Assembly: GCA_020847855.1 (NCBI GenBank)
Contig: JADLBH010000003.1
Coordinates: 1-64,000 of the forward strand
Length of the DNA: 64,000 nt
Direction: 5' to 3'
Source of the DNA: Fimbriimonadaceae bacterium
GTDB lineage: Bacteria; Armatimonadota; Fimbriimonadia; Fimbriimonadales; Fimbriimonadaceae
The position numbers and the translations under genes were made by a program. The notes below the pieces were generated by a model. The model saw only the letters and a program-made list of their open reading frames with translations, was not told where the DNA came from and did no database searches. This document shows, piece by piece, positions 1-64,000 of this stretch. The number at the start of each line of letters is the position of its first letter. Within the stretch, counting starts at the first letter, position 1.

Positions 1-1119
1 GGCCTCGAAGTGCTCCAGCTCTCTGAGAAGCTGGGGATCGGGTGGGATGCGAAGGGTTCTTTGGTCAAAGAGCCAAACGAGGTTGTCTATGAGGGCGGCC
101 TTGGACGATCGGGTGAAGTTGTAGCCGTGGACGGTGTTCTGGGGCAGGGCGGCACGGAGCGACTCCACCACCGGGTCGCCCACACCCGTGTTGTCGCACG
201 TGACCTCTGCGCCTTGGTAGCTCGATACCACGGAGGCGACCCGCTTCACCGTTTCGGCCCAACTGTCGCCTTGGAAGCGATCAAGGTGGACGAGGCCCGC
301 CTCCGTCCGGTCGCCATCCAAGACCGCGACCGCGGTGTAGTCGGAGTAACGGGCCCAGTCCACGCCGATCAGGGTACGACTCTTCGTGCGAGGCACCACG
401 GGCACCGTACAGGCCTCCACCGCCGCGGTTCGGAAGACTTGGCCCTCGCCGTCCAGGAACTCGGCCATGTACTCGACCCGATAAGCCCGCTCGCTGAGCA
501 GTGATCGTTGGGACTCGAGAAACGAGGCGTTGACGTGGGGCGACTCCGAGGTAGGTGCTTGACGGCTCCACACCCCTTGTTCGCCCAGGGCCCCCATGCG
601 AAAGAGCCTCCAGAAGAGGCCCTTCCCGTGAGGAGTGCTGATGAGGGTCATCGTTCCGGCCGTAGCGGCGAGCATGGGCATGAGAACCTCCGCGATCAAA
701 GAGTCGGGGAGGTAGGCGGCCTCGTCCACGACCAGGTGCGTGGCCTCGTTCCCGCGTAGGGCGCGAGGGACGTGCCCGCTCCTTGCCGTGACGACGTGCG
801 GCCCCAGTTCCAGGCGAGGAAAGGGGCTTCGGCGGATCGTCGCGCGGAACTCGCGCCCCTCGGCCCGGTAGAGCCGCTCCGCCAGCTCCACGACCCGGTC
901 AAAGAGGAGGGTGGACTGATCCTTCGTGGGAGCGACGAGGATGTGGCGGGTCGAGAGGTCGCCCAAGATTCGCGCGAGGGTCGCCACGGCACAGGCATCG
1001 GTCTTGCCCCACCTACGGCCGCACGCGAGCACCTGGATCGGTGCCTGGGCGAACAAGAACTCGCGTTGACCCTCGTGCGGCTGCCAGACTGGGGCCAGGC
1101 GCCGTAGAAGCGACTCCAC
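1..1119 (-). CDS. Phage-type terminase large subunit, partial (3' end beyond window)
   Basis: The reading frame is open from a GTG at 1119 to the left edge (373 codons, no stop). It encodes a DNA-packaging motor: an ATPase domain with Walker A GRRWGKTD (residues 34-41), Walker B LVVDE (129-133) and an STP coupling motif (161-163), followed by the start of an RNase H-like nuclease domain with acidic residues D254 in GVDWARYSD and D309 in CDNTGVGD. This order is typical of TerL proteins that translocate and cut phage DNA at a portal. An in-frame TAG lies nine bases upstream of the GTG, which fixes the start. No other phage gene is visible to the right, so it may be the edge of a prophage lying to the left, a relic, or a domesticated copy. 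The family call is firm; the phage context cannot be judged. Confidence 0.88.
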   Translation of the reverse strand, partial: MESLLRRLAPVWQPHEGQREFLFAQAPIQVLACGRRWGKTDACAVATLARILGDLSTRHILVAPTKDQSTLLFDRVVELAERLYRAEGREFRATIRRSPFPRLELGPHVVTARSGHVPRALRGNEATHLVVDEAAYLPDSLIAEVLMPMLAATAGTMTLISTPHGKGLFWRLFRMGALGEQGVWSRQAPTSESPHVNASFLESQRSLLSERAYRVEYMAEFLDGEGQVFRTAAVEACTVPVVPRTKSRTLIGVDWARYSDYTAVAVLDGDRTEAGLVHLDRFQGDSWAETVKRVASVVSSYQGAEVTCDNTGVGDPVVESLRAALPQNTVHGYNFTRSSKAALIDNLVWLFDQRTLRIPPDPQLLRELEHFEA

Positions 1120-1188
1120 GGCACCCTAGGGCCCGGAGGCGGCCCACCGTCAACCGGACTAGGCCCATCCCTCGTGTGCGACACCTCG

Positions 1189-1194
1189 TAAGGT
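1189..1194 (+). promoter_or_regulatory. Candidate -10 element (TAAGGT) of the prolyl isomerase gene
   Basis: TAAGGT fits the TANNNT pattern seen before many genes here. It ends 10 nt before the ATG at 1205, so the leader would be only a few bases. Confidence 0.4.
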
Positions 1195-1204
1195 TTCGGG
1201 CGTC

Positions 1205-2161
1205 ATGGATCATATGCGATCACCTTCCCGCCTCGTCCTTGTCGCCTTGGCCGCGTTGTGCAGCCTGGCCGCCCGTGCTCAGTTCGGTGAGCCGAGCAAA
1301 CCCATGGTGGTGGTGAACGGGGAAGCGATCTCGACCGGGACGTTCTGGAAAAGGATGCCTGGCTTGCCGCGAGTGGGGGAGTTGGTGGGCGGCAAGTTCG
1401 TCGTGTCCACCCCAGGTTTCTTGACCCTGAACCGGGTCATGAACGAGTTGCTCCTGCTCCAGCTCGCCAAGGAGAAGCAGGTCTATCCGGCCGACACCGA
1501 GATCACGGCAGCGGTCGAGGAGACCAAGAAGCTCAATCCTGAAATTGTCGCCGGGCTCGGGAAGCTAGGAATGACCGAGGCCGACCTCCGATACGATGTC
1601 ACGGTCCAGATCGCGGAGTTCAAGCTCCAGACCATGGGCGTCAACGTGACCGACCAGCAGATCGAGGCCTATTACCGCGGCAACATCTCCAAGTACACGA
1701 TCCCTGACCTCTATCATCTCCGTATTATCGCGGTGGACACGGAAGAGAAGCGAAAGGCGGCGGAGGCTGACCTCTCCTCGGGTACTTCCTTCGACCAGGT
1801 CGCCAGGAAGCACAGTGTCCACCTATCCAAGACCTCTGGCGGCGATATGGGAGAGGTTCCTTTCGAGGGGCTGAGCGAGTCGTTCCAGAAGCTGGTCGAA
1901 GGCAAGTCGGCCGGATTCGTTTCGGACTGGATGCGGGGGGACGCCGTCTTTGTGAAGATCAAACTGGACGAGGTCAAGAAGGGCAAGGTCCTGCCTCTCG
2001 ATACGAACCTCAAGGCGGAGGTCCGCAAGGCCCTCATGCTGGAGCGGGGAAGCGACCGCAACGACCTCGGAAAGCTAATGGCGGACATGCGGAAGCGCGC
2101 CCGGATCGAGTACCAAGGCACCGCTTTTGACGAGCAGCTCAAGGCGGCCTTCGGCGGATAG
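1205..2161 (+). CDS. Secreted PpiC/SurA-type peptidylprolyl isomerase
   Basis: A 318-residue exported folding helper. An N-terminal signal peptide (MDHMRSPSRLVLVALAALCS, cleavage probably after ARA) is followed by a SurA-like helical region (about 30-160) and a parvulin domain (about 165-260) with the usual start YHLRIIAVDTEEKR and the SGGDMGEV core turn. Such proteins catalyse cis-trans isomerisation of X-Pro bonds and chaperone outer-membrane or periplasmic proteins. A second in-frame ATG at 1214 would also give a good signal peptide. It diverges from the terminase gene and leads into mazG 38 bp later. The family is clear; the clients are unknown. Confidence 0.85.
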   Translation: MDHMRSPSRLVLVALAALCSLAARAQFGEPSKPMVVVNGEAISTGTFWKRMPGLPRVGELVGGKFVVSTPGFLTLNRVMNELLLLQLAKEKQVYPADTEITAAVEETKKLNPEIVAGLGKLGMTEADLRYDVTVQIAEFKLQTMGVNVTDQQIEAYYRGNISKYTIPDLYHLRIIAVDTEEKRKAAEADLSSGTSFDQVARKHSVHLSKTSGGDMGEVPFEGLSESFQKLVEGKSAGFVSDWMRGDAVFVKIKLDEVKKGKVLPLDTNLKAEVRKALMLERGSDRNDLGKLMADMRKRARIEYQGTAFDEQLKAAFGG

Positions 2162-2199
2162 GGCCCAGCACGAGGCCGGAGACCTGGAATCCTGGGATC

Positions 2200-3174
2200 A
2201 TGGATTGCACGGTCGCGTGCCAGGTTCACGTCGCCCCGCTCCTCCTCACCGTGGACGAACGGGCCCTGCAGGTCTTCCACGGCTTTCGCGGGAGGGAGGT
2301 TTATGCCGCGCTGGCGGAGCGCTACGGCAAGACGGCCGGGATCGAGTGTGAACGGCCTTTCACCTTACTGGGGGAATTGGAAGGGCTTGATGAGCGGTTC
2401 GAGGTGCGGGTCGCACCCGTCCGGGACGATCACCCTGGGGGCATCTATGGCCTCGTCCACATCGTAGACCGTCTGCTCGGGCCTGGGGGTTGCGCGTGGG
2501 ACCAAGCACAGACGCACGAGAGCCTGAGAAGCTGCATGGTCGAGGAGACCTACGAACTTCTCGACGCCATCGAGGCAGGGGACGCCGAGGCGATGATGGA
2601 GGAGCTGGGCGACGTCTTGCTCCAGCCTGTGATGCACGCCCAGATGGACTCGCGCGACGGCGGACCCTCCATTGACACCGTCGCACGCACGGTGACCGAA
2701 AAACTCGTCCGTCGCCATCCGCACGTCTTTGGGGATGCGACGGCCGCGAGCGCGGACGAAGTCTTGAAGAACTGGGACGCCACGAAGAGGAGCGAGAAGG
2801 GAAGGTCGCTCCTGGCCGGGGTCTCCCGGAGCCTGCCCTCCCTGCAGCGAGCCCACGAAATCGGGACGCGGGCCTCGCGCGTCGGCTTCGACTGGCCTAG
2901 CGTCGAAGGGGTCTGGGCGAAGCTAGAGGAGGAAACCGAGGAGCTCAGGGAAGCGTGGGACACCGAGAGGGTGGGGGAAGAACTGGGCGATCTGCTCTTC
3001 ACCGTGGTGAACTTGGCGCGGTGGGCCGGGGTGGAGCCCGAGGGAGCGCTTCGCGCACAGAACGACCGGTTTACCGCCCGTTTCGCGCGGGTCGAAGCGG
3101 CGAGCGGCGGGGACATGAAGGGAAGGAGCATCGAGGAGCTCGAAGCCCTTTGGAACGAAGCGAAGGGCAGCTAG
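2200..3174 (+). CDS. mazG: MazG nucleoside triphosphate pyrophosphohydrolase with N-terminal extension
   Basis: Residues about 85-324 are a two-domain MazG: the first domain opens with LLGPGGCAWDQAQTHESLRS and carries the metal-binding helices with EETYELLDAIE and EELGDVLLQ, and the second has EEETEELREAW and EELGDLLF. MazG hydrolyses NTPs to NMP and pyrophosphate, cleaning up non-canonical or excess nucleotides. The first 85 residues are not part of the catalytic domains; in YabN-like proteins this place is occupied by a SAM-dependent methylase domain, and this stretch may be a shortened remnant or an unrelated adaptor. The stop codon overlaps that of the convergent murQ by 4 nt. Confidence 0.9.
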   Translation: MDCTVACQVHVAPLLLTVDERALQVFHGFRGREVYAALAERYGKTAGIECERPFTLLGELEGLDERFEVRVAPVRDDHPGGIYGLVHIVDRLLGPGGCAWDQAQTHESLRSCMVEETYELLDAIEAGDAEAMMEELGDVLLQPVMHAQMDSRDGGPSIDTVARTVTEKLVRRHPHVFGDATAASADEVLKNWDATKRSEKGRSLLAGVSRSLPSLQRAHEIGTRASRVGFDWPSVEGVWAKLEEETEELREAWDTERVGEELGDLLFTVVNLARWAGVEPEGALRAQNDRFTARFARVEAASGGDMKGRSIEELEALWNEAKGS

Positions 3175-3998
3175 CTGGTGGCGGCAGGCTCCGTGGCACG
3201 GACCACGGCGACCACACGGCGGATGTTCCAAGCATGGGACTCCAGCAGTTGTCTCGCCTCGTCTTCGTGCAAGGTCGTGAGTTCGCAAACGATCCGCACG
3301 CACCGTTCCTTAAGCTTGTCGTTCTTCGCCGCGACGTCCACCATGAGGTTCTCAATGACCTTGCCGCTCAGCACCATGGCGGCCGTGGAGATCGCGTTGA
3401 GGGCTAGCTTTTGTGAGGTGCCCGCCTTGAGGCGGGTCGAACCGGTGAGGACCTCCGGGCCGGTGTCCAGGAGGATGGGGAGGTCCACAGCCTCGAGCAG
3501 CTCGGAGTCCCGGTTGTTCGCGATCCCGCACGTCGGCACGCCTTTTTGCTTAGCGTGTCGAGCGGCAGCGACTACGAACGGCGTCCGGCCCGAGGCAGCG
3601 ACGCACACGACGAAGTCATCACGGGCGAGCCCGATCTCCTCCAACTCCTCGATGGCGAGGTGACCGTTGTCCTCGGCAGACTCCACGGCGGTCCTTCCAG
3701 CCGCCTCGCCCCCGGCGACAATCGCCACGAACTTGCTTGCCGGAACGCCGAAGGTGGGCGGCATCTCGGCGGCGTCCGCGGTCGCGATTCGTCCGCTCGT
3801 GCCCGCGCCGACATAAACGACACGCCCACCAGCCTGGTAAGCGCGCGCGGCGGCCTCGGCGGCACGGGCAAGCCCCAGCTCGGCGCGACTCACCGCGCTC
3901 AATACTGCCGCGTCCTCCTCGTTCATGAGGCGGACGATTTCGCGCGCCGACATTCTGTCAAGCCCGATGGACCTCGGATGGCGCGACTCAGTTCCCAT
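3171..3998 (-). CDS. murQ: N-acetylmuramic acid 6-phosphate etherase
   Basis: A 275-residue SIS-domain lyase that cleaves the D-lactyl ether of MurNAc-6-phosphate to give GlcNAc-6-phosphate and lactate in cell-wall recycling. The family core is intact: VVYVGAGTSGRIATADAAEM (sugar-phosphate loop), ESAEDNG, CVAASGRTPFV, TGSTRLKAGTSQKLALN and the late GKVIENLMVDV. The start at 3998 is preceded by GGAG and overlaps the kinase gene by 11 nt; a longer frame to 4049 would overlap it by 62 nt. Coupling with a BadF-type kinase makes a MurNAc to MurNAc-6P to GlcNAc-6P route likely. No PTS permease (MurP) is seen, so the sugar probably enters unphosphorylated. Confidence 0.93.
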   Translation of the reverse strand: MGTESRHPRSIGLDRMSAREIVRLMNEEDAAVLSAVSRAELGLARAAEAAARAYQAGGRVVYVGAGTSGRIATADAAEMPPTFGVPASKFVAIVAGGEAAGRTAVESAEDNGHLAIEELEEIGLARDDFVVCVAASGRTPFVVAAARHAKQKGVPTCGIANNRDSELLEAVDLPILLDTGPEVLTGSTRLKAGTSQKLALNAISTAAMVLSGKVIENLMVDVAAKNDKLKERCVRIVCELTTLHEDEARQLLESHAWNIRRVVAVVRATEPAATS

Positions 3999-4884
3999 GA
4001 AAGCTCCACTGTGCAAGCCTTGCCGCGCCCTCTGCGGGAGTGACGGCAAGCGGCTTCACAACGTAGTGACGGTGTACGGTGCCCTCTCCGGTCACGGAAA
4101 GGGCCCATCGGAACCGTTCCATGAATTTTGGCGATGCGCCCCACAGTCCGCCTGCCGATTCAACGACGGTGTTGCCGCCAGGGTGCCCGATCGCATCAAG
4201 GTGAACTTGGGCCGCATGGGCGAGAGCGTCCATCGCACCGTCCACGGCCCGGGTCGCCAAGGGGTCGTTGGATTCTGCGACGGAATTGGCGCATGCAGCG
4301 AGCATCTGAATAAATCTCGGCTCGCGCCACCGCGAGGCGACCTCTCTTGGATTTTGCGTGCCGAACGATTCTCCCAGCGCCGACCCGACGGGTTCTGCCG
4401 GGTCGTGCCCACAGACGAGCAGGGCACCCAAGTAGCGCCTGGCGACATCAAGGGCGCTCCCTAGGTCGCCCACCAAGGCACCGCCTCCCAGGGTGACCCG
4501 CTCCTGCCCGTTCCGCTTGGAGCAAACCGCACTGCCCGTCCCTGCGATCACGACTGCGGCCGACTCCTCCGCCGAGGCGTACAACGGTGCCGCCCAATCT
4601 GGCCGAACTAGCACCTTCGCACAGGGGAACATCGCTGAAACCTCGTCCTCAAGATTTGGGGTCCGCGCCGCGGTCGCACCCGCCAAGCAGGCCGCGACCG
4701 AGACGCAGGCCGGGCATCCCTGCGTCGCCTCCGCAATCGAAGCTAGCAGCTCCTCGATGTTCGCCGTCGCGACGTTTCCGGGCCCGCCCGAGCCCTGGAA
4801 CACCAAACGACCGGTGTCATCGAGACACGCTGCATTCGTCGAGGTGCCACCCCCGTCCAAGCCCAGGTAGAGTTGGCCCGCCAC
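3988..4884 (-). CDS. BadF/BadG-type amino-sugar kinase (GlcNAc/MurNAc kinase-like)
   Basis: A 298-residue ASKHA-fold kinase. The phosphate-1 loop is LYLGLDGGGTSTNAACLD near the N-terminus, the adenosine region has AAVVIAGTGSAVC and LGGGALVGDLGSA, and NTVVESAGGLW lies near the C-terminus. Homologues such as the clostridial MurK phosphorylate GlcNAc and/or MurNAc at O6 using ATP. Position directly upstream of and overlapping murQ argues for MurNAc as a physiological substrate. Translation starts at GTG 4884. Exact specificity cannot be read from sequence. Confidence 0.82.
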   Translation of the reverse strand: MAGQLYLGLDGGGTSTNAACLDDTGRLVFQGSGGPGNVATANIEELLASIAEATQGCPACVSVAACLAGATAARTPNLEDEVSAMFPCAKVLVRPDWAAPLYASAEESAAVVIAGTGSAVCSKRNGQERVTLGGGALVGDLGSALDVARRYLGALLVCGHDPAEPVGSALGESFGTQNPREVASRWREPRFIQMLAACANSVAESNDPLATRAVDGAMDALAHAAQVHLDAIGHPGGNTVVESAGGLWGASPKFMERFRWALSVTGEGTVHRHYVVKPLAVTPAEGAARLAQWSFHGN

Positions 4885-4930
4885 GGCCTATCGTGGCACG
4901 GAAACCGCGCTATGTGCGGGGCTTGAACCC

Positions 4931-5929
4931 ATGACGAGATACGAAGGTACGAGCCTAGGAGCGGGCACGAGGGTCGCGATCGTGGCGAACGATGCGATTG
5001 GAAACTTTGCGGTCGCGACCCCGCTCCTGCAGGTTCTACACGACCGGGGGTGTCGGTGTGACCTTCTGAGCGGCCCACGGATCCGCGAGTTTGCCCAGCT
5101 GTCTCCTTGGATCGAGGCTTCGGTGGACGTGATGGGGAGCCCGATGGCCGAGGCGTGGCACGACCTGCCCCTGGGTAGATATGGGCTCGTGATGAACCTC
5201 GAGCACGCGCCATGGGCGATGGTCGTTTGCGGAGCGCTCGCCGAGGGCGGGGCGCTCGCCGCTGGACCCTGTGCTGGACCTGAGGGCAGGGGCGAGCTCT
5301 CCTACCCAGACGATGCTCGGGGCGACCTTTGGCGAGATCGGGAATGGGCCACCGCGAACCTCAAGGATCGGTACCCGTTCCTCGAAACGGGTCACATCAG
5401 CGAGCTCTTCGTGCGTCTGCTCTACCTTGAAGGTCCGATCCCTGGCTACTCCTTCCCGAGTTCCGAGCCCAAGCTCCCGCTTCCGCCTGCGCTCGTCGCC
5501 CTCTCCGCCTCGCTCCCCAGCAAGCTGTGGCCCATCGAGCATTGGATCGAGGTGTGCCGTGCCCTCGCGTCGAAGCACGGCTCCGTGGGGCTCGTCGGTG
5601 CGGCTCGCAAGGCTCAGGGCCAGTTCTACCGAGGCGCCTCCGACGAGGATCGGCTCGTCGAGGATGCAGGCGTCGTGGATTTGCGCGGACGGCTCACCCT
5701 GCCCGAGGTCGTGGGCGCCCTGGCCAGTGCTGCTCAAGTCGTCACCTTGGACAATGGAATCTTGCACCTCGCGGCGGCAGGCCCCGCCCCGGTCGTCGGC
5801 CTCTTCCGACCTGGGATCGTCCATCTCTGGTGCCCTCGGCGGCCCGGATTGGAGGCGCTCGTGCCGGGGGCAGGCGGGGCGGTCGCGGACATCCGGGTCG
5901 AGGAAGTAATGCGGGCGTGCGGCCTATGA
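4931..5929 (+). CDS. Glycosyltransferase family 9 (heptosyltransferase-like)
   Basis: A 332-residue GT-B enzyme of the ADP-heptose:LPS heptosyltransferase type. The N-terminal half opens with VAIVANDAIGNFAVATPLLQ, a variant of the usual GDxL start in which the acceptor loop keeps the Gly-Asn pair. The C-terminal half has PSKLWPIEHWIEVCRAL, LVDLRGRLTLPEVVGAL and VVTLDNGILHLAAAGPAPVVGLF, the sugar-nucleotide site of GT9. It probably adds a sugar to lipopolysaccharide or another envelope glycan in the cytoplasm. It is followed by a stem-loop at 5940-5958. Donor and acceptor are not determinable. Confidence 0.83.
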   Translation: MTRYEGTSLGAGTRVAIVANDAIGNFAVATPLLQVLHDRGCRCDLLSGPRIREFAQLSPWIEASVDVMGSPMAEAWHDLPLGRYGLVMNLEHAPWAMVVCGALAEGGALAAGPCAGPEGRGELSYPDDARGDLWRDREWATANLKDRYPFLETGHISELFVRLLYLEGPIPGYSFPSSEPKLPLPPALVALSASLPSKLWPIEHWIEVCRALASKHGSVGLVGAARKAQGQFYRGASDEDRLVEDAGVVDLRGRLTLPEVVGALASAAQVVTLDNGILHLAAAGPAPVVGLFRPGIVHLWCPRRPGLEALVPGAGGAVADIRVEEVMRACGL

Positions 5930-5939
5930 GAGGTGCAAC

Positions 5940-5958
5940 CTCGCCCCACCCGGGCGAG
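5940..5958 (+). terminator. Stem-loop after the GT9 gene
   Basis: A perfect 7-bp stem CTCGCCC/GGGCGAG with a 5-nt loop lies 11 bp after the GT9 stop. There is no T-tract, so it may terminate weakly, or act as a 3' stabiliser or leader structure for the next gene. Confidence 0.4.
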
Positions 5959-5985
5959 TAGGAAGGGGCAGGAGAACCTTCTTTC

Positions 5986-6411
5986 GTGAAAGAGATCAAG
6001 GAGCCAGCCGATGGGCTGCACGATATCCCGGCAAGCTGCCCGGTGGCAGGTGGGCCGCTGATCGCCACGGAACTGTCGTCGCTGGACGGATCCATCAAGC
6101 TTCGTGGTCGCTTCCGACTCCCGCCCGCCGCCTTGCTCGACCCGGACAACCACCGGATCCTTGAGGTCTTCCTTCGCTCTCGCGGGGTGATCACCACGAT
6201 GGAGAAGGAACTTGGGCTGAGCTACCCAACCGTGAGGGCGAGGATAGATAACCTGTTGCTGGAGCTAGGTCTACGCCCGTACCGGACGAGCCAGCCTTCT
6301 CGAAGGGAAGCTGCGGCCAAGCGGGGCGTGCTCGAGCAGTTGGAGCGGGGCGAGATCACCGCCGAACAGGCGAAGTCGAAACTAAAGCTGAGGAACGGAG
6401 AAAAGGATTGA
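5986..6411 (+). CDS. DUF2089-family protein lacking the zinc-ribbon cysteines
   Basis: A 141-residue protein starting at GTG 5986. The centre matches DUF2089: a ribbon-like N-terminal part, then ILEVFLRSRGVITTMEKELG and LSYPTVRARIDNLLLELGL, a helix-turn-helix-like segment. In typical members the N-terminal ribbon begins CPxC and has a second CxxC; here it reads CPVAGGPL and the second pair is gone, so zinc binding is unlikely. The C-terminus carries a short helical module (LEQLERGEITAEQAKSKLKL) of the kind that also opens the next protein. Its stop overlaps the TTG start of the DUF4097 gene, so the two are translationally coupled. A DNA-binding or regulatory role is an inference. Confidence 0.75.
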   Translation: MKEIKEPADGLHDIPASCPVAGGPLIATELSSLDGSIKLRGRFRLPPAALLDPDNHRILEVFLRSRGVITTMEKELGLSYPTVRARIDNLLLELGLRPYRTSQPSRREAAAKRGVLEQLERGEITAEQAKSKLKLRNGEKD

Positions 6412-7571
6412 AGGAAGAGATTGCGCGAATTATGAGACTGGTGAAGGAGGGCAAGGTGAGCCCCGAGGACGCGGCCGAGCTCGTGGAGGCGTTCGTCGAG
6501 GCAGAGGAGCCGGTGGCGGTCGGGGAAACGACGCAGTCCGATCCGCTCTCCAAGCTCGTGGCGAACATCGAGAAGGCAGGGAAGGAGATCACGAAAGGGA
6601 TCAACTGGCAAGAGATCTCCGGCCAGATCAAGCAAGGGATTGACAAGGGGTCGGAGGCGCTCCGCAAGGCGACCGACGATGCGCGGAAGTCTGGCGGCTT
6701 CGGGTTCCTCTTCGGCCAGGCAGAGACGCGCCGGATCGAGCTTCCCTTCGAGATCACAAAGTCCAAGACCTTCCGCATTGATGGCGGCAGCGGCGACGTT
6801 CGGGTCTTCGGAGGCTCGAAGGAGGCGAAACTGATCCTCGACGCCAGCCACCGGGCCATGGATCAGGAAGAGGCAAAACGGATGAGCAGCGCCTTTACGC
6901 CTGTGCTCGACGAGAGCGACAAGGTGATCTCGTTCCGGCGCCCGGACGGCCCGAACGTCCGCGTGGACGTGGAGCTGCACCTACCGCGCGGCGTCGCCCT
7001 GGAGCTAGACATCGCCAATGGCGACATTGACGTCAAGGGCTTGAATGGCGCTTGCCGTGCAACCACTCACAGCGGCGACATCACCATCGCCGGTGCGAAG
7101 GGTTCCATCGAGCTGACCACATCTGCGGGGGACGTGGCCGTGAACCACTGCACCGCTGCCTTCCTCGTCGTAGACTCTCGATCCGGCAACGTAGTGCTGG
7201 AGGCCGTCGAGGGTACGGCGAGTGTCAAGAGCTCGAGCGGCAACGTCCAGGTCAAGGCTGCAAAGTGCCAGAGCTTGGCGATCGAGCTCGCCCATGGCGA
7301 CATGGAAGCCGAGCTCTGCGAACCGGTCTCAGGCACCGTCAGCCTGCGCACGGTGAATGGGAGCGTGACCGTCGGTCTACTCGATGGCTCGGATTGCAGG
7401 GTCTCGCTCAGCACGATCAACGGGTCGGTGGCGTCCCAGGTCGAGCTCCAAGACCGTGTGGAAGAAGGCTTGCTCATCACGGGCAAGCTGGGCAAAGGCA
7501 CGGGGAGCTTGGACGTGAGCGCAGTTCGGGGCGACGTGATGCTCCAACTTTGTGACTGCACCGCAAGCTAG
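6408..7571 (+). CDS. DUF4097-family beta-repeat protein with N-terminal SHOCT-like helices
   Basis: A 387-residue protein starting at TTG 6408, within the stop of the preceding gene. Residues 1-35 form a short helical pair (IARIMRLVKEGKVSPEDAAE), about 50-100 are a polar helical linker, and about 110-385 are repeated beta strands of the GDI/GNV type (IANGDIDVKGLNG, THSGDITIAGAKG, SRSGNVVLEAVEG), the DUF4097 right-handed beta fold. No signal peptide is visible. Homologues are often encoded next to small regulators and are thought to respond to envelope or stress signals. Function is unknown; the operon with the DUF2089 protein suggests a regulator-effector pair. Confidence 0.8.
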   Translation: MKEEIARIMRLVKEGKVSPEDAAELVEAFVEAEEPVAVGETTQSDPLSKLVANIEKAGKEITKGINWQEISGQIKQGIDKGSEALRKATDDARKSGGFGFLFGQAETRRIELPFEITKSKTFRIDGGSGDVRVFGGSKEAKLILDASHRAMDQEEAKRMSSAFTPVLDESDKVISFRRPDGPNVRVDVELHLPRGVALELDIANGDIDVKGLNGACRATTHSGDITIAGAKGSIELTTSAGDVAVNHCTAAFLVVDSRSGNVVLEAVEGTASVKSSSGNVQVKAAKCQSLAIELAHGDMEAELCEPVSGTVSLRTVNGSVTVGLLDGSDCRVSLSTINGSVASQVELQDRVEEGLLITGKLGKGTGSLDVSAVRGDVMLQLCDCTAS

Positions 7572-9019
7572 AAAGGACGGACGAGCATCAGCCTGGGCTC
7601 CGTGGCATCCTCGTAGGTGCTACGTACCCCCTCGCGCCCCATCCCGCTCCGCTTCACCCCTCCGTAGGGCATGTTGTCCAGTCTCAGCGTCGGGTAGTCC
7701 CCCACGACCAGGCTCCCCACCTCGAGCTCGCGGGACAACCGGGTCGCGGTGCGGAGATCCGAGGTGAAGACCCCGGCCTGGAGGCCGAAGCGGGAAGCGT
7801 TCACCCTCTCGATCGCCTCGTCAAGCGTGGCGAACGGCTCCAGCGTCACGACCGGCCCGAAGACCTCTTCGCAAGCGAGCCTCGCCCGGTGAGGAACCTC
7901 GGTAAGCAGGGTTGGGCGAACAACGTTTCCGCTCCTGCCGCCCCCGGCGAGCAGCCTTGCCCCGGAATCCGTGGCCTCGGTGATCCAGGATTCCACCCTA
8001 TCTGCCGCCGAAGCGCAGATCAAGGGTCCACAGACGGTCTCCGCGAGGCTTGGGTCGCCAGTCGGGCACTTGGAGGTCGCGCTGACAAAGGCCGCACGAA
8101 ACTCCGCAACGACGGACTCGTGTACCAGGACGTGCTGCACTGAGATGCAGATCTGGCCAGCATAGCCGTACCCACCGAGGGCACAACGCTCTGAGGCAAA
8201 CTCGAGGTCGCCATCGGGCATGACGATCGCGCATGCGTTCCCACCCAGCTCCAAGGTCACGGGCTTGTCCGAGACGACCTCACGCAAGTGAAAGCCCACG
8301 GCCTCCGAGCCCGTGAAGCTCACCATCTTTGTGCGCTCGTCGAGTCCTGCGCGCTCTGCCACCCTCGCGTCACAAAGGACGCTGTTCACTACCCCGGCGG
8401 GAAATCCAGCCGCGTTCAAGATCCGCGCAAAGATTGCGCCGCACAGGGCGGACGCCCCCGACGGTTTGAGGACGACCGTGTTGCCCGCCGCCAAGGAAGG
8501 GGCGACCTTGTGCGCCGCGAGGTTGTAAGGCCAGTTATAGGGCGTGATCGCGAGCACCACTCCCCTGGGGAAGCGCTCCACGATCGCCCAATGCCCGGTG
8601 CCTCGTGCCTCGATCTCAGTGCTGGGCGACTCCAAGGTCAGCGAGTCCAGGAGGCTCGCAGAAAGCTCGAAGGTCAAGGCACACCGCGAGACTTCCCCTT
8701 CTGCGAGCGACCTCGGCTTGCCGATCTCTGCGATCGCAGCCTCGACCAGCAGGTCCTTGTGCTCGCGGATGAGTTGGGCGGCACGCCGGAGCAAGGCTGC
8801 CCTAGAGTGCCGCGGAGTGCGCGACCAAGCCGGGAACGCCTCGCTCGCCGCGGAGAGGGCGGCGTCCATGTGCTCCCAACCCCCTTCCGCCACCGAACCT
8901 ACCGTCCGACCGTCCCAGGGCGAGACCACAGGGTTCTTGGGGACGGAACCGTCGCACGGCCCGCCGATCATATTCCCAGCGATCAGTAGCTCGCCCGTAT
9001 CCATCGTTGAGACAACCAT
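7568..9019 (-). CDS. NAD(P)-dependent aldehyde dehydrogenase
   Basis: A 483-residue ALDH-superfamily enzyme oxidising an aldehyde to the carboxylate. Visible landmarks are the Asn motif ITPYNWPYN, the cofactor segment VVLKPSGASAL, the glycine motif SFTGSEAVG, the general-base motif LELGGNA and the nucleophile Cys in GYAGQICISVQHV. CEEVFGPVVTLEPF and the C-terminal MPYGGVKRSGMGREG are also intact. Overall it resembles lactaldehyde/succinate-semialdehyde/GAPN-type members, but the substrate cannot be fixed. It lies alone, divergent from pyrF, and its stop overlaps the DUF4097 stop by 4 nt (CTAG). Confidence 0.92.
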   Translation of the reverse strand: MVVSTMDTGELLIAGNMIGGPCDGSVPKNPVVSPWDGRTVGSVAEGGWEHMDAALSAASEAFPAWSRTPRHSRAALLRRAAQLIREHKDLLVEAAIAEIGKPRSLAEGEVSRCALTFELSASLLDSLTLESPSTEIEARGTGHWAIVERFPRGVVLAITPYNWPYNLAAHKVAPSLAAGNTVVLKPSGASALCGAIFARILNAAGFPAGVVNSVLCDARVAERAGLDERTKMVSFTGSEAVGFHLREVVSDKPVTLELGGNACAIVMPDGDLEFASERCALGGYGYAGQICISVQHVLVHESVVAEFRAAFVSATSKCPTGDPSLAETVCGPLICASAADRVESWITEATDSGARLLAGGGRSGNVVRPTLLTEVPHRARLACEEVFGPVVTLEPFATLDEAIERVNASRFGLQAGVFTSDLRTATRLSRELEVGSLVVGDYPTLRLDNMPYGGVKRSGMGREGVRSTYEDATEPRLMLVRPF

Positions 9020-9034
9020 AGCATGAGCTATGAT
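9007..9034 (+). promoter_or_regulatory. Promoter of pyrF-mutY
   Basis: TTGAGA at 9007-9012, a 16-bp spacer and TATGAT at 9029-9034 form a good housekeeping promoter. The leader to the GTG at 9054 would be about 12 nt and contains the purine stretch AAGGGGG. Confidence 0.55.
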
Positions 9035-9053
9035 CTAGAGCGAAGGGGGAACC

Positions 9054-9764
9054 GTGGACCGCAGGCTCATTTGTGCGTTGGACTATGCCGATCTCGACGA
9101 GGCCCTGACCGTACTCGACCGGGTCAAACCCTATGTTGGCGCGTTCAAGATCGGGCACGGCCTGGTGCTCCAGCATGGCCTGGAGGTGATCGGGAAGATT
9201 CGGGACCACGGGGTGGAGAGGGTGTTTCTCGACCTCAAGTTCCACGACATCCCCAATTCGGTGGCCCTCGCCGTGCGCCATGCGGCCCGATACGGGGTCT
9301 GGATGATGACCCTCCACATCTCCGGTGGGCCCGCGATGATCACTGCCGCGGTCGAGGAGGCTAAGACCTGCCGCGAGGACGAGGCGCCTCTCCTGGTCGG
9401 GGTGTCGGTCCTCACCTCGCTCGACCAGCACGTGCTTCGCGACCATCTCGGCGTGAGCCGCACCTTGGAGACCCAGGTGGAGAGCCTCTCTCGGCTGGGG
9501 ACGGAGTGCGGGTTGGACGGGGTCGTCTGCTCCGTCCACGAGGCTCGCGCCATTCGGGAGGCGGTCGGCCACAAGATCATCGTCACGCCGGGCATCCGGC
9601 CATCCAGCGGCGAGACCGAGGATCAGGCGCGGGTCGGGGACGGCAGGTGCGCGATCGAGGCCGGTGCAGACTATCTGGTGATCGGCAGGGCGCTGACCTC
9701 CTCCAGTGACCCTGCGCGGGCCCTGGCGGCCATGGGGCTCGAGCCCAGCGGCTTCCCGGCTTGA
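9054..9764 (+). CDS. pyrF: Orotidine 5'-phosphate decarboxylase
   Basis: A 236-residue TIM-barrel enzyme converting OMP to UMP, the last step of de novo UMP synthesis. The catalytic Lys-Asp network is in FLDLKFHDIPNSV; ICALDYADLDEA at the start, VKPYVGAFKIGHGL and the C-terminal phosphate site TPGIRPSSGETEDQARVG complete the active site. Start is GTG 9054 behind AAGGGGGAACC. The stop TGA overlaps the TTG start of mutY, so the two genes are coupled. No other pyrimidine gene is nearby. Confidence 0.95.
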   Translation: MDRRLICALDYADLDEALTVLDRVKPYVGAFKIGHGLVLQHGLEVIGKIRDHGVERVFLDLKFHDIPNSVALAVRHAARYGVWMMTLHISGGPAMITAAVEEAKTCREDEAPLLVGVSVLTSLDQHVLRDHLGVSRTLETQVESLSRLGTECGLDGVVCSVHEARAIREAVGHKIIVTPGIRPSSGETEDQARVGDGRCAIEAGADYLVIGRALTSSSDPARALAAMGLEPSGFPA

Positions 9765-10759
9765 CCGGGTTCCAGACCGCGCTCCTCTCGTGGTACGAGC
9801 GCGAAGGTAGGCCACTGCCATGGAGGGAGACGCGCGACCCTTACCGTATTTGGGTGAGCGAGGTCATGCTCCAGCAGACTCGCGTTGCGACGGTCCAGCC
9901 AAGGTTTGAGAGGTGGTTCACGCGGTTTCCGACAGTACACGCCCTCGCGGATGCTTTGGAGGAGGCCGTGCTCGACGAGTGGGCGGGCCTTGGCTACTAT
10001 AGCCGGGCGAGAAGGCTCCATGCGGGAGCGAAGCATGTTGTGGCCCATGGCTGGCCCACCACGGAGCAGGAGTGGCGCGCCGTGCCTGGTGTCGGACGAT
10101 ACACCGCCGGTGCATTAGCCTCGATCGTCCTCGGTCTCGACGCTCCGGTGGTGGATGGGAACGTCGTCCGCGTGTACCGTCGCTTTTGTGCCGATCCGCG
10201 GAAGAACCCAGAACCGCGAGCCTGGGCATGGGCGACGGAGGTTCGCCCTCAGGGCAGCGCTGCACCGTGGAACCAAGCCCTTATGGAACTCGGGGCGACG
10301 GTGTGCGTCCCGCGCTTCCCGAAGTGCGCTCAGTGCCCGGTTGCCGACTGGTGCCAAGGGCTGTATTCCGGCTCACCGGAGGCTTTTTCAGCACCGCGGA
10401 AAGGTGGGCAGGCGATCCAGCTTGGCCTCACGGTCATGGCGCATGTCGAAGCAGGCATGGTCGGCCTCCGCAAGGTTCCTAAAGGATCGTGGTGGCAGGG
10501 CCTCAGCGAGCTACCCACGACCACCGAACGCGAGCCGGTTGAAGGCGCAACGATCGGCACGGTTCGCCATGCGGTCACCCGGCACCGAATCGTGGCCGAA
10601 GTCCGCCTGACCACTAAGATCCCACCAGGCTTGGACCGGTACCCGCTCGCTGGTCCCTTGCCAGGAATGAGCGCGCTCTCCCAGAAGGCGATCAGCGTGG
10701 TTCGCCGGCACTACGACGTAGGCCGAAGCGAGGATGCCAACGGCGCCAAGACGGCATAG
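9761..10759 (+). CDS. mutY: A/G-specific adenine DNA glycosylase
   Basis: A 332-residue MutY removing adenine mispaired with 8-oxoguanine. The catalytic Glu is in SEVMLQQTRVATV, the helix-hairpin-helix is VPGVGRYTAGALASI and the catalytic Asp is in VVDGNVVRVYRRF. The [4Fe-4S] cluster ligands follow the family spacing in CVPRFPKCAQCPVADWC (C-x6-C-x2-C-x5-C). The C-terminal NUDIX-like recognition domain (about 225-315) is short but recognisable, with GTVRHAVTRHRIVAEV. Start is TTG 9761, inside the pyrF stop. The 3' end overlaps the convergent small membrane-protein gene by 49 bp. Confidence 0.94.
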   Translation: MTGFQTALLSWYEREGRPLPWRETRDPYRIWVSEVMLQQTRVATVQPRFERWFTRFPTVHALADALEEAVLDEWAGLGYYSRARRLHAGAKHVVAHGWPTTEQEWRAVPGVGRYTAGALASIVLGLDAPVVDGNVVRVYRRFCADPRKNPEPRAWAWATEVRPQGSAAPWNQALMELGATVCVPRFPKCAQCPVADWCQGLYSGSPEAFSAPRKGGQAIQLGLTVMAHVEAGMVGLRKVPKGSWWQGLSELPTTTEREPVEGATIGTVRHAVTRHRIVAEVRLTTKIPPGLDRYPLAGPLPGMSALSQKAISVVRRHYDVGRSEDANGAKTA

Positions 10760-10998
10760 ACCAGTTGGAGGAGGATCAAGTAGAGCGCGATCAAAAAGGC
10801 CCCGTGCAGGATCCTGCTCCCATACTTCCTGGCAAACTTCTCCTGCCGGACGAGGGCACGCCGGGCCCTCTCGCGCTTGGCTGGGTCGCGATGCCAGTCG
10901 GTGGAGGCCCGTTGGAGCCGTCGAACCCACGGTCTTCGGATGAACCAGAGGAGCATCCACCAAACCTTGCGGGCCAACCCGTTCGCGAGCGGGCTCAC
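10711..10998 (-). CDS. Small single-pass membrane protein, unknown function
   Basis: A 95-residue protein starting at GTG 10998, which overlaps the TGA of the upstream ADP-ribosylglycohydrolase-like gene by 4 nt, strongly suggesting co-translation. The N-terminal two thirds are basic and Trp-rich (KVWWMLLWFIRRPWVRRLQR), the C-terminal part has one hydrophobic helix (GAFLIALYLILLQLVYAVLA). I do not recognise the family. The last 49 bp are antisense to the end of mutY. The tight coupling makes it more credible than its size alone would. Confidence 0.55.
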   Translation of the reverse strand: MSPLANGLARKVWWMLLWFIRRPWVRRLQRASTDWHRDPAKRERARRALVRQEKFARKYGSRILHGAFLIALYLILLQLVYAVLAPLASSLRPTS

Positions 10999-11744
10999 CC
11001 GAGGATCGAAGCGCGTTGCCTAGCTTCCGTGAGCATCGCCGCGATCTCGTCCACCGTGCCAGGAGGCGAGGGTGACCTGAGGCCCCAACCGGACACGAAC
11101 TGCTCGCCCAAGGGCTCCGTCCAACTCGCGTGCAGTCCAAACATACCTGCGGCCACCGCGCCTACGGCGGCGAGCGCCTCTGGGGTTCGACAGCCCCGCG
11201 AGACGGAGAAGGCGATCGCGCGATCGAATTCCATCCCGCCGGTACACGCGATGAGGCTCGCGGCCTCGGTGACGGCCCCCTTTCCGACCGTGGGCTCGCC
11301 GAGCTTGAGCGCGACTCTGGCCGCCAAGTGTTCCGGTCCCGCCCCAGCATCCTCGATGGCCCGATCCAACGGCGAGCCCAACGCTGCGACGAGGGAGCCG
11401 ACGAGGGAGGCTGGCTCTCCCGTCGCCCTCGCCGCGAGGCTCGGCGCCCCTGCATAGAGCAGCCCCATGAGGATCGCCAGACCCGTGGAGTCCGCCTCAG
11501 TCAGGCCCCCGTATGACAAGTCGCGTGAGAGGGCCTGAGAGCATCGCTCCACGGGCGCACCCAGTCGTAGCGCCTCGAGGACGACCACCCAGCCGTCAAG
11601 GAAGGGTCTCGGCTCCATCCGGTTGGGGATCGGGTCGTATCCCAGGAGAGGGGGATCGGCCCCTGGTTCCCAAACACAGGCGAGGGTAGAGGCGCATATT
11701 GCACCCCAAACGGCGGCCCTGGTCTTCTCAGTGTCGTAGCGCAT
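10995..11744 (-). CDS. Degenerate ADP-ribosylglycohydrolase-fold protein
   Basis: A 249-residue protein; the ATG at 11744 starts the homologous part and avoids running through the PAP2 gene. The overall helical layout resembles ADP-ribosylglycohydrolases: an N-terminal GA-rich helix, a middle helical block, and a C-terminal GKGAVTEAASLIACTGG, FDRAIAFSVSRGCRTPEALA, VGAVAAGMFGLHASW that aligns with the family's GGDTDT-AIAGALAGAxYG signature. The metal-binding acidic residues of that signature are replaced by CRTP, and a convincing DDT motif is absent, so hydrolase activity is doubtful. It overlaps the downstream membrane-protein gene by 4 nt. The family assignment is moderate. Confidence 0.55.
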   Translation of the reverse strand: MRYDTEKTRAAVWGAICASTLACVWEPGADPPLLGYDPIPNRMEPRPFLDGWVVVLEALRLGAPVERCSQALSRDLSYGGLTEADSTGLAILMGLLYAGAPSLAARATGEPASLVGSLVAALGSPLDRAIEDAGAGPEHLAARVALKLGEPTVGKGAVTEAASLIACTGGMEFDRAIAFSVSRGCRTPEALAAVGAVAAGMFGLHASWTEPLGEQFVSGWGLRSPSPPGTVDEIAAMLTEARQRASILG

Positions 11745-11755
11745 GGACTCGCGGG

Positions 11756-11761
11756 TAGCCT
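11756..11761 (+). promoter_or_regulatory. Candidate -10 (TAGCCT) of the PAP2 gene
   Basis: GGTAGCCT ends 7 nt before GTG 11769, consistent with a leaderless transcript and favouring that start over the TTG at 11763. Confidence 0.45.
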
Positions 11762-11768
11762 TTTGTCC

Positions 11769-12383
11769 GTGGGCTGGCTCGATCAAGCACTTTTTCGCAT
11801 GATCAATGGCTGGCCGGACACGTGGGCCCCTCTCTTTGTGACGTTGAGCGAGGGCAACAAGTGGTGGCCAGTTCGCCTTCTGTTGCTTGGAATCTTCGTT
11901 GCCCTCTTGGTGCAACGGTCGGAGCGCAGGCCCGCGCTGCTTGCGATGTTGGCTTGGCCGGTCTCGAACGCGGCTACGGACGCGCTCAAGGCGGCCTTCC
12001 CCTTTGGTAGGCCAAGTGGGGAGGTCGCGGCGCTCATGGACCAAGGGGTCTCACTGGCGGACGCAGTGCTACGGGTCTCGGGCCCGGTTCTGCGGGTCGA
12101 GCCGCTTGGCAGCATGGGCACCGCCTCGGCCCATAGCGCGAACATGGCCGCGATCGCCACCGTCTTCGCCATCGAGAATCGGAGGCACGCGCCGGTTTGG
12201 GCCGTGATCGCGCTCTTGACCGGCATATCCCGGGTTTACGTGGGGGTGCACTACCCGTCGCAAATCTTGTTCGGCTGGAGCGTCGGTGTTCTTGTCGGTT
12301 TTATCGTGGTCTACACGTACCGAGCGTGGGAGCGCCTCAAGGCTTCTCCTTCGGAACACGGATCACCGCGAGCGGGGAACTGA
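11769..12383 (+). CDS. PAP2-family membrane phosphatase with altered third motif
   Basis: A 204-residue integral membrane protein with about five or six hydrophobic helices. Motif 1 is KAAFPFGRP (KX6RP), motif 2 is ASAHSAN (usually PSGH), and motif 3 is SRVYVGVHYPSQ, where the usual Asp four residues after the catalytic His is Gln. PAP2 enzymes dephosphorylate lipid phosphates such as undecaprenyl diphosphate or phosphatidylglycerol phosphate at the membrane. The Asp to Gln change and weak motif 2 leave activity uncertain. The last 47 bp overlap the convergent GerM gene. Confidence 0.82.
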   Translation: MGWLDQALFRMINGWPDTWAPLFVTLSEGNKWWPVRLLLLGIFVALLVQRSERRPALLAMLAWPVSNAATDALKAAFPFGRPSGEVAALMDQGVSLADAVLRVSGPVLRVEPLGSMGTASAHSANMAAIATVFAIENRRHAPVWAVIALLTGISRVYVGVHYPSQILFGWSVGVLVGFIVVYTYRAWERLKASPSEHGSPRAGN

Positions 12384-12894
12384 GGTCAAGGTTCCCGATC
12401 CCTTGGGTCGGCTTGCCTTCGATCCGGAACTCCACCGTGTCCACATCCGGGAACTGTCCCATCGTAGCCAGCACTCCCTGGATCAAGGTTTTCTCGTCCT
12501 CGGTGCCATAGCCCGAGTCGAGTTCCTTCGAGAAATCCACGACTGCGGTGCGGCCGTCCAGCTTCACGGAGAGCACTCGGGTGTTGGAAGGCACGGCCGG
12601 GATTTTCGCAATGTAGGCAGCGACGGCGACTGCCTTCGCCTCCGAGCCTTCTTTGACGCGCACCGAGCGTGGCTCCAAGTTCAGCTCGCCTGCCTTGTCA
12701 TAGGAGGGCTCCATGACCTGGACCGTTCCGGGCTGTTGCTTGGCTTCGACTTGGACGTCAGGCATGGCCGCGCGGCGCGGCTGCACCTTGGGAGCAGACT
12801 GCACGTACAACGAAGTGCCCGCAAAGACGGCTCCCCCGCAAAGGGCGATCGCGAGCAGGGGCAGGAGCTTCGAACGTTGCGACTTATTGGCCAT
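12337..12894 (-). CDS. GerM-domain protein, membrane-anchored
   Basis: A 185-residue protein with an N-terminal signal-anchor (LLPLLAIALCGGAVFAGTSL), a low-complexity linker to about residue 65 and a GerM (GerMN) domain to the end: VRVKEGSEAKAVAVAAYIAK, GRTAVVDFSKELDSGYG, ALATMG-like helix VLATMGQFPDVDTVEF and RIEGKP. GerM domains occur in spore and cell-wall proteins and probably bind wall components. The start codon overlaps the stop of the upstream amidase gene by 11 nt, so the two products are made together; this pairing suggests a role in septal or wall remodelling. Confidence 0.85.
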   Translation of the reverse strand: MANKSQRSKLLPLLAIALCGGAVFAGTSLYVQSAPKVQPRRAAMPDVQVEAKQQPGTVQVMEPSYDKAGELNLEPRSVRVKEGSEAKAVAVAAYIAKIPAVPSNTRVLSVKLDGRTAVVDFSKELDSGYGTEDEKTLIQGVLATMGQFPDVDTVEFRIEGKPTQGIGNLDLSSPLAVIRVPKEKP

Positions 12895-14443
12895 TGCTGA
12901 AATAGATCCTCAGAGCCTCCACCACCGATTCTGCCATAGCTTGCCGCCACGCTGGATCCGTGATCTTGGAGCGATCCGTCGCATGATTGATGAACCCAAG
13001 CTCCAAGAGCACACCGGGCATCTCTGCACCTCTTAGTACGGCAAAACCGGACTGATAGATGCGCTGGTCGCTCCAAGTGCCCAGGTCGGGCAGGTCGCTC
13101 CTCTTGGCGACGACGCTGCGGACGCACTCCGCGAGCAGCTTGCCCTCGGGATCGTCCCTGTGATAGAAGATGATCGTGCCCGAGCGGCTGTTCGCAACGG
13201 TGTTCGAGTTGAAGTGGCAGCTGATGAAGAGGTCGGCGCCGGCTCGGTTTGCGACGGCGGGCCGCTCGTTCAGCGTGACGAAGGTGTCGTCGTCGCGGGT
13301 CAGGATCACGGATGCACCCGCTTCCGCGAGTTCGGCGGCGAGCCGCTTTGCGGTATCGAGCGCGTTCGCCTTCTCGAGCGTCCCGCCCCCCTTGGCACCG
13401 GAGTCGTGCCCCCCGTGACCTGCGTCCACGACGATGAGCCTTCCCGCCAATCCACCGAAGAGCGGGGCGCGGAGCTTGAGATACGCGACCTCGCCCTGCT
13501 GGCCCACCGTGAAGGAGAGCGGGCGAACTGTCTCCAGAACCACCGAGACCGAGGTCGGGCCGTTGAGCCGGATCGCCGCGGACTTCACGATACTGCTGTT
13601 GTCGCGGACCTCGAGGCCTGCCGGAGCCACCGCGTTGGGCAAGGTCAACACGATCCTGGTCGGGCCTTCATAGCGGGCGGACGGCCGTTGCCCCGACGCG
13701 CCCTCGAAGCCGACCATCAGCTTGGCTTGCGCCGTTCCATCGTCGCCAAGGGACACGGCACGGATCTGGATGGGCTCGCTGGAAGGGCTGGGCGCGGCCT
13801 TCGCAGGCTTGGTCTCGAATTGCGTGAGGCTGAACAGGATCGTCCGCCCCTTGGTGAAGGTCGGTACTTTGACCCTTGCCATGTCTGGCGCCTCGATCAC
13901 GTACCGCACCGTGTTCGCGTTGAACTGCCCGATCCGGTGGTTCGGCGGCAATGGTTGTAGCCGCTCCAGGTCAACTTCGACGCCGGTGATGTCTACCACG
14001 AGCCGCGGAGGGTCGGAGATGCGGAACGCCGTAGCCTTGGCCCCGATCGTCGTGTCAATCCGCACGGTCGAGTCGGTGGCCTCGACGCTCCGGACAACGC
14101 CGTGGATCGCTACGAGCTTCCGGTCTGGCGACCATTCCGCCTTGCCTCCAATCAGGCGAGCCGCCTCCAGGATGTCTATGCAGGGCCGGCCTTGGATCTC
14201 CTTCGTCGGAAGTCGGAGGTTGCGCCCCTCCCCGTTCACGGCCATCTGGCCGCGCCCGGCCGAAAACGTCCACCCGATGCGCTGGATGAAGTCGGGGTTT
14301 ACGTACAGACGCTCGCCCACGAGGGTGCCCGCGGAAGGGATCGCGGGGTTATGGGCAAACTGGATTGCAACGTCGCCGGGCGGTTTCGCCCATGCCACTG
14401 TCATCGCCATCCATGGAGCCAGACAGATCCAACCAAGACGCAT
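12884..14443 (-). CDS. N-acetylmuramoyl-L-alanine amidase with AMIN domains
   Basis: A 519-residue exported zinc amidase that cuts the MurNAc-L-Ala bond. A signal peptide (MRLGWICLAPWMAMTVAWA) is followed by a copper-amine-oxidase-N-like region (about 30-110), two AMIN-like beta domains (about 115-330) and Amidase_3 (about 340-515). Zinc ligands and base are visible in VVDAGHGGHDSGA, TLEKANALD, SCHFNS and LLELGFINH. AMIN domains usually target the enzyme to septal peptidoglycan. The ATG at 14443 is preferred to a longer frame at 14473 because TACACT lies just upstream and the signal peptide begins there. Confidence 0.92.
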   Translation of the reverse strand: MRLGWICLAPWMAMTVAWAKPPGDVAIQFAHNPAIPSAGTLVGERLYVNPDFIQRIGWTFSAGRGQMAVNGEGRNLRLPTKEIQGRPCIDILEAARLIGGKAEWSPDRKLVAIHGVVRSVEATDSTVRIDTTIGAKATAFRISDPPRLVVDITGVEVDLERLQPLPPNHRIGQFNANTVRYVIEAPDMARVKVPTFTKGRTILFSLTQFETKPAKAAPSPSSEPIQIRAVSLGDDGTAQAKLMVGFEGASGQRPSARYEGPTRIVLTLPNAVAPAGLEVRDNSSIVKSAAIRLNGPTSVSVVLETVRPLSFTVGQQGEVAYLKLRAPLFGGLAGRLIVVDAGHGGHDSGAKGGGTLEKANALDTAKRLAAELAEAGASVILTRDDDTFVTLNERPAVANRAGADLFISCHFNSNTVANSRSGTIIFYHRDDPEGKLLAECVRSVVAKRSDLPDLGTWSDQRIYQSGFAVLRGAEMPGVLLELGFINHATDRSKITDPAWRQAMAESVVEALRIYFSNGQ

Positions 14444-14452
14444 GGATAGAGG

Positions 14453-14458
14453 AGTGTA
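14453..14458 (-). promoter_or_regulatory. Candidate -10 (TACACT) of the amidase-gerM operon
   Basis: GGTACACT on the minus strand ends 9 nt before ATG 14443, giving a leader of only two or three bases. Confidence 0.45.
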
Positions 14459-14514
14459 CCGAGTTTTCCACACAGAGGGTTCCTACCGGCCTCGCGGCGC
14501 CCCCAGTCAGGGAG

Positions 14515-14520
14515 TAGAAT
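14515..14520 (+). promoter_or_regulatory. Candidate -10 (TAGAAT) of the DUF1579 gene
   Basis: GAGTAGAAT lies 37 nt before ATG 14558. This gene, unlike many neighbours, also has a clear GAGGAAGGA ribosome binding site, so it would have a normal leader. Confidence 0.4.
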
Positions 14521-14557
14521 CCTTGTGCTCGGCGAGTGCATCGTCGCAGAGGAAGGA

Positions 14558-15073
14558 ATGAGGAAACTACTGCTTTCGGTTCTTGCAATCGGCCTTGTGG
14601 GCTTTGCCAGCGCACAGGCCCCGGAGACCACCCCTCCCAAGGAGCTCGAAGAGCTGAACTGGCTCTTGGGCAAGTGGAAGGGAACGGGATCGTTCAGCTT
14701 TGGCGGCATGGACCTCACGGTCACGTCCACGATGGCGGTCACGTGGGACGGCCAGTTCCTCAAGAGTGTCTCGACGAACGACTACGGTGCGTTTCAATCG
14801 ACCGAGACGTTGTTTCTCGGGTGGGACGCAACGAAGTCCCAATACTTCATCTATGCGTTCACGAACTTCTCGCCGATGCCTCGCCGCGAGACGGGCACCA
14901 AGCAAGGCGACTCGGTCGTGATGACCTCCGACCCTTGGGACATCATGGGGCAGACCATGGTCAGCCGCGGGACGATGACCAAGGTAGATGGGAGCAAGAT
15001 CAAGTTCAAGCTCGAGTTCAAGGCTGGGGACGCTTGGGAACTCGCGGCGGACATGGAGCTGAAGAAAGAGTAG
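14558..15073 (+). CDS. Secreted DUF1579-family protein
   Basis: A 171-residue protein with a signal peptide (MRKLLLSVLAIGLVGFASAQ) and a single beta-rich DUF1579 domain: ELNWLLGKWKGTGSFSFGG near the start, ETLFLGWDATKSQYFIYAFT in the middle. The domain folds like a lipocalin-type barrel, but no enzymatic role is established. ATG 14558 has GAGGAAGGA immediately upstream; an in-frame GTG at 14525 is only 4 nt from the -10 and is rejected. The gene is followed by prpD, which has its own -10. Confidence 0.82.
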   Translation: MRKLLLSVLAIGLVGFASAQAPETTPPKELEELNWLLGKWKGTGSFSFGGMDLTVTSTMAVTWDGQFLKSVSTNDYGAFQSTETLFLGWDATKSQYFIYAFTNFSPMPRRETGTKQGDSVVMTSDPWDIMGQTMVSRGTMTKVDGSKIKFKLEFKAGDAWELAADMELKKE

Positions 15074-15093
15074 GGCCCTCTCCGACCGCCGGT

Positions 15094-15099
15094 TACACT
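15094..15099 (+). promoter_or_regulatory. Candidate -10 (TACACT) of the MmgE/PrpD gene, leaderless spacing
   Basis: GGTTACACT ends exactly 6 nt before ATG 15106, so transcription would begin at or beside the start codon. Confidence 0.55.
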
Positions 15100-15105
15100 G
15101 CCGGA

Positions 15106-16695
15106 ATGTCCAATGCCGTCACCCTTGGCCGTGACACGAATCAGGCGTTAGGCCTGGGCCGGTTCGCGGTGGAGTTCGTCTCCGCTGACATGGGCTCGGG
15201 CCCGTCCGAGGCCGTCCTCGCTCGAACCCAGTTGTTCCACACGGATAGCGTCGTCTGTGGAGTCTCGGCCCTTGCTCTGGGCACGAACGCCCCGTGCGTC
15301 TTGCGAAACGAGGCACTGGGGTACGTGGACTTCGAAGGCGCGACCGTGTTCGGTTCCAAGATCCGGGTCCGGCCCGAGAAGGCGATCGTCGCGAACTCGG
15401 CCGCGGTGCGCGAATGGGACAGCAACGGGACGAACTTTGGCTACCGACCCGAGATGGGGCACACTGCGGGCGAATTTGGGCACAACGATTTCTATCCGGT
15501 CGTGATCGCAGCCTGCCAGCAGCGACGCCTGGACGGAGCGACCGCGCTCCGAGCGATGGTGCTTCTCGATGAGATCCGGGGACGTCTTGCCGAGGTCTTC
15601 AGCCTCAAGTCCTACAAGATAGACCACGTCGTCCACGGCGCGATCGCCTCAGCGGCCGTCTACGGTGCCCTCATGGGGGCAGGGCCCGAGGAGATCGAGT
15701 CCGCGATCGGGATGTACGTCGCCCACTATGTTCCGTGGAGGGCCATCCGCGCCGGGAAGCAGCTGAGTGACAGCAAAGGGGCGTCCGCCGCGATCGCGGC
15801 CGAGGCCGCCGTGCTGTGCGTCCACCGTTCGATGGCTGGATTCCGGGGCCCGCGCGACATTTTCCGCAACCCAGAGGCCCTGTTCCGCTTCTTCGAGCCC
15901 ACGACGGCAGGCGACGAGCGGTGGAAAGAGCAAGGGGACAGCCCGTTCGACCTCGTGCTGAGCCAAAGCGGGGACGATTTCGCGGTGATGGGGATGCACT
16001 TCAAGCTGGGGCTCTACGAGCACCAGTCCGCTGGGGCACTCCAGGCGGTTATCACCGCTCTCGCCGCCCATCCTGCGTTGCTCGCCGACCCTGGCGGAGG
16101 GGGGGTCGCCTCGATCGAGATCACGGCCTACGAACCCGCCTACGGCATCATCGGCAACCCGGCGAAGATGGACCCGAAGACCCGACAGAGCGCAGACCAC
16201 TCGATGGCCTATATCGTCGCCACGCTCTTGCGCAAGGCCCTCGACCTAGGACGACTACCCAAGGGGGGGGGCTCGGACGGGGAGGCGTGGAAGGCTCTGA
16301 TGCTGACGCCGTGGGACTATAAGGAGAACGAGAGCGCGGTCTTTCACCCGCTGACCCGGTCCTTGATGCAGAAAGTGGCATTCCGGCACGGCGGAGCGGA
16401 TTACGACGCGAAGTACCCCGAAGGGATCCCGACCTCGGTGGTGCTGACCGGTGCGGACGGTACCCAGGTGGAGAGCGGCCTCGTGATGTTCCCCGCGGGG
16501 CACGCGCGGAACCTCGACGCTGACCTCAAAGGGATCCTCGCCCACAAGTTCGAGATCCTTGGTGCGCTCGCATGGCCCGACGCTGGGGTGCGGGCAGAGG
16601 CACTTGCCAGGCTCGGTGCCGTAGGCTCGGCGAGCGCGGAAGACGTACGGGCCCTGTACGCGACCCCGTATACCTGCGTGTCAGGATATGAATAG
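15106..16695 (+). CDS. MmgE/PrpD-family dehydratase
   Basis: A 529-residue protein of the 2-methylcitrate dehydratase/aconitate decarboxylase/iminodisuccinate epimerase superfamily. The N-terminal helical domain has DSVVCGVSALALGTNAPC and NSAAVREWDSNGTNFGYRPE, the latter corresponding to the lid loop with the catalytic Asp region (family N-x-x-x-HALD-like site), then GHNDFYPVVIAAC, and KSYKIDHVVHGAIASA. The C-terminal part has PKTRQSADHSMAYIVATLL, a strong family signature. No prpB, prpC or other methylcitrate gene is near, so the substrate is open. The reading frame extends far upstream but the 6-nt spacing from TACACT supports ATG 15106. Confidence 0.88.
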   Translation: MSNAVTLGRDTNQALGLGRFAVEFVSADMGSGPSEAVLARTQLFHTDSVVCGVSALALGTNAPCVLRNEALGYVDFEGATVFGSKIRVRPEKAIVANSAAVREWDSNGTNFGYRPEMGHTAGEFGHNDFYPVVIAACQQRRLDGATALRAMVLLDEIRGRLAEVFSLKSYKIDHVVHGAIASAAVYGALMGAGPEEIESAIGMYVAHYVPWRAIRAGKQLSDSKGASAAIAAEAAVLCVHRSMAGFRGPRDIFRNPEALFRFFEPTTAGDERWKEQGDSPFDLVLSQSGDDFAVMGMHFKLGLYEHQSAGALQAVITALAAHPALLADPGGGGVASIEITAYEPAYGIIGNPAKMDPKTRQSADHSMAYIVATLLRKALDLGRLPKGGGSDGEAWKALMLTPWDYKENESAVFHPLTRSLMQKVAFRHGGADYDAKYPEGIPTSVVLTGADGTQVESGLVMFPAGHARNLDADLKGILAHKFEILGALAWPDAGVRAEALARLGAVGSASAEDVRALYATPYTCVSGYE

Positions 16696-16751
16696 TTAGC
16701 GGTCGCGACCCACTGCCTGCCCGAGTCCGATCGACGCCAGTGCTCCGATCG

Positions 16752-16817
16752 CCCCCTCCCGGTTCGCTAGCGCTCACCGACCTCCCCCATCCCGGCGTAC
16801 CGGGACGAGGGAGGTCC
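16752..16817 (+). repeat. 66-bp hairpin repeat, copy A
   Basis: Matches copy B at 17392-17457 at 60 of 66 positions, same orientation. The right half folds as GACCTCCC/GGGAGGTC outside TCCCGG-CGTA-CCGGGA. It sits between the convergent MmgE/PrpD and VOC genes, where it could also act as a terminator. Confidence 0.85.
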
Positions 16818-16849
16818 ACCGGTGCCAGTTCAGAAGACGAGTGTCGCGA

Positions 16850-17287
16850 TCATGCGGTTTGAGGCGGCTCGGTGGCCAGGGCCGTACCTGTGGGGAGCGA
16901 AAAGGCGACCGGGTGGTGGGGCTCATAGAGCTGGACCGGATCGGTGCCGGGTACTTCGAGCATCGCCACGAGGCCGTAGCCGTGATCCTCAACGGGACCG
17001 GCGAACTTCGCGCCCCTTTCCCTGAGCTCGGCCATCGTCCCGGCGATATCGTCGCACATGAGCGAGATCGAGTGTTGCCGGGGGTGCTCGTAGACCTGGC
17101 CCTGCCACTCGCTGCGGGTGGGGTGGACGCCGAGCTCGGACGGGCCGCACCGAAAGATGAGCCAATCGGGGCCGCCGGACTCTTCATTCTGCATAGCGAC
17201 GAACGGCCATTGGAGGACGTCGCGCAAGAATGCCCTGGTCGCAGGGGCGTCGTCGGAATAGATCATGAGGTGGACGCTGGTGACCAT
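16850..17287 (-). CDS. VOC-superfamily (glyoxalase/bleomycin-resistance-like) protein
   Basis: A 145-residue protein with two beta-alpha-beta-beta-beta halves: VTSVHLMIYSDDAPATRAFL then WPFVAMQ at the start, and HSISLMCDDIAGTMAELRER, DHGYGLVAMLEVPGTDPVQL in the second half. His in the first strand and Glu near VQLYEPHHP could be metal ligands. Such small VOC proteins include isomerases, dioxygenases and antibiotic-binding proteins; specificity is unknown. The gene is bracketed by the two copies of the 66-bp repeat and has its own -10 at 17297-17302. Confidence 0.85.
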   Translation of the reverse strand: MVTSVHLMIYSDDAPATRAFLRDVLQWPFVAMQNEESGGPDWLIFRCGPSELGVHPTRSEWQGQVYEHPRQHSISLMCDDIAGTMAELRERGAKFAGPVEDHGYGLVAMLEVPGTDPVQLYEPHHPVAFSLPTGTALATEPPQTA

Positions 17288-17296
17288 CTCGCTGAG

Positions 17297-17302
17297 AGGC
17301 TA
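17297..17302 (-). promoter_or_regulatory. Candidate -10 (TAGCCT) of the VOC gene
   Basis: AGGTAGCCT on the minus strand ends 9 nt before ATG 17287. Confidence 0.45.
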
Positions 17303-17391
17303 CCTGGCCCACTCGGCACCAGGGAAGGGCTCGCGGGGCGAAGCCAATCAGAGTGTGGATTGGCCCTTATGAGGTTTGGGCGGCAGCGTGT

Positions 17392-17457
17392 CCCCCTCCC
17401 GGTTCGCTAACGCGCACCGACCTTCCCCATTCCGGCGTGCCGGGGCGAGGGAGGTCC
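17392..17457 (+). repeat. 66-bp hairpin repeat, copy B
   Basis: Second copy of the repeat. Of six differences from copy A, those in the stems keep pairing through G-T wobbles (GACCTTCC/GGGAGGTC; TCCGG/CCGGG). It lies in the 301-bp gene-free stretch 17288-17588, which otherwise holds only the VOC -10 and the tRNA promoter. Confidence 0.85.
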
Positions 17458-17572
17458 GCTCCACATTCAGCACGGGCCCGAGAGCCCTACTTCGGTTAGG
17501 AGAGAGAATCCATCCGCTTCCATCTCCCGAGGTAGAACGGGGAAGGGCCTCAAGTCGTGCCGCGCGGTTGTC

Positions 17573-17578
17573 TATAAT
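17573..17578 (+). promoter_or_regulatory. -10 element (TATAAT) of the tRNA-Thr/tRNA-Val unit
   Basis: A consensus TATAAT ends 10 nt before the mature 5' end of tRNA-Thr. No good -35 is visible at 16-18 bp. Confidence 0.65.
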
Positions 17579-17588
17579 CCCGTGGCGG

Positions 17589-17663
17589 GCCGACATAGCT
17601 CAGTGGTAGAGCAGCTGTTTCGTAAACAGCAGGTCGCCGGTTCGAATCCGGCTGTCGGCTCCA
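17589..17663 (+). tRNA. tRNA-Thr (anticodon CGT)
   Basis: Acceptor GCCGACA/TGTCGGC, D arm GCTCAGTGGTAGAGC, anticodon stem GCTGT/ACAGC with loop TTCGTAA, and T arm GCCGG-TTCGAAT-CCGGC. The CCA end is encoded (17661-17663). It forms a unit with tRNA-Val 6 nt downstream. Confidence 0.97.
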
Positions 17664-17669
17664 GTTCCG

Positions 17670-17745
17670 GGGCGGTTAGCTCAGTTGGTAGAGCGCCTCG
17701 TTTACACCGAGGATGTCGGGGGTTCGAGTCCCTCACCGCCCACCA
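17670..17745 (+). tRNA. tRNA-Val (anticodon TAC)
   Basis: Acceptor GGGCGGT/ACCGCCC, D arm GCTCAGTTGGTAGAGC, anticodon stem CCTCG/CGAGG with loop TTTACAC, T loop TTCGAGT. CCA is encoded at 17743-17745. Confidence 0.97.
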
Positions 17746-17828
17746 AAGCCCACGGTTCGGATAGCTCTGCTCCTTTTCTCGCCCACGGCAACCTAATTTA
17801 GCGGCGCAATACGTCCAAGAGTAGAGTC

Positions 17829-18869
17829 ATGGGATTCTTCTTGCGCACCCTCACGGCCAGTTTGGCGGTCGCAACTTTGTTCGCGATCGTATCGTGCGGA
17901 GGCTCCGGCGGCACCGCGAGCGGTACGGGCGGCGGTTCGGGCGGCTCTTCGGGAGGATCGTCCGGGGGTACGAGTGGCGGAGGCTCCGGAGGAGGAACGC
18001 CCGACTTGGGACCCAATGCGAACATGCGGGGATACCGCCCCTTCCCAACGGACAATCCTTGGAACACGCGAGTGGACACTCTGCCCGTTGACCCGGCATC
18101 GGATGCGATCATCGCCTCCATCGGGCCCGACAAGCCCTTCCACCCAGACTTCGGTGCCGATCTCGGGGGCGAGACGTTCGGCATCCCCTACGTCGTGGTC
18201 TCGAAGGATCAGCTCAAAGTGCCGATGAGCTTCGAATATGCCGACGAGTCCGACCCTGGGCCCTACCCGGTACCCGCAGACGCACCGATCGAGGGTGGGC
18301 CAGGTTCGACCGGCGATCGCCACATCCTCGTGATTGACCGGGACTCGAAGATCCTTTATGAGACCTTTTCCTCCTATCCAGAGAACGGGGGTTGGCGGTG
18401 CGGCTCGGGAGCTAAGTTCGACCTCAACTCGAACGCGACACGGCCCGCCGGGTGGACCTCCGCCGATGCGGCGGGCCTGCCGATCTTCCCAGGGCTCGTC
18501 CGCTACGACGAAGCCGCGATCGCGGGGAAGATCGAGCACGCACTCCGGTTCACGGTCTCCAGGACGCGGCGGGCCTATATCGCCCCAGCAACCCACTGGG
18601 CGAGCAGCCGTACCGAGGCCGACCTGCCCCCCATGGGGATGCGGGTACGGCTCAAGGCCTCGTTTGACACCACCAGCTTTTCCAAGACTAACAAGGCGAT
18701 CCTGAACGCGATGAAGCAGTACGGCATGTTCGTCGCCGACAATGGAAGCGATTGGTTCGTCTCCGGCGCCCCGGACTCTCGGTGGAACGACGAGGATTTG
18801 AACCAACTCAAGCAACTTCGAGGCAGCGATTTCGAAGTGGTCCAGATGGGGGAGATCGTCACACCCTAG
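17829..18869 (+). CDS. Secreted lipoprotein, conserved domain of unknown function
   Basis: A 346-residue protein with a lipobox (FAIVSC, Cys about 23), a long Gly/Ser linker to about residue 55, and one globular domain to the end. Recognisable blocks are PFPTDNPWNTRVD, TFGIPYVVVSKDQ, DRHILVIDRDSKILYETF, AGWTSADAAGLPIFPGLVRY, RRAYIAPATHWA, LPPMGMRVRLKA and MKQYGMFVADNGSDWFVSG. I have seen this arrangement in secreted proteins of unknown role but cannot name a characterised family; the conserved His, Asp and Arg suggest a binding or catalytic site. TAGAGT ends 1 nt before the ATG, too close to be its -10. Confidence 0.8.
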   Translation: MGFFLRTLTASLAVATLFAIVSCGGSGGTASGTGGGSGGSSGGSSGGTSGGGSGGGTPDLGPNANMRGYRPFPTDNPWNTRVDTLPVDPASDAIIASIGPDKPFHPDFGADLGGETFGIPYVVVSKDQLKVPMSFEYADESDPGPYPVPADAPIEGGPGSTGDRHILVIDRDSKILYETFSSYPENGGWRCGSGAKFDLNSNATRPAGWTSADAAGLPIFPGLVRYDEAAIAGKIEHALRFTVSRTRRAYIAPATHWASSRTEADLPPMGMRVRLKASFDTTSFSKTNKAILNAMKQYGMFVADNGSDWFVSGAPDSRWNDEDLNQLKQLRGSDFEVVQMGEIVTP

Positions 18870-18888
18870 AAGGGTGCCATCGGGCGAC

Positions 18889-19602
18889 CTAGCGCCGCAA
18901 GACCCAGGTGTCCGAACCCACCTTCGCGCCTGGCTTCAAGTCAAAAACGGAGTCCCGTGCGACCCTTCCCACTGAAATTGCGAACTCGGCACTTGGCGGC
19001 TCGAAGTCCTTGAACTCGTAGACCAGCAGGTTCTTGCTTCTCCGGGTTGGTCTAGGGGAGACCAACATGAGATCGCCCTCGGGCACACCGCCGATGTCGA
19101 ACACAACCTTGGCGCTCCCGATCGAGCCTTGCCACGGCCGCCCCGTGCCCAACACGTACGTCATTCGCTCGATCGTCATGATGTCGCTGCTGTACTGCGT
19201 AACGTAGACGTTCCGCACCCTGCGCGTTTGCCCGGCGGCGAAGTCCACGCTCTTGATCCACCACTGCTTGTAGTACATCTCGTGGATGTCGCCGCGCCAG
19301 AGCTCCGTCTTGACCGGTCGGTGATCCACCCAGGACTCGAAGGAGATGAAGTGAGTCGGCTTGGCAGGGGTGGGCGGCTGGATATCGCCCGTACCTTCCT
19401 CGGGGAATCCCATCGTGACGGTCGTCGCCTCTCCTAGGTTGTGGAAGGAAAAGTCCGCATACACCTTGCGGCGGGCAAAGTCCACTTCGATGTGCTCGGA
19501 GGCCATCCGGACCTTGGTGGCTGTGTCGAAGGCCTCCACGGTCCCGCCGACCCCGATCACGGCAGAGTCGTTCCAAGCTGCGAGGACGAGGAGCGCGATC
19601 AT
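18889..19602 (-). CDS. Secreted DUF4424-like protein
   Basis: A 237-residue protein starting at ATG 19602 with a short signal peptide (MIALLVLAAWNDSAVIGVGG). The body is beta-rich: KVRMASEHIEVDFARRKVYA, FSFHNLGEATTVTMGFPEE, RRVRNVYVTQYSSDIMTIER, ending in two strands with DTWVLRR. The SEHI-V---YxFxN-GxxxxVxxGFPE pattern resembles DUF4424. Function is unknown. A frame open to 19692 exists but would run into the hppD promoter, so the inner ATG is chosen. It diverges from the dioxygenase gene. Confidence 0.65.
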   Translation of the reverse strand: MIALLVLAAWNDSAVIGVGGTVEAFDTATKVRMASEHIEVDFARRKVYADFSFHNLGEATTVTMGFPEEGTGDIQPPTPAKPTHFISFESWVDHRPVKTELWRGDIHEMYYKQWWIKSVDFAAGQTRRVRNVYVTQYSSDIMTIERMTYVLGTGRPWQGSIGSAKVVFDIGGVPEGDLMLVSPRPTRRSKNLLVYEFKDFEPPSAEFAISVGRVARDSVFDLKPGAKVGSDTWVLRR

Positions 19603-19678
19603 GGACAGGTGATACCCAAGAGTGCCATCGCGGGCGAATCCAGAGTGCCCGCGCCAAGTGTGCGCGCGTGGACCATCC

Positions 19679-19707
19679 TTGAGTCCCCGCACACCCTCGG
19701 ATATACT
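19679..19707 (+). promoter_or_regulatory. Promoter of the hydroxyphenylpyruvate dioxygenase gene
   Basis: TTGAGT (19679-19684), a 17-bp spacer and TATACT (19702-19707) form one of the best promoters in the window. The leader to ATG 19787 would be about 70 nt and ends with AGGCAGGAGAAACG, a Shine-Dalgarno. Confidence 0.65.
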
Positions 19708-19786
19708 CTTGGTGCTCTTCGTTGCCCGAGCGACCGTATTCTCCTACCGCGGGGAAATTGGGGCGAGCAACAAGGCAGGAGAAACG

Positions 19787-20875
19787 ATGAGCAACGACAG
19801 CTTCCCACTTCGCAAGGTGGATCACGTTCGGCACTTTGTCAACAACGCCCGGCAAGCCGCTTACTTCTATCAGCACACGTTTGGCTTTGACCTTTCCGCC
19901 TATCGGGGCCTAGAGACCGGCTCGACGGATGAGGTCGGCTATGCACTCAAGCAGAACGATGTGACGGTCTGGTTCAGTGCGCCGGTACGCCCAGGCCACC
20001 CCATGGCCGAGAACATCGCGTTTCACGGCGACTTCGTGCAGGACATCGCCTTCGAGGTGGACGACCCGGACTGGGCCTTCACCACGGCGACGGCGCGAGG
20101 TGCCAAGCCATGGCGAGAGCCCCACACCCTCGAGGACGACCACGGGAAGGTGCGCATGAGCGCCATTTGCACCTATGGCGACACGGTCCATACTTTCTTG
20201 AACCGTGACAACTACCACGGGCCCTTCCTTCCCGGCTTCCGCGCAGAGAGCGAGCCTGGCGATCCGATCGGGATCCAGGAGATTGACCACTGCGTAGGAA
20301 ACGTGGAACTGGGCCAGATGAACGTCTGGGTGAAGTGGTACGAAGACGTTCTGGGCTTCCGAAACATGCTGAGCTTCGACGACAAGGACATCTCGACCGA
20401 GTACACCGCGCTGATGTCGAAGGTAATGGCGAGCGGGAACGGGCGCGTGAAGTTTCCGATCAACGAGCCGGCGGCGGGCAAGAAGAAGTCGCAGATTGAC
20501 GAGTACCTGGAGTTCTTCGGGGGTGCGGGTGTGCAGCACGTCGCCTTGCGCACCGACGATATCGTCTATACCGTTTCACGATTGCGTGCCCGAGGGGTCG
20601 AGTTCCTCAAGGTGCCAAGGACGTACTATGACATGCTTCCCGATCGGGTCGGCGCGATTGATGAGGACATCGAGGTGCTGGCCGATCTCGGAATCCTCGT
20701 GGACCGCGACGACGAGGGCTACCTCCTCCAGATCTTCACGAAACCGATCACGGACCGCCCCACCCTGTTCTACGAGATCATCCACCGTAAGGGCGCACAG
20801 TCCTTTGGCAAAGGGAACTTCAAGGCGCTCTTCGAGAGCATCGAGCGAGAGCAGGCCCTCCGCGGGACGCTGTAG
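19787..20875 (+). CDS. hppD: 4-hydroxyphenylpyruvate dioxygenase
   Basis: A 362-residue Fe(II) dioxygenase converting 4-hydroxyphenylpyruvate to homogentisate in tyrosine degradation or tocopherol/quinone-type pathways. It has two VOC halves; the iron ligands are the His of EIDHCVGNVE, the His of VQHVALRTDDI and the Glu of LFYEIIHRKG. The C-terminal helix GKGNFKALFESIEREQALRG is intact. ATG 19787 follows AGGAGAAACG. No homogentisate dioxygenase or aminotransferase gene is nearby. Confidence 0.95.
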   Translation: MSNDSFPLRKVDHVRHFVNNARQAAYFYQHTFGFDLSAYRGLETGSTDEVGYALKQNDVTVWFSAPVRPGHPMAENIAFHGDFVQDIAFEVDDPDWAFTTATARGAKPWREPHTLEDDHGKVRMSAICTYGDTVHTFLNRDNYHGPFLPGFRAESEPGDPIGIQEIDHCVGNVELGQMNVWVKWYEDVLGFRNMLSFDDKDISTEYTALMSKVMASGNGRVKFPINEPAAGKKKSQIDEYLEFFGGAGVQHVALRTDDIVYTVSRLRARGVEFLKVPRTYYDMLPDRVGAIDEDIEVLADLGILVDRDDEGYLLQIFTKPITDRPTLFYEIIHRKGAQSFGKGNFKALFESIEREQALRGTL

Positions 20876-20937
20876 CGGGCATCGCTCCCCCCTGCCGCGT
20901 GCGGAGACATCAAGGGAGGTGGGGACGCTGTCAAAGT

Positions 20938-22224
20938 TCAAGGGCGGAGCAAGCGTGTTGCCTCCTGGATCGCTCGCCGGGCGCGATCCAGGTCGGCTGG
21001 CTGCTCGGAACCGTAGAGCCATAGGGCGACGGACTTTGGATCAGGTTCGAGATTCGCAATCAGCAGGGCACCAACGTACGTGGTTTCAAGCCGACGCTTC
21101 GCCTCCTCGGCATCGGGTACGGCCAGGGTCAAGGCCACGTTCAGGTCAGGCTCATAGGCAGGTGTCAAATCGTGAGCGAAGCAACGACCAATATTGAGCG
21201 TATGACTGATCTTGTGGATCGCCTTGGGGGGAGCCTCGATCCCATTTTCGAGGGCGATTTCCTCAAGCTTGCTATTCATCGCGAGCAAGGTCATCCCCTC
21301 TTCGCTTGAGGTTTGGATGGCCCGCACGAGCCCGAAGACCAGCATCGCGCGTTGCTCCCGGGGGAGCACTTGGACACCCTTGTTCAAGAGCACGGATTGA
21401 TAGTGAGCGACGAGGTCCTCTGGAGTCTCCGGTGGGCTGGGCTGGGTGTGTTCACGTGCTTTCGAGGGTGCAAGCTGCTTTCGTGCAATCACGTTGTCCA
21501 TTCCTGACTTGCCCGAGATCTCGACGTTTTCTGCGACCAGCTCGCAAGCGACGAAAGCTCCAAAGGACGAGAATCCAGCCGCGTTGTGGCTGAAGCTTGG
21601 GTCGAGCTGCTTCATGGTCGTGTTCACCAGGCTCTGGCTTGTGGTCTTCCCTTGGGAGACGATCAGGTCCATAGCCTGGAGCAGGAGGTCCCTTGCCTTG
21701 CCGAGGTCATAGGAAGGGGCCGGGGCCTCTTCCGCGAGCGACTCGGTGAGGGCTGCGACCAAGTCCTCATAGAAGTAGAACTGGGTACACACGTTGGAGA
21801 GAGTCTTGCCCGTGTTGTTGCGGAAGCCGATGCCGATCACAGTGATCGCCCTTCTCTTGAGCTTGTGTACGAGCGGAACCATGTCTCGGTCCCCAGAAGC
21901 GATGATCACGGTCTCGACCTGCGAGTCGCTGAGGCAAAGCTCGAGCGCGTCCGCCGCCAACTGCATGTCGGCTGTGTTCTTGCCGTGGTGGCTGGTACAC
22001 ATTTGTTCCATGAGCACCCCGTACTCGTGGAGCTGTGTCATGACCGACTTCATGTCGCCTTGGGTCCAGTCGGCATAGGCCCGTGCGAGCACGACGACGC
22101 CCTGCTCGCGGGCGATGTTCAAAAGGTGCTCGTAGTAGAAGACGCGGTTGCTGTCCGTCGCTGCGACCCTAAAGTTCTCCGCATCCAAGAAGAGGGCCAC
22201 CCGTGCCTGCGCGCCGTTCACCAA
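20938..22224 (-). CDS. NYN (PIN-like) domain protein with OST-HTH/LOTUS domains
   Basis: A 428-residue LabA-type protein. Residues 5-150 are a NYN domain with the acidic metal site in ALFLDAENFR, KNTADMQLAADALELC and IIASGDRDMVPLVHKLKRR. Residues about 165-245 and 275-345 are winged-helix OST-HTH/LOTUS domains (LLLQAMDLIVSQGKTTSQS; LLAMNSKLEEIALENGIEAP), followed by an alpha-rich tail. These proteins are predicted RNases or RNA-binding regulators in which LOTUS domains bind RNA, possibly G-rich. The start could be TTG 22224, exactly 6 nt after TAACTT, or GTG 22221. It is monocistronic. Confidence 0.88.
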   Translation of the reverse strand: MVNGAQARVALFLDAENFRVAATDSNRVFYYEHLLNIAREQGVVVLARAYADWTQGDMKSVMTQLHEYGVLMEQMCTSHHGKNTADMQLAADALELCLSDSQVETVIIASGDRDMVPLVHKLKRRAITVIGIGFRNNTGKTLSNVCTQFYFYEDLVAALTESLAEEAPAPSYDLGKARDLLLQAMDLIVSQGKTTSQSLVNTTMKQLDPSFSHNAAGFSSFGAFVACELVAENVEISGKSGMDNVIARKQLAPSKAREHTQPSPPETPEDLVAHYQSVLLNKGVQVLPREQRAMLVFGLVRAIQTSSEEGMTLLAMNSKLEEIALENGIEAPPKAIHKISHTLNIGRCFAHDLTPAYEPDLNVALTLAVPDAEEAKRRLETTYVGALLIANLEPDPKSVALWLYGSEQPADLDRARRAIQEATRLLRP

Positions 22225-22230
22225 GCGGCA

Positions 22231-22236
22231 AAGTTA
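22231..22236 (-). promoter_or_regulatory. Candidate -10 (TAACTT) of the NYN/LOTUS gene
   Basis: GGGTAACTT on the minus strand ends 6 nt before TTG 22224 (9 nt before GTG 22221). Confidence 0.45.
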
Positions 22237-22406
22237 CCCGAGACGCCTCCAACAGTTCCCTGGTCGAACTTGGGAGAGCTGCCAAGGCCGACCCCAACCC
22301 TCGAGCCGGAGACTCGTGTACCGAGATCGGTTGCGAGTTCATGACCGAGACTTCGAGCCACAAATCAATGCACCGCAGTTGGAAGGAGAGCGCATGCTCC
22401 TCTCGA

Positions 22407-23561
22407 CTAGGTGCACGCTTTGTATATTTTCGTGAGGGCCGTTGCAAGGGAGTACGCGGTCAATACGAACTTCGCAGCCCGAGCAATGAAGGCGGCGCTC
22501 AGCCCGATCGAGGCGACGTAGTCCCACCAGCGATACGCGTTGCGGATCACGCGATAAAATGCGCCAGGTAGGAGCGGAACCATAGCGACTACGAAGTCGC
22601 TAATTCGGCGTAGCACTACGGTCAGCTCCTGGTGACGTCCCGAGGCCGTGTATGCCGCCAGCGCGGCAACGAGGTTTGCGCCGGCCGTCCTGACGCCGTT
22701 GTTGCGCACGATCGTACGGATCTCCTCGCGGGCAAGTCGCATTGCTTGAGGTGTCGTCCGCGCGACGATCTGTCCGAGCAAGAACATGAAGATTGCGAGT
22801 CCGATTTCGAACAGACAGTCGTTAACATTGTCGCCACCGCCGCCTCCGCCCGAGATCAGCCCTGGGGTCCGGTGCCGATACCATATTTCGTAGAGTGATA
22901 GACCTTCGATGGTGCATTCGTCTGGATCATGGTATTCGGCAAACGGGATCGAGTTGAACCGATTCTCGATCGAGCTGTCGAACGTGGCCTGACTCATCCA
23001 TTCTCCGAGCTGATCGTAGTAGGCGGAGTCAGTTCCTGCATCTGGGTTTGCAAACCCAGTCAAACAGTACATTCCGAAGATCTCTGTGAGTGCGGCTTCC
23101 TCCTGCGAAGTGAGTGGGTCGCTCGAGACGGGAGCATTGAAATCCGGCAAGGGTTGCGGCCCATTCAAAGGGACGACCGCCGCATCCTGGTGCAGAATCA
23201 GAACGGGAAGCTCGTGGTTGCTGATGCGGCCCGTGATCTGCACGAAAGGATTGTTGTCAGCATAGTTGCCGAGTTCGACCGGATCTCCGAATACATAGAA
23301 TGGCGTGTAACCAGCTACGCGATCGGAAGTGAATATGAAGCCCGAGAGGCAATTGGTCCAGTCGGTCTCACTCCGGACCAGCTTGCCAGAAAGAGTCAGC
23401 GTGCCCGAAAAGATGGGGGTGAACGGCGGGCAATCCGCATTACCACGATTGGCAAGCGGTCGGGGTAGGGCTAGCGCACCTGTCGGGAGAGTCAGCCCTC
23501 CTACCGCGATCGCTGCGGTGCGCATCGCTTGCCTACGTGTGATCGTTTCGTTTCTTGCCAT
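22407..23561 (-). CDS. Tat-exported protein with C-terminal membrane helices, unknown family
   Basis: A 384-residue protein. The N-terminus is a Tat signal (TITRRQAMRTAAIAVGG). Residues about 40-150 look like a beta-rich domain (PIFSGTLTLSGKLVRSETDW; FVQITGRISNHELPVLILHQ), about 150-240 are acidic and Tyr-rich, then a run of Gly and three or four hydrophobic helices (CLFEIGLAIFMFLLGQIV; FVVAMVPLLPGAF; YVASIGLSAAFIARAAKF). I do not recognise a family. Base composition is visibly less G+C-rich than the neighbours, suggesting recent acquisition or relaxed selection. GGAGCGGGAC precedes the ATG. Confidence 0.75.
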   Translation of the reverse strand: MARNETITRRQAMRTAAIAVGGLTLPTGALALPRPLANRGNADCPPFTPIFSGTLTLSGKLVRSETDWTNCLSGFIFTSDRVAGYTPFYVFGDPVELGNYADNNPFVQITGRISNHELPVLILHQDAAVVPLNGPQPLPDFNAPVSSDPLTSQEEAALTEIFGMYCLTGFANPDAGTDSAYYDQLGEWMSQATFDSSIENRFNSIPFAEYHDPDECTIEGLSLYEIWYRHRTPGLISGGGGGGDNVNDCLFEIGLAIFMFLLGQIVARTTPQAMRLAREEIRTIVRNNGVRTAGANLVAALAAYTASGRHQELTVVLRRISDFVVAMVPLLPGAFYRVIRNAYRWWDYVASIGLSAAFIARAAKFVLTAYSLATALTKIYKACT

Positions 23562-23770
23562 GTCCCGCTCCGGTCTGAGGCTTTCGATTGTGTCGCAGCA
23601 AAGCTAGTCGTGAAGCCCTAAACCTGAATGTAGCCATCGAGAGCCGAGAGTTCGTAGAATCGTACAGTCGCTTGCTAGTAGTTTTCCACAAATTTTGCAC
23701 TCTCGTGCCCAGCCGAAGAACGGGCGCGCGGAATCTGGGCGTACATCCCCAGCACCGAGCCACATGCGGG

Positions 23771-23776
23771 CATAAT
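23771..23776 (+). promoter_or_regulatory. Candidate -10 (CATAAT) of guaA
   Basis: CATAAT ends 13 nt before ATG 23790, giving a leader of about six bases and no room for a normal ribosome binding site. Confidence 0.45.
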
Positions 23777-23789
23777 CGGCCTTCCTCTC

Positions 23790-25313
23790 ATGCGTCACGA
23801 GGTCGTCACCGTAGTGGACTTTGGCGGGCAGTACACCCAGCTCATCGCTCGGCGCGCCAGGGAATGTGGCTGTTATAGCGAGGTCGTGCCTTGGCAGCAG
23901 GCCCCCGCGAAGATCGCTTCTGCAAGGCCCGACGCCATCGTCCTGAGCGGAGGGCCGCGCAGCACCTTGGAGCCGGGCGCCCCCGAGTTCGACTTCACCC
24001 TCGCGGACGGGATTCCGCTCCTTGGCATCTGCTACGGCATGCAGCTCATGAGTCGCTCGCTGGGCGGCGAGGTCGAACCTGCCAAGGATCGCGAATACGG
24101 CCGCCAATCCCTGTCCTGGAAGGAGCCCGGCTCGCTCGCGGGGACTTTGGAGGGCGAGGTTTGGATGAGCCACGGCGACCGGGTCCTTTCCCTCCCGCCT
24201 GGGTTTGTCAAGACCGCCTCTACCCAGAGCTGCGAGTACGCGGCAATGGAGGACCGCGACCGTCGCTGGGTCGGGGTGCAGCTCCATCCCGAGGTGAGCC
24301 ACACGGAGGGCGGGAAAGCCTTCCTCGAACGGTTTTTCCGCGAGGTGGCCGGGCTCCGGGGCGACTGGTCGGCAAGGGCCTTCGTCGAGGAGGCGACCGA
24401 GGAGGTCCGTGCGAGGATCGGGAGTCGCAAGGCTCTGTGCGCGGTGAGCGGAGGGGTGGACTCGAGCGTCGCGGCCGCGCTCGTGACCCGCGCCGTCCCA
24501 GGCCAGGTGACCTGCGTGTTCGTGGACCATGGCCTGCTCCGCAAAGGGGAGCGGGAGCAGGTGAGACGCATGTTCACCGAGATCGTCCACCCGAACCTGA
24601 TCGTGATTGATGCCGCAAGGCAGTTCTTTGGCGCCTTGGCCGGGGTCACAGACCCGGAAGAGAAGCGCAAGCGCATCGGTGCTGAGTTCGTTCGCGCGTT
24701 CGAAGAGCACAAAGCTGAGTTCGCAGAGTGCGAGGTGCTGGTGCAGGGCACGCTCTACCCAGACGTTGTGGAGTCCGGCTCGCCCACCGCGGCGAAGATC
24801 AAGACCCACCATAACGTGGGCGGGCTACCTGAATGGATGCGAATGGAGGTCCTCGAACCCTTGCGTTGGCTCTTCAAGGACGAGGCACGGGCGGTTGGCA
24901 GGGAGCTCGGCCTCCCCGCCGAGGTAGTGGAGAGAGAGCCGTTCCCTGGACCAGGCCTCGCGGTGCGGATCCTCGGTGAGGTGACTCCCGAGCGGGTCAA
25001 GACCGTGCAAGAGGCGGATGCCATCTTCCGCGAGGAGCTCAAGTCGAGTGGTGCCTCGGCAGGGGTATGGCAAAGCTACGCGGCCCTTCTAGACGTTCGG
25101 AGCGTGGGAGTGATGGGCGACAATCGAACCTATGAGCACCCGATTGTGTTGAGGGCGGTCGATAGTGAGGATGCGATGACTGCAAGGGCAGCCCCTTTGG
25201 GGTTCGGCCTCCTAGAGCATGTCGCCACGCGCATCGTGAACGAGGTTCCAGGGGTGAACCGCGTCCTCTACGACCTCACGAGCAAGCCCCCCGCCCCGAT
25301 CGAGTGGGAGTGA
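23790..25313 (+). CDS. guaA: GMP synthase (glutamine-hydrolysing)
   Basis: A 507-residue enzyme converting XMP to GMP with ATP and glutamine. The class I glutaminase domain (about 1-190) has the oxyanion and nucleophile region GICYGMQLMS and the His-Glu pair in LHPEVSHTEGG. The ATP pyrophosphatase domain (about 200-385) has the P-loop SGGVDSSVAAAL, and the C-terminal dimerisation domain ends RVLYDLTSKPPAPIEWE as in all GuaA. Length is normal. It stands alone, between two minus-strand genes. Confidence 0.97.
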   Translation: MRHEVVTVVDFGGQYTQLIARRARECGCYSEVVPWQQAPAKIASARPDAIVLSGGPRSTLEPGAPEFDFTLADGIPLLGICYGMQLMSRSLGGEVEPAKDREYGRQSLSWKEPGSLAGTLEGEVWMSHGDRVLSLPPGFVKTASTQSCEYAAMEDRDRRWVGVQLHPEVSHTEGGKAFLERFFREVAGLRGDWSARAFVEEATEEVRARIGSRKALCAVSGGVDSSVAAALVTRAVPGQVTCVFVDHGLLRKGEREQVRRMFTEIVHPNLIVIDAARQFFGALAGVTDPEEKRKRIGAEFVRAFEEHKAEFAECEVLVQGTLYPDVVESGSPTAAKIKTHHNVGGLPEWMRMEVLEPLRWLFKDEARAVGRELGLPAEVVEREPFPGPGLAVRILGEVTPERVKTVQEADAIFREELKSSGASAGVWQSYAALLDVRSVGVMGDNRTYEHPIVLRAVDSEDAMTARAAPLGFGLLEHVATRIVNEVPGVNRVLYDLTSKPPAPIEWE

Positions 25314-25344
25314 GGGGGCTATTGCGTAGGAACGTCGCCGATCC

Positions 25345-26565
25345 CTATTGCTTTGCGGACGACACCGGGAAGGGCCGGCCCTTCGTCGGTACGTGACTCG
25401 CCGCCTCCTTCATCGCGGCAGTCGTCCAGGGTCGCCCATAAAAGGCACCTTCCTTCACGAACGAAGGAGTGAGCCTGGCGTCGAACTCGCCGCCCTGCCC
25501 AGGGATCTCAGTGTCAACGAGCACCGCGTTCTTGGCCAGATGGAGCCCTGCGGTCTGCTCAGGGTGGGGGATCGGCAGCCCGTCCACGCCGACCTTGAAG
25601 CGCCAGATCCGCACCGGCTTCCGGTCTATGAGCCACGTCACCTTCCAGTCCCCAGGGTGATCGTTCGTGAACACGGAGCTCTTCACCCTGCCTTCGAGGG
25701 GTGGGCCCCACTGCAACGGCAGGACGAAGGACTTCCGGACGAAGCTGATGCGCTCACGGTAGTAGGGCCCAGCGTTGAAGTACTTGGCCGCGTCGCGGTC
25801 GGAGTGCTCGGCTGAGGTCTTACCCGCCAGCTCACCCATGTTCATCTCGTCTACAGGCTGGTTGATCTCGGGAACGCGGAGCTGGATCGGCTGGCCGTTC
25901 ACCTCGACCGCGATCCGCCCGAGCGCGATCCCGGTCATGGCACTGTCCTCGGCATAGTTGACAAGGATCTCGAGCCGCCGCTCGGAGAACCAACTCAGTC
26001 CGTTCAACTGTGTATAGCTGGGATTCTCATACTCGCGGAAGTAGAGGATGCTCGAGAGGACCTCGGCGTGCCGGTTCATGATGAATGCGGGGGCATAGGG
26101 CTCGCGCTTGCCGACGCTGGAGCGGGTCCGCTCGATCCTACGGACGTCAATCTTGAGGGTCTTGGCGAGGTACTCCTTGCCCGAAGCGCCGTCAATATAC
26201 GTGACGTCCACGGTCATCGGTCCGGAGGCTCCGGTTCGTTGGGCGTCTTTCCAATGGTTCAGGATCACGAGCCCCCCTTGGTCCACGTTCCCAAACTTGA
26301 CGGGGTAGCCGTCCACCATGTTTTCGGCAAGGATCTTGCCGTCCTTTTTCAGCGTGAATTTGAAGCCGGATCGGTCGGGGACGGTGCCCCAGATTCGTAC
26401 GCTCGACTCAAGCACCCACTCGCCCTTGAGGACGTTGTTCTCGACCGATTCGAAGTTATGGCACTCTAGCCAGGTAAAGCCGTCGTCGAAGGTGAGGCCG
26501 GGTGGGAGTTGCGCGACGGAGAGCGCGGCGATGGCGAGGGCGAATGCAGTCACGAGGGCTCGCAT
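25345..26565 (-). CDS. Secreted protein of unknown function
   Basis: A 406-residue protein with a signal peptide (MRALVTAFALAIAALSVAQ) and an otherwise soluble, beta-rich sequence. Notable segments are FTWLECHNFESVENNVLKGE, KEYLAKTLKIDVRRIERTRS, FSERRLEILVNYAEDSAMTG and WKVTWLIDRKPVRIWRFKVG. No domain is recognised, and no catalytic motif stands out. It is transcribed alone, convergent to guaA with a 31-bp gap. Confidence 0.75.
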   Translation of the reverse strand: MRALVTAFALAIAALSVAQLPPGLTFDDGFTWLECHNFESVENNVLKGEWVLESSVRIWGTVPDRSGFKFTLKKDGKILAENMVDGYPVKFGNVDQGGLVILNHWKDAQRTGASGPMTVDVTYIDGASGKEYLAKTLKIDVRRIERTRSSVGKREPYAPAFIMNRHAEVLSSILYFREYENPSYTQLNGLSWFSERRLEILVNYAEDSAMTGIALGRIAVEVNGQPIQLRVPEINQPVDEMNMGELAGKTSAEHSDRDAAKYFNAGPYYRERISFVRKSFVLPLQWGPPLEGRVKSSVFTNDHPGDWKVTWLIDRKPVRIWRFKVGVDGLPIPHPEQTAGLHLAKNAVLVDTEIPGQGGEFDARLTPSFVKEGAFYGRPWTTAAMKEAASHVPTKGRPFPVSSAKQ

Positions 26566-26631
26566 GCGCCGATTGTCGCACGGTGGACGTCACAAGTGCG
26601 TCACAGAGCTTCGCGGCCCTTTCCGGGCGAG

Positions 26632-27822
26632 CTACCGAAACGGCCACCCTGGCAGAGTCTTGGCCACCGGCTTGTCGCTCCGATAGCCCAACTCGTACTC
26701 GGCCTGCAACAGGGTGTGGATCTCGTGCGTTCCCTCATAGATCACCGCGCCGCGCGAGTTTCGGAAGTACCTTTCGACCGGGAACTCGTCGCTGAAGCCG
26801 TAGGCACCGTGGATCTCGACCGCCTTGTTGGCAGCGTCGAAGGCCGCCTCGCAGTTCACCCACTTCGCCATGGAGCATTCCTTGGTATGACGAAGGCCCT
26901 GGTTCTTCATCCAGCCGACCTTGAAATAGAGCAGTCGCCCGACCTCGCGCCCCCGCACCATGGAGGCGATCATCTGCTGCACGAGCTGCTTCTTGCCGAT
27001 GGGCTCGCCGCCGACCTCGCGATCGTTCGCATAGGGGATGCAGGCGTCCAGGCAAGCCTGGATGATTCCCACTGCACCCGAGGCGACGGTGTAGCGTCCG
27101 TGGTCCAGTGCGCTCATCGCGACTTTGAACCCGTCCCCTTCCTCGCCGAGCATGCAATCGGCGGGAACTCGCATGTCCTCGAAGAAGATCTCGCCCGTGT
27201 TGCCCGCGCGGACACCGAGCTTTCCGTGCAGGGGCCGGGATGAGAACCCGGGCGTAGTCCGATCCACGATGAAGGCGGCGAACGGTGCCTTGGCGCTCGT
27301 CTCTGCGAGCCTGGTGACGACGAGGAACTGATGAGCGTAGTCGGCGAGGCTGATCCAGGTTTTCGAGCCGTTGAGGACGTAATGGTCGCCGTCTTTGCGC
27401 GCGGTAGTCTTGAGGTTGATGGCGTCGGACCCTGCGCCCGGCTCTGTGAGGCCGAATCCACCGAAGCGTCGCCCGGCTGCCAGGTCGGGGAGCCAACGCT
27501 CTTGCTGCTCCGGCGTGCCCCATTGCATCAGGGTCATGCAGTGAAGGCCGTTGTGGACGCTGAGTACCACCCGTGCGCTGGTGTCGGCCCGTTCCATCTC
27601 TTCGCACACGATGCCCAGGCTTATATAGTCCGCGCCCATGCCTCCGAACTTCTCGGGCACGCTGACGCCAAGGAAGCCCGACGCGCCCATCTTCTCCAGC
27701 GTTGCGGGATCGGACTCTCCGGCGCGGTCGCGCTCGCGCAGGCCGGGGAGGATCTCGCTTTGGCCGAAGCGGTAGGCGGCCTCTCGGATCTGCTCGTGCT
27801 CGGGGGTAGGGGCGAAGTCCAT
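26632..27822 (-). CDS. Acyl-CoA dehydrogenase
   Basis: A 396-residue flavoenzyme oxidising acyl-CoA to trans-2-enoyl-CoA and passing electrons to ETF. The FAD/substrate signatures are FGLTEPGAGSDAINLKTTA and WISLADYAHQFLVV in the beta domain and the C-terminal GAYGFSDEFPVERYFRNSRG. The catalytic base is the Glu of VIYEGTHEIHTL, the position used by short/medium-chain enzymes. Length and domain order are normal. It is not next to other beta-oxidation genes; CAGAAT ends 7 nt before the ATG. Confidence 0.94.
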   Translation of the reverse strand: MDFAPTPEHEQIREAAYRFGQSEILPGLRERDRAGESDPATLEKMGASGFLGVSVPEKFGGMGADYISLGIVCEEMERADTSARVVLSVHNGLHCMTLMQWGTPEQQERWLPDLAAGRRFGGFGLTEPGAGSDAINLKTTARKDGDHYVLNGSKTWISLADYAHQFLVVTRLAETSAKAPFAAFIVDRTTPGFSSRPLHGKLGVRAGNTGEIFFEDMRVPADCMLGEEGDGFKVAMSALDHGRYTVASGAVGIIQACLDACIPYANDREVGGEPIGKKQLVQQMIASMVRGREVGRLLYFKVGWMKNQGLRHTKECSMAKWVNCEAAFDAANKAVEIHGAYGFSDEFPVERYFRNSRGAVIYEGTHEIHTLLQAEYELGYRSDKPVAKTLPGWPFR

Positions 27823-27876
27823 TACGAGGATTCTGGCTCTTGGAGTCCGGGCCTCAGGGAATCTGGCCCGGCGACG

Positions 27877-29001
27877 TCAGCCCGCGGCTAGGACCATCGC
27901 TTCGATCGCTTGTCTCGCGGTTTGCGGCGCCCGCTTGAGCCGCTGGAACGCACCGGACGCCCCCGCCTCTGCCTCGGCACGATGGCTCTCCCACACCTGG
28001 GCACCGGCAGCGAGCAGAGTTTCCACTGAGGCGAGCGATCCCGCAACGATTGCCCAGCCCAAGGCGGAGTTCCGATGGGCCGACCCAGACGGAGCGTCCA
28101 GGTCAGCCCCGAGTTCGAGGAGGACAGGAATGGCCGAGGAGGCGTCGCTCCACGCCGCACAATGAAGCGGGGTCGCGTCGTCGTACCCGCCGCGCGCGTT
28201 CACATCGGCCCCGTGAGCGGCAAGCATCCTCAGGCCAGCGATGTTGGAACGCATGGCGGCCGCATGGATCGGCTGCGCGTGGTCACCGATCGTGAAAGTG
28301 TAGATGTGGACGAGCCCATCGCCTTGGCAAGGGAAGTCAGAACGGAGATACGGCTGCGAGGCTTGGGCCGGGTTCTTGGCCAGGGCTTCTGCGAGCCAAC
28401 GGGGGTTGGGGGTGACGGACCACGCGAAGATGTCGCCTCGGGCCCCGCTCTCCAGGAGCACCTCGGCGACCTGGGGCCGATCGTTGGCATAGTGGAGCGG
28501 CGTGGACTCGTGATCCACACAACGTGCCTCGATCTCCGCACCGTGCTGCAAGAGTAGCCGGGCGACCTCGGCGTTCGCCGCCACGTGCAGAGGCTGTTGC
28601 CCGTCGCCCCCGCGGAAATGGACTTGGGTGGGATCGGCTTCGAGAGTTCTCCGAAGGCGCTCGCGATCGCCCATGGCAGCCGCCTCATAGGCAGTGACGG
28701 TAGCGCCGCGCGAGATCAAGTGCTCGGTCATGGCACGATCGCCCTGGTGGATGGCTGTGATGAGTGGGGAGAAGCTGCCCGCCCACCAGTCTGATCCTAG
28801 ATCCGGCGAGACCCCGTGCTCGATCAGAAAATCCACAGAGTCGAAACAGCCGCCGCGGGCCGCAGCGTTCATGGCGCTGGCACGGAAGCTCCCTGGATCA
28901 AAGCTCGTGAGGAGCTCTGGCTCGCTCTCGGCCATGCTCGAGGCAAGGGCGACGTCTCCGCGAGAGACGGCATCATGGAACTCACCGACGCGGGACGCCA
29001 T
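27877..29001 (-). CDS. Ankyrin-repeat protein
   Basis: A 374-residue protein, no signal peptide, made of about eight or nine ankyrin repeats. Clear repeats include SAMNAAARGGCFDSVDFLIE, FSPLITAIHQGDRAMTEHLI, QPLHVAANAEVARLLLQHGA, TPLHYANDRPQVAEVLLESG, QPIHAAAMRSNIAGLRMLAA and TPLHCAAWSDASSAIPVLLE. Ankyrin stacks mediate protein binding; the partner is unknown. ATG 29001 lies 5 nt after TAAGAT. The gene diverges from the metallophosphoesterase gene. Confidence 0.92.
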   Translation of the reverse strand: MASRVGEFHDAVSRGDVALASSMAESEPELLTSFDPGSFRASAMNAAARGGCFDSVDFLIEHGVSPDLGSDWWAGSFSPLITAIHQGDRAMTEHLISRGATVTAYEAAAMGDRERLRRTLEADPTQVHFRGGDGQQPLHVAANAEVARLLLQHGAEIEARCVDHESTPLHYANDRPQVAEVLLESGARGDIFAWSVTPNPRWLAEALAKNPAQASQPYLRSDFPCQGDGLVHIYTFTIGDHAQPIHAAAMRSNIAGLRMLAAHGADVNARGGYDDATPLHCAAWSDASSAIPVLLELGADLDAPSGSAHRNSALGWAIVAGSLASVETLLAAGAQVWESHRAEAEAGASGAFQRLKRAPQTARQAIEAMVLAAG

Positions 29002-29006
29002 GTCTG

Positions 29007-29012
29007 ATCTTA
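29007..29012 (-). promoter_or_regulatory. Candidate -10 (TAAGAT) of the ankyrin gene
   Basis: GTGTAAGAT on the minus strand ends 5 nt before ATG 29001; the transcript would be leaderless. Confidence 0.45.
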
Positions 29013-29042
29013 CACCCTTGCCCAAGCTGCCTGTTTCGGCGG

Positions 29043-29048
29043 TACAGT
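29043..29048 (+). promoter_or_regulatory. Candidate -10 (TACAGT) of the metallophosphoesterase gene
   Basis: GGTACAGT ends 7 nt before GTG 29056. Confidence 0.5.
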
Positions 29049-29055
29049 CGAGCGT

Positions 29056-30636
29056 GTGAAGTACCTGACCAGTCTGCTGATTTGTTTAGCCGCAAGCTCG
29101 TGGGGACAGTCGGTGCCCTCTGGTCCCGTGACTTTGACGGCACAGGGCGTCGTCTTCGAGGACTCAAACCGCAACGGCACGCGAGACAAGCAGGAGAGGG
29201 GCGTGGCTGGGGTCTGGGTGAGCAACCAGCACCGGTTCGCGAAGACAGACCGGGAAGGAAGATGGGAACTGCCCGGCGACGAGGACACGATCTTTTTCGT
29301 GGTGAAGCCGCGCGGCTGGATGACCGAGACCGACCACCACAACGTACCGGTGTTCTACTACGTACACAAACCCAAGGGCTCACCACCCTCGCTCAAGTAC
29401 CCTGGGCTCCGACCCACCGGGCCGCTGCCGAAGAGCATTGACTTCCCGCTTCATCGCCGTCGCGAGCACGACGAGTTCAAAGCCATCTTTTTCGGCGATA
29501 CCCAGCCCCGAGACCTCCGCGAGGTGGACTATTTGTCCCGCAACGTTTTCGAGCCCCTCTACGGGGAGAAGGATTACGACTTTGGCGTGACGCTCGGGGA
29601 TGTGGTGTACGACAATCTTAGCGTCACCGGTCCGCTCGTACAGGCGATCGGCCTCATCGGGATTCCATGGTACTACGTCCTCGGGAATCACGACATCAAT
29701 TACGACGTACCGGACGACTCTGAGTCGGACGAGCACTGGCACGCATACTTTGGGCCGAACTATTACTCCTTCGACCATGGCCCCGTCCACTTTGTCGTGC
29801 TGGACAACGTCGAGTGGCACGGTGCCGAGAACGCTGCGAAAGAGGATCCGCCTAAGTCCCGCGGCTACTACAAAGCGGGTCTAGGACAGACCCAGATGGC
29901 ATGGCTGAGGGAGGACCTCTCCCACCAGCCGAAGGACAAGCTCGTGGTCGCGATGATGCACATCCCCATCACGGAGATCGCGGAAAAGGCTGAGCTCTTT
30001 GCGATGTTGGCCGAGCATCCCTATGCGCTTTCCGTGAGTGCCCACACCCATATGCAAGAGCACCGCTTCCTCACCGCCAAGGACGGGTGGCCCAAGGCCG
30101 AGGCGCATCATCACGTGATCAACGTGACGACGTGTGGCTCGTGGTGGGCGGGAATGCCGGACGCGCGAGGGGTGCCTCATGCCACGATGCGGGACGGAGC
30201 CCCGGCCGGGTACTCGATCTTCACCTTCGACGGGAGCGAGTATCGAATCGAGTATCGCGTTTCCTCGCGGCCACCGGAGTACCAGATGAACATCATTGCG
30301 CCAGACGAGGCGAGCGAGGGATTCGAGCTCTTTGCCAACGTTTTTGGGGGTAGTGAACGATCCACCGTCGAGTGGTCGTTTGCTGGGGGCGCGTGGCACT
30401 CGATGGAGCGGACGATCGAGGCCGATCCAGAGTACGTACGCTTGGTGGAGCGCGAGGGCCAAGTGGCCGCGCCCTTCCGCAAGCCCCCTGCTGCGGAGAA
30501 GTCCACCCACCTTTGGAAAGCGTGGGTGGAGGTGGCGTTGGAGCCGGGTACGTATCCGCTACACGTGCGCACCACCGACATGTTCGGGCAGACCTACGTG
30601 TCGAGCCGTGCCGTGCGGGTCGTCAAGCGGAGCTAG
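29056..30636 (+). CDS. Secreted calcineurin-like metallophosphoesterase
   Basis: A 526-residue exported protein starting at GTG 29056 with a signal peptide (to about residue 18). An N-terminal SdrD/CNA-B-like beta domain (about 28-110; QGVVFEDSNRNGTRDKQERG) precedes the phosphoesterase domain (about 140-390) with metal-site motifs IFFGDTQPRD, GVTLGDVVYD, VLGNHDIN, AMMHIP and SAHTHMQEH. The C-terminal third matches the domain that follows it in the calcineurin N/MPE/C family. It probably cleaves a phosphomonoester or diester outside the cytoplasm. Confidence 0.92.
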   Translation: MKYLTSLLICLAASSWGQSVPSGPVTLTAQGVVFEDSNRNGTRDKQERGVAGVWVSNQHRFAKTDREGRWELPGDEDTIFFVVKPRGWMTETDHHNVPVFYYVHKPKGSPPSLKYPGLRPTGPLPKSIDFPLHRRREHDEFKAIFFGDTQPRDLREVDYLSRNVFEPLYGEKDYDFGVTLGDVVYDNLSVTGPLVQAIGLIGIPWYYVLGNHDINYDVPDDSESDEHWHAYFGPNYYSFDHGPVHFVVLDNVEWHGAENAAKEDPPKSRGYYKAGLGQTQMAWLREDLSHQPKDKLVVAMMHIPITEIAEKAELFAMLAEHPYALSVSAHTHMQEHRFLTAKDGWPKAEAHHHVINVTTCGSWWAGMPDARGVPHATMRDGAPAGYSIFTFDGSEYRIEYRVSSRPPEYQMNIIAPDEASEGFELFANVFGGSERSTVEWSFAGGAWHSMERTIEADPEYVRLVEREGQVAAPFRKPPAAEKSTHLWKAWVEVALEPGTYPLHVRTTDMFGQTYVSSRAVRVVKRS

Positions 30637-30644
30637 AGCGTTGG

Positions 30645-30650
30645 TATCCT
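30645..30650 (+). promoter_or_regulatory. Candidate -10 (TATCCT) of the S10 carboxypeptidase gene, leaderless spacing
   Basis: TTGGTATCCT (extended -10 TGG) ends exactly 6 nt before ATG 30657. Confidence 0.55.
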
Positions 30651-30656
30651 TCCGCA

Positions 30657-32111
30657 ATGGCTGAGGATCAGAGCAAGAAGCAACCAGAGGAGCCCAAGAA
30701 AGAACCGAAGAAGCTCGAAGAAGAGGCGCCGGTCGTGACGCAGCACTCGATGGGCGGGCTCGCATACTCGGCCACGACCGGACGCTTGCCCCTCAAGGAC
30801 GAGGACGGCGAGATCGTGGCGCAGATGTTCTACGTAGCGTATACGAAGAACGATGCCGGGCCCGAAAGGCCGATCATGTTCAGCTTCAACGGAGGGCCGG
30901 GCTCGCCTGCGATCTGGCTCCACCTGGGCGCGCTCGGGCCCAAACGGGCAAGGATGCTCCCCGACGGGCAGATGCCCCCCCCGCCCTATCGCCTCGAGGA
31001 CAACCCGGAGAGCTGGCTCGCGTTTGCCGACATCGTGCTCATAGACCCGGTAGGTACCGGCTTCAGCCGCGCACGGAGCCAAGAAGAGGCCAAGAAGTAT
31101 TGGGGCGTCAAGGGAGACATCGAGAGCGTCGGCGAGTTCATTCGGCTCTATCTGACGCGGTCGCAGAGGTGGCTCAGTCCCGTCTTTCTCGCGGGCGAGA
31201 GCTACGGCACCACGAGGGCGGCGGGCCTGGCCGGGCACCTGATTGATCGCGGCATCGCGTTTGCAGGTTTGATCCTCGTCTCCTCCATCCTCAACTTTCA
31301 AACAGCAAGGTTCAACAAAGGGAACGACCTGCCGTTCGTTCTCTTCCTTCCCACCTATGCCGCCACGGCTTGGTATCACGGCGTGCTGGTCGGCGACCTT
31401 CGAGACGACCTGCAAAGGGTAGTGGTGGACATGCGGGCTTTCGCCATTGGGCGCTATGCATCGGCCCTAGCCCAGGGCGACAATCTGGAGCCTGGCGAGC
31501 GGTCGAGCGTACTGGACACCCTTGCTCGTTACACTGGGCTCAGCCACAAGTTCCTGGATCAATGCGACCTGCGGATCAACATCCACGACTTTTGCAAGGA
31601 GCTCCTGAGATCCGATCGGCGGACGGTGGGTCGGTTGGACAGCCGGGTTAAGGGGATCGAGGACTTTGCCCGTGGGCACACCCAGCGCCCCGACCACGAC
31701 CCCAGTATGAGCATGCTCACCCCGCCGTACCTCTCCGCCTTTATGGACTATGTTCGTCGAGACCTGGGCTATGAGACCGACCTCCCTTACGAAATCTTCT
31801 CCGGGATCAAGAGCCCGTGGGACTGGGGCTCCGCCGGTGAGGGGCATCCGGACACGAGCGAGGCGCTCCGGGCGGCGCTCGCCAAGAACCCGTACATGAA
31901 GGTCTTTGTGGCGAACGGCTTCTTCGACCTCGCCACGCCCTTCTTTGCGACGGAGTACACGCTGTCGCATATGGGCCTCGACCCCGAGCTGAGAAGCCAG
32001 TTCGTGACCAAGTACTACGAGGCGGGTCATATGATGTACATCAAGGACGAGTGCTTAGCACAACTGAGCCACGACGTTCGCACCTTCGTCGCCGGTTCGC
32101 AGAACATGTAG
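30657..32111 (+). CDS. S10-family serine carboxypeptidase without signal peptide
   Basis: A 484-residue alpha/beta hydrolase of the serine carboxypeptidase family. The oxyanion region FNGGPGSPAIWLHLG, nucleophile Ser in FLAGESYGTTRAAG, the Asp in NGFFDLATPF and the His in YEAGHMMYI form the triad. S10 enzymes remove C-terminal residues, usually at acidic pH outside the cytoplasm. Here the first 30 residues are highly charged (MAEDQSKKQPEEPKKEPKKL) rather than a signal peptide, and the 6-nt -10 spacing supports this start, so the enzyme appears cytoplasmic or exported by another route. It precedes a transporter gene by 45 bp. Confidence 0.9.
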   Translation: MAEDQSKKQPEEPKKEPKKLEEEAPVVTQHSMGGLAYSATTGRLPLKDEDGEIVAQMFYVAYTKNDAGPERPIMFSFNGGPGSPAIWLHLGALGPKRARMLPDGQMPPPPYRLEDNPESWLAFADIVLIDPVGTGFSRARSQEEAKKYWGVKGDIESVGEFIRLYLTRSQRWLSPVFLAGESYGTTRAAGLAGHLIDRGIAFAGLILVSSILNFQTARFNKGNDLPFVLFLPTYAATAWYHGVLVGDLRDDLQRVVVDMRAFAIGRYASALAQGDNLEPGERSSVLDTLARYTGLSHKFLDQCDLRINIHDFCKELLRSDRRTVGRLDSRVKGIEDFARGHTQRPDHDPSMSMLTPPYLSAFMDYVRRDLGYETDLPYEIFSGIKSPWDWGSAGEGHPDTSEALRAALAKNPYMKVFVANGFFDLATPFFATEYTLSHMGLDPELRSQFVTKYYEAGHMMYIKDECLAQLSHDVRTFVAGSQNM

Positions 32112-32143
32112 CCAAGGGCGAGCAATCCGGAGCCGCGACGGGG

Positions 32144-32149
32144 CAGAAT
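32144..32149 (+). promoter_or_regulatory. Candidate -10 (CAGAAT) of the symporter gene
   Basis: CAGAAT ends 7 nt before ATG 32157, which favours that start over the ATG at 32148. Confidence 0.4.
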
Positions 32150-32156
32150 GCCCGAT

Positions 32157-33473
32157 ATGCGGAGGCGATTGGGCTCGGCCCCACTGCACACGAAGATTCT
32201 CGTGATGATGGTCCTGGGCGCGGTCGGGGGCCTGCTCGCCCAGGTCCTCTCGCCAGGGGGAAGCAAGAACAAGACCCTGGAGTTCTTCAACGACGTGATC
32301 GCGCAGAACGTGGGTGCCTTGTTCATGACGATGATCTTCATGGTGGTCGTACCGTTGCTCTTCAGCGCCCTCGTGAACGGGGTGGCCGAGGTCGGCAGCG
32401 CGGCCAAGTTCGGCAAGATGGGGCTGCGGGCCCTCGCTCTCACACTCGTACTGTCCTCGATCGCGGTGGGGATCGGCCTCGTTGGAGTGAACGCGGTCAA
32501 GCCTGGAGCCGGAATCGACGCGGCGAAGAGGGCGGAGCTTTATCAGGCCGTAGACAAGGAAGGGGCGCTCGCCAAGGCGAACGTGGCCCAAGAGACCACG
32601 GACCCACCCCTTCTGGGCGTGGTGCCCAAGAACCCGCTGCTCGAGGCGGTTCGGGCCCTCTCTGGGGGGCTGTTACCGCTCATGTTCTTTGCGATCGTTT
32701 TCGGGATCGCGCTCTCCAAGACGGCCCCCGAGGACGCGCTGCCCGTCACTTCGTTCCTGAGCGGGCTCTTCCATGTCTGCGTGAAGATGATTGACATGGC
32801 GATGAAGCTCGCTCCCATCGGGGTGTTCTGCCTCGTGTTCCGGACGGCGAGCGTGCTGGGTGGGGATGCGTTCCTCTCCCTTGCGAAGTACATGATCCTC
32901 GTTCTAGTTGCGCTCGCGATCCATTTCTTCGTGACCTATCCGCTCGCTCTCAAATTCATCGCACGTCGCAACCCGCTGGACTTCATGCGACAGATGCGGA
33001 CGGTCATCGTCACCGCCTTTGCGACGAGCAGCAGCAACGCCACCCTGCCGGTCGCGCTCAAGGTGAGCGAGGAGGAAGCCGGGATTCCGCGGCACGTGGG
33101 GTCGTTCGTGCTCACCATCGGAGCGACCGCGAACCAGAACGGCACCGCGCTTTTCGAGGGGATCACGATCCTCTTCCTCGCCCAATTCTTCGACGTGGAT
33201 CTCAACCTCGGCCAGCAGCTGATCGTCATGGGCCTGGCGATTGTGGCCGGGATCGGCACGGCGGGAGTGCCGGGTGGTGCCTGGCCCATGATCGCGGCGA
33301 TCTTGGTTCGGTTCGAGATTCCCGCCGAGGCGATCGGGCTGATCTTGGGCATTGATCGCATCCTGGACATGAGCCGCACGGTCTTGAACGTCATCGGCGA
33401 CGCCACCATCGCCGCCTGCGTCGCGCGGTTCGAAGGGGACGGGATCGAGGTTGCCGAGGCGGCGATGGGCTAG
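32157..33473 (+). CDS. Dicarboxylate/amino acid:cation symporter (DAACS family)
   Basis: A 438-residue inner-membrane transporter of the GltP/DctA/GltPh type. Family signatures are present: the serine-rich hairpin AFATSSSNATLPVALK, the TM7 motif IGATANQNGTALFEG (NxxGT), and HP2/TM8 with IGTAGVPGGAWPM and LGIDRILDMSRTVLNVIGD, whose Asp residues bind cation and substrate. An extended loop of about 45 residues separates the third and fourth helices (GAGIDAAKRAELYQAV). Likely substrate is glutamate, aspartate or a C4-dicarboxylate, driven by Na+ or H+. Confidence 0.93.
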   Translation: MRRRLGSAPLHTKILVMMVLGAVGGLLAQVLSPGGSKNKTLEFFNDVIAQNVGALFMTMIFMVVVPLLFSALVNGVAEVGSAAKFGKMGLRALALTLVLSSIAVGIGLVGVNAVKPGAGIDAAKRAELYQAVDKEGALAKANVAQETTDPPLLGVVPKNPLLEAVRALSGGLLPLMFFAIVFGIALSKTAPEDALPVTSFLSGLFHVCVKMIDMAMKLAPIGVFCLVFRTASVLGGDAFLSLAKYMILVLVALAIHFFVTYPLALKFIARRNPLDFMRQMRTVIVTAFATSSSNATLPVALKVSEEEAGIPRHVGSFVLTIGATANQNGTALFEGITILFLAQFFDVDLNLGQQLIVMGLAIVAGIGTAGVPGGAWPMIAAILVRFEIPAEAIGLILGIDRILDMSRTVLNVIGDATIAACVARFEGDGIEVAEAAMG

Positions 33474-33476
33474 ACT
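33471..33476 (+). promoter_or_regulatory. Candidate -10 (TAGACT) of the DinB gene, leaderless spacing
   Basis: TAGACT, which begins with the symporter's own stop codon, ends exactly 6 nt before ATG 33483. Confidence 0.5.
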
Positions 33477-33482
33477 GCAGTG

Positions 33483-33902
33483 ATGGACGCAACGACGCTC
33501 TTCCAATCTCAGGCCGATGCGGTGGGCAAGCAGCTCGACGCCTGCTTCGCAGGATTGTCGGATTCCACGATGGCGGAGTCCCCCGGAGGCGAGCGAATGT
33601 CGCCCTCTACCACCCTCGCCCACTTGACCGAAGCCTATATCGCGCTGCAAAAGGGTCTGCGAGGGGAAGAGCACGAATGGGGCACGTTCCAGTCTGCCGA
33701 CCCAAGCCCGGCTGGCATGCTCGCCAGCATGAAGGAGGAACGAGCGCGAGCGGTCGCAGGAGTAGTCAACACCGGCTCCGAGAAGGCCCTTCAGGACGGC
33801 ACCGCGTACATCCTGCTCCACGACGCATATCACGTCGGGCAGCTCTGCGCTCACCGTATGCAGGCCGACCCAGATTGGGACGCATACTCGATTTATTCTT
33901 GA
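33483..33902 (+). CDS. DinB-family (YfiT-like) four-helix protein
   Basis: A 139-residue helical-bundle protein. His residues in STTLAHLTEAY and in ILLHDAYHVGQLCAHRM occupy the family's metal-ligand positions. DinB-like proteins include bacillithiol S-transferases and metal-dependent hydrolases; this one is not assignable further. ATG 33483 is preferred to the overlapping GTG 33480 on the basis of promoter spacing. It lies 7 bp after the symporter stop. Confidence 0.85.
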   Translation: MDATTLFQSQADAVGKQLDACFAGLSDSTMAESPGGERMSPSTTLAHLTEAYIALQKGLRGEEHEWGTFQSADPSPAGMLASMKEERARAVAGVVNTGSEKALQDGTAYILLHDAYHVGQLCAHRMQADPDWDAYSIYS

Positions 33903-33911
33903 TCGCGCGAG

Positions 33912-33917
33912 TAGAAT
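33912..33917 (+). promoter_or_regulatory. Candidate -10 (TAGAAT) of the CADD/TenA-like gene
   Basis: GAGTAGAAT ends 11 nt before ATG 33929. Confidence 0.45.
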
Positions 33918-33928
33918 CTGGGGCCGAG

Positions 33929-34519
33929 ATGGACATCCAAACCCGCTTCGACGCCGTCATCGCCCAGTACGACCTGCTCCAGCACCCCTTCTACCAGGCA
34001 TGGACCATGGGGAAGCTGCCCGTGGAAGCTCTCCGAGACTATTCCAACGATTGGGCTAGCTTCATCGGGCTCGTGCCCAAGGGTTGGCGGTGCTGCGGGG
34101 AAGAGGCGATCGCGAACGAAGAGGTCGAGCACCGAGGGCTTTGGGAGGACTTCGCACAAGGACTCGGAGTTACGACAGGCCCGGCGAAGGCCGAAGGCGC
34201 CAAGGCTCTCGCCCAAACCGTGGACGCCTACTTCGAGTCCCCGGTGACTGCGTTGGGCTCCTTGTATGCGTTCGAGGCCCAGCAGCCCCACACCTCAGCT
34301 TCGAAGCTCCAAGGGTTGAAGGATCACTACTCGCTCCCCGAGAGCGCGCACGTGTACTTCCAGGTCCATGAGACGGACTTCGAAGAGCCCGCCCTTCTCA
34401 TGGAGCGGATCCTCGCGCTGAGCCCAACGGAGCAGGAGACTGCGCTCGCCTCGTGCGAGGCCACCGCCAAGGCCCTATGGGAAGGGCTCACCAGCCTCTA
34501 CGAACCCTACGAGGCATGA
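33929..34519 (+). CDS. CADD/TenA/PqqC-like haem-oxygenase-fold oxidoreductase
   Basis: A 196-residue all-helical protein. LLQHPFYQAWTMGKLPVEAL, EEAIANEEVEHRGLWEDFAQ, SLYAFEAQQPHTSASKLQGL and YFQVHETDFEE contain the Glu and His residues that ligate a di-metal site in the CADD family, whose chlamydial member takes part in p-aminobenzoate formation. A start at 33929 aligns with the family N-terminus. Its substrate here is unknown; no pqq or thiamine gene is near. It converges on the response-regulator gene with a 6-bp gap. Confidence 0.82.
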   Translation: MDIQTRFDAVIAQYDLLQHPFYQAWTMGKLPVEALRDYSNDWASFIGLVPKGWRCCGEEAIANEEVEHRGLWEDFAQGLGVTTGPAKAEGAKALAQTVDAYFESPVTALGSLYAFEAQQPHTSASKLQGLKDHYSLPESAHVYFQVHETDFEEPALLMERILALSPTEQETALASCEATAKALWEGLTSLYEPYEA

Positions 34520-34525
34520 CCGCTG

Positions 34526-35209
34526 TCAGGCGCAGAGCCGGTAACCGTATCCGCGGATCGTCTCGACGGCGGCGGTCGCGCCAGCCTGCTCGAGCTTCTT
34601 TCGCAAGCGGTAAATCGTGACCTCGAGTGTGTTCGAGGCGAACTCGATGTCGTAGCCCCATACCGAGGTGAAGGCTCGATCCCTGGAAACGGCACGGCCC
34701 GCGTTCTCGGCGAGGTAGGCCAAGAGTTGGTATTCCTTCTCGGTAAGTGTGAGCCCGGTGATCCCGACGGAGGCCTTCCGGGCCGGGAGGTCGAGCCGGA
34801 GGTTCCCCACCTCGATCCATTTAGGCTGAGCCGCCTCGGCGCTTGCGAGGCCTCGCCGGAGGAGGGAGCGTACGCGCGCGAGGAGCTCGGCGCCATCGAA
34901 CGGCTTCACCAGGTAGTCGTCCGCGCCGCTATCGAGACCAGCGACCTTGTCGCTGCTCCCGCTCCGTGAGGTCACCATGAGGATGGGGAGGCTTGCCACC
35001 TTGCGAACGCGCCGACACAACGCCATTCCGTCCCCGTCGGGCAACCCGAGATCCAAGATGAGGAGATCTGGCTGGGATCCGCGGAGGAGCCTCACGGCCG
35101 ACTCGAAGTCCAGCGCCGCGTCCACTCCGTAGCCCTCGCGCTGCAGGAGCGTAGTGATGCCTTGAACGATGAACCTATCGTCGTCAACCACCATGATGCG
35201 GGTCTTCAT
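34526..35209 (-). CDS. OmpR-type response regulator
   Basis: A 227-residue regulator: receiver domain (1-118) with acidic pocket VVDDDRF, phospho-acceptor Asp in LLILDLGLPDGDG, and Lys in YLVKPFD; winged-helix DNA-binding domain (about 130-227) with LTEKEYQLLAYLAENAGRAV and TLEVTIYRLRKKL, ending in GYGYRLCA. ATG 35209 overlaps the last 4 nt of the histidine kinase gene (ATGA), so the pair is translated together. Target genes are not evident. Confidence 0.95.
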   Translation of the reverse strand: MKTRIMVVDDDRFIVQGITTLLQREGYGVDAALDFESAVRLLRGSQPDLLILDLGLPDGDGMALCRRVRKVASLPILMVTSRSGSSDKVAGLDSGADDYLVKPFDGAELLARVRSLLRRGLASAEAAQPKWIEVGNLRLDLPARKASVGITGLTLTEKEYQLLAYLAENAGRAVSRDRAFTSVWGYDIEFASNTLEVTIYRLRKKLEQAGATAAVETIRGYGYRLCA

Positions 35210-36789
35210 AGGGCAGGGAACCCAAGTACGAAGGTCGAGCCGTGCGCAGAAGTGTGCAAGAGAGAAACGCTCCCGGCGTGGTCTTCTGCGATCCTCCGGC
35301 AACTATAGAGGCCGAGACCGAATCCATCGGGCCTGGTGCTGGTGAAAGGTTTGAACAAGTCGGCACGAACCTGCTCTGGCACTCCACGACCTTGGTCGCG
35401 GATACTGATTTTGGCTTGGCGGTTTTCCAGCGCGAGCGAGACCGTGATCGCACCGCCGTACGGCATCGCCTGGATCGCATTGAGCACCAGGTTGACAAGG
35501 GCCAGCTCGACTTGGCCCGGCTCGCACCGCACCTGGATGGCCTCGGGCGGGGCGGCGAACCGAATCTCGACGCCGTGCTGGTGGGCGAAGGCACTGAGCA
35601 GGGTCACGGTTCTTTGGACGAGATCGGTGAGGTCGGCTGGGACGTGAGAGGTCTCCCGCGGCCTCGCATAGGAGAGCAGCTTGTTCGCCAAGAGGACGAA
35701 CCGGTCCAGCTGCTCCTTTACGGTGTGGAGGGTCTCGATCGGTCGGTCACTCCCGGTCTCGATGACGAGCGAGACGGCGGCGAGGATGTTGCGGATGTCG
35801 TGGGCCACGGTGGCGGCCAGCGACCCGGTGATCGCGAGCTTCTCGCTCTCTACCAGCTTCTGCTGGGCGTGCTCGAGGCTCCTCGAAGTCACATCGAGGT
35901 CGCGCTTCAGGAGATTGAGCTGCTGCATTCGGTCGAGCTCCGCGCTCAGCTTCATCGCTACGGCGCCCATGAAGGCAACGACCTGGTCGTGGATGAGCTC
36001 CTCCGACCGGTCGTCCAAGACGCAGAAGGAACCGATAACCCTGCCCAGGGGGTCGTGGATCGGCACGCCGACGTATCGGGTCAAGCCCACCTGGACCGGC
36101 AGCAGATCCCGCGTCTCGGCGCTCGCTCGGCCATCTTGGACGACGAACGGAGCGTTTCTTTCAGTACAGAACTGGCAATAGGTGGAATGGATGGGGACGG
36201 TCTCCAAATCCCGCACCGAGTCGGCTGGCCCACCAATCGCGATAAACCGCATGACGTCGTCTTCCTGAAGCAGGAGGGAGCAGACCGACCGGAAGTGCTC
36301 GCCCACGGTTTCCACGACCCGCTGGCAGACGGTACTGGGATCCTGATCGTGCATGAGGGCGATGTTCTCCAGAAGTTCGGTGAGCCTGCGGCGCCGCACG
36401 ATCCCGCTCACGTCCTGGAACGTCCATAGCCGGGCTATGGGCCCGCCGTCCTCTCCGAAGACCGGTGCCGTGTACCGCCTCACGTATTGCTCGGGAAAGT
36501 TGAGTTGGAGTTCGTCCTCCTGGACTCGCAAGGGGTCGCGGTAGACCTCTTCGAGGTTCGTCGCCCACTCTTGGTGATCGAGGATCCGGTGCTGGACCAT
36601 CCGCCTGACCTCGAGGACCCCGCTCCGGACGACCTTCTCGTGCTCGATCCCGAAGATCTCGCCCATTCGACGGTTGCAGGCTAGGGCCACATGGTCCAAA
36701 TCGGTGAGTAGGACGCCTGCGTCGCTGGAGGCCAAGATAGACGAGAGCAACCGCTCTGCGAGCGGAACAAAGTCCGCGCGAAGGGCCAC
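35206..36789 (-). CDS. Sensor histidine kinase with PAS and GAF domains, cytoplasmic
   Basis: A 527-residue kinase without transmembrane helices. PAS about 10-125 (SSDAGVLLTDLDHVALACNR), GAF about 140-290 (containing QFCTERNAPFVVQDG), a coiled coil (about 285-320), a HisKA-like helix pair with phospho-acceptor His in LAATVAHDIRNILAA, and an HATPase domain with NLVLNAIQAMP (N box), RDQGRGVPEQ (G1) and FGLGLYSCRRI (G2). The sensed signal is likely a small molecule or redox state bound by PAS/GAF. GTG 36789 starts it behind CGGAGTGAG. It partners the overlapping OmpR regulator. Confidence 0.94.
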   Translation of the reverse strand: MALRADFVPLAERLLSSILASSDAGVLLTDLDHVALACNRRMGEIFGIEHEKVVRSGVLEVRRMVQHRILDHQEWATNLEEVYRDPLRVQEDELQLNFPEQYVRRYTAPVFGEDGGPIARLWTFQDVSGIVRRRRLTELLENIALMHDQDPSTVCQRVVETVGEHFRSVCSLLLQEDDVMRFIAIGGPADSVRDLETVPIHSTYCQFCTERNAPFVVQDGRASAETRDLLPVQVGLTRYVGVPIHDPLGRVIGSFCVLDDRSEELIHDQVVAFMGAVAMKLSAELDRMQQLNLLKRDLDVTSRSLEHAQQKLVESEKLAITGSLAATVAHDIRNILAAVSLVIETGSDRPIETLHTVKEQLDRFVLLANKLLSYARPRETSHVPADLTDLVQRTVTLLSAFAHQHGVEIRFAAPPEAIQVRCEPGQVELALVNLVLNAIQAMPYGGAITVSLALENRQAKISIRDQGRGVPEQVRADLFKPFTSTRPDGFGLGLYSCRRIAEDHAGSVSLLHTSAHGSTFVLGFPAL

Positions 36790-36903
36790 GGGCTCACTCC
36801 GAAGAAATTGACGTGCGGGTTCGATACCTATCAGTCTCCCAAGCAGGCAGAAAAGTTCACTGCGTGATCCAGGTGACCTAGGTTACTTCCTGAACCCTGC
36901 TGG

Positions 36904-36909
36904 TACGCT
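36904..36909 (+). promoter_or_regulatory. Candidate -10 (TACGCT) of the DUF2202 gene, leaderless spacing
   Basis: CTGGTACGCT (extended -10 TGG) ends exactly 6 nt before ATG 36916. Confidence 0.55.
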
Positions 36910-36915
36910 TCCGGA

Positions 36916-37626
36916 ATGATCACACGGAGACCCCTGGTTGCCCTTCTTGCTCTCGGTGCGCTTTATGGCTGTTCTCCACCGGGGTCCTCGTCGCCAGGAG
37001 CCGAGAACCGCACCGACGCGGCGGAGCGGAAAAGCTCGAAGGTTCTCTCCACGGCCGCGATCGGCAGCATAGAGAGCCGTGCAACCCCGATCCCTGAGCC
37101 AGCCCCGGAGAGTTCCCCAACTAGCTCTCGCCCCACGACCCCGGAAGCCTATCTCCACCTTTTCAACGCCGAGCGCGTCGCTGCGGACGTCTTCGAGGCC
37201 TTGTCTAAGAAGTGGGGCGGAAGGCCGTTCGGCAAGCTCGCCGAAGCCGAGGCGACCCACGTAGTAGCGGTCGGACGGATCTTGGGACGGACAGGGAACT
37301 CCTCCACCATCATCGAGCAGGGCAAGTACTCGATGCCGGAGTTCCAGGCACTCTACGACGCCATGGTCAAGCGCGGTTCGGTCTCCTTGGAGGAAGCCTT
37401 GAGCGCGGGGGCCGAGCTGGAAGAGATGAGCCTGCGCGACCTCCAAGCATGGCGCACGGAAGAGAAGGGCACCGAAGCGCGCAAGGTGTTCGATGCGCTG
37501 ATCCAAGGCTCGGCGAACCACCTCCAGGCGTGTCTCGAAGGTCGGAAGGCACTAGGGTTGAAGGAATACGTGCCCAAGTACCTCTCGGCCGAAGATTTCA
37601 CGAAGTACGCCGGGGGATCGAAGTAG
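36916..37626 (+). CDS. DUF2202-domain lipoprotein (ferritin-like)
   Basis: A 236-residue protein with a lipobox (GALYGC, Cys about 19), a Ser/Pro-rich linker to about 75, and a ferritin-like DUF2202 domain. AYLHLFNAERVAADVFEALS, AEATHVVAVGRIL, YDAMVKRGSVSLEEALSAGA, EMSLRDLQAW and QGSANHLQACLEG hold the repeated Glu/His residues expected of a helical di-metal bundle. A role in metal binding or oxidative stress in the periplasm is plausible but unproven. Its stop lies 3 nt before the tRNA-Leu gene on the other strand. Confidence 0.85.
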   Translation: MITRRPLVALLALGALYGCSPPGSSSPGAENRTDAAERKSSKVLSTAAIGSIESRATPIPEPAPESSPTSSRPTTPEAYLHLFNAERVAADVFEALSKKWGGRPFGKLAEAEATHVVAVGRILGRTGNSSTIIEQGKYSMPEFQALYDAMVKRGSVSLEEALSAGAELEEMSLRDLQAWRTEEKGTEARKVFDALIQGSANHLQACLEGRKALGLKEYVPKYLSAEDFTKYAGGSK

Positions 37627-37629
37627 CCT

Positions 37630-37714
37630 TGGTGGGCAAGGAGGGACTCGAACCCTCACGTCTTGCGACACTGGAACCTAAATCCAGCGCGTCTACCAGT
37701 TCCGCCACTCGCCC
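37630..37714 (-). tRNA. tRNA-Leu (anticodon TAG)
   Basis: A class II tRNA with acceptor GGGCGAG/CTTGCCC, D arm with TGGCGGAACTGGTAGACGC, anticodon stem CTGGA/TCCAG with loop TTTAGGT, a long variable arm, and T arm GAGGG-TTCGAGT-CCCTC. CCA is encoded at 37632-37630. Confidence 0.97.
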
Positions 37715-37724
37715 GAGCTCTTCG

Positions 37725-37730
37725 AGGCTA
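37725..37730 (-). promoter_or_regulatory. Candidate -10 (TAGCCT) of tRNA-Leu
   Basis: AGGTAGCCT on the minus strand ends 10 nt before the mature tRNA 5' end, the same distance as TATAAT before tRNA-Thr. Confidence 0.5.
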
Positions 37731-37792
37731 CCTCTTGGCGACCGGGCGCGGAGGGTCGGCGAGCGGGACGCAGGGGAGCGATTGAACCGGCA

Positions 37793-38347
37793 ATGAATCG
37801 TTGTGACTGGGCCAAGGAGTCTCCTGAGACGGAGTACCACGATCACGAGTGGGGCGTGCCGACCCGTTCGGAGCGGGAGATGTTCGAGCACCTGTGCCTC
37901 GAAGCGGCACAGTGCGGGCTGAGCTGGCGGCTCGTCCTGCTTCGTCGCAACGCCTACCGGGAGGCGTTCTACAACTTCGACATCGAGCGAGTGGCGGCGA
38001 TCGGCGAGCGCGAGCTCGAGCACATCCTCGCGGAGAGCGGGATCGTGAAGAATAGACCCAAGGCTTGGGCCGTTGTACACAATGCAAGAGTGCTCTTGGA
38101 ACATCGGGCGGACATCCCTTGTCTCGCTAGGTGGATGTGGGGCTTCGTTGGAGACGAGCCGCGGGTGAACCACTGGAAGCGGGGTTGCGACGTGCCTGCA
38201 AGCACAGATACTTCTTTGGAGTTGAGCAGGGCCATGAAGCGGCTCGGGTTCAAGTTTGTGGGCCCGACCACGCTCTACGCCCATATGCAAGCGTGCGGGA
38301 TGGTGAACGATCACCTCGTCTCGTGCTTCCGATACTTGGAGGTCTAG
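37793..38347 (+). CDS. tag: DNA-3-methyladenine glycosylase I
   Basis: A 184-residue helix-hairpin-helix glycosylase excising 3-methyladenine. Zinc ligands are Cys4 (MNRCDWA), His17 (DHEWG region) and the C-terminal HLVSC pair. The substrate pocket is formed by QCGLSWRLVLLRRNAYREAF (usually GLSW..) and the HhH by ESGIVKNRPKAWAVVHNA. Length matches Tag. It is followed 4 bp later by an ATP-grasp gene, so both may share a transcript; no clear -10 is visible in front. Confidence 0.94.
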   Translation: MNRCDWAKESPETEYHDHEWGVPTRSEREMFEHLCLEAAQCGLSWRLVLLRRNAYREAFYNFDIERVAAIGERELEHILAESGIVKNRPKAWAVVHNARVLLEHRADIPCLARWMWGFVGDEPRVNHWKRGCDVPASTDTSLELSRAMKRLGFKFVGPTTLYAHMQACGMVNDHLVSCFRYLEV

Positions 38348-38351
38348 GAGA

Positions 38352-39233
38352 ATGAACAGCCTAAGGATCGGGTTGGCCACTTCGGTGATCAAGACGGAGC
38401 ACGACCCTGACGAAGCCATCCAGCTTCAGGCGTTCGCCTCGGCCGGACACGCCGTGGAGATGGTGGCGTGGGACGACGAAGACGCGGACGTCTCACGGTT
38501 CGACGTAATCGTTCTACGCTCCACATGGAACTATCCCATGGATCCGCAAGGGTTCCTCTCGTGGTGCCACAGGGTATCGAGCGTAGCGACCCTCGTGAAC
38601 CCGCTCCCCGCAGTTCGCTGGAACATTGACAAGGTCTACTTGACCGAGCTCCGGGCCCACGGGGTTGCGACCGTTCCAAGTGTCTACTTTGAGCGCGGGC
38701 AGAGGACGGTCGTCTCCAAGCTTTTCGACGACTGGGGTGCCGTGGTCGTCAAGCCACGAATCTCGGCGGGCTCGCTCTATACGAAACGGTTCGACCCTGG
38801 CTCGGAGGAGGAATGCCAGAAGTACTTGAACGCGCACGTAGCCGAGCGGGCGATGATGGTGCAGCCCTTTCTTGCAGGCGTGGAGACCCTTTTGGAGCAT
38901 TGTCTCATCGTGATCGGCGGGAACACGACGCACGCGATCGCCAAACAGCCTCGGTTCTCCGATGGGACCGAATCGGTTGGCGCGGCGTTGGAACCCTCAG
39001 AGTTCGAGCGGTCACTCGCCACGCGGGTGATTGCGTCGCTCCCATTCCCGGTGAGCTACGCCCGAATTGACCTCATGCCGGACGAGGACGGCGACCCCTT
39101 GGTTTCCGAGGTCGAGCTCATTGAGCCTTCCTTATTCTTCGCGCAGAACCCAGCGGCCCTGGACACGTTCGTCGAGACGGTTGTTCGCTATGCAAGGGAC
39201 CGCAAGGGCATGTTCGATTGGCCGGGCCGTTAG
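38352..39233 (+). CDS. ATP-grasp ligase, DcsG/RimK-like
   Basis: A 293-residue ATP-grasp enzyme forming a C-N bond through an acyl phosphate. FDVIVLRSTWNYPMDPQGFL, LVNPLPAVRWNIDKVYLTEL, AVVVKPRISAGSL, RAMMVQPFLAGVETLLEHCL and SEVELIEPSLFF correspond to the N-lobe, the ATP-binding loop, and Mg ligands. The arrangement is closest to the cycloserine-pathway DcsG type and related glutathione-synthetase-like proteins. The substrate is unknown. GTCTAGGAGA precedes the ATG. The stop overlaps the next convergent gene by 4 nt. Confidence 0.85.
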   Translation: MNSLRIGLATSVIKTEHDPDEAIQLQAFASAGHAVEMVAWDDEDADVSRFDVIVLRSTWNYPMDPQGFLSWCHRVSSVATLVNPLPAVRWNIDKVYLTELRAHGVATVPSVYFERGQRTVVSKLFDDWGAVVVKPRISAGSLYTKRFDPGSEEECQKYLNAHVAERAMMVQPFLAGVETLLEHCLIVIGGNTTHAIAKQPRFSDGTESVGAALEPSEFERSLATRVIASLPFPVSYARIDLMPDEDGDPLVSEVELIEPSLFFAQNPAALDTFVETVVRYARDRKGMFDWPGR

Positions 39234-39736
39234 TCCGCCGATGCCGACGCGGTGAGTGTCACGGCTTCCGGTCGAACCTCGATGGACTGAATGCTAGTCG
39301 GGATCGGGAGGGTCGCGGAGTCGAGAAGGGGGTTGACCTTGGCGATCTCGTCCTCGATCAGGCGGCGAGCGATGGCGGGCTCCACCGAGATCACGACCGC
39401 GACCAGTTTTGCCTCGTCGTGGAGTTCCAAGGCGACCCGGACGGTGACCTCGACGGTAAGGATCAATGTCGCGATCGCCCGTACGACCACCTCCCCTCCC
39501 TCGAAGGCAACTCGGACGTTCTGAACCGAGGCTGGTACCTGGGCGGCGAGAAATCGCTCCACCGAGGCAGGGAGCAGTCGGGCGGTGATGTTCGCGCGCC
39601 CTCGCATGCCCCCTTCGACCTCGACATAGGCAACGTCGCGCGCCTCGATCTCGAGGGAGTCCACGACAAGGCCGTTCGCGAGCCGAAGGCCGGTCACTTT
39701 GGCATCAAGACCACTCAGTTCGAAGGAACTTTGCAT
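39230..39736 (-). CDS. DUF2993/LmeA-like lipid-binding-fold protein
   Basis: A 168-residue protein with alternating strands (SFELSGLDAKVTGLRLANGL; ARDVAYVEVEGGMRGRANIT; RVALELHDEAKLVAVVIS) and a central amphipathic helix (LLPASVERFLAAQV), resembling the DUF2993 (LmeA) domain, a small relative of lipid-binding TULIP proteins. No signal peptide is present, unlike exported LmeA. Function is unknown; a role with envelope lipids is speculative. It diverges from the GHL10 gene, 24 bp apart. Confidence 0.6.
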   Translation of the reverse strand: MQSSFELSGLDAKVTGLRLANGLVVDSLEIEARDVAYVEVEGGMRGRANITARLLPASVERFLAAQVPASVQNVRVAFEGGEVVVRAIATLILTVEVTVRVALELHDEAKLVAVVISVEPAIARRLIEDEIAKVNPLLDSATLPIPTSIQSIEVRPEAVTLTASASAD

Positions 39737-39748
39737 GGGGAACCCTGG

Positions 39749-39754
39749 TAGTGT
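39749..39754 (+). promoter_or_regulatory. Candidate -10 (TAGTGT) of the GHL10 gene, leaderless spacing
   Basis: CTGGTAGTGT (extended -10 TGG) ends exactly 6 nt before ATG 39761. Confidence 0.55.
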
Positions 39755-39760
39755 GGCTCA

Positions 39761-41101
39761 ATGTGGGCAGTCGGAGTGTTGGCTTTGAGCCTCGCGGGTG
39801 CCGTGCCGCCTGAACCCGTTCGGGAGTACCGAGGGGCGTGGGTGGCCACGGTGGACAACATAGACTGGCCCTCCAAGCCCGGCCTGCCCATCGAGCAGCA
39901 GCGAGAGGAGCTGCGCCAGATCGTGGCTTGCGCCAAGAGAGTCGGCTTGAACATGCTGGTCTTCCAGGTGCGCACCTCGGCGGACGCACTCTATCCGTCC
40001 GAGATCGAGCCTTCGTCATGGTTCCTCACGGGCGCTCAAGGCGAACCGATGGGTTGGGACCCGCTCGACTTCGTCGTCGAGGAGTGCCACAAGAGTGGCA
40101 TTGAGCTTCATGCTTGGATCAACCCGTTCCGGGCGGGCCACCCGGCGCAAAAGGGCCCCCACGCAGCGAGTCACGTCTCGAACACCGCCAAGCAAGGGGT
40201 CGTCGAGTATGGCAAGTACCTTTGGATGGATCCGGGCGACCCCGGACTTCGGGAGCAGACCCTGGCGGTGGCCCGCGATATCGTCGAGCGCTACGACGTG
40301 GACGGCCTCCACATTGACGACTATTTCTATCCGTACCCGACCGGCACCCCGTTCCCCGATGGGGCCTCCTATGCCCGGTACGTTTCGGCTGGGGGCACGC
40401 TCGATCTCGACTCGTGGCGAAGAGAGAACGTGGACACCCTGGTACGCGAACTAGGGGCGACGGTTCACTCGACCAAGCCGTGGGTCAAGTTTGGGATCAG
40501 CCCGTTTGGAATCTACCGCCCAGGCACTCCGGAGGGGATCAAGGCGGGCGTGGACCAATATGCCGAGCTCTACGCCGACGCCCGGAAGTGGCTTCGCGAG
40601 GGATGGTGCGACTACATGGTGCCCCAACTCTATTGGAAGCGGTCCTCCCAGGGCCAGCCCTTCGAGCCGCTCTTGGAGTGGTGGCTCGGTGAGAACGTGA
40701 AGGGCGTCCCGCTCCTGGCCGGTCAGTTCACGAGCCAGTGTGGTCCCGAGTTTGGCAAATGGCCCGCGAGCGAGATCGGGGGCCAGATCCAACTTGCGAG
40801 GGCCCATTCGGCGGCTGGGAGCGTACATTTCAGCATGAGGGCGATCCAAGGCGACTGGAACGGGGTGGCAAAGAAGCTTATGACGTTCTACCGGCTGCCT
40901 GCGATCCCGCCGATCCAAGCTCGGGCACCGGAGGGGTTTGGCCCCGAAAGGTGGGTGCTTTGGCTCGATGGGGAGACTTGGCGGCTCACGACCCCGGAGC
41001 TCGCCCCCGAAGATACCGGGACGGTTTCCCGAGTCGTGGACGCCTACGGCCGACTCGGGCCTATTCGAGGGACGGTTCGTGGAGGGGGAGCGAGACGGTG
41101 A
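39761..41101 (+). CDS. GHL10/YngK-family glycoside hydrolase, secreted
   Basis: A 446-residue TIM-barrel hydrolase with a short signal peptide (MWAVGVLALSLAGAVP). EYRGAWVATVDNIDWPSKPG is the classic start of this family, followed by MLVFQVRTSADALYPSEIEP, HAWINPFRAG, YDVDGLHIDDYFYPYP (probable acid/base or nucleophile Asp residues), KFGISPFGIYRPG and YMVPQLYWKRSS. Members act on peptidoglycan-like or other polysaccharides. The 3' end overlaps the convergent kinase gene by 41 bp. Confidence 0.9.
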   Translation: MWAVGVLALSLAGAVPPEPVREYRGAWVATVDNIDWPSKPGLPIEQQREELRQIVACAKRVGLNMLVFQVRTSADALYPSEIEPSSWFLTGAQGEPMGWDPLDFVVEECHKSGIELHAWINPFRAGHPAQKGPHAASHVSNTAKQGVVEYGKYLWMDPGDPGLREQTLAVARDIVERYDVDGLHIDDYFYPYPTGTPFPDGASYARYVSAGGTLDLDSWRRENVDTLVRELGATVHSTKPWVKFGISPFGIYRPGTPEGIKAGVDQYAELYADARKWLREGWCDYMVPQLYWKRSSQGQPFEPLLEWWLGENVKGVPLLAGQFTSQCGPEFGKWPASEIGGQIQLARAHSAAGSVHFSMRAIQGDWNGVAKKLMTFYRLPAIPPIQARAPEGFGPERWVLWLDGETWRLTTPELAPEDTGTVSRVVDAYGRLGPIRGTVRGGGARR

Positions 41102-42308
41102 ACGTGCTACCGCGGTTGAGCTCCGTAGCGACTGTCACCGTGCCACCGTGGGCTTCGGCGATGTTCCGAACGATGCTTAGACCGAGCCCGGTGCCCCCGG
41201 TCTCTCGGGATCGCGCCCGGTCCACCCGGTAGAACCGCTCGAAGATTCGGGGAACGTGCTCGCTCGCGATCCCGATGCCGGTGTCTTGGACCTGGAGAAC
41301 GGCGAGACCATCCTCGGCCGCGACCCGGATCATGACCTCGCCTTGCTGCGTATAAGCGATCGCGTTCCCGATTAGGTTGCTCGCCACCTGGGACAATTGG
41401 ACCGCATCCCCGAGCACGTGAACCCCGTCCTGGTTGGTGTTACCCAGGCTCAGCCCTTTCCTTTTCGCCACCCCCGCGAGATCGGATACGACCCTGGCGA
41501 CGACCTCGCTGAGATTCACCGGTTCCCGGGACGAGCCTCGCGTCTCCGCGCCGCTGAGAACCAGGAGATCGTCGGTGATCCGCGTCAGTCTGTCCACCTC
41601 GCTCACGATTCGTTCGAGGTGGCGGTTGGACGCTGTAGCCGAGCGGTCTTCGTCAACTAGCGACTCCGCGCTAAGCCGAATCATGGAGAGGGGCGTGCGC
41701 ACCTCGTGCGAGACGTTCGCCACGAAGTCTCGCCGAACCGCCTCCAGGCGATGGATCTGGGTGACGTCGGTGATCGCGACGAAGACCCTCTCAGCCTTGC
41801 CGAGCGGCCATGCCTGGACGCTCCCAATCCAGTCGCTCGGATGGCTAAAGTTGATCACCTGCCGCATTGCTTGGCCGTCTCTTGTCGCCTCGTGGATCAG
41901 GTCTTCGAGCTGTTGCGAGAACGTCACTGCGAGGAGCTTTCGCCCTTCTGGCTCTTCCACTCGGAACCATGAGCCCGCGGAGAGGTTCGCGAACTCCACG
42001 GTGTGCTCTCCGTTCACCAGGAAGATGACAGTGTCCAGGCCGTCCGCGAGCGCATCGAGCGCGGATCGCTGGCTCTGTACCTCCAGGCTCGCCTTGGCCT
42101 CCGCCTCGGCGTGTGCCTCTACGGCCGAGAGCGCCTCCTGCCGTTGCGAGTCCAAGGCGAACGATCCCGCGATGGCAAGGACAGCCGCCGCCGCGGCAAG
42201 GTAGGCGAGGGAGGCGCCTGCGGCACCCGTGGCTACGAGCACTGCGGTCGCCCCCGCCACAAGGGCCGAGGCAACGGTCACCGCGAGCGCGATCGGCCTG
42301 CCGTTCAC
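41061..42308 (-). CDS. PhoR-like membrane histidine kinase
   Basis: A 415-residue kinase starting at GTG 42308. Two N-terminal hydrophobic helices (about 5-50) are followed by a short coiled coil, a PAS domain (about 85-190; FLVNGEHTVEFANLSAGSWF), HisKA with the phospho-acceptor His in DFVANVSHEVRTPLSMIRLS, and an HATPase with NLIGNAIAYT, VQDTGIGIASEHVPRIFERF and GTGLGLSIVRNIA. The FERFYRVD segment is typical of PhoR/ResE kinases. No response regulator is adjacent, so its partner is elsewhere. It diverges from glnB with overlapping promoters. Confidence 0.94.
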   Translation of the reverse strand: MNGRPIALAVTVASALVAGATAVLVATGAAGASLAYLAAAAAVLAIAGSFALDSQRQEALSAVEAHAEAEAKASLEVQSQRSALDALADGLDTVIFLVNGEHTVEFANLSAGSWFRVEEPEGRKLLAVTFSQQLEDLIHEATRDGQAMRQVINFSHPSDWIGSVQAWPLGKAERVFVAITDVTQIHRLEAVRRDFVANVSHEVRTPLSMIRLSAESLVDEDRSATASNRHLERIVSEVDRLTRITDDLLVLSGAETRGSSREPVNLSEVVARVVSDLAGVAKRKGLSLGNTNQDGVHVLGDAVQLSQVASNLIGNAIAYTQQGEVMIRVAAEDGLAVLQVQDTGIGIASEHVPRIFERFYRVDRARSRETGGTGLGLSIVRNIAEAHGGTVTVATELNRGSTFTVSLPLHEPSLE

Positions 42309-42314
42309 GCCCGG

Positions 42315-42320
42315 ATTATG
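42315..42320 (-). promoter_or_regulatory. Candidate -10 (CATAAT) of the PhoR-like kinase, leaderless spacing
   Basis: CATAAT on the minus strand ends exactly 6 nt before GTG 42308 and lies 7 bp from the opposing glnB -10. Confidence 0.5.
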
Positions 42321-42327
42321 GTCTGAG

Positions 42328-42333
42328 TAGACT
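42328..42333 (+). promoter_or_regulatory. Candidate -10 (TAGACT) of glnB, leaderless spacing
   Basis: TGAGTAGACT ends exactly 6 nt before GTG 42340. Confidence 0.55.
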
Positions 42334-42339
42334 CGCGGG

Positions 42340-42681
42340 GTGAAACGGATCGAGGCCTATATCCGGCCGAATCGGCTCGAAGACGTCCAGCCCGCCCTCG
42401 ACGACCTCGGAGTGCCTGGGATGACCTGTGAGCCCGTCCGCGGCTATGGCCGACAACACGGGCAAACCGACACGCTGCAGGGAAGCCACTATGCGCTGAA
42501 CCTGGTTCCCAAGACGAAGGTCTTCGTCGTGGTGAGCGACGAGATGGCGGAGGCCGTTGTCGCCGCGATCGTGAAGGCGGTGCAAACGGGCGAGCTGGGC
42601 GATGGGAAGATCTTCGTCAGTGAGGTCCATGACGCGGTTCGGATCCGCACGGGCGAGCGAGGCGGAGAGGCACTGTACTAG
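42340..42681 (+). CDS. glnB: PII nitrogen-regulatory protein with divergent T-loop
   Basis: A 113-residue PII signalling protein starting at GTG 42340. MKRIEAYIRPNRLEDVQPAL, the T-loop GYGRQHGQTDTLQGSHYALN, the B-loop TGELGDGKIF and the C-loop VRIRTGE are all in place, so binding of ATP/ADP and 2-oxoglutarate is expected. The T-loop keeps the Tyr at the classical uridylylation site (GSHY in place of GAEY) but changes the surrounding Arg and Glu. No amt, glnA or glnD lies nearby; the next gene encodes a protein of unknown function 1 bp downstream. Confidence 0.93.
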   Translation: MKRIEAYIRPNRLEDVQPALDDLGVPGMTCEPVRGYGRQHGQTDTLQGSHYALNLVPKTKVFVVVSDEMAEAVVAAIVKAVQTGELGDGKIFVSEVHDAVRIRTGERGGEALY

Positions 42682-42682
42682 C

Positions 42683-43156
42683 TTGCCACGCTGGAAGAAC
42701 TTCTCGATATGGCGCGGCCGCTTCCCGCACTGGCGCGCCGACGCCGTTCTCTACTATGTCGCCGTGAAGCACAAGCGAGCCTTGGAGGACGCCGAGAAGC
42801 GGTACCTCTTTCAAGAGTTCCTGCGTCCCAACGACCGAAAGTGGACGGTGCGAGCCCTCGCTGTCACCGATTCCAAGACCGAGGCCCTGGTGAGCGTCCA
42901 TCACGCACCGCACGGTGCCCCGTTCGAGTTGGCGGACATCGTTCGCCGCGCGGTGAGACGGGCAAGCAAGGCAATCATGGCCGGGAGCGGGGAGCGGTGG
43001 GCACCCCTCTATGAGGAGCCCTTCGACCGGATTATGAGGGACGACGAGGAAACTAGCAGGTTTTTAGAAGAAATGGTAGAGCACGTCTCGCTTGCAGGCT
43101 TGGAACCTGGTAGCGATTACGAGTTCTTCATGGTTCTTACCGAAGAACCTGAATGA
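42683..43156 (+). CDS. Protein of unknown function, coupled to glnB
   Basis: A 157-residue protein whose most likely start is TTG 42683, one base after the glnB stop. The N-terminus is basic and aromatic (LPRWKNFSIWRGRFPHWRAD); the rest is mixed alpha/beta and acidic at the end (SRFLEEMVEHVSLAGLEPGS). No domain is recognised. Adjacency without a gap suggests co-translation with PII and possibly a role in the same signalling. The longer frame back to 42602 would overlap glnB and is rejected. Confidence 0.6.
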   Translation: MPRWKNFSIWRGRFPHWRADAVLYYVAVKHKRALEDAEKRYLFQEFLRPNDRKWTVRALAVTDSKTEALVSVHHAPHGAPFELADIVRRAVRRASKAIMAGSGERWAPLYEEPFDRIMRDDEETSRFLEEMVEHVSLAGLEPGSDYEFFMVLTEEPE

Positions 43157-43241
43157 ATTACCAGGGAAGGCACGTCCCGTCGAGTGGAACATAAGTTCCG
43201 GATCGTCCGCCTGCAACGGCGCAGGTAGACGGAGGCCAACC

Positions 43242-44783
43242 ATGACAACCAAACTGGTCGAAGCCCTTCAAGGGGCGGGTGACGCGGTGTCCAGGGAGTC
43301 GGGCCAGGTGAGTCGTCGGAGACTCGCCACGCTCGGAGCTACTGCCCTCGGCTCGGTCGCGGCCCGCGCTTTTTCCTCAGACCCTCTGCCCTCGCCTGCA
43401 CCGCCACCTGGAGACTACGCGCCCGGCGTGGTCCAGAACTGGACGAACTCGGGGGTTCGCCTTGCCCGACGCATCTCCTTCGGGGTGGATGCCACGTTCA
43501 ACAAGAAGGCTCGGATCCGTGGGTTCACGAGAATCCTGGAAGAGCAGCTCAACTACACCGCCATCCAGGACTCGATCTGCGAGAACGTGGTGAACCGCAA
43601 CTGGCCTCGCGTCAACATGACGATGCGCCAGCTGCGGGACGCAGGCGACGACTGGGTCACCCAACAACACCTCGAGGAAGCGACGATCTACCGCGCGGTC
43701 TTCTCGCAGCGGTTCCTCTATCAACGGATGTGCGAGTTCTGGGCCGACCATTTCAACACCTGGTCCGACAAGGTGGGGGGGCCGCTCCAATTGCACTGGT
43801 ACCGCGACTGCATTCAGCGTCACGCAATGGGGAACTTCTACTCCCTCTTGCGCTCGGTCGCGTTCAGCCCGGCGATGCTGGAGTATCTGGACAACGCGGA
43901 CAACGACTGCAACAATCCCAACGTGAACTTTGCACGCGAGCTCCTCGAGCTGCACAGTGTGAGCGTGAAGAGCGGCTACACCCCCGACGACATCCTGAGC
44001 GTCGCCTTGTGCTTCTCGGGGTGGGGCTGGGAGTGGGATCGGGACAAGGGGACCTGGGGCACCTTCAAGTACAACCCGGACTATCACGTCGTGGGTGCGA
44101 AGGTCGTTTTGGGGAACATCATCCCGAACGGACAACGCGAGCAGGGGGAAGCGGTGCTCGACATCGTCTTCCACCATCCGTCGTGCGCTACCTTCATCTG
44201 TACGAAGCTCTGTCACTACTTCTTGGGGGATGGCGCGACCACGACTCAGATCAACGCGGCAGCGGCCGAGTTCCGCCGGACTAACGGCGACATCCGGTCC
44301 GTGCTGCGCAAGATCCTGACCGTCGCCAACATCATGGGCTCCCAACCCAAGTTCAAGCGACCGTTCCACCTCGTAGTGAACGCTTGCAAGAGCCTTAAGG
44401 TGACGATCAACGACATGTGGAATCTGAAGTACCACCAGATCGGAGGCTGCGGACACTACCCCTTCTACTGGGAGACTCCCGACGGCTATCCCGACCGGTT
44501 CAGCTTCTGGGGCCCGTCCATGGGGCCGAGGCTGAGCTTCGCGTTCGAGATCGCGAACAACCGCGTCTGGGGCGTAGAGGGAGACCTGCCGACGATGATC
44601 GGTGCCGACCGTGACCCCGACCGGGTCGTGCAGATCCTGAACGACGCCTTCTTTGGCGGCGAGATGGCGAACGCCGACCGAGACGCGCTCGAGGCCTATC
44701 TACGGGGCGGCCTCCTCGACGATGAGAGGCTCCGAGGTGCCGCTGCCCTGTGCATCGGCTCGCCGAGCTTCCAATGGTATTGA
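43242..44783 (+). CDS. DUF1800-family protein
   Basis: A 513-residue protein. The N-terminus has a possible Tat-like signal (SRRRLATLGATALGSVAARA) and then the DUF1800 domain: FLYQRMCEFWADHFNTWSDK, YSLLRSVAFSPAMLEYLDNA, NVNFARELLELHSVSVKSGY, VALCFSGWGWEWD and CGHYPFYWETPDGYPDRFSF. Genes of this family are nearly always followed by a DUF1501 gene, as here with a 7-bp gap; the products are exported and may act together, perhaps on a surface polymer, but no activity is established. GGAGGCCAACC precedes the ATG. Confidence 0.92.
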   Translation: MTTKLVEALQGAGDAVSRESGQVSRRRLATLGATALGSVAARAFSSDPLPSPAPPPGDYAPGVVQNWTNSGVRLARRISFGVDATFNKKARIRGFTRILEEQLNYTAIQDSICENVVNRNWPRVNMTMRQLRDAGDDWVTQQHLEEATIYRAVFSQRFLYQRMCEFWADHFNTWSDKVGGPLQLHWYRDCIQRHAMGNFYSLLRSVAFSPAMLEYLDNADNDCNNPNVNFARELLELHSVSVKSGYTPDDILSVALCFSGWGWEWDRDKGTWGTFKYNPDYHVVGAKVVLGNIIPNGQREQGEAVLDIVFHHPSCATFICTKLCHYFLGDGATTTQINAAAAEFRRTNGDIRSVLRKILTVANIMGSQPKFKRPFHLVVNACKSLKVTINDMWNLKYHQIGGCGHYPFYWETPDGYPDRFSFWGPSMGPRLSFAFEIANNRVWGVEGDLPTMIGADRDPDRVVQILNDAFFGGEMANADRDALEAYLRGGLLDDERLRGAAALCIGSPSFQWY

Positions 44784-44790
44784 GGCAACA

Positions 44791-46080
44791 ATGAGCTACG
44801 ACAACAACGCTTGCAAAGAGTACAACCAGCTAAGTCGCCGCCAGGTCGTGGGGGGGATGTCGTTCGCGGCGGTCACCGCCTCGCTCGGCGTCTCCTGGCT
44901 CCCACGCATGGCCTTCGCCCAGAGCGCCTCACAGCGCGACGTGATCATCTCCGTCTACCTGCGGGGCGGGATGGACGGAATGTCCTCGGTCGTCCCCTTT
45001 GGTGACGAGGAGTACTACAACATACGCTCCGCCACGGCCGTGCCGAGGCCGGACAGCAACCAAAGCCGTAAGGCGATCAACCTGGACGGATTCTTTGGCC
45101 TGCACCCTGGCCTTGCCGCCCTGATGCCGGCGTACACTGCCGGTGACCTCGCCCTCGTCCACGCGGTCGGTGCCCAGAACTGGTCAAGGAGCCACTTCGA
45201 CGCCCAACGCTGGATGGAGGTCGGGAAGCGCGAGGACCCGAACCTGACCACCGGCTGGCTCGGCCGTCACTTGATGACGAGCGAGCAGAGAACTGTGAAC
45301 GCCCCCCTCCGGGCGATGAGCCTCACCAACGGCATGGTGCGGACCCTGGGCGGAGCGCCCAAGTCGCTACCGGTGAACGATCCGGACGACTTTGGCTTCG
45401 CTGGCGGGTTCGACAACGAGGACGAGCTCTCGCTCTGGATCGGAAGGCAGTACAACCGGATGAACGATGGTACGACCCCCGCTGTGCGGGACACTCGGAA
45501 CATCATCGCCCGACTCAATGCGATCAACTTCAGCGGCTATAACGGGGCAGGGGGGGCGACCTACCCGAACTCGAACTTTGGCTATGCGCTGAAGTCCACG
45601 GCCGCCATGATGACCGCAAACCTCGGGCTCGAGGCCGTCCACATTGACAAGGACGGTTGGGACACCCACTCGGACCAAGGGGTTCTGGGGGGCGACTTCA
45701 ACTCGCTCATCACGGACCTGGGCGACTCGATGGGCGCCTTCTACCGCGACCTCAAGGCGCGCGGGAACATGCGCTGGACCATGGTCGTCATCAGCGAGTT
45801 TGGCCGGACGGCGATCGAGAACGGTGCCCGCGGCACCGACCATGGCACGGGCAACAGCATGTTCGTGCTGGGCGGCGGGGTGCGCGGTGGCCGCGTGATC
45901 TCGCAGTGGCCCGGCCTCGCCAGAGAGAACCTCTACCAGGAGATTGACCTGGCCTCCACGATTGACTTTCGCGACGTCCTCGCCGAGGTCGTGCGGAAGA
46001 GGCTCCTGAACCGGAACCTGAGCACCATCTTCCCCGGCTACTCGCCGCGGTTCCGTGGCGTCGTGGACATGGTGGCCTAA
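44791..46080 (+). CDS. DUF1501-family Tat-exported protein
   Basis: A 429-residue sulfatase-like-fold protein with a Tat signal (LSRRQVVGGMSFAAVTASLG, ending AFAQ). Family motifs are VIISVYLRGGMDGMSSVVPF, LHPGLAALMPAYTAGDLALV, WSRSHFDAQRWMEVG, DGWDTHSDQG, VVISEFGRTAIENGARGTDH and GNSMFVLGGGVRGG, containing the Asp/His residues arranged as in alkaline-phosphatase-superfamily metal sites. It ends at the hairpin 46092-46123 and forms a two-gene unit with the DUF1800 gene. Confidence 0.93.
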   Translation: MSYDNNACKEYNQLSRRQVVGGMSFAAVTASLGVSWLPRMAFAQSASQRDVIISVYLRGGMDGMSSVVPFGDEEYYNIRSATAVPRPDSNQSRKAINLDGFFGLHPGLAALMPAYTAGDLALVHAVGAQNWSRSHFDAQRWMEVGKREDPNLTTGWLGRHLMTSEQRTVNAPLRAMSLTNGMVRTLGGAPKSLPVNDPDDFGFAGGFDNEDELSLWIGRQYNRMNDGTTPAVRDTRNIIARLNAINFSGYNGAGGATYPNSNFGYALKSTAAMMTANLGLEAVHIDKDGWDTHSDQGVLGGDFNSLITDLGDSMGAFYRDLKARGNMRWTMVVISEFGRTAIENGARGTDHGTGNSMFVLGGGVRGGRVISQWPGLARENLYQEIDLASTIDFRDVLAEVVRKRLLNRNLSTIFPGYSPRFRGVVDMVA

Positions 46081-46091
46081 GGCCTGTGCAA

Positions 46092-46123
46092 CGCCCCCGG
46101 CCGGCTCGCCAAGGCCGGGGGCG
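46092..46123 (+). terminator. Strong hairpin after the DUF1800/DUF1501 unit
   Basis: A perfect 11-bp stem CGCCCCCGGCC/GGCCGGGGGCG with a 10-nt loop starts 11 bp after the DUF1501 stop. There is no T-tract after it. Confidence 0.6.
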
Positions 46124-46209
46124 GCGACCTTCCAAACTAGGATCGAGCACCCTCCAAGGGATTTCTCGAAATGTGGAAAACTTTGCGAACTCCTCGGTTG
46201 GAATGTGGC

Positions 46210-46225
46210 GTACAAGCGTTTGTAC
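46210..46225 (+). promoter_or_regulatory. Inverted repeat (operator-like) upstream of the RHS gene
   Basis: GTACAA-GCGT-TTGTAC is a perfect 6-bp inverted repeat ending 10 bp before the RHS start codon. No TANNNT element is seen in the usual place, so it may be a regulator site or a transcript hairpin. Confidence 0.4.
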
Positions 46226-46235
46226 GAGGTCGAAT

Positions 46236-49200
46236 ATGGGCGCTCACGTTCAACTCCGAAGTCTAATCCTGACGGCCGGCGCGTTCGCGCTTGCGGCCCA
46301 GTCCAGCGCTACGGGATTCACCGCCCTTGCCGGCATCCTTGCGGCGGAGGCCCAGAGGCGGGAGCTGCAGCTCGCATCGCCCTATGGCGAAAAGCCCGGC
46401 CCGGTCAAGACCGACACATCGGGCCGCCGTGACGAGTCCCGCTCCAAGTGGCTCGGGCCCCGAGGTGAAAAGGCGCTCCTCGAGGCGCGCATGGCGAGGA
46501 TGCGCGATCGAGCCCCTCTCCAGGCGAACACGGGCGCCTACTTGCTGCCGATGCCGCTTGGCGGCGGCGGCGGCGGCGGGGGCACGGGCTGGGAAGGCGC
46601 GTACGGTGGGTTCATTGTCGGCGGCCCCGGAGGGGGCCAGGGCGGGGGGCCGGGCTATGGCGGCGGTACCGGTGGCTTCAACAACACCGCCACCGGCAAC
46701 AAGCAGACCGTCGTGCCGATCACCGGCTGGGGGGCGCGGGGCGGGCTGGGCGTGGGGCTGAGCCTGGTGCACAACTCGCTCGACAACGACGACTTTGCCT
46801 CGCTCGGCAAGGGCTGGACGCACAGCTACGACGTCTGGATGTCGCACGACCCGAGCATCCCGGACGGGCCGGGGGCGGCCGCGGTCCACTTCGCCGACGG
46901 GCTTTACGTGTCTTACTCAAAGTCGGCAGGGGTGTTCTCGCCTCCGGCGGGGTTCTTCGAGAAGCTCGTCCAGGACGGCTCGGACGATTTCACCTTGACC
47001 CTAGGCGACCAGACCCGGTTCCTGTTCAAGCGCCTGGGGGGCTCTGGGACGACGCTCCTCTACCTGGACAAAGTGAAGGACCGGGCGGGGAACACGGTCA
47101 CCGTGAACCGGCAAGCGGCGACCCCCTACGACGTCACCAGCGTGGTGGACCCGTCGGGCCGCACCCTCACGTTCAGTTACGCCAGCGGTCGGCTGACCGG
47201 CGTGACGGGCCCCGGTGGCCGGGCTTGGACGTTCACGCAGACCGACAACCGGCTCACCAAGGTGACCTGGCCGATCCCGGTCGGCTCGCAGTACACGACC
47301 GAGTTCACGTACACTACAACGCTCGACAACGTCGCGAGCGTGAAGGACAGGCGGGGCTACGTCTGGACCTACGAGTACGACGCCGCGAGCCCGGAGAAGA
47401 TCTGGAAGGAGACTAGCCCGGAGACGCAGAACGGCGGCGAGACCGTGCGATGCGACTACAGCACCTCCTATACGGACGTGGTGTTCGAGAACACGGGGAC
47501 GCCCGCGCTCAAACTGCGGCACAACTACGACGCGAACGGCATGCTTTTGAGCGAGGTGGACGAGGGGGGCTACAGCGTCTCGTACCACTACAACGCCTCG
47601 AACCTGGTGGACCGCTTCACCGACGAGCGGGGGTACGTCTGGGAGGCCACCTACGACGGGAACGGGAACGCCGAGACGCTGAAGAACCCGCTGGGCAAGG
47701 TCTGGAGCTGGGACTACAACGCTACGAACGACCTCTTATGGTCTAAGACGCCGCGGCAGGCGGCTGGGAGCGTCCAGACTACGTACGACTACTGGGGCGC
47801 GGGGCAGGGCTCGGGCAAGCCGGAGGGGTTCCTTCGCAAGGTGACGGACGCGACGGGGAAGGAGCTGGTGAAGGAGGTGCTCTACGACGGCTACTCCCAA
47901 GTGTGGAAGGTGAAGGACGGGCTCGACCGCACGAGCGAGTACACGTTCGACGGCGACGGGGACCTGACCCTGGCCAAGCGGCCCGACGGGACGCAGACGA
48001 CGGCGGTGTACGACGACTACGGCAACCCGACCAGCGTCACCGGGCCGGACTCGCAGACGACGGTGCTCGAGTACGACGGGATGGGGCGGTTTGTCAAGGC
48101 GACCGCGCCCGGCCCGGCCGCGACCGAGGTGGGCCTGGACGGCGAGGGGGGGGTCTCTTGGGCCAAGGACGCGCTGGGCAAGCAGTGGGACCTCTACTAC
48201 GACAAGGCGGGGCGGCTCGTGGAGCGGCGGAGCCCTCGCATTGACCCTGTGACCCTGTCGCGCTACAAGGAGACGTACTCTTACGACGTAAGGGGGCTCC
48301 TGACCAAGGTGACGGACGGGAACGGGCACTCCCGCGAGTACGTCCGCGCGCCTCGGGGCGAGCTCTGGAAGGTGTTGCACGAGGACCAGCGGCACGCGGA
48401 CCCGGCCAAGCACGCTTACGAGGTATGGCAGCGGTACGCGACGGGACAGGTCTACCGGCACCGGGTGCCGCTCTCGCGCGACGGCTCGGGCGACGTGGTC
48501 TACACGTTTATCGCCTACACGATAGACCAGGCGGGGCGGACCACGGCGGTGGACAATCCTTCGCCGGAGGTGGACTCGACGCTTAGCTACGACGACGACG
48601 GGCGGCTTTCTTCGGCCGTGGGCCCGGACGGGACTTCGTCTTGGACGCGGGACCTGGCGGGGCGCACGACGCAGCTCGCGCAGCCGGGCGGGACGCTGAC
48701 CTACGCCTACGACGCGGCGGGGCGGCTGGACACGCTCGCCCAGGCGGGGCGGGGGACGTTCGACTGGGCGTACGACTCGTACGGGCGGGTCGCCTCGCTC
48801 ACCGACCCGGAGGGGAAGGTCACGTCTTTGGAGTACGACACGGCGGGCCGTCCCTGGCGGCGGACGCTGGGCAACGGGCTCAAGGAGGAGCGCTCTTGGG
48901 ACACTCGCGGGCGGCTCTCGAGCTTCGCGCTGAAGAGCGCAGGGGGGGCGACCCTGCGGAGCGAGTCGTGGGGCTACTCGTCGCGGAGCGACGTGCTCTC
49001 GCACACCGTGGACGGCGGGGCCACGGCCTATACCTACGACGACGAAGGGCAGCTGCTTAGCGAGTCGCGGACGGGCTACGCCACGTCCTACACTTACGAT
49101 GGGAACGGGAACCGGAAGGCGCGGGTGGTGAACGGGGCTACCGAGACGTACAGCTACGACGTAGGCGACAAGCTGACGGGGATTACATACTCCGGCGGCG

Positions 49201-50294
49201 GCTCGCGCTCGTTCACCTACGACCTCTCGGGCCGGATGCTCACCGACACCCTGAACACCCGATCGTTCACCTGGACCGCGGACTCCCGCCTCGCGAGCCT
49301 GAACGCGACCACGGGCAACGAGAGCTACACCTACTCAGCGTTCGGCACCCGCGCGAAGGTGGGGACGCGGACGTTCCTACGGGCAGGCGCCGGCGTGACG
49401 GCGAGCGTACTGGACGACGGGTACGCCGACTATACGCCTGGCGTCTCTGAGGTAAGGAGCTCTGTGACGACCTTCTCGCACTGTGGACTGAAGAACACGG
49501 GCGCCCAGACCGACGGCGGCACAACGCCCTCCGTGCAAGCGACCCGGATCTACGATGCCTTCGGCGCGACGCAGTCTTCGAGCGGCACCTGGCAAGGCCC
49601 GTCCGGCTACGCAGGCGCGTTCGGCTACCAGACCGAGGGCTCCGGCCTCCACCTCCTCGGCCACCGCTACTACGACGCAAGCCTCGGCCGCTTCCTCACC
49701 CGCGACCCGATCGGCGACGGCAGTAACTGGTACGCCTATTGCGAGAACGATCCTATGGGCTCGGCAGATCCAGACGGTCTTCTACACGTCGTGATCAACA
49801 TTGGATCCGACGGAACGGGCCGGATGAAAGTGTACGCCGACAACGGTGACGTGATGCCAGTTCCTGGAACCGACGGAGTCCTGTACAGAGAAGCGGACGA
49901 AGGCAATAAGCTGTTCGAGACCGACGCGAGCAACAATACTCGAAACCCCGGTGGAGACCGCAGAAAGCTCGGAACAAACGCACCGTTCCCGGTTGAACGT
50001 GACTTGGAGATTGACGGCGTGTATGATCGAACACGGCCTTCCAAGACGCGGAGCGGCTGGCGTAGTCCCGTGCCGGGTTTAGGCAAGCATTGCCTAATGC
50101 TCATGGACGGCTCCGACGCCTTTCGCCGAGGAACGTGGGTCCATGGAGGAAGAGGTGACAACTGGCGTGCCCCTACCGAGGGGTGCATCAGGATTCGCGA
50201 GGACGATGCAGGATGGTTTCACTTTGTCTTCGATTTGAACAAGAACAACGGGAACAGGCACCGACTTAGCGTCTTTGACGCTCGCGTGAACTAA
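46236..50294 (+). CDS. Secreted RHS-repeat protein with C-terminal L,D-transpeptidase-like domain
   Basis: A 1352-residue polymorphic-toxin-type protein. A signal peptide (RSLILTAGAFALAAQSSATG) is followed by a Gly-rich stretch (about 105-145), an N-terminal module beginning TVVPITGWGARGGLGVGLSL, and YD/RHS repeats from about 230 to 1150 (for example GLDRTSEYTFDGDGDLTLAK). The core closes with RYYDASLGRFLTRDPIG and ADPDGL (Asp1178). The 171-residue C-terminal tip carries WVHGGRGDNWRAPTEGCIRI, with His1303 and Cys1317 as in YkuD/Tlde1-like L,D-transpeptidases. The tip is less G+C-rich than the core, as expected of an exchangeable toxin. The next gene overlaps the stop and is the candidate immunity gene. 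Confidence 0.85.
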   Translation: MGAHVQLRSLILTAGAFALAAQSSATGFTALAGILAAEAQRRELQLASPYGEKPGPVKTDTSGRRDESRSKWLGPRGEKALLEARMARMRDRAPLQANTGAYLLPMPLGGGGGGGGTGWEGAYGGFIVGGPGGGQGGGPGYGGGTGGFNNTATGNKQTVVPITGWGARGGLGVGLSLVHNSLDNDDFASLGKGWTHSYDVWMSHDPSIPDGPGAAAVHFADGLYVSYSKSAGVFSPPAGFFEKLVQDGSDDFTLTLGDQTRFLFKRLGGSGTTLLYLDKVKDRAGNTVTVNRQAATPYDVTSVVDPSGRTLTFSYASGRLTGVTGPGGRAWTFTQTDNRLTKVTWPIPVGSQYTTEFTYTTTLDNVASVKDRRGYVWTYEYDAASPEKIWKETSPETQNGGETVRCDYSTSYTDVVFENTGTPALKLRHNYDANGMLLSEVDEGGYSVSYHYNASNLVDRFTDERGYVWEATYDGNGNAETLKNPLGKVWSWDYNATNDLLWSKTPRQAAGSVQTTYDYWGAGQGSGKPEGFLRKVTDATGKELVKEVLYDGYSQVWKVKDGLDRTSEYTFDGDGDLTLAKRPDGTQTTAVYDDYGNPTSVTGPDSQTTVLEYDGMGRFVKATAPGPAATEVGLDGEGGVSWAKDALGKQWDLYYDKAGRLVERRSPRIDPVTLSRYKETYSYDVRGLLTKVTDGNGHSREYVRAPRGELWKVLHEDQRHADPAKHAYEVWQRYATGQVYRHRVPLSRDGSGDVVYTFIAYTIDQAGRTTAVDNPSPEVDSTLSYDDDGRLSSAVGPDGTSSWTRDLAGRTTQLAQPGGTLTYAYDAAGRLDTLAQAGRGTFDWAYDSYGRVASLTDPEGKVTSLEYDTAGRPWRRTLGNGLKEERSWDTRGRLSSFALKSAGGATLRSESWGYSSRSDVLSHTVDGGATAYTYDDEGQLLSESRTGYATSYTYDGNGNRKARVVNGATETYSYDVGDKLTGITYSGGGSRSFTYDLSGRMLTDTLNTRSFTWTADSRLASLNATTGNESYTYSAFGTRAKVGTRTFLRAGAGVTASVLDDGYADYTPGVSEVRSSVTTFSHCGLKNTGAQTDGGTTPSVQATRIYDAFGATQSSSGTWQGPSGYAGAFGYQTEGSGLHLLGHRYYDASLGRFLTRDPIGDGSNWYAYCENDPMGSADPDGLLHVVINIGSDGTGRMKVYADNGDVMPVPGTDGVLYREADEGNKLFETDASNNTRNPGGDRRKLGTNAPFPVERDLEIDGVYDRTRPSKTRSGWRSPVPGLGKHCLMLMDGSDAFRRGTWVHGGRGDNWRAPTEGCIRIREDDAGWFHFVFDLNKNNGNRHRLSVFDARVN

Positions 50295-51052
50295 TGGCGC
50301 TCCGCAAAGACTGGCTCGTGTTCCTGATCGTCGCGTGTGGATGCTCTGGGCCGACGAGTCGAGGTTCAGCATCGCTCGGTGCTCGCGAGAAGCTCCGTGC
50401 CATGCTGGCTCAAGAGCCAGGCGAAGGCGGTGGAGAGCATGTTCTGTGGGGCTGGAGCCCTGCAGGCGTCCAGGAGCTGTCGGGCCACCTGGACGAGATT
50501 CGTGAGCTTGCTGGGGATCCGACGATCCCTGCGCGGGAACAAGCAATTGCGTGCGCCTTCTTCGTCGAGTTTTCGCCGCCGACGGCACGAAAAGTCAAGA
50601 GTGATCTGTGGTACAGCGAAGCCATGCGTCTTGGTCCGTGGTGGGACGTCCTTTCAGCCCGAAGAGATGGCAAGGGACTGGCGGCTTGCCAGGTTGCGTA
50701 CGCGACGCTCTTCAAGGTTGCGAAGGAGCATGAGGAGCCAGCGCTGGTCAGAGAATTTGTCACATTACGGACGGATGGAGCTGAAGGCGAGGGCCACGTG
50801 TACGACGTTGTTCAGGTCATGGAGCGCAACCCACGAGCCTTTGCCCTGAGCTTGATCCCAGACTACGAAGCGGGCAACAGGGACGGAGTCTGCATATCAA
50901 TGGGGAAGCTCAGCAATTTGAAGTTTTTCGCGGAAGACGATCCAGAATTGAGGAGCCGAATCAAAGACCTGGCTTCCAGAGTGAAAGACTGGGAGCCTTC
51001 AATAGAGAAAGCTATTATGACGAAGGAAATCTCTTGGCTTCTAGGGAACTAA
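50294..51052 (+). CDS. Candidate immunity lipoprotein for the RHS toxin
   Basis: A 252-residue protein whose ATG shares a base with the RHS stop (TAATG). The N-terminus is a lipoprotein-type signal (LVFLIVACGC; Cys about 15 or 17). The rest is helical and polar, with no recognised domain: LSGHLDEIRELAGDPTIPAR, AFFVEFSPPTARKVKSDLWY, ACQVAYATLFKVAKEHEEPA. Immunity proteins are normally encoded directly after the toxin tip, and against a peptidoglycan-acting toxin they must reach the periplasm, which a lipoprotein does. Composition is like the toxin tip, less G+C-rich than the RHS core. The immunity role is inferred from position and location signal only. Confidence 0.6.
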   Translation: MALRKDWLVFLIVACGCSGPTSRGSASLGAREKLRAMLAQEPGEGGGEHVLWGWSPAGVQELSGHLDEIRELAGDPTIPAREQAIACAFFVEFSPPTARKVKSDLWYSEAMRLGPWWDVLSARRDGKGLAACQVAYATLFKVAKEHEEPALVREFVTLRTDGAEGEGHVYDVVQVMERNPRAFALSLIPDYEAGNRDGVCISMGKLSNLKFFAEDDPELRSRIKDLASRVKDWEPSIEKAIMTKEISWLLGN

Positions 51053-51060
51053 GCGCAAAG

Positions 51061-51471
51061 CAACTTACGGGGAGGATGACCAGCGACTCGCTGAACTCGC
51101 GGGCGGTCGTTCGGCATGCCGCCTCGCAGCTGGCGTCTTTGACTGCGAACACGGGGAACGAGCCGTACACCTATTCCGCCTTCGGAACGAAGGCGAAAGG
51201 GGGGACGCGCACCTTCCTCCGCGCAGGGGCCGGGGTGACCGCCTCCGTGCTGGACGACGGCAATGCGAAGTACACTCCGGGCGTGAGCGAAGTGCGCTCC
51301 GGGACGACTACGTTCAGCCATAGCGGCCTCAAGCACATGGGCGCGCAGACTGACGCGCCCATGTCCGGCTCGCCCGCACGAGCGGCGACTCGCTTGATGG
51401 CGAGCAGACGTTGTTCAAGCACCCAATGCCGGGCCAAAGGTTCCGACCCTCCGTTGAAGCGGGAACCCTGA
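51061..51471 (+). pseudogene. Orphan RHS tip fragment
   Basis: From about 51061 to 51360 the translation (TGRMTSDSLNSRAVVR, then TYSAFGTKAKGGTRTFLRAG, ASVLDDGNAKYTPGVSEVRS) matches residues near 1000-1090 of the intact RHS protein upstream, after which similarity stops. The frame continues to 51471 without recognisable content; a different frame stays open to about 51532. There is no signal peptide, repeat core or start signal. It lies 8 bp after the immunity gene and looks like a displaced remnant of another RHS C-terminal end. Confidence 0.7.
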
Positions 51472-51536
51472 ACGTGCCAGGCATCTCGGTCGAGAGTATC
51501 GCCTCCGAAAGAAGCTATGCGCGCGGTCATTAACGT

Positions 51537-51542
51537 CATAAT
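51537..51542 (+). promoter_or_regulatory. Candidate -10 (CATAAT) of the EVE gene, leaderless spacing
   Basis: GTCATAAT ends exactly 6 nt before ATG 51549. Confidence 0.5.
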
Positions 51543-51548
51543 CTGGCC

Positions 51549-52007
51549 ATGAAGTACTGGCTCATGAAGAGCGAGCCGGCCACATACTCGGTGGACGATC
51601 TTGCCAAGAGACGCAAGCCGGACATCTGGGAAGGGTGCCGCAACTACACCGTGCGAAACTTCTTTCGCGACATCATGAAGGCAGGTGACCTTGCCTTCTT
51701 CTACCATTCCAGTTGCCCTGAGCCTGGAATCGTTGGAGTGATGCGTATCGTCGGCGACGCTTACCCCGACCCTACCCAGTTCGACCCGAAGAGCCCGTAC
51801 CACGATCCCAAGAGCCCTCGGGACAATCCCCGATGGCTCGCTAGGGACGTCGAGCTCGTGGCGAAGTACCCGAGGGTCGTCACCCTCTCCGAACTCCGCG
51901 CAACCGCGGGGCTCGAGGGAATGGAGGTTCTCAAGCGGGGGCAACGCCTCAGTGTGCTGCCGGTGACAGAAGCGGAGTGGCAGGCGGTGGCGCGCCTCGT
52001 CGGCTAG
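51549..52007 (+). CDS. EVE-domain protein
   Basis: A 152-residue single-domain protein. MKYWLMKSEPATYSVDDLAK, DIWEGCRNYTVRNFFRDIMK, GDLAFFYHSSCPEPGIVGVM and WLARDVELVAKYPRVVTLSE are the conserved blocks. The EVE domain is related to PUA and YTH and is expected to bind modified bases in DNA or RNA; bacterial members are associated with RNA or restriction contexts. The gene is monocistronic, and its stop overlaps that of the GIN-domain gene by 4 nt (CTAG). Confidence 0.93.
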   Translation: MKYWLMKSEPATYSVDDLAKRRKPDIWEGCRNYTVRNFFRDIMKAGDLAFFYHSSCPEPGIVGVMRIVGDAYPDPTQFDPKSPYHDPKSPRDNPRWLARDVELVAKYPRVVTLSELRATAGLEGMEVLKRGQRLSVLPVTEAEWQAVARLVG

Positions 52008-52663
52008 TCAAACCGTACCTCGCCTATGCCGTCCTTGCTAACCGCTCGTTGTTTCGGGTTTCCGAGCACCTTCACCGACCCGACTCCGTTCGCGCTCACG
52101 GCGACACTCTCGCTGGCATAGACCTCAACCGCACCCACACCGTCCAGGGTGACCTTCGCAGTTTTCGACTTCAGCCCCCCGAGCTTGAGCGCGCCGACAC
52201 CGTTCGAGTCCACGACGAGTTCGTCCACCTCGCCCGTGAGCTCGATCGCGGCGACTCCGTCGTTCGTGACCTCGAAGCTCGTGCCCAGTCTTGGCGCTCC
52301 CTTCAAGCTTCCTGGAGACTCGCACTCGATGCTTGTCAGGGGCTCGGTGCAGACGACACGCACCCTGAGGTCGCTGTTCTGGATGCTGCCCTTGATCTTC
52401 AAGACCAGCTTTCCCCCGCTAGACTGAGCCTCGAATAGCTTGACGTGGGCCTCGTCGCCGCTCACCGTGACGGAAGGCTTCTCTCCCTTCCCGGCTTGGA
52501 CCAGCTCGACCGACGCCGGCGAGTCCATTACGACGCTGTGAAAGGCCGCGACGTCCGTCGTCACCGTCGCTGCCTTACCGGAAGGAGGCACGCCGGTCAG
52601 TTTTCCCGCACCCGCACAGCCGACGGTGACGAGCAAGCCCGCTAAGAGAACCATCCGTTCCAT
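52004..52663 (-). CDS. GIN-domain (DUF2807) lipoprotein
   Basis: A 219-residue protein with a lipobox (LLVTVGC, Cys16) and a beta-helical GIN domain to the end: FHSVVMDSPASVELVQAGKG, SVTVSGDEAHVKLFEAQSSG, LTSIECESPGSLKGAP, then repeated V-x-x-x-GVGAL-type turns (VDSNGVGALKLGGLKSKTAK; GVGAVEVYASESVAVSANGV). It resembles short DUF2807 proteins that sit in the envelope. No activity is known. Confidence 0.85.
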   Translation of the reverse strand: MERMVLLAGLLVTVGCAGAGKLTGVPPSGKAATVTTDVAAFHSVVMDSPASVELVQAGKGEKPSVTVSGDEAHVKLFEAQSSGGKLVLKIKGSIQNSDLRVRVVCTEPLTSIECESPGSLKGAPRLGTSFEVTNDGVAAIELTGEVDELVVDSNGVGALKLGGLKSKTAKVTLDGVGAVEVYASESVAVSANGVGSVKVLGNPKQRAVSKDGIGEVRFD

Positions 52664-52703
52664 GCGTTGCCCTACTGTCGAAGGACATCAGGGGTTGCAT
52701 GGG

Positions 52704-53885
52704 CTAGGCGTCCAGAAGAGCCGCGATCCCTGGCAGGGTTTGGCCTTCCAGGAACTCTAGCGAAGCACCGCCTCCCGTGCTGACGTGCGAGACCTTGTCC
52801 GCGAGGCCGAACTGCTCGATCGCAGCGGCACTGTCGCCTCCGCCCACCACGGTCGTGCCATGGCACTCCGCCATGGCCTCGGCAACTTCGCGGGTACCTG
52901 AGGCAAACTGCGCGATCTCGAACACGCCCATCGGCCCGTTCCAGACCACGGTTTGGGCACCGCGCACGATCTCGCTAAATCGCTCCGCGGTACGTGGGCC
53001 GATATCGAGGCCCAGCATGTCTGGCGGCACTTGCGACGCCAGCGAGATTGAAGACTCGGTGGTGTCGCTCACTACGGAAGCAACTACGCAGTCGAGTGGG
53101 AGGACGAGCTTGGAACCGAGAGGCGAATCGAGGAGACCGCGGCAATAGTCGAGGCTCCCTTCTGCCAGCAACGAACGGCCGATTTCGAATCCCTGGGCCT
53201 TAAGGAAGGTGAACATCATCCCTCCGCCGATCAGCAGGCTGTCCACCCTGGGCAGGAGGTTTTCGATCACGGCCACTTTGTCGGCGACTTTCGCTCCACC
53301 GAGAACCGCCACAAACGGCCTCTCCGGGTTATCGAGGAGCTTGCCGAGGAATTCGAGCTCCTTCTCGATGAGAAAGCCGGCGTAAGCGGGCAGGAGCGCG
53401 GCAACGCCGACCGTGCTCGCGTGGGCCCGGTGGGCGGAGCCGAAGGCGTCGTTCACAAAGGCGTCGAAGCCTTGGGCAAGCTCTCGGGCAAAGGCAGGGT
53501 CGTTCGCCTCCTCCTCGGGGTGAAAGCGGACATTTTCGAGTAGGACGGCCCGGCCGGGTTCGAGCTCGGCAACGGCGTGGGTCACTTCCGGCCCCACGCA
53601 ATCGGGGAGGAGAGGAACGGGCTGGCCGAGCAGTTCGGAGAGGCGAACGGCGACCGGGGCGAGGGAGAACTCCTCCGCCCGCTTGCCCTTCGGCCTTCCC
53701 AAGTGGCTACAGAGCGCGACCCGCGCGCCGTGCTCCAAGAGATAGCGGACCGTGGGCAAGGACGCCTCGATGCGACGATCGTCCGTGATGCGCCCTTCCT
53801 GGAGAGGAACGTTGTAGTCACACCGGACCAAGGCCGCCTTGCCTTGCCACTCGGTGCCGGCCACCGTCTTCTTCGCGAATCCCAT
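52704..53885 (-). CDS. pgk: Phosphoglycerate kinase
   Basis: A 393-residue glycolytic enzyme transferring phosphate from 1,3-bisphosphoglycerate to ADP. N-domain substrate residues are in ALVRCDYNVPLQEGRITDDR, ALCSHLGRPKGK and LLENVRFHPEEEANDPAFAR; the C-domain nucleotide site has AVLGGAKVADK, FLKAQ, VVWNGPMGVFE and TVVGGGDSAAAIEQF. All catalytic residues are present and length is standard. It is not clustered with gap or tpi. CACAAT ends 7 nt before the ATG. Confidence 0.97.
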   Translation of the reverse strand: MGFAKKTVAGTEWQGKAALVRCDYNVPLQEGRITDDRRIEASLPTVRYLLEHGARVALCSHLGRPKGKRAEEFSLAPVAVRLSELLGQPVPLLPDCVGPEVTHAVAELEPGRAVLLENVRFHPEEEANDPAFARELAQGFDAFVNDAFGSAHRAHASTVGVAALLPAYAGFLIEKELEFLGKLLDNPERPFVAVLGGAKVADKVAVIENLLPRVDSLLIGGGMMFTFLKAQGFEIGRSLLAEGSLDYCRGLLDSPLGSKLVLPLDCVVASVVSDTTESSISLASQVPPDMLGLDIGPRTAERFSEIVRGAQTVVWNGPMGVFEIAQFASGTREVAEAMAECHGTTVVGGGDSAAAIEQFGLADKVSHVSTGGGASLEFLEGQTLPGIAALLDA

Positions 53886-53933
53886 CGCTAGGATTGTGAC
53901 AGCGGGACCACCTCTGGCCTGGGAGCCTCACGG

Positions 53934-53939
53934 TATGAT
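53934..53939 (+). promoter_or_regulatory. Candidate -10 (TATGAT) of the NIL/esterase/GT4 operon
   Basis: GGTATGAT ends 10 nt before ATG 53950; it overlaps an upstream in-frame ATG at 53935, which therefore is unlikely to be the start. Confidence 0.5.
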
Positions 53940-53949
53940 CCAGGGCGCA

Positions 53950-54189
53950 ATGCCCGAAGCTACCGTCAACCTCACAGCCACCGGAGCGCAAGTGGGGCAG
54001 CCTTGGATCTGGCGCCTGGCCAGGGAGTTCGACCTCAAGGTTACGATCGTGAAAGCGAACGTGGACTCCAGCTCCGGCTTCGTACAGCTTTCATTGGACG
54101 GCCCGGTAGAAGAGATCCAAAGGGCGACCGCATGGCTGATGACCACAGGCATGCACATTGATGCCGAGCAACGCTCCCTGGGCGTATGA
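53950..54189 (+). CDS. NIL-domain protein
   Basis: A 79-residue stand-alone NIL domain, a ferredoxin-like beta-alpha-beta fold: ATVNLTATGAQVGQPWIWRL, EFDLKVTIVKANVDSSSGFV, VEEIQRATAWLMTTGMHIDA. NIL domains occur at the end of methionine ABC-transporter ATPases, where they bind methionine, and in ferredoxins. Free copies are of unknown role. ATGA overlap with the next gene indicates co-translation. Confidence 0.85.
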   Translation: MPEATVNLTATGAQVGQPWIWRLAREFDLKVTIVKANVDSSSGFVQLSLDGPVEEIQRATAWLMTTGMHIDAEQRSLGV

Positions 54190-55070
54190 GCTTGCTCGAT
54201 CCCTGGGGTCCTCCGGGTTTTGATGATTTTTGGGCCGAGACCGCTCGCGGTGCCGCGAGCGCCGCTCTGGACTGGGAGCTGGCCGAGTCTGACCAGAAAT
54301 CACCCACAGGGCATAGGGTTCGAACCCTTCGCTTTCGGGGCTCGGACGGCCAACGGCGGGAAGGCTGGCTCGCCACCGACGGCTCCAATCCCTCGCCCGG
54401 CTTCCTCTGGGTGCCGCCGTACGGGCGCTGGTCCATGTCGCCGAACGAGTACGGCACCCGGCCAGGGTATGCCTCGCTCAGTCTGAACTTCTTTGGGGAG
54501 TCCGCGTTCCACGATGAGGCCTATACGCTCGAGCGAGGCTACTTCGCAGAAGGGGCGACGGATCCGAAGACGTGGGTGTTTCGCAGGATGTTTCAAGACG
54601 CTGTCATCGCCTTGCGGATTTTGGAGGCTCAACCCGAGGTCGCGTCCGAAAGGATCGGAGCGATGGGCCTGAGCCAAGGAGGCGGGATCGCGATCTGGCT
54701 GGGGGCTTGGTTCCCGCTCGTGCGGGCGGTGTGTGCGGACTTCCCGTTCCTCTCCGCGATGCGGAGCGTCTTCGCGAACAAGGTCCATCGCTTTCCGCTC
54801 AAGGAGCTCACCGACCTCATGGAGAGCGGTCACCATGACGAGGTCATGCGGTGCGTCTCCTTCTATGACACCGTGAACCAGGCGACGAGGTGCCGAGTGC
54901 CGACCCTGGTGGTAGCAGGCCTGAAGGATCCAGCCGTCCGACCGGAGGCCGTCCAGGCAACGTACGATGCCCTGGCCGGGCCCAAGGAGATCGAGAGGAT
55001 CAATTTTGGTCACGACTGGCACCCGAGCATGGTCGCGCGCAACCAAGCGTGGCTCGACCGATGGCTCTGA
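54186..55070 (+). CDS. Alpha/beta hydrolase, acetyl-xylan-esterase-like
   Basis: A 294-residue cytoplasmic hydrolase of the AXE1/cephalosporin-C-deacetylase group. Landmarks are GFLWVPPYGRWSMSPNEYG, the nucleophile Ser in RIGAMGLSQGGGIAIWLGAW, the Asp region in TLVVAGLKDPAVRPEAVQ and the catalytic His in NFGHDWHPSM. It overlaps the NIL gene by 4 nt and the glycosyltransferase gene by 10 nt. A role in deacetylating sugars, possibly on the product of the neighbouring glycosyltransferase, is an inference. Confidence 0.88.
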   Translation: MSLLDPWGPPGFDDFWAETARGAASAALDWELAESDQKSPTGHRVRTLRFRGSDGQRREGWLATDGSNPSPGFLWVPPYGRWSMSPNEYGTRPGYASLSLNFFGESAFHDEAYTLERGYFAEGATDPKTWVFRRMFQDAVIALRILEAQPEVASERIGAMGLSQGGGIAIWLGAWFPLVRAVCADFPFLSAMRSVFANKVHRFPLKELTDLMESGHHDEVMRCVSFYDTVNQATRCRVPTLVVAGLKDPAVRPEAVQATYDALAGPKEIERINFGHDWHPSMVARNQAWLDRWL

Positions 55071-56074
55071 GAATCCTCCATATCGCCTCCTCGATGCCCG
55101 ACGATTGGGGAGGGATCGAGCGCTACATCAGCTATCTCTCGGAAGCTCAGGTGCGGGCTGGCCAAAGCGTTGCGGTGGCTGCCGTCCCTGGATCGCCGCT
55201 CGCATCGAGGCTCGTTGCCCGGCAAGTTCCTGTGCGCCTCGCCAACAAGTACGACCTCCGAGCCTTGGGGACGTTCCTACGAATCTTTCGGGCCGAGCCG
55301 TGGGACGTCGCGGTGGCGCACTTCTCGCCCGACTATCTCGTGCCCGCATGGGCGGCGCGGCTGGCGGGCGGCCCTGCGATGATCCTCACCCGCCATGTCG
55401 CCGTTCCGCTCAAACCCGCCCGTGCGCGGCAGTACCGCGGCTTGTACCGAGGATTCGTGGCCGTATCAGGGGCAGTCGCGGAGACGGTGTGCGCCGCTGG
55501 CATCCTAGTATGCAAGGTCGCTCACCCAGGGGTTCCAGACCCTGGAGTGCGATCATTTCCTCGACCGCCCTTGCGAGCTTGCGTCGTGGGCCGCCTGGTT
55601 CGCGAGAAGGGACAACGTATCGCCATGGAAGCTTCGGTCGGCTCGAAGTGGGGATGGGACTTTGCCGGTTCTGGCCCGGACGAGGATGCTCTGCATCGGA
55701 TGCTGGGATCGAACACTCGGATGCTAGGGTCCGTGAGCGACCCGGCGGGCGTCATGGCCCGCTCGCACGTCGTCGTGATCCCCAGCACGTGGGTGGAGGC
55801 GTTCGGCCTCGTCGCGGTGGAAGCGATGGCGGTGGGGAGGTGCGTTGTCGCCTCTGCCCGTGGTGGCTTGGTCGAGATCGTTCAACCTGGGGTCACGGGG
55901 CTTCTTGTGCCGCCGTCCGATCCCGCCGCCCTGCGCGAGGCGATGGAGACGATGGATCTCGATCGGGCGCGAGCGATGGGCCATGCCGGCAGGCTCCGGT
56001 ACGAGGAGGGGTTCACGGTCGAAGCGATGGAGCGCCGAACCACGGCAGCCTACGAAACGATTCTCGCGAGCTAG
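55061..56074 (+). CDS. Glycosyltransferase family 4
   Basis: A 337-residue GT-B retaining glycosyltransferase. ALRILHIASSMPDDWGGIER and YISYLSEAQVRAGQSVAVAA begin the acceptor domain; ACVVGRLVREKGQRIAMEAS starts the donor domain, and PSTWVEAFGLVAVEAMAVGR holds the E-x7-E signature. It probably extends an envelope polysaccharide. The start at 55061 aligns with the family; the longer frame would lie within the esterase gene. The stop overlaps that of kdsA by 4 nt (CTAG). Confidence 0.92.
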   Translation: MALRILHIASSMPDDWGGIERYISYLSEAQVRAGQSVAVAAVPGSPLASRLVARQVPVRLANKYDLRALGTFLRIFRAEPWDVAVAHFSPDYLVPAWAARLAGGPAMILTRHVAVPLKPARARQYRGLYRGFVAVSGAVAETVCAAGILVCKVAHPGVPDPGVRSFPRPPLRACVVGRLVREKGQRIAMEASVGSKWGWDFAGSGPDEDALHRMLGSNTRMLGSVSDPAGVMARSHVVVIPSTWVEAFGLVAVEAMAVGRCVVASARGGLVEIVQPGVTGLLVPPSDPAALREAMETMDLDRARAMGHAGRLRYEEGFTVEAMERRTTAAYETILAS

Positions 56075-56907
56075 GTGGCGGGGGAGGTCGCCCAGACCGC
56101 CTGGATCGCACGCCGTATCGCGATCGCCTGCCGTAGGAGATCACGGAAGCTGGCGAGCGGCCACTGCGTGGCCTGGTCGCTCACGGCGTTCGCTGGATCC
56201 GGGTGTACCTCGACGAAGAGGGCGTCAATTCCGACGGCGGTAGCGGCGCGGACGAGGGCGGGTACAGACTCTCTGGCGCCGCCCGAGCTCGTCCCGCCTG
56301 CTCCAGGTCGTTGGGCGGAGTGGGTGGCATCGAAGCAAACCGGCACTCCAAAGGAACGCATCGTCTCGAGCCCCGGCATGTCCACGACCAGGTTGTTGTA
56401 GCCGAACGTCGTACCCCGTTCCGTCAGCATGACCCCGGCAGCATGGAAGGTGTCGAGCTTGGCCACGATGTTCCGGGCGTCTGCGGGCGCAAGGAACTGG
56501 CCCTTCTTGACGTTGACCGGCTTGCCCGTTTCCGCTGCCGCCTCGAGTAGGTCGCTCTGCCGGCAGAGAAAGGCCGGGATCTGGAGCAGGTCAACATATT
56601 CCGCGACGCTGGCCGCCTGGCTGGGGAGGTGGACGTCCGTGGTCGTCGGAACCCCCGCGGCCACTCCTGCGTCACGGATCCATTCCAAGGCGTCCTCTCC
56701 GGGCCCCCGGTCGGAACTGGCCGAAGTTCGGTTCGCCTTATCGAAGCTCGCCTTGAACACGTAATGAATCCCCAGCTCCCGGCATATCCCGGCGCAGGCC
56801 GTTGCGACCTCGACGCAGAGGTCGAACGACTCCGCCGTACACGGGCCCGCGATCACGGTGAGGGCGTCGGACCCGACTTCGAACCCTGGAAGCTCCAGCG
56901 TTCTCAC
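56071..56907 (-). CDS. kdsA: 3-deoxy-8-phosphooctulonate synthase (KDO-8-P synthase)
   Basis: A 278-residue TIM-barrel aldolase condensing PEP with arabinose 5-phosphate, the first committed step to KDO of lipid A core. VIAGPCTAESFDLCVEVATA, YVFKASFDKANRTSASSDRG, LLQIPAFLCRQSDLLEAAAE, VNVKKGQFLAPADARNIVAK and the C-terminal VEVHPDPANAVSDQATQWPL are diagnostic. Asp and His residues for a metal and Cys in AGPC suggest a metal-dependent type. Start is GTG 56907 with a 4-nt overlap (GTGA) into the dsbD stop. It supports an outer membrane with LPS. Confidence 0.95.
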   Translation of the reverse strand: MRTLELPGFEVGSDALTVIAGPCTAESFDLCVEVATACAGICRELGIHYVFKASFDKANRTSASSDRGPGEDALEWIRDAGVAAGVPTTTDVHLPSQAASVAEYVDLLQIPAFLCRQSDLLEAAAETGKPVNVKKGQFLAPADARNIVAKLDTFHAAGVMLTERGTTFGYNNLVVDMPGLETMRSFGVPVCFDATHSAQRPGAGGTSSGGARESVPALVRAATAVGIDALFVEVHPDPANAVSDQATQWPLASFRDLLRQAIAIRRAIQAVWATSPAT

Positions 56908-59192
56908 TGGGCGGCCGCCACGCCTTCCTCGATCCACTGGATGAACGGGCCCGGCCCGTTCGTCGCCCCCCCTTGGATCGTCACGACGGTACCGTCAGGC
57001 TTTTGGAGGACGTAGACCGGGTTCGTCACACTCTTGGTGAGCTTTTCCCGGAGGGCGGAGTTGGCACGGCTGGACTCGTCCTCTCGGTCGGTCACGAGCC
57101 AGACCGGAACCATGGATCCGATGAGTTCGGTGACCTTGGGGTCGGGAAAGACGGTGTTCTCCATCACGCGGCAGTTCACACAGAAGTCGCCAGTGAAGTT
57201 GAGGAAGAGCATCTTGCCCTCTGCAGTTGCGGTCGCGACGGCTAGGTCGTAGTCCTTGACCCAGGCGATGTGACCGTCCTTGGGTGCCTCGCCCGCTTTA
57301 GAGGCCACTGCGGAGGGGCCCCTTCCTGGGTAAGGATCCGGGGGGAGGAACCCAACCATCTGGCCGAGCGGGGCACCGTTGATCGCCGTGAGCAAGTAGG
57401 TCGCGAGACCGATGTTCAGGAAGCCAAAGACCCGCCGTCCCACGCCGATCTTGGGTTCGGGGCCGTCGGCATGGGGCAGGTTCATCGCACCCACGAGCCA
57501 GAAGCCCGCCATGGCGAACACAACGACCCAAACCGCGAGGAAGGCAGGCTTAGTGAGAAGCCCCCAGTTGAATGCGAGGTCCACGTTGCTCATGAACTTG
57601 AGCGCGGCCGCGAGTTCGAGGAACCCCATGTATGCTTTGGAGGACGCGAGCCATGAGCCAGATTTTGGCAGGGAGGCCAACCACTGGGGAAAGAGGGCGA
57701 GAAGATAGAACGGCACCGCGAAAGCAAAGCTGAACGCCAGCATTCCCAGGATCGGGTAGAGCACGTTGCCCGTCGCGACCGAGACCAATAAGGTACCGAC
57801 GAACGGAACCGTACATGTGAAGGAAGTGAGCGTGAACGCCACGCCCATGAGGATCGGCCCCGCCAAACCGGACTGCGTTCGAGAGCCCTTTTGGAACTTG
57901 TCTACGAACCCTTGCGGCAACGTGAAATTGAAGACACCAAAGAGCCCGAGCGCGAGCACCACAAAGACCATCGTGAGACCGATGTTCACCCAAGGGTTGG
58001 CGGCAAGCCGCTGGATCCCGGAGGCTCCGAAGAGCAGGCTCACTGCCAGGCCCAGCAGGGTGAAGGTGAGCATGATTCCCAGGCTATAGGCAAGGGCACC
58101 ACGGACGTCCTTCTTTCCCCCTTCCCCTCGCTTGCTGAAGAAGCTGACCGTGATCGGGATCATGGGCCAGACGCAGGGCGTGGCCAGTGCCGCGATGCCG
58201 GCGAGGAAGGCGAGCAAGAGGTAGGGAGCCAGGCCCTGAACCATCGCGCTTTGGATCGCGCTGGCCGTGGCGTCACCCCCAAGCGGGGCGGCCCCGGGCT
58301 TGGTCGCTGGGTCTGGGGGCGGTGGGCTCCCGGCCTGGGTCGTGGCAACCGGTGGCTCCGCGGGAGGCTCTGCCGGCTGCACAGGCTGCTCCACTGCAAA
58401 TGAGAGCGTCCGCTGCACCGTAGCGCCGTTCGCTCCGCGAGCCGTAAGTGTGAGGGTCGTGTTCTGCGTGAGGGTGAGTGACTGGGTGCCTACCGGATTG
58501 ACGTCGTAGCTCTGAGAGCCGTCGCTCAGCTGCACGGAGACCGCATTCTCGCTGCTCCAAGAGACCAGCACCGTCTCGCCGGACTTCACGCTGGAGACCG
58601 CGGAAGCGAAGCTCTTGATGCTCACCGGCCCGGAGACCCTGGTCGGGTCAATCGGCCTTACATCGGGGGGAGGCTGGCTCAGCACCGCGCCGCCAGAGGC
58701 GAGGCTCATCGTGCCCGTGACGGTCTCGCTGGTGGGCGGCCAGCAGTTCGTGTCGTCGCAGATCTGATAACCGACCTTGACACTGGGCTTGAACGGTCCC
58801 GGTTGGTCCGGGAGCGTAAGCTTGAAGGGCACCTCGATCGTGCCTTCGTACATCCCGAGAGGCTGGTCGAATCCAGGAAACGGCTTGGGCGTGCCCCTGG
58901 GATATCGGATCCCCGTAATTTTGGTGTTGGCGCCGCCGGACTCGATTGTGAAAGGAATGTTGGATGGGTCGGAGGGTGGGTTCTGGTACGCGTGGAAGGA
59001 GGGTGGGAAGGTCGCCCTAATCTTGGCGTCCACCGTGCTCCCAGCGACCGCCTTGCCGCTAGGGAGGACCAACTCCAGCCTCGGCTTGGGCGAGGACGGT
59101 TGCGACCAAGCCGTGACGACGGCGGACGCGAGCAAAAGGACGGCGAGGGTTTTCACGTGGAGGGGGTCCCGCAAGCCAAAACTCGCTCGCAT
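56904..59192 (-). CDS. dsbD: Thiol:disulfide interchange protein DsbD with inserted Ig-like/Pro-rich segment
   Basis: A 762-residue electron transporter passing reducing power from the cytoplasm to the periplasm. Signal peptide to about 30; N-terminal DsbD-alpha domain (about 35-165) with the Cys pair in VGYQICDDTNCWPP; then an Ig-like stretch (SSVKSGETVLVSWSSENAVS) and a Pro-rich linker (about 180-305) not found in ordinary DsbD; a TM domain of eight helices (about 315-610) with redox Cys in ATPCVWPMIP and TSFTCTVPFV; and a C-terminal thioredoxin-like domain with NFTGDFCVNCRVMEN. ATG 59192 starts 32 bp after sdhB. Confidence 0.92.
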   Translation of the reverse strand: MRASFGLRDPLHVKTLAVLLLASAVVTAWSQPSSPKPRLELVLPSGKAVAGSTVDAKIRATFPPSFHAYQNPPSDPSNIPFTIESGGANTKITGIRYPRGTPKPFPGFDQPLGMYEGTIEVPFKLTLPDQPGPFKPSVKVGYQICDDTNCWPPTSETVTGTMSLASGGAVLSQPPPDVRPIDPTRVSGPVSIKSFASAVSSVKSGETVLVSWSSENAVSVQLSDGSQSYDVNPVGTQSLTLTQNTTLTLTARGANGATVQRTLSFAVEQPVQPAEPPAEPPVATTQAGSPPPPDPATKPGAAPLGGDATASAIQSAMVQGLAPYLLLAFLAGIAALATPCVWPMIPITVSFFSKRGEGGKKDVRGALAYSLGIMLTFTLLGLAVSLLFGASGIQRLAANPWVNIGLTMVFVVLALGLFGVFNFTLPQGFVDKFQKGSRTQSGLAGPILMGVAFTLTSFTCTVPFVGTLLVSVATGNVLYPILGMLAFSFAFAVPFYLLALFPQWLASLPKSGSWLASSKAYMGFLELAAALKFMSNVDLAFNWGLLTKPAFLAVWVVVFAMAGFWLVGAMNLPHADGPEPKIGVGRRVFGFLNIGLATYLLTAINGAPLGQMVGFLPPDPYPGRGPSAVASKAGEAPKDGHIAWVKDYDLAVATATAEGKMLFLNFTGDFCVNCRVMENTVFPDPKVTELIGSMVPVWLVTDREDESSRANSALREKLTKSVTNPVYVLQKPDGTVVTIQGGATNGPGPFIQWIEEGVAAAQ

Positions 59193-59223
59193 GCCTTCAA
59201 GTTTCCTCGTCAGGCCGTTCCTC

Positions 59224-60003
59224 CTACTCCCCGACCCCGGCAAGGCCCATCCATTTGCGCAGGCGATAGGTTGTAGTTTGGCCGTGGATCATGGCGATCG
59301 CGCGGGTGAGCGGGACATCCTTGGGGCACACCTTGACGCAGTTCTGCGCATTGCCGCAGTTCGTGACGCCCTCCTCGGAGGTGAGATAGTCGAGCCGCTC
59401 GGCCTCCTCGGTCTTGCCGACGACGTGAAGATTGAAGAGGAGGGCTTGCGCAATGGCCGCGGGGCCCACGAAGCGGGAGCGCTCGTTGATCTGGGGGCAG
59501 GCCTCCAGGCAGCACCCGCAACTCATACAGCGGGAGAGCTCGTAACGCAACCGGCGAACGTGGTCGTCTTGAGGCGGGCCCATGCCCCGGTCGTAACTCC
59601 CGTCAATCGGCACCCACGCTTTGACCTTGATGAGGTTGTCGAACATCACGCTACGGTCCACGATGAGGTCCCTCACGAGCGGGAACTTCGTCATCGGCTC
59701 CAAGGTGAGGGAGAGCACGTCCCCTTCGTCGTGGGCCACGGTCTCGATGAGTGCAGTACACGCCTGTCGCACCTTGCCGTTGATCAGCATGGTGCAACTG
59801 CCGCAGACCTCCTCCAGGCAAGCCGCCTCCCATGCTGGAGGGGTGACCGTGCTCCCATTGGCCGTCTTGGGGTTCTTGCGAACCTCCATGAGGAGGGAGA
59901 TCACGTTCATGTCCTTTGCGAAGGGCACCTCAAACGTGTCGTAGCGCGCCTTGCCGCCCTCACTGTCCTGGCGGCGCACGGTCAACCTGACCTTCCGTTC
60001 CAT
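59224..60003 (-). CDS. sdhB: Succinate dehydrogenase/fumarate reductase iron-sulfur subunit
   Basis: A 259-residue SdhB. The N-terminal ferredoxin domain has the [2Fe-2S] ligands in CLEEVCGSCTMLINGKVRQA C; the C-terminal domain has CMSCGCCLEACP ([4Fe-4S]) and CGNAQNCVKVCP ([3Fe-4S]/[4Fe-4S]). It relays electrons from the flavoprotein SdhA to quinone. No sdhA or sdhC is adjacent: the upstream neighbour is divergent and the downstream genes are dsbD and kdsA, an unusual split. TAGAAT ends 8 nt before the ATG. Confidence 0.95.
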   Translation of the reverse strand: MERKVRLTVRRQDSEGGKARYDTFEVPFAKDMNVISLLMEVRKNPKTANGSTVTPPAWEAACLEEVCGSCTMLINGKVRQACTALIETVAHDEGDVLSLTLEPMTKFPLVRDLIVDRSVMFDNLIKVKAWVPIDGSYDRGMGPPQDDHVRRLRYELSRCMSCGCCLEACPQINERSRFVGPAAIAQALLFNLHVVGKTEEAERLDYLTSEEGVTNCGNAQNCVKVCPKDVPLTRAIAMIHGQTTTYRLRKWMGLAGVGE

Positions 60004-60011
60004 TCGTGCCT

Positions 60012-60017
60012 ATTCTA
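60012..60017 (-). promoter_or_regulatory. Candidate -10 (TAGAAT) of the sdhB-dsbD-kdsA operon
   Basis: GCGTAGAAT on the minus strand ends 8 nt before ATG 60003. Confidence 0.5.
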
Positions 60018-60055
60018 CGCCTTACGCGGCCCGTCGTGCCCCGCCCCCTCGCCGG

Positions 60056-60061
60056 TAGACT
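60056..60061 (+). promoter_or_regulatory. Candidate -10 (TAGACT) of the wecG-feoB operon, leaderless spacing
   Basis: CCGGTAGACT ends exactly 6 nt before GTG 60068. Confidence 0.55.
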
Positions 60062-60067
60062 CAGGAT

Positions 60068-60817
60068 GTGGTCACGCACGGCCTCGCGAACCCGCCGCCC
60101 ACTCAGCACGTGCTGGGTGTGCCTATCTCGCTTCTGGGGATGCAAGAGACCCTGGACTGGATCGAGGACGTGATCCGCGAAGGGGGTTCGGGCTACGTGT
60201 GCACAGTGGACGCCTCGGGCTCCGTAATGGCGTCCAAAGATCCTGAGCTTGCTGAGATCTATCGTGGCGCACTTCTTGCAACCCCGGACAGTCACGGCAT
60301 CGTCTGGGCGCTCAAGCAGCGCGGGGTGCGCGAGTGCCGCCGGGTGAGCGGCATCGAGATCGCCGACAAGCTGTGCGCGGCCAGCTCTCGCAAGGGTTAC
60401 CGCGTTTTCTTTTTGGGAGCGGCGGCGGGGGTGGCCGAACAGGCGGCAGAGCGCATCCTGCTCAAGCACCCCGGCTGCCGGATCGTGGGCACGAGGAACG
60501 GATTCTTCACACCCGATGACGATGAACTGGTGGCGAAGGAGGTCGCAGCGACCCATCCCGACCTCCTCTTCGTAGCCATGGGCATCCCGCGACAAGAGAA
60601 GTTCATCGCGAGGTGGCAGGCGGCGACCGGTGCGAAGATCGCCATGGGAGTCGGAGGGTCGTTCGACGTGATGAGCGGCAGGCTCCGGCGAGCACCAAGA
60701 TGGGTGCAGGCGGTCCGGTGCGAGTGGCTCTGGAGGTTGCTCCAAGACCCGCGGAAGATCGCCAAGGTGAAGCTCCTACCCAAGTTCGTACTCGCCGTCC
60801 TGAGGGAGGGAAGGTGA
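60068..60817 (+). CDS. WecG/TagA/CpsF-family glycosyltransferase
   Basis: A 249-residue GT26 enzyme starting at GTG 60068. VLGVPISLLGMQETLDWIED, YVCTVDASGSVMASKDPELA, TPDSHGIVWALKQRGV, VSGIEI, FFLGAAAGVAEQAAERI, FVAMGIPRQEKFI and AMGVGGSFDVMSGRLRRAPR are the family blocks; the Asp of TPDS is the catalytic base. GT26 enzymes add ManNAc-type sugars to lipid-linked intermediates of teichoic acid or enterobacterial common antigen. It heads a five-gene overlapping operon. Confidence 0.93.
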   Translation: MVTHGLANPPPTQHVLGVPISLLGMQETLDWIEDVIREGGSGYVCTVDASGSVMASKDPELAEIYRGALLATPDSHGIVWALKQRGVRECRRVSGIEIADKLCAASSRKGYRVFFLGAAAGVAEQAAERILLKHPGCRIVGTRNGFFTPDDDELVAKEVAATHPDLLFVAMGIPRQEKFIARWQAATGAKIAMGVGGSFDVMSGRLRRAPRWVQAVRCEWLWRLLQDPRKIAKVKLLPKFVLAVLREGR

Positions 60818-61368
60818 AGATCTACACACGGACCGGGGACGATGGCACGACCGGTCTGGTCGGAGGCTCCAGGGCCTTGAAGTCCGATCCTAGGATCGAG
60901 CTCCTGGGTGACTTGGACGAGGTGAACAGCCACCTGGGTGTCCTTCGGAGCTTGGCGATCCCCGCCAGGCTCGACCTCTTGCTCGGCAAGGTGCAGTCGC
61001 GCATTTTTGAGACGGGAAGCGAGGTCGCCTCGGTGCCGGAGGGCCGCAGGGGCTATGAAGCGGCCCTGGGCACGATCATCGAGGACTTGGAGGCCTCGAT
61101 TGACGACATGGAGGCAAGCCTCGAACCGCTGCGGCAGTTCATTCTTCCAGGCGGCGGGCCCGCGGGTGCTCAGGCGCACCTGGCCCGCACCGTCTGCCGC
61201 CGGGCCGAGCGCTCGATGGTCGCACTTGCAGGGTCGGCGCAGGTCCGCACCGACCTTCTTCGCTTCCTCAACCGTCTCTCAGATTGGCTCTTCGTCGCTG
61301 CCCGCTGGCTCAACCGTGAGACCGGGTGCGAAGAGGTGGCGTGGGCCAAAGAGGAGAACGAGCCATGA
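60814..61368 (+). CDS. Corrinoid adenosyltransferase, PduO type
   Basis: A 184-residue ATP:cob(I)alamin adenosyltransferase making coenzyme B12. KIYTRTGDDGTTGLVGGSRA forms the ATP loop; LLGDLDEVNSHLGVLRSL, FILPGGGPAGAQAHLARTVC and CRRAERSMVAL, FLNRLSDWLFVAARWLNRET are the other signatures. Start GTG 60814 overlaps the wecG stop by 4 nt. No B12 synthesis or B12-dependent enzyme gene is seen in the window. Confidence 0.95.
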   Translation: MKIYTRTGDDGTTGLVGGSRALKSDPRIELLGDLDEVNSHLGVLRSLAIPARLDLLLGKVQSRIFETGSEVASVPEGRRGYEAALGTIIEDLEASIDDMEASLEPLRQFILPGGGPAGAQAHLARTVCRRAERSMVALAGSAQVRTDLLRFLNRLSDWLFVAARWLNRETGCEEVAWAKEENEP

Positions 61369-62066
61369 CGATTGCGACCCTTGCCTTTGCCGCCGCCCTC
61401 CAGGACGGACAAGCGACCCCATCTCAGTTGGTCAGCAAGATGATCAAGCGGTACTACGATGCCAAGACGATCGGTGGGACGGTTCGATCCGAACTGGACG
61501 TCTCGGGGACGAAACTGACGATAGACACTACGCTATGGATCGAGCGCCCAGGCAAGCTCTACTTGCGTCAGACGACATCCGCGGGGCCGAGCTTCTTGGT
61601 CACCGCCGATGGCAAGGACTTCAGCTATCCGAAGCCGGGAGTGGGAGGGCAGACCGGGAGCGGTTCGGGCAGGCTCGTGGAGTTTCAGGGCACCAGCGAC
61701 GTTGGGGTCGTGTACTCGACTGCGGCCCTGAGCATCGCGGAGCGCTCCACCCCTTTGGATCTCGCCATCGCCCGGCTCGACGACCTGAAGATGCTCAGGG
61801 ATCAATGGGTGACGGTCACGGACGGTGGGGCGAAGGAACTAGCCGGGGTTTCATGCAGGATGGTCACGGGCAAGTGGACGAGCAACCCGGTGTACGGGGT
61901 CCTCGGATACTACGCGATGTGGATCACGAGCGAAGGTGATTTGCTGAAATTCGAGGTGCAGGGTCCAAATCCTGAACTGGAAGGCGGGAAGATCACCCGT
62001 GTCTACTCCGTGGCCCTCAAGGTGGGGGCGACCCCGCCCGAAGACCAGTTCAAGGTTGTGAAGTGA
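61365..62066 (+). CDS. LolA/DUF2092-like exported lipoprotein-carrier-fold protein
   Basis: A 233-residue protein starting at ATG 61365, 4 nt inside the adenosyltransferase gene. A short hydrophobic N-terminus (MTIATLAFAAALQDGQ) may be a signal peptide, though it lacks basic residues. The body is one half-barrel: LVSKMIKRYYDAKTIGGTVR, TIDTTLWIERPGKLYLRQTT, SFLVTADGKDFSYPKPG, then WITSEGDLLKFEVQGPNPEL. This is the LolA/LppX layout seen in several DUF families. Cargo is unknown. Confidence 0.7.
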   Translation: MTIATLAFAAALQDGQATPSQLVSKMIKRYYDAKTIGGTVRSELDVSGTKLTIDTTLWIERPGKLYLRQTTSAGPSFLVTADGKDFSYPKPGVGGQTGSGSGRLVEFQGTSDVGVVYSTAALSIAERSTPLDLAIARLDDLKMLRDQWVTVTDGGAKELAGVSCRMVTGKWTSNPVYGVLGYYAMWITSEGDLLKFEVQGPNPELEGGKITRVYSVALKVGATPPEDQFKVVK

Positions 62067-62389
62067 CCGTAAAACCACCTGATGGCGGACATCCGGCATT
62101 TGGTACAGTAGAAGTAGAAGTGGCGGCAAGCACAGGGACTTTGGATAACCCGGTTCTCAGGCTCAGCGAGATGACGGTCGGCTCGCGAGGCCGGGTGACG
62201 GCGATGAGTCCGACGTGCAAGCTCTGCCTGAGGCTCCTCGACTATGGCCTCACCCCTGGCGTCGAGTTCACGGTGACGAAGCTTGCGCCGTTCGGAGGGC
62301 CTATCGAGATCGAGGTTCGCGGCACGAGGATCTGCCTGAGGAGCTGCGAGGCGGACTACGTCTGCATAGCGCCCCTGAACGAGCCATAA
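62063..62389 (+). CDS. feoA: Ferrous iron transport protein A with N-terminal extension
   Basis: A 108-residue protein starting at GTG 62063, 4 nt inside the preceding gene. The SH3-like FeoA domain occupies about 30-108: PVLRLSEMTVGSRGRVTAMS, LCLRLLDYGLTPGVEFTVTK, APFGGPIEIEVRGTRICLRS. About 30 extra residues precede it. FeoA assists FeoB at the inner membrane. The stop shares a base with the feoB start (TAATG). Confidence 0.93.
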   Translation: MTVKPPDGGHPAFGTVEVEVAASTGTLDNPVLRLSEMTVGSRGRVTAMSPTCKLCLRLLDYGLTPGVEFTVTKLAPFGGPIEIEVRGTRICLRSCEADYVCIAPLNEP

Positions 62390-64000
62390 TGATGAGCTCG
62401 GCCCCGGCGACTTTGCCCTTCGTAGTGCTTGTCGGGAACCCCAACTCGGGCAAGACGAGCCTTTTCAACGCCTTGACGGGCTCTGCTCAAAAGGTGGGGA
62501 ACTATCCAGGGGTCACGGTCGAGACTTCGAGCGGGAACCTGAAGCTCGGTTCCGGGACAGTACAGCTCATGGACGTCCCAGGGCTTTATAGTCTGCGGCC
62601 GGTCTCTGCGGACGAGCGGATCGCGGTGGACATCGTCTCCGGCTCCAGCAAGGTGGACGCGGTCGTGGCCGTCCTGGACGCGACCTCGATCGAGCGGGGC
62701 CTGGTCCTTGTGAGCGAACTGTTGGAGGCGGAGCGCCAGGTCGTGGTCGCCCTGACCCACACCGATGTGGTTCGGTCGGAAGGCGGAGAGGTGGACGTTC
62801 CAGCCTTGGAAGCAGCGTTGGGGTGCCCCGTCGTCGAAGTGATCGCGTTCCAGCGGAAGGGATTGGAGGAACTGCTCCAGACCCTCGATTCCGTTCTGGG
62901 CAAGCCCGTCTCGACAGGATTGAACCTGGTCTACCCTCAGATCGTCAGCGCCGCGATCGCCTCCCTTCAGGAAAGGTTCGCGATGGCGGGGGTGGACCTT
63001 TCGTCAAGCGAGGCACGCCACGCGATCTTGGACGAGGATTCCGTCTTTCTCCAACAACTCTCCGTGGACCGCCCCGAGCTCGCAGTCGCGATCCAAGAGG
63101 CGAGGGACGGAGTGTCCGAGGGCGGAAGCTCGGGCCGGATGCTGGACGTCCAGGCTCGGTACGCATGGGCGTCGCACGTCCGAAGCAAGGTGTTGACCAA
63201 GTCGCCGGTGGTGTCTCGCCGAGCCTCCGATGTCATAGACCGCTATTTGACCCATCGCTTCACGGGTCTGATCGCCTTCGTTGCGATCATGTTCGTCGTT
63301 TTCCAGTCCATCTATACGCTTGCGGGCCCGCTCACGGACGCCATCGAGAGCGCGGTGGGCTGGCTGCAAGGGGTCGTCTCGCCTTGGTTGGCATCGGCTC
63401 CGCACTTCCAGTCGCTCATGGTGGACGGCCTCATCGGGGGCGTGGGTGCGGCCTTGGTCTTCATCCCTCAGATCGCGATCTTGTTCCTTTGGATCGCGCT
63501 CCTGGAAGGCACCGGCTACTTCGCCAGGGCGGCTTTCCTCATGGATCGTCTTTTCGGGTGGTGCGGTTTGAACGGCCGGGCCTTCATCCCGCTCCTGTCC
63601 AGCTTCGCTTGCGCCGTGCCCGGGATCATGTCGGCGCGGGTCATGCCCGATGAGCGGTCCCGGCTTGCGACCGTACTCATCGCGCCGCTGATGAGTTGCT
63701 CCGCCAGGCTCCCGGTCTATGTGCTCATGGTGAGCGCCTTCATCGAGCCGAGGTACGGCCCCGTGTGGGCGGGGGTCGCGCTCTTTGGCATGCACGCGGT
63801 CGGCCTCGCGGTGGCGATCCCGATCGCGCTGCTCTTGAACCGCCGAATCCTTCGGGCGACCAAGGTGCCCTTCATCTTGGAGATGCCGCGCTATCAGTGG
63901 CCGCGCTGGCGCGACGTGTGGCTAACAGTCTATTCTCGCGTGAGGTCGTTCTTGCAGACCGCGGGCTCGATCATCGTGGCGCTGAGCGTCGTGATCTGGG
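62389..64000 (+). CDS. feoB: Ferrous iron transporter FeoB, partial (3' end beyond window)
   Basis: The frame is open from ATG 62389 (or 62392) to the right edge, 537 codons. The N-terminal G domain has G1 VGNPNSGKTSLFNAL (16-23), G2 Thr in KVGNYPGVTVET and G3 LMDVPGLYSL; the G4 position reads VALTHTDVV instead of NxxD. The helical domain follows, then the membrane part with the Feo gate motifs FIPLLSSFACAVPGIMSARV and IAPLMSCSARLPVYVLM, and PQIAILFLWIALLEGTGYFA. It imports Fe(II) across the inner membrane. Confidence in identity is high; the end is not visible. Confidence 0.96.
   Translation, partial: MMSSAPATLPFVVLVGNPNSGKTSLFNALTGSAQKVGNYPGVTVETSSGNLKLGSGTVQLMDVPGLYSLRPVSADERIAVDIVSGSSKVDAVVAVLDATSIERGLVLVSELLEAERQVVVALTHTDVVRSEGGEVDVPALEAALGCPVVEVIAFQRKGLEELLQTLDSVLGKPVSTGLNLVYPQIVSAAIASLQERFAMAGVDLSSSEARHAILDEDSVFLQQLSVDRPELAVAIQEARDGVSEGGSSGRMLDVQARYAWASHVRSKVLTKSPVVSRRASDVIDRYLTHRFTGLIAFVAIMFVVFQSIYTLAGPLTDAIESAVGWLQGVVSPWLASAPHFQSLMVDGLIGGVGAALVFIPQIAILFLWIALLEGTGYFARAAFLMDRLFGWCGLNGRAFIPLLSSFACAVPGIMSARVMPDERSRLATVLIAPLMSCSARLPVYVLMVSAFIEPRYGPVWAGVALFGMHAVGLAVAIPIALLLNRRILRATKVPFILEMPRYQWPRWRDVWLTVYSRVRSFLQTAGSIIVALSVVIW

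What the first reader, a model, noticed from the sequence alone, without database searches (positions are those of the whole stretch)
46236..51052. RHS polymorphic toxin with L,D-transpeptidase-like warhead and an overlapping lipoprotein as candidate immunity
The RHS core ends in the usual RxLTRDPIG...DPDGL boundary, followed by a 171-residue tip with a His1303/Cys1317 HGG...TEGCIRI motif as in YkuD/Tlde1-type L,D-transpeptidase-like toxins. The next gene starts inside the RHS stop (TAATG) and encodes a lipoprotein, the compartment needed to block a peptidoglycan-directed toxin. The RHS protein itself has a signal peptide, so delivery would differ from cytoplasmic type VI-loaded RHS proteins. 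The combination of a Sec-exported RHS with an LDT tip and lipoprotein immunity in this kind of bacterium may be undescribed.
Basis: partly seen in the sequence, partly recalled or inferred. Interest (0 to 1): 0.72.

Follow-up and report, generated by a model that had tools for sequence, protein, structure and literature searches.

The report
Exported Rhs toxin with cell-wall warhead
A bacterium related to Fimbriimonas encodes a large exported Rhs protein whose swappable tip resembles enzymes that cut and re-link the bacterial cell wall, followed by a membrane-anchored protein that probably protects the producer; this is a well-supported new example of a toxin class predicted in 2012, in a phylum where it had not been listed.

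Summary
The Rhs ORF (46236-50294) carries 15 Rhs repeats, a canonical core boundary and a 171-residue tip. The tip is a divergent L,D-transpeptidase (YkuD) domain: 20.4 bits against a cut-off of 23.4, but a 37%-identical homologous tip passes the cut-off. Five homologous tips, all on Rhs cores in the same order, share invariant His, Thr, Gly-Cys and Arg. The overlapping lipoprotein (50294-51052) is a plausible immunity protein: both G020 homologues of this tip are followed by proteins weakly related to it. Tip and lipoprotein form one imported cassette (GC3 0.64/0.63 against about 0.89 in the core), with a displaced Rhs-core remnant just downstream. Relatives carry the same core with about 30 unrelated tips, mostly behind export signals; neither T6SS nor phage-type sheath genes were found here. 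The class is not new: Zhang et al. 2012 (PMC3482391) described Rhs toxins with L,D-peptidase tips, Sec export and secreted or transmembrane immunity proteins. New here are the phylum (Armatimonadota), this tip subfamily (T-x-GC, lacking the His of SHGC) and its lipoprotein partner. Toxicity, immunity and the route into target cells are untested.

The parts
46236..50294 (+). Full-length Rhs (YD-repeat) protein, 1352 aa, with N-terminal signal-peptide-like segment (residues about 9-24)
   Evidence: GAGG at 46226-46229
46236..49778 (+). Signal segment, Gly-rich linker and Rhs core, ending in RFLTRDPIG...DPDG
   Evidence: RHS_repeat x15, Rhs_assc_core at residues 1106-1182; 300 residues before the boundary have GC3 0.89, whole core 0.90
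49779..50291 (+). Variable tip, 171 aa: divergent YkuD/L,D-transpeptidase domain; His at 50142-50144 (H1303), Cys at 50184-50186 (C1317)
   Evidence: GC3 0.64
50294..51052 (+). Candidate immunity protein: predicted lipoprotein, 252 aa, mostly helical in a low-confidence model, overlapping the Rhs stop (TAATG), probably translationally coupled
   Evidence: GC3 0.63
51007..51396 (+). Degraded remnant of an Rhs core (matches residues 970-1105, 61% aa identity; nt part 51145-51355 about 72%), probably left by tip displacement

Best explanation
This is a polymorphic Rhs toxin with its immunity gene in a Fimbriimonas-related diderm. The protein is exported by Sec and the Rhs repeats form a shell carrying a 171-aa tip. 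The tip is a cysteine L,D-transpeptidase/L,D-carboxypeptidase of the YkuD superfamily. Once in the periplasm of a neighbouring cell it would acylate stem peptides through Cys1317 (with His1303) and trim, exchange or wrongly re-link them, weakening the wall. The overlapping gene makes a lipoprotein held in the producer's envelope that binds and blocks the tip. Tip and lipoprotein arrived together as a cassette by recombination into the Rhs 3' end; the remnant of an Rhs core lies downstream. Shown by sequence: Rhs core, tip homology and conserved active-site residues, export signals, gene overlap, cassette composition, remnant, absence of detected T6SS and phage-type sheath genes. Inferred: enzymatic activity, toxicity, binding by the lipoprotein, release of the tip, and how the protein crosses outer membranes.
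For: YkuD match to the tip; homologous tips at E 3e-33 to 2e-10 on Rhs cores in three other genomes, three of five matching YkuD at best E 3.9e-6 and one above the Pfam cut-off. Tip profile recruits an ordinary YkuD protein at E 1.8e-5. Profile-profile match centred on the active site, E 4e-4, against 0.08-0.9 for shuffled columns. AF2 model (pLDDT 68) has as its two best PDB matches an L,D-transpeptidase (4lpq) and DpaA (8ikr). Polymorphism: same core in 43 of 101 relatives; 35 distinct tips fall in 30 unrelated clusters; tips have lower GC3 than cores in 13 of 13. Signal-like N-termini in 15 of 19 full-length Rhs proteins. Immunity: both G020 LD tips are followed by genes homologous to each other (E 5e-15) and weakly to the window lipoprotein, which ranks first of 1345 ORFs against their profile. 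No T6SS sheath, no phage-type sheath, secretins present, KdsA in the window.
Against: The tip alone is below the YkuD cut-off and matches mainly over the active site. The fold search is not significant (E 0.1) and the model is mediocre. Lipoprotein homology to the G020 partners is marginal (profile E 0.34; pairwise E 7e-4 to 0.02 depending on settings), and G093 and G079 tips are followed by unrelated proteins. The reading frame of one G020 partner lacks a signal peptide, consistent with a frameshift. No experiment exists, and no delivery machinery is known for this Rhs family.
Confidence: 0.78

Rival explanations
1. The tip is an L,D-transpeptidase-like domain used in housekeeping: the Rhs protein is a surface structure that the tip attaches covalently to the producer's own peptidoglycan, and the lipoprotein is an accessory factor, not immunity.
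For: L,D-transpeptidases are known to attach lipoproteins to peptidoglycan (established knowledge); both proteins carry export signals; relatives have ordinary YkuD enzymes.
Against: The tip position is occupied by about 30 unrelated domains in the same Rhs family, tips are composition-shifted, tips recur in displaced orphan modules and a core remnant lies downstream: the pattern of toxin cassettes, not of a conserved wall anchor.
Confidence: 0.1
2. Active L,D-transpeptidase-like toxin, but the overlapping lipoprotein is not the immunity protein (protection comes from elsewhere, or the lipoprotein helps assembly or export).
For: Homology between window lipoprotein and G020 partners is weak; G093 and G079 tips have unrelated downstream genes.
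Against: Stop-start overlap, shared composition with the tip, the same position next to homologous tips in G020, and export signals in several members; unrelated immunity genes for related tips are common in these systems.
Confidence: 0.15
3. The locus is decayed or non-functional (the downstream remnant and frameshifted relatives show degeneration), so nothing is delivered.
For: Core remnant at 51007-51396 is broken; the frame of one G020 partner is interrupted.
Against: The window's Rhs ORF, tip and lipoprotein are all intact with conserved catalytic residues.
Confidence: 0.07

Closest known systems
Tox-LD-peptidase of Rhs polymorphic toxins (Zhang et al. 2012, PMC3482391)
   Same: YkuD-type domain as C-terminal tip on Rhs repeats, linked immunity gene, T2SS/Sec among listed export routes, some immunity proteins secreted or transmembrane
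   Different: Phylum not in that list; Thr in place of the listed Ser; partner shows no Pfam match to the listed Imm16 or Imm57 and is a lipoprotein, which that paper reported only for Imm65 with Tox-JAB-1
Tlde1/Tldi1 type VI effector pair (PF10908; PMC9638812)
   Same: L,D-transpeptidase-like antibacterial toxin with an immunity partner; H...(S/T)xGC motif
   Different: No PF10908 match; no T6SS; carried on an Rhs core; lacks the His next to Gly-Cys whose loss in Tlde1a spared exchange but cut crosslinking. A Tlde1-like tip does occur on a sister Rhs protein (L104)
Housekeeping YkuD L,D-transpeptidases (PF03734)
   Same: Catalytic His/Cys/Arg region, invariant Pro and Gly positions before it
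   Different: Rhs tip; T-x-GC where the relatives' enzymes whose motif was read have SHGC
Rhs/CdiA-type toxin/immunity cassettes with displaced orphans (PMC3150448, PMC3967940)
   Same: Constant core, variable tip plus immunity gene, orphan modules downstream (titles and abstracts seen; details from own knowledge)
   Different: T6SS Rhs effectors lack signal peptides (own knowledge); this family has Sec-type signals in a diderm without a detected T6SS

Membership tests
Rhs polymorphic toxin | Rhs/YD repeats ending in the Rhs-associated core | tested here: met
Rhs polymorphic toxin | Same core carries unrelated C-terminal tips in relatives | tested here: met
   35 tips in 30 clusters; 43 of 101 genomes with the core
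Rhs polymorphic toxin | Immunity gene directly downstream that neutralises the tip | tested here: inconclusive
   Adjacent overlapping gene present, weak homology to partners of homologous tips; neutralisation not testable here
Rhs polymorphic toxin | Tip is toxic to bacteria | not testable with these tools
   needs expression assay
YkuD / L,D-transpeptidase (PF03734) | Profile match above the curated cut-off | tested here: inconclusive
   Window tip 20.4 of 23.4 bits; homologous G020 tip 27.3 bits, above
YkuD / L,D-transpeptidase (PF03734) | Catalytic His, (S/T)xGC cysteine and following Arg | tested here: met
   Invariant in five tips
YkuD / L,D-transpeptidase (PF03734) | L,D-transpeptidase fold | tested here: inconclusive
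   Top two PDB matches are L,D-transpeptidase family, prob 0.63 and 0.60, E 0.1; pLDDT 68
Tlde1 effector (PF10908) | Profile match | tested here: not met
   No match at E<=1
Tlde1 effector (PF10908) | T6SS delivery | tested here: not met
   No VipB in own genome or 40 relatives
Imm16/Imm57 immunity families | Pfam match of the lipoprotein | tested here: not met
   No such match at E<=1

The most novel reading that the evidence does not exclude
Fimbriimonadia use a family-wide antibacterial system of Sec-exported Rhs proteins, independent of T6SS and known phage-tail-like injectors, that displays and exchanges dozens of warheads; two separate kinds of L,D-transpeptidase-like tip (this one and a Tlde1-like one) attack the walls of neighbours, with envelope-located immunity proteins. 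How an exported Rhs shell in a diderm crosses two outer membranes would be a new delivery question.
Probability: 0.35. Interest if true: 0.6.

Novelty: new member of a known kind. Interest (0 to 1): 0.38.

Why it matters
It extends predicted Rhs L,D-peptidase toxins to Armatimonadota, gives a small defined tip subfamily with an altered motif (T-x-GC without the His) and supplies a compact toxin/lipoprotein pair that can be tested in laboratory E. coli. The wider family, exported Rhs proteins with about 30 warheads and no detected T6SS, makes the open question of Sec-exported Rhs delivery in diderms approachable.

Tried and rejected
Viral contigs and plasmids gave no relatives. Weak tip hits in G016, G084 and G150 were rejected as chance because their frames encode unrelated proteins. 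PHROGs and PADLOC gave nothing informative. Sequence search of the PDB gave only insignificant hits, among them 4xzz (Csd6 per PMC9638812) at E 0.79. The lipoprotein model (pLDDT 50) was judged too poor for a fold search. The immunity-family hit in G090 sits beside an Rhs orphan, but the sequence upstream of it is too degraded to say whether an L,D-transpeptidase tip once stood there.

Full report
What is there. The window lies in a 2.53-Mb, 41-contig genome. A relative from the same family is a Fimbriimonas-assigned groundwater MAG: G020 contig C10 has the same length and content as JACOSL010000011.1. The phylum name Armatimonadota follows from established knowledge of Fimbriimonas. The ORF at 46236-50294 has the stated length, motif and residue numbers. 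Pfam and NCBIfam find 15 RHS_repeat stretches and the Rhs-associated core just before the tip. The next gene starts within the Rhs stop codon and begins with a short signal peptide and a lipobox-like IVAC.

The tip. On its own the tip is a sub-threshold YkuD match (20.4 bits, cut-off 23.4). Five lines of evidence lift it. (1) Four homologous tips occur in three other genomes, twice in G020, once each in G093 and G079, all at the C-terminus of Rhs ORFs. (2) One of them is above the YkuD cut-off (27.3 bits over profile positions 18-137), and three of five match YkuD. (3) In all five, His122, Thr133, Gly135-Cys136 and Arg138 (tip numbering) are invariant, along with an upstream Pro and Gly. (4) A profile of the five recruits an ordinary YkuD protein elsewhere in the phylum (E 1.8e-5) and aligns to a YkuD profile at the active site (E 4e-4; shuffled controls 0.08-0.9). 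(5) The AlphaFold model (pLDDT 68, pTM 0.69) has as its two best PDB matches an L,D-transpeptidase and DpaA, though at E 0.1. The tips have T-x-GC with x = E, G, R or L. Housekeeping enzymes from relatives whose motif could be read have SHGC. In Tlde1a, changing that His left D-amino-acid exchange intact but strongly reduced crosslinking (PMC9638812), so exchange or carboxypeptidase activity is the likelier chemistry; this is inference.

The partner. Both G020 tips are followed by genes homologous to each other (E 5e-15). The second has a clear signal peptide. The frame of the first lacks one; a signal-like segment appears to lie in another frame just upstream (read by eye), consistent with a frameshift. 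The window lipoprotein is weakly related: pairwise E 7e-4 without and 0.02 with composition correction, and first of 1345 ORFs against the G020 profile but only at E 0.34. A wider search, whose profile includes the window protein, adds members in G090, G009 and G063. G090's is a signal-bearing protein next to an Rhs orphan, while G063's is interrupted. G093 and G079 tips have unrelated downstream genes. Immunity is therefore likely but not demonstrated.

Cassette history. GC3 is about 0.89-0.90 in the Rhs core, 0.64 in the tip and 0.63 in the lipoprotein gene. Tip GC3 is lower than core GC3 in 13 of 13 full-length proteins (this one included) where the boundary could be placed. Directly downstream lies a broken Rhs-core fragment, 61% identical to residues 970-1105. 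G020 has the same arrangement: Rhs plus tip 1 plus partner, then orphan core pieces with other tips and partners.

Family context. The core occurs in 43 of 101 relatives at E <= 1e-40, as full-length proteins and as arrays of short orphan modules. Thirty-five distinct tips from the loci examined fall into 30 clusters at E 1e-4; the sample is small, was partly chosen through the L,D tip, includes a few tips from other Rhs cores (L014, L030), and one pair is the same tip fetched twice. Fifteen of 19 full-length proteins have a strongly hydrophobic signal-like N-terminus by a simple hydropathy threshold, which is not a trained signal-peptide predictor. A sister Rhs protein in G042 has a tip matching Tlde1_dom (E 1.3e-6, 29.3 of 30.1 bits) followed by a predicted multi-helix membrane protein.

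Delivery. No VipB was found in this genome or 40 relatives, and no Phage_sheath_1 in this genome. Three secretins are present, and the window encodes KdsA, consistent with a Kdo-containing outer membrane. So T6SS loading is unlikely. The Sec signal would place the Rhs protein in the periplasm or on the surface; how it leaves and enters a target is unknown.

Comparison with what is known. Zhang et al. 2012 list Tox-LD-peptidase (PDB 1ZAT; residues H, S, C) in Rhs toxins exported by T2SS, T6SS or TcdB/TcaC, with Imm16 and Imm57, in Actinobacteria, Bacteroidetes, Proteobacteria, Chloroflexi and Firmicutes, and note secreted or transmembrane immunity proteins for it. Lipoprotein immunity was reported there only for Imm65 with Tox-JAB-1. 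The present pair works like that class and meets its sequence criteria; the differences are lineage, motif detail and partner family. In the held open-access library only two papers contain both Rhs and YkuD, none combines Fimbriimonas with YD repeat, and the one paper with Armatimonad, Rhs and toxin is about another superfamily. Subscription literature was not searched.

Verdict. A sound, well-placed finding whose novelty is moderate: new member of a known kind, in an unlisted phylum, inside a striking but apparently unstudied family of exported Rhs proteins.

Noticed in passing
G000 C10, about 60625-68480 (locus L030), minus strand: A second, different Rhs array in the same genome: four Rhs modules whose short tips (three measured at 126-136 aa) are rich in hydrophobic stretches, with small membrane-protein-like ORFs nearby; possible membrane-acting warheads.
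   Followed up: partly
L104 (G042 C1:2123300-2131660), Rhs ORF 3107-7102 minus strand: Sister Rhs protein with a Tlde1-like tip (PF10908, E 1.3e-6) followed by a predicted multi-helix membrane protein: a second kind of L,D-transpeptidase-like warhead in this Rhs family.
   Followed up: partly
L114 (G090 C11 end), minus strand: A signal-bearing relative of the immunity family next to an Rhs orphan whose tip looks JAB-like, itself followed by a small exported protein; the sequence upstream of the relative is degraded.
   Followed up: partly
L013 8500-9222 (G020): The partner gene of the first G020 tip appears frameshifted: a signal-like segment lies in another frame upstream of the conserved part.
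   Followed up: partly
G032 C1, about 2598836-2626518: One relative has at least ten Rhs-core matches packed within about 28 kb, some repeated at identical scores: an unusually large orphan array.
   Followed up: no
43092-46080: DUF1800 and DUF1501 genes directly upstream of the Rhs gene on the same strand; DUF1501 protein has a twin-arginine-like start (QLSRRQVVGG).
   Followed up: no
56071-56937: KdsA (3-deoxy-8-phosphooctulonate synthase) in the window, consistent with a Kdo-containing outer membrane.
   Followed up: yes
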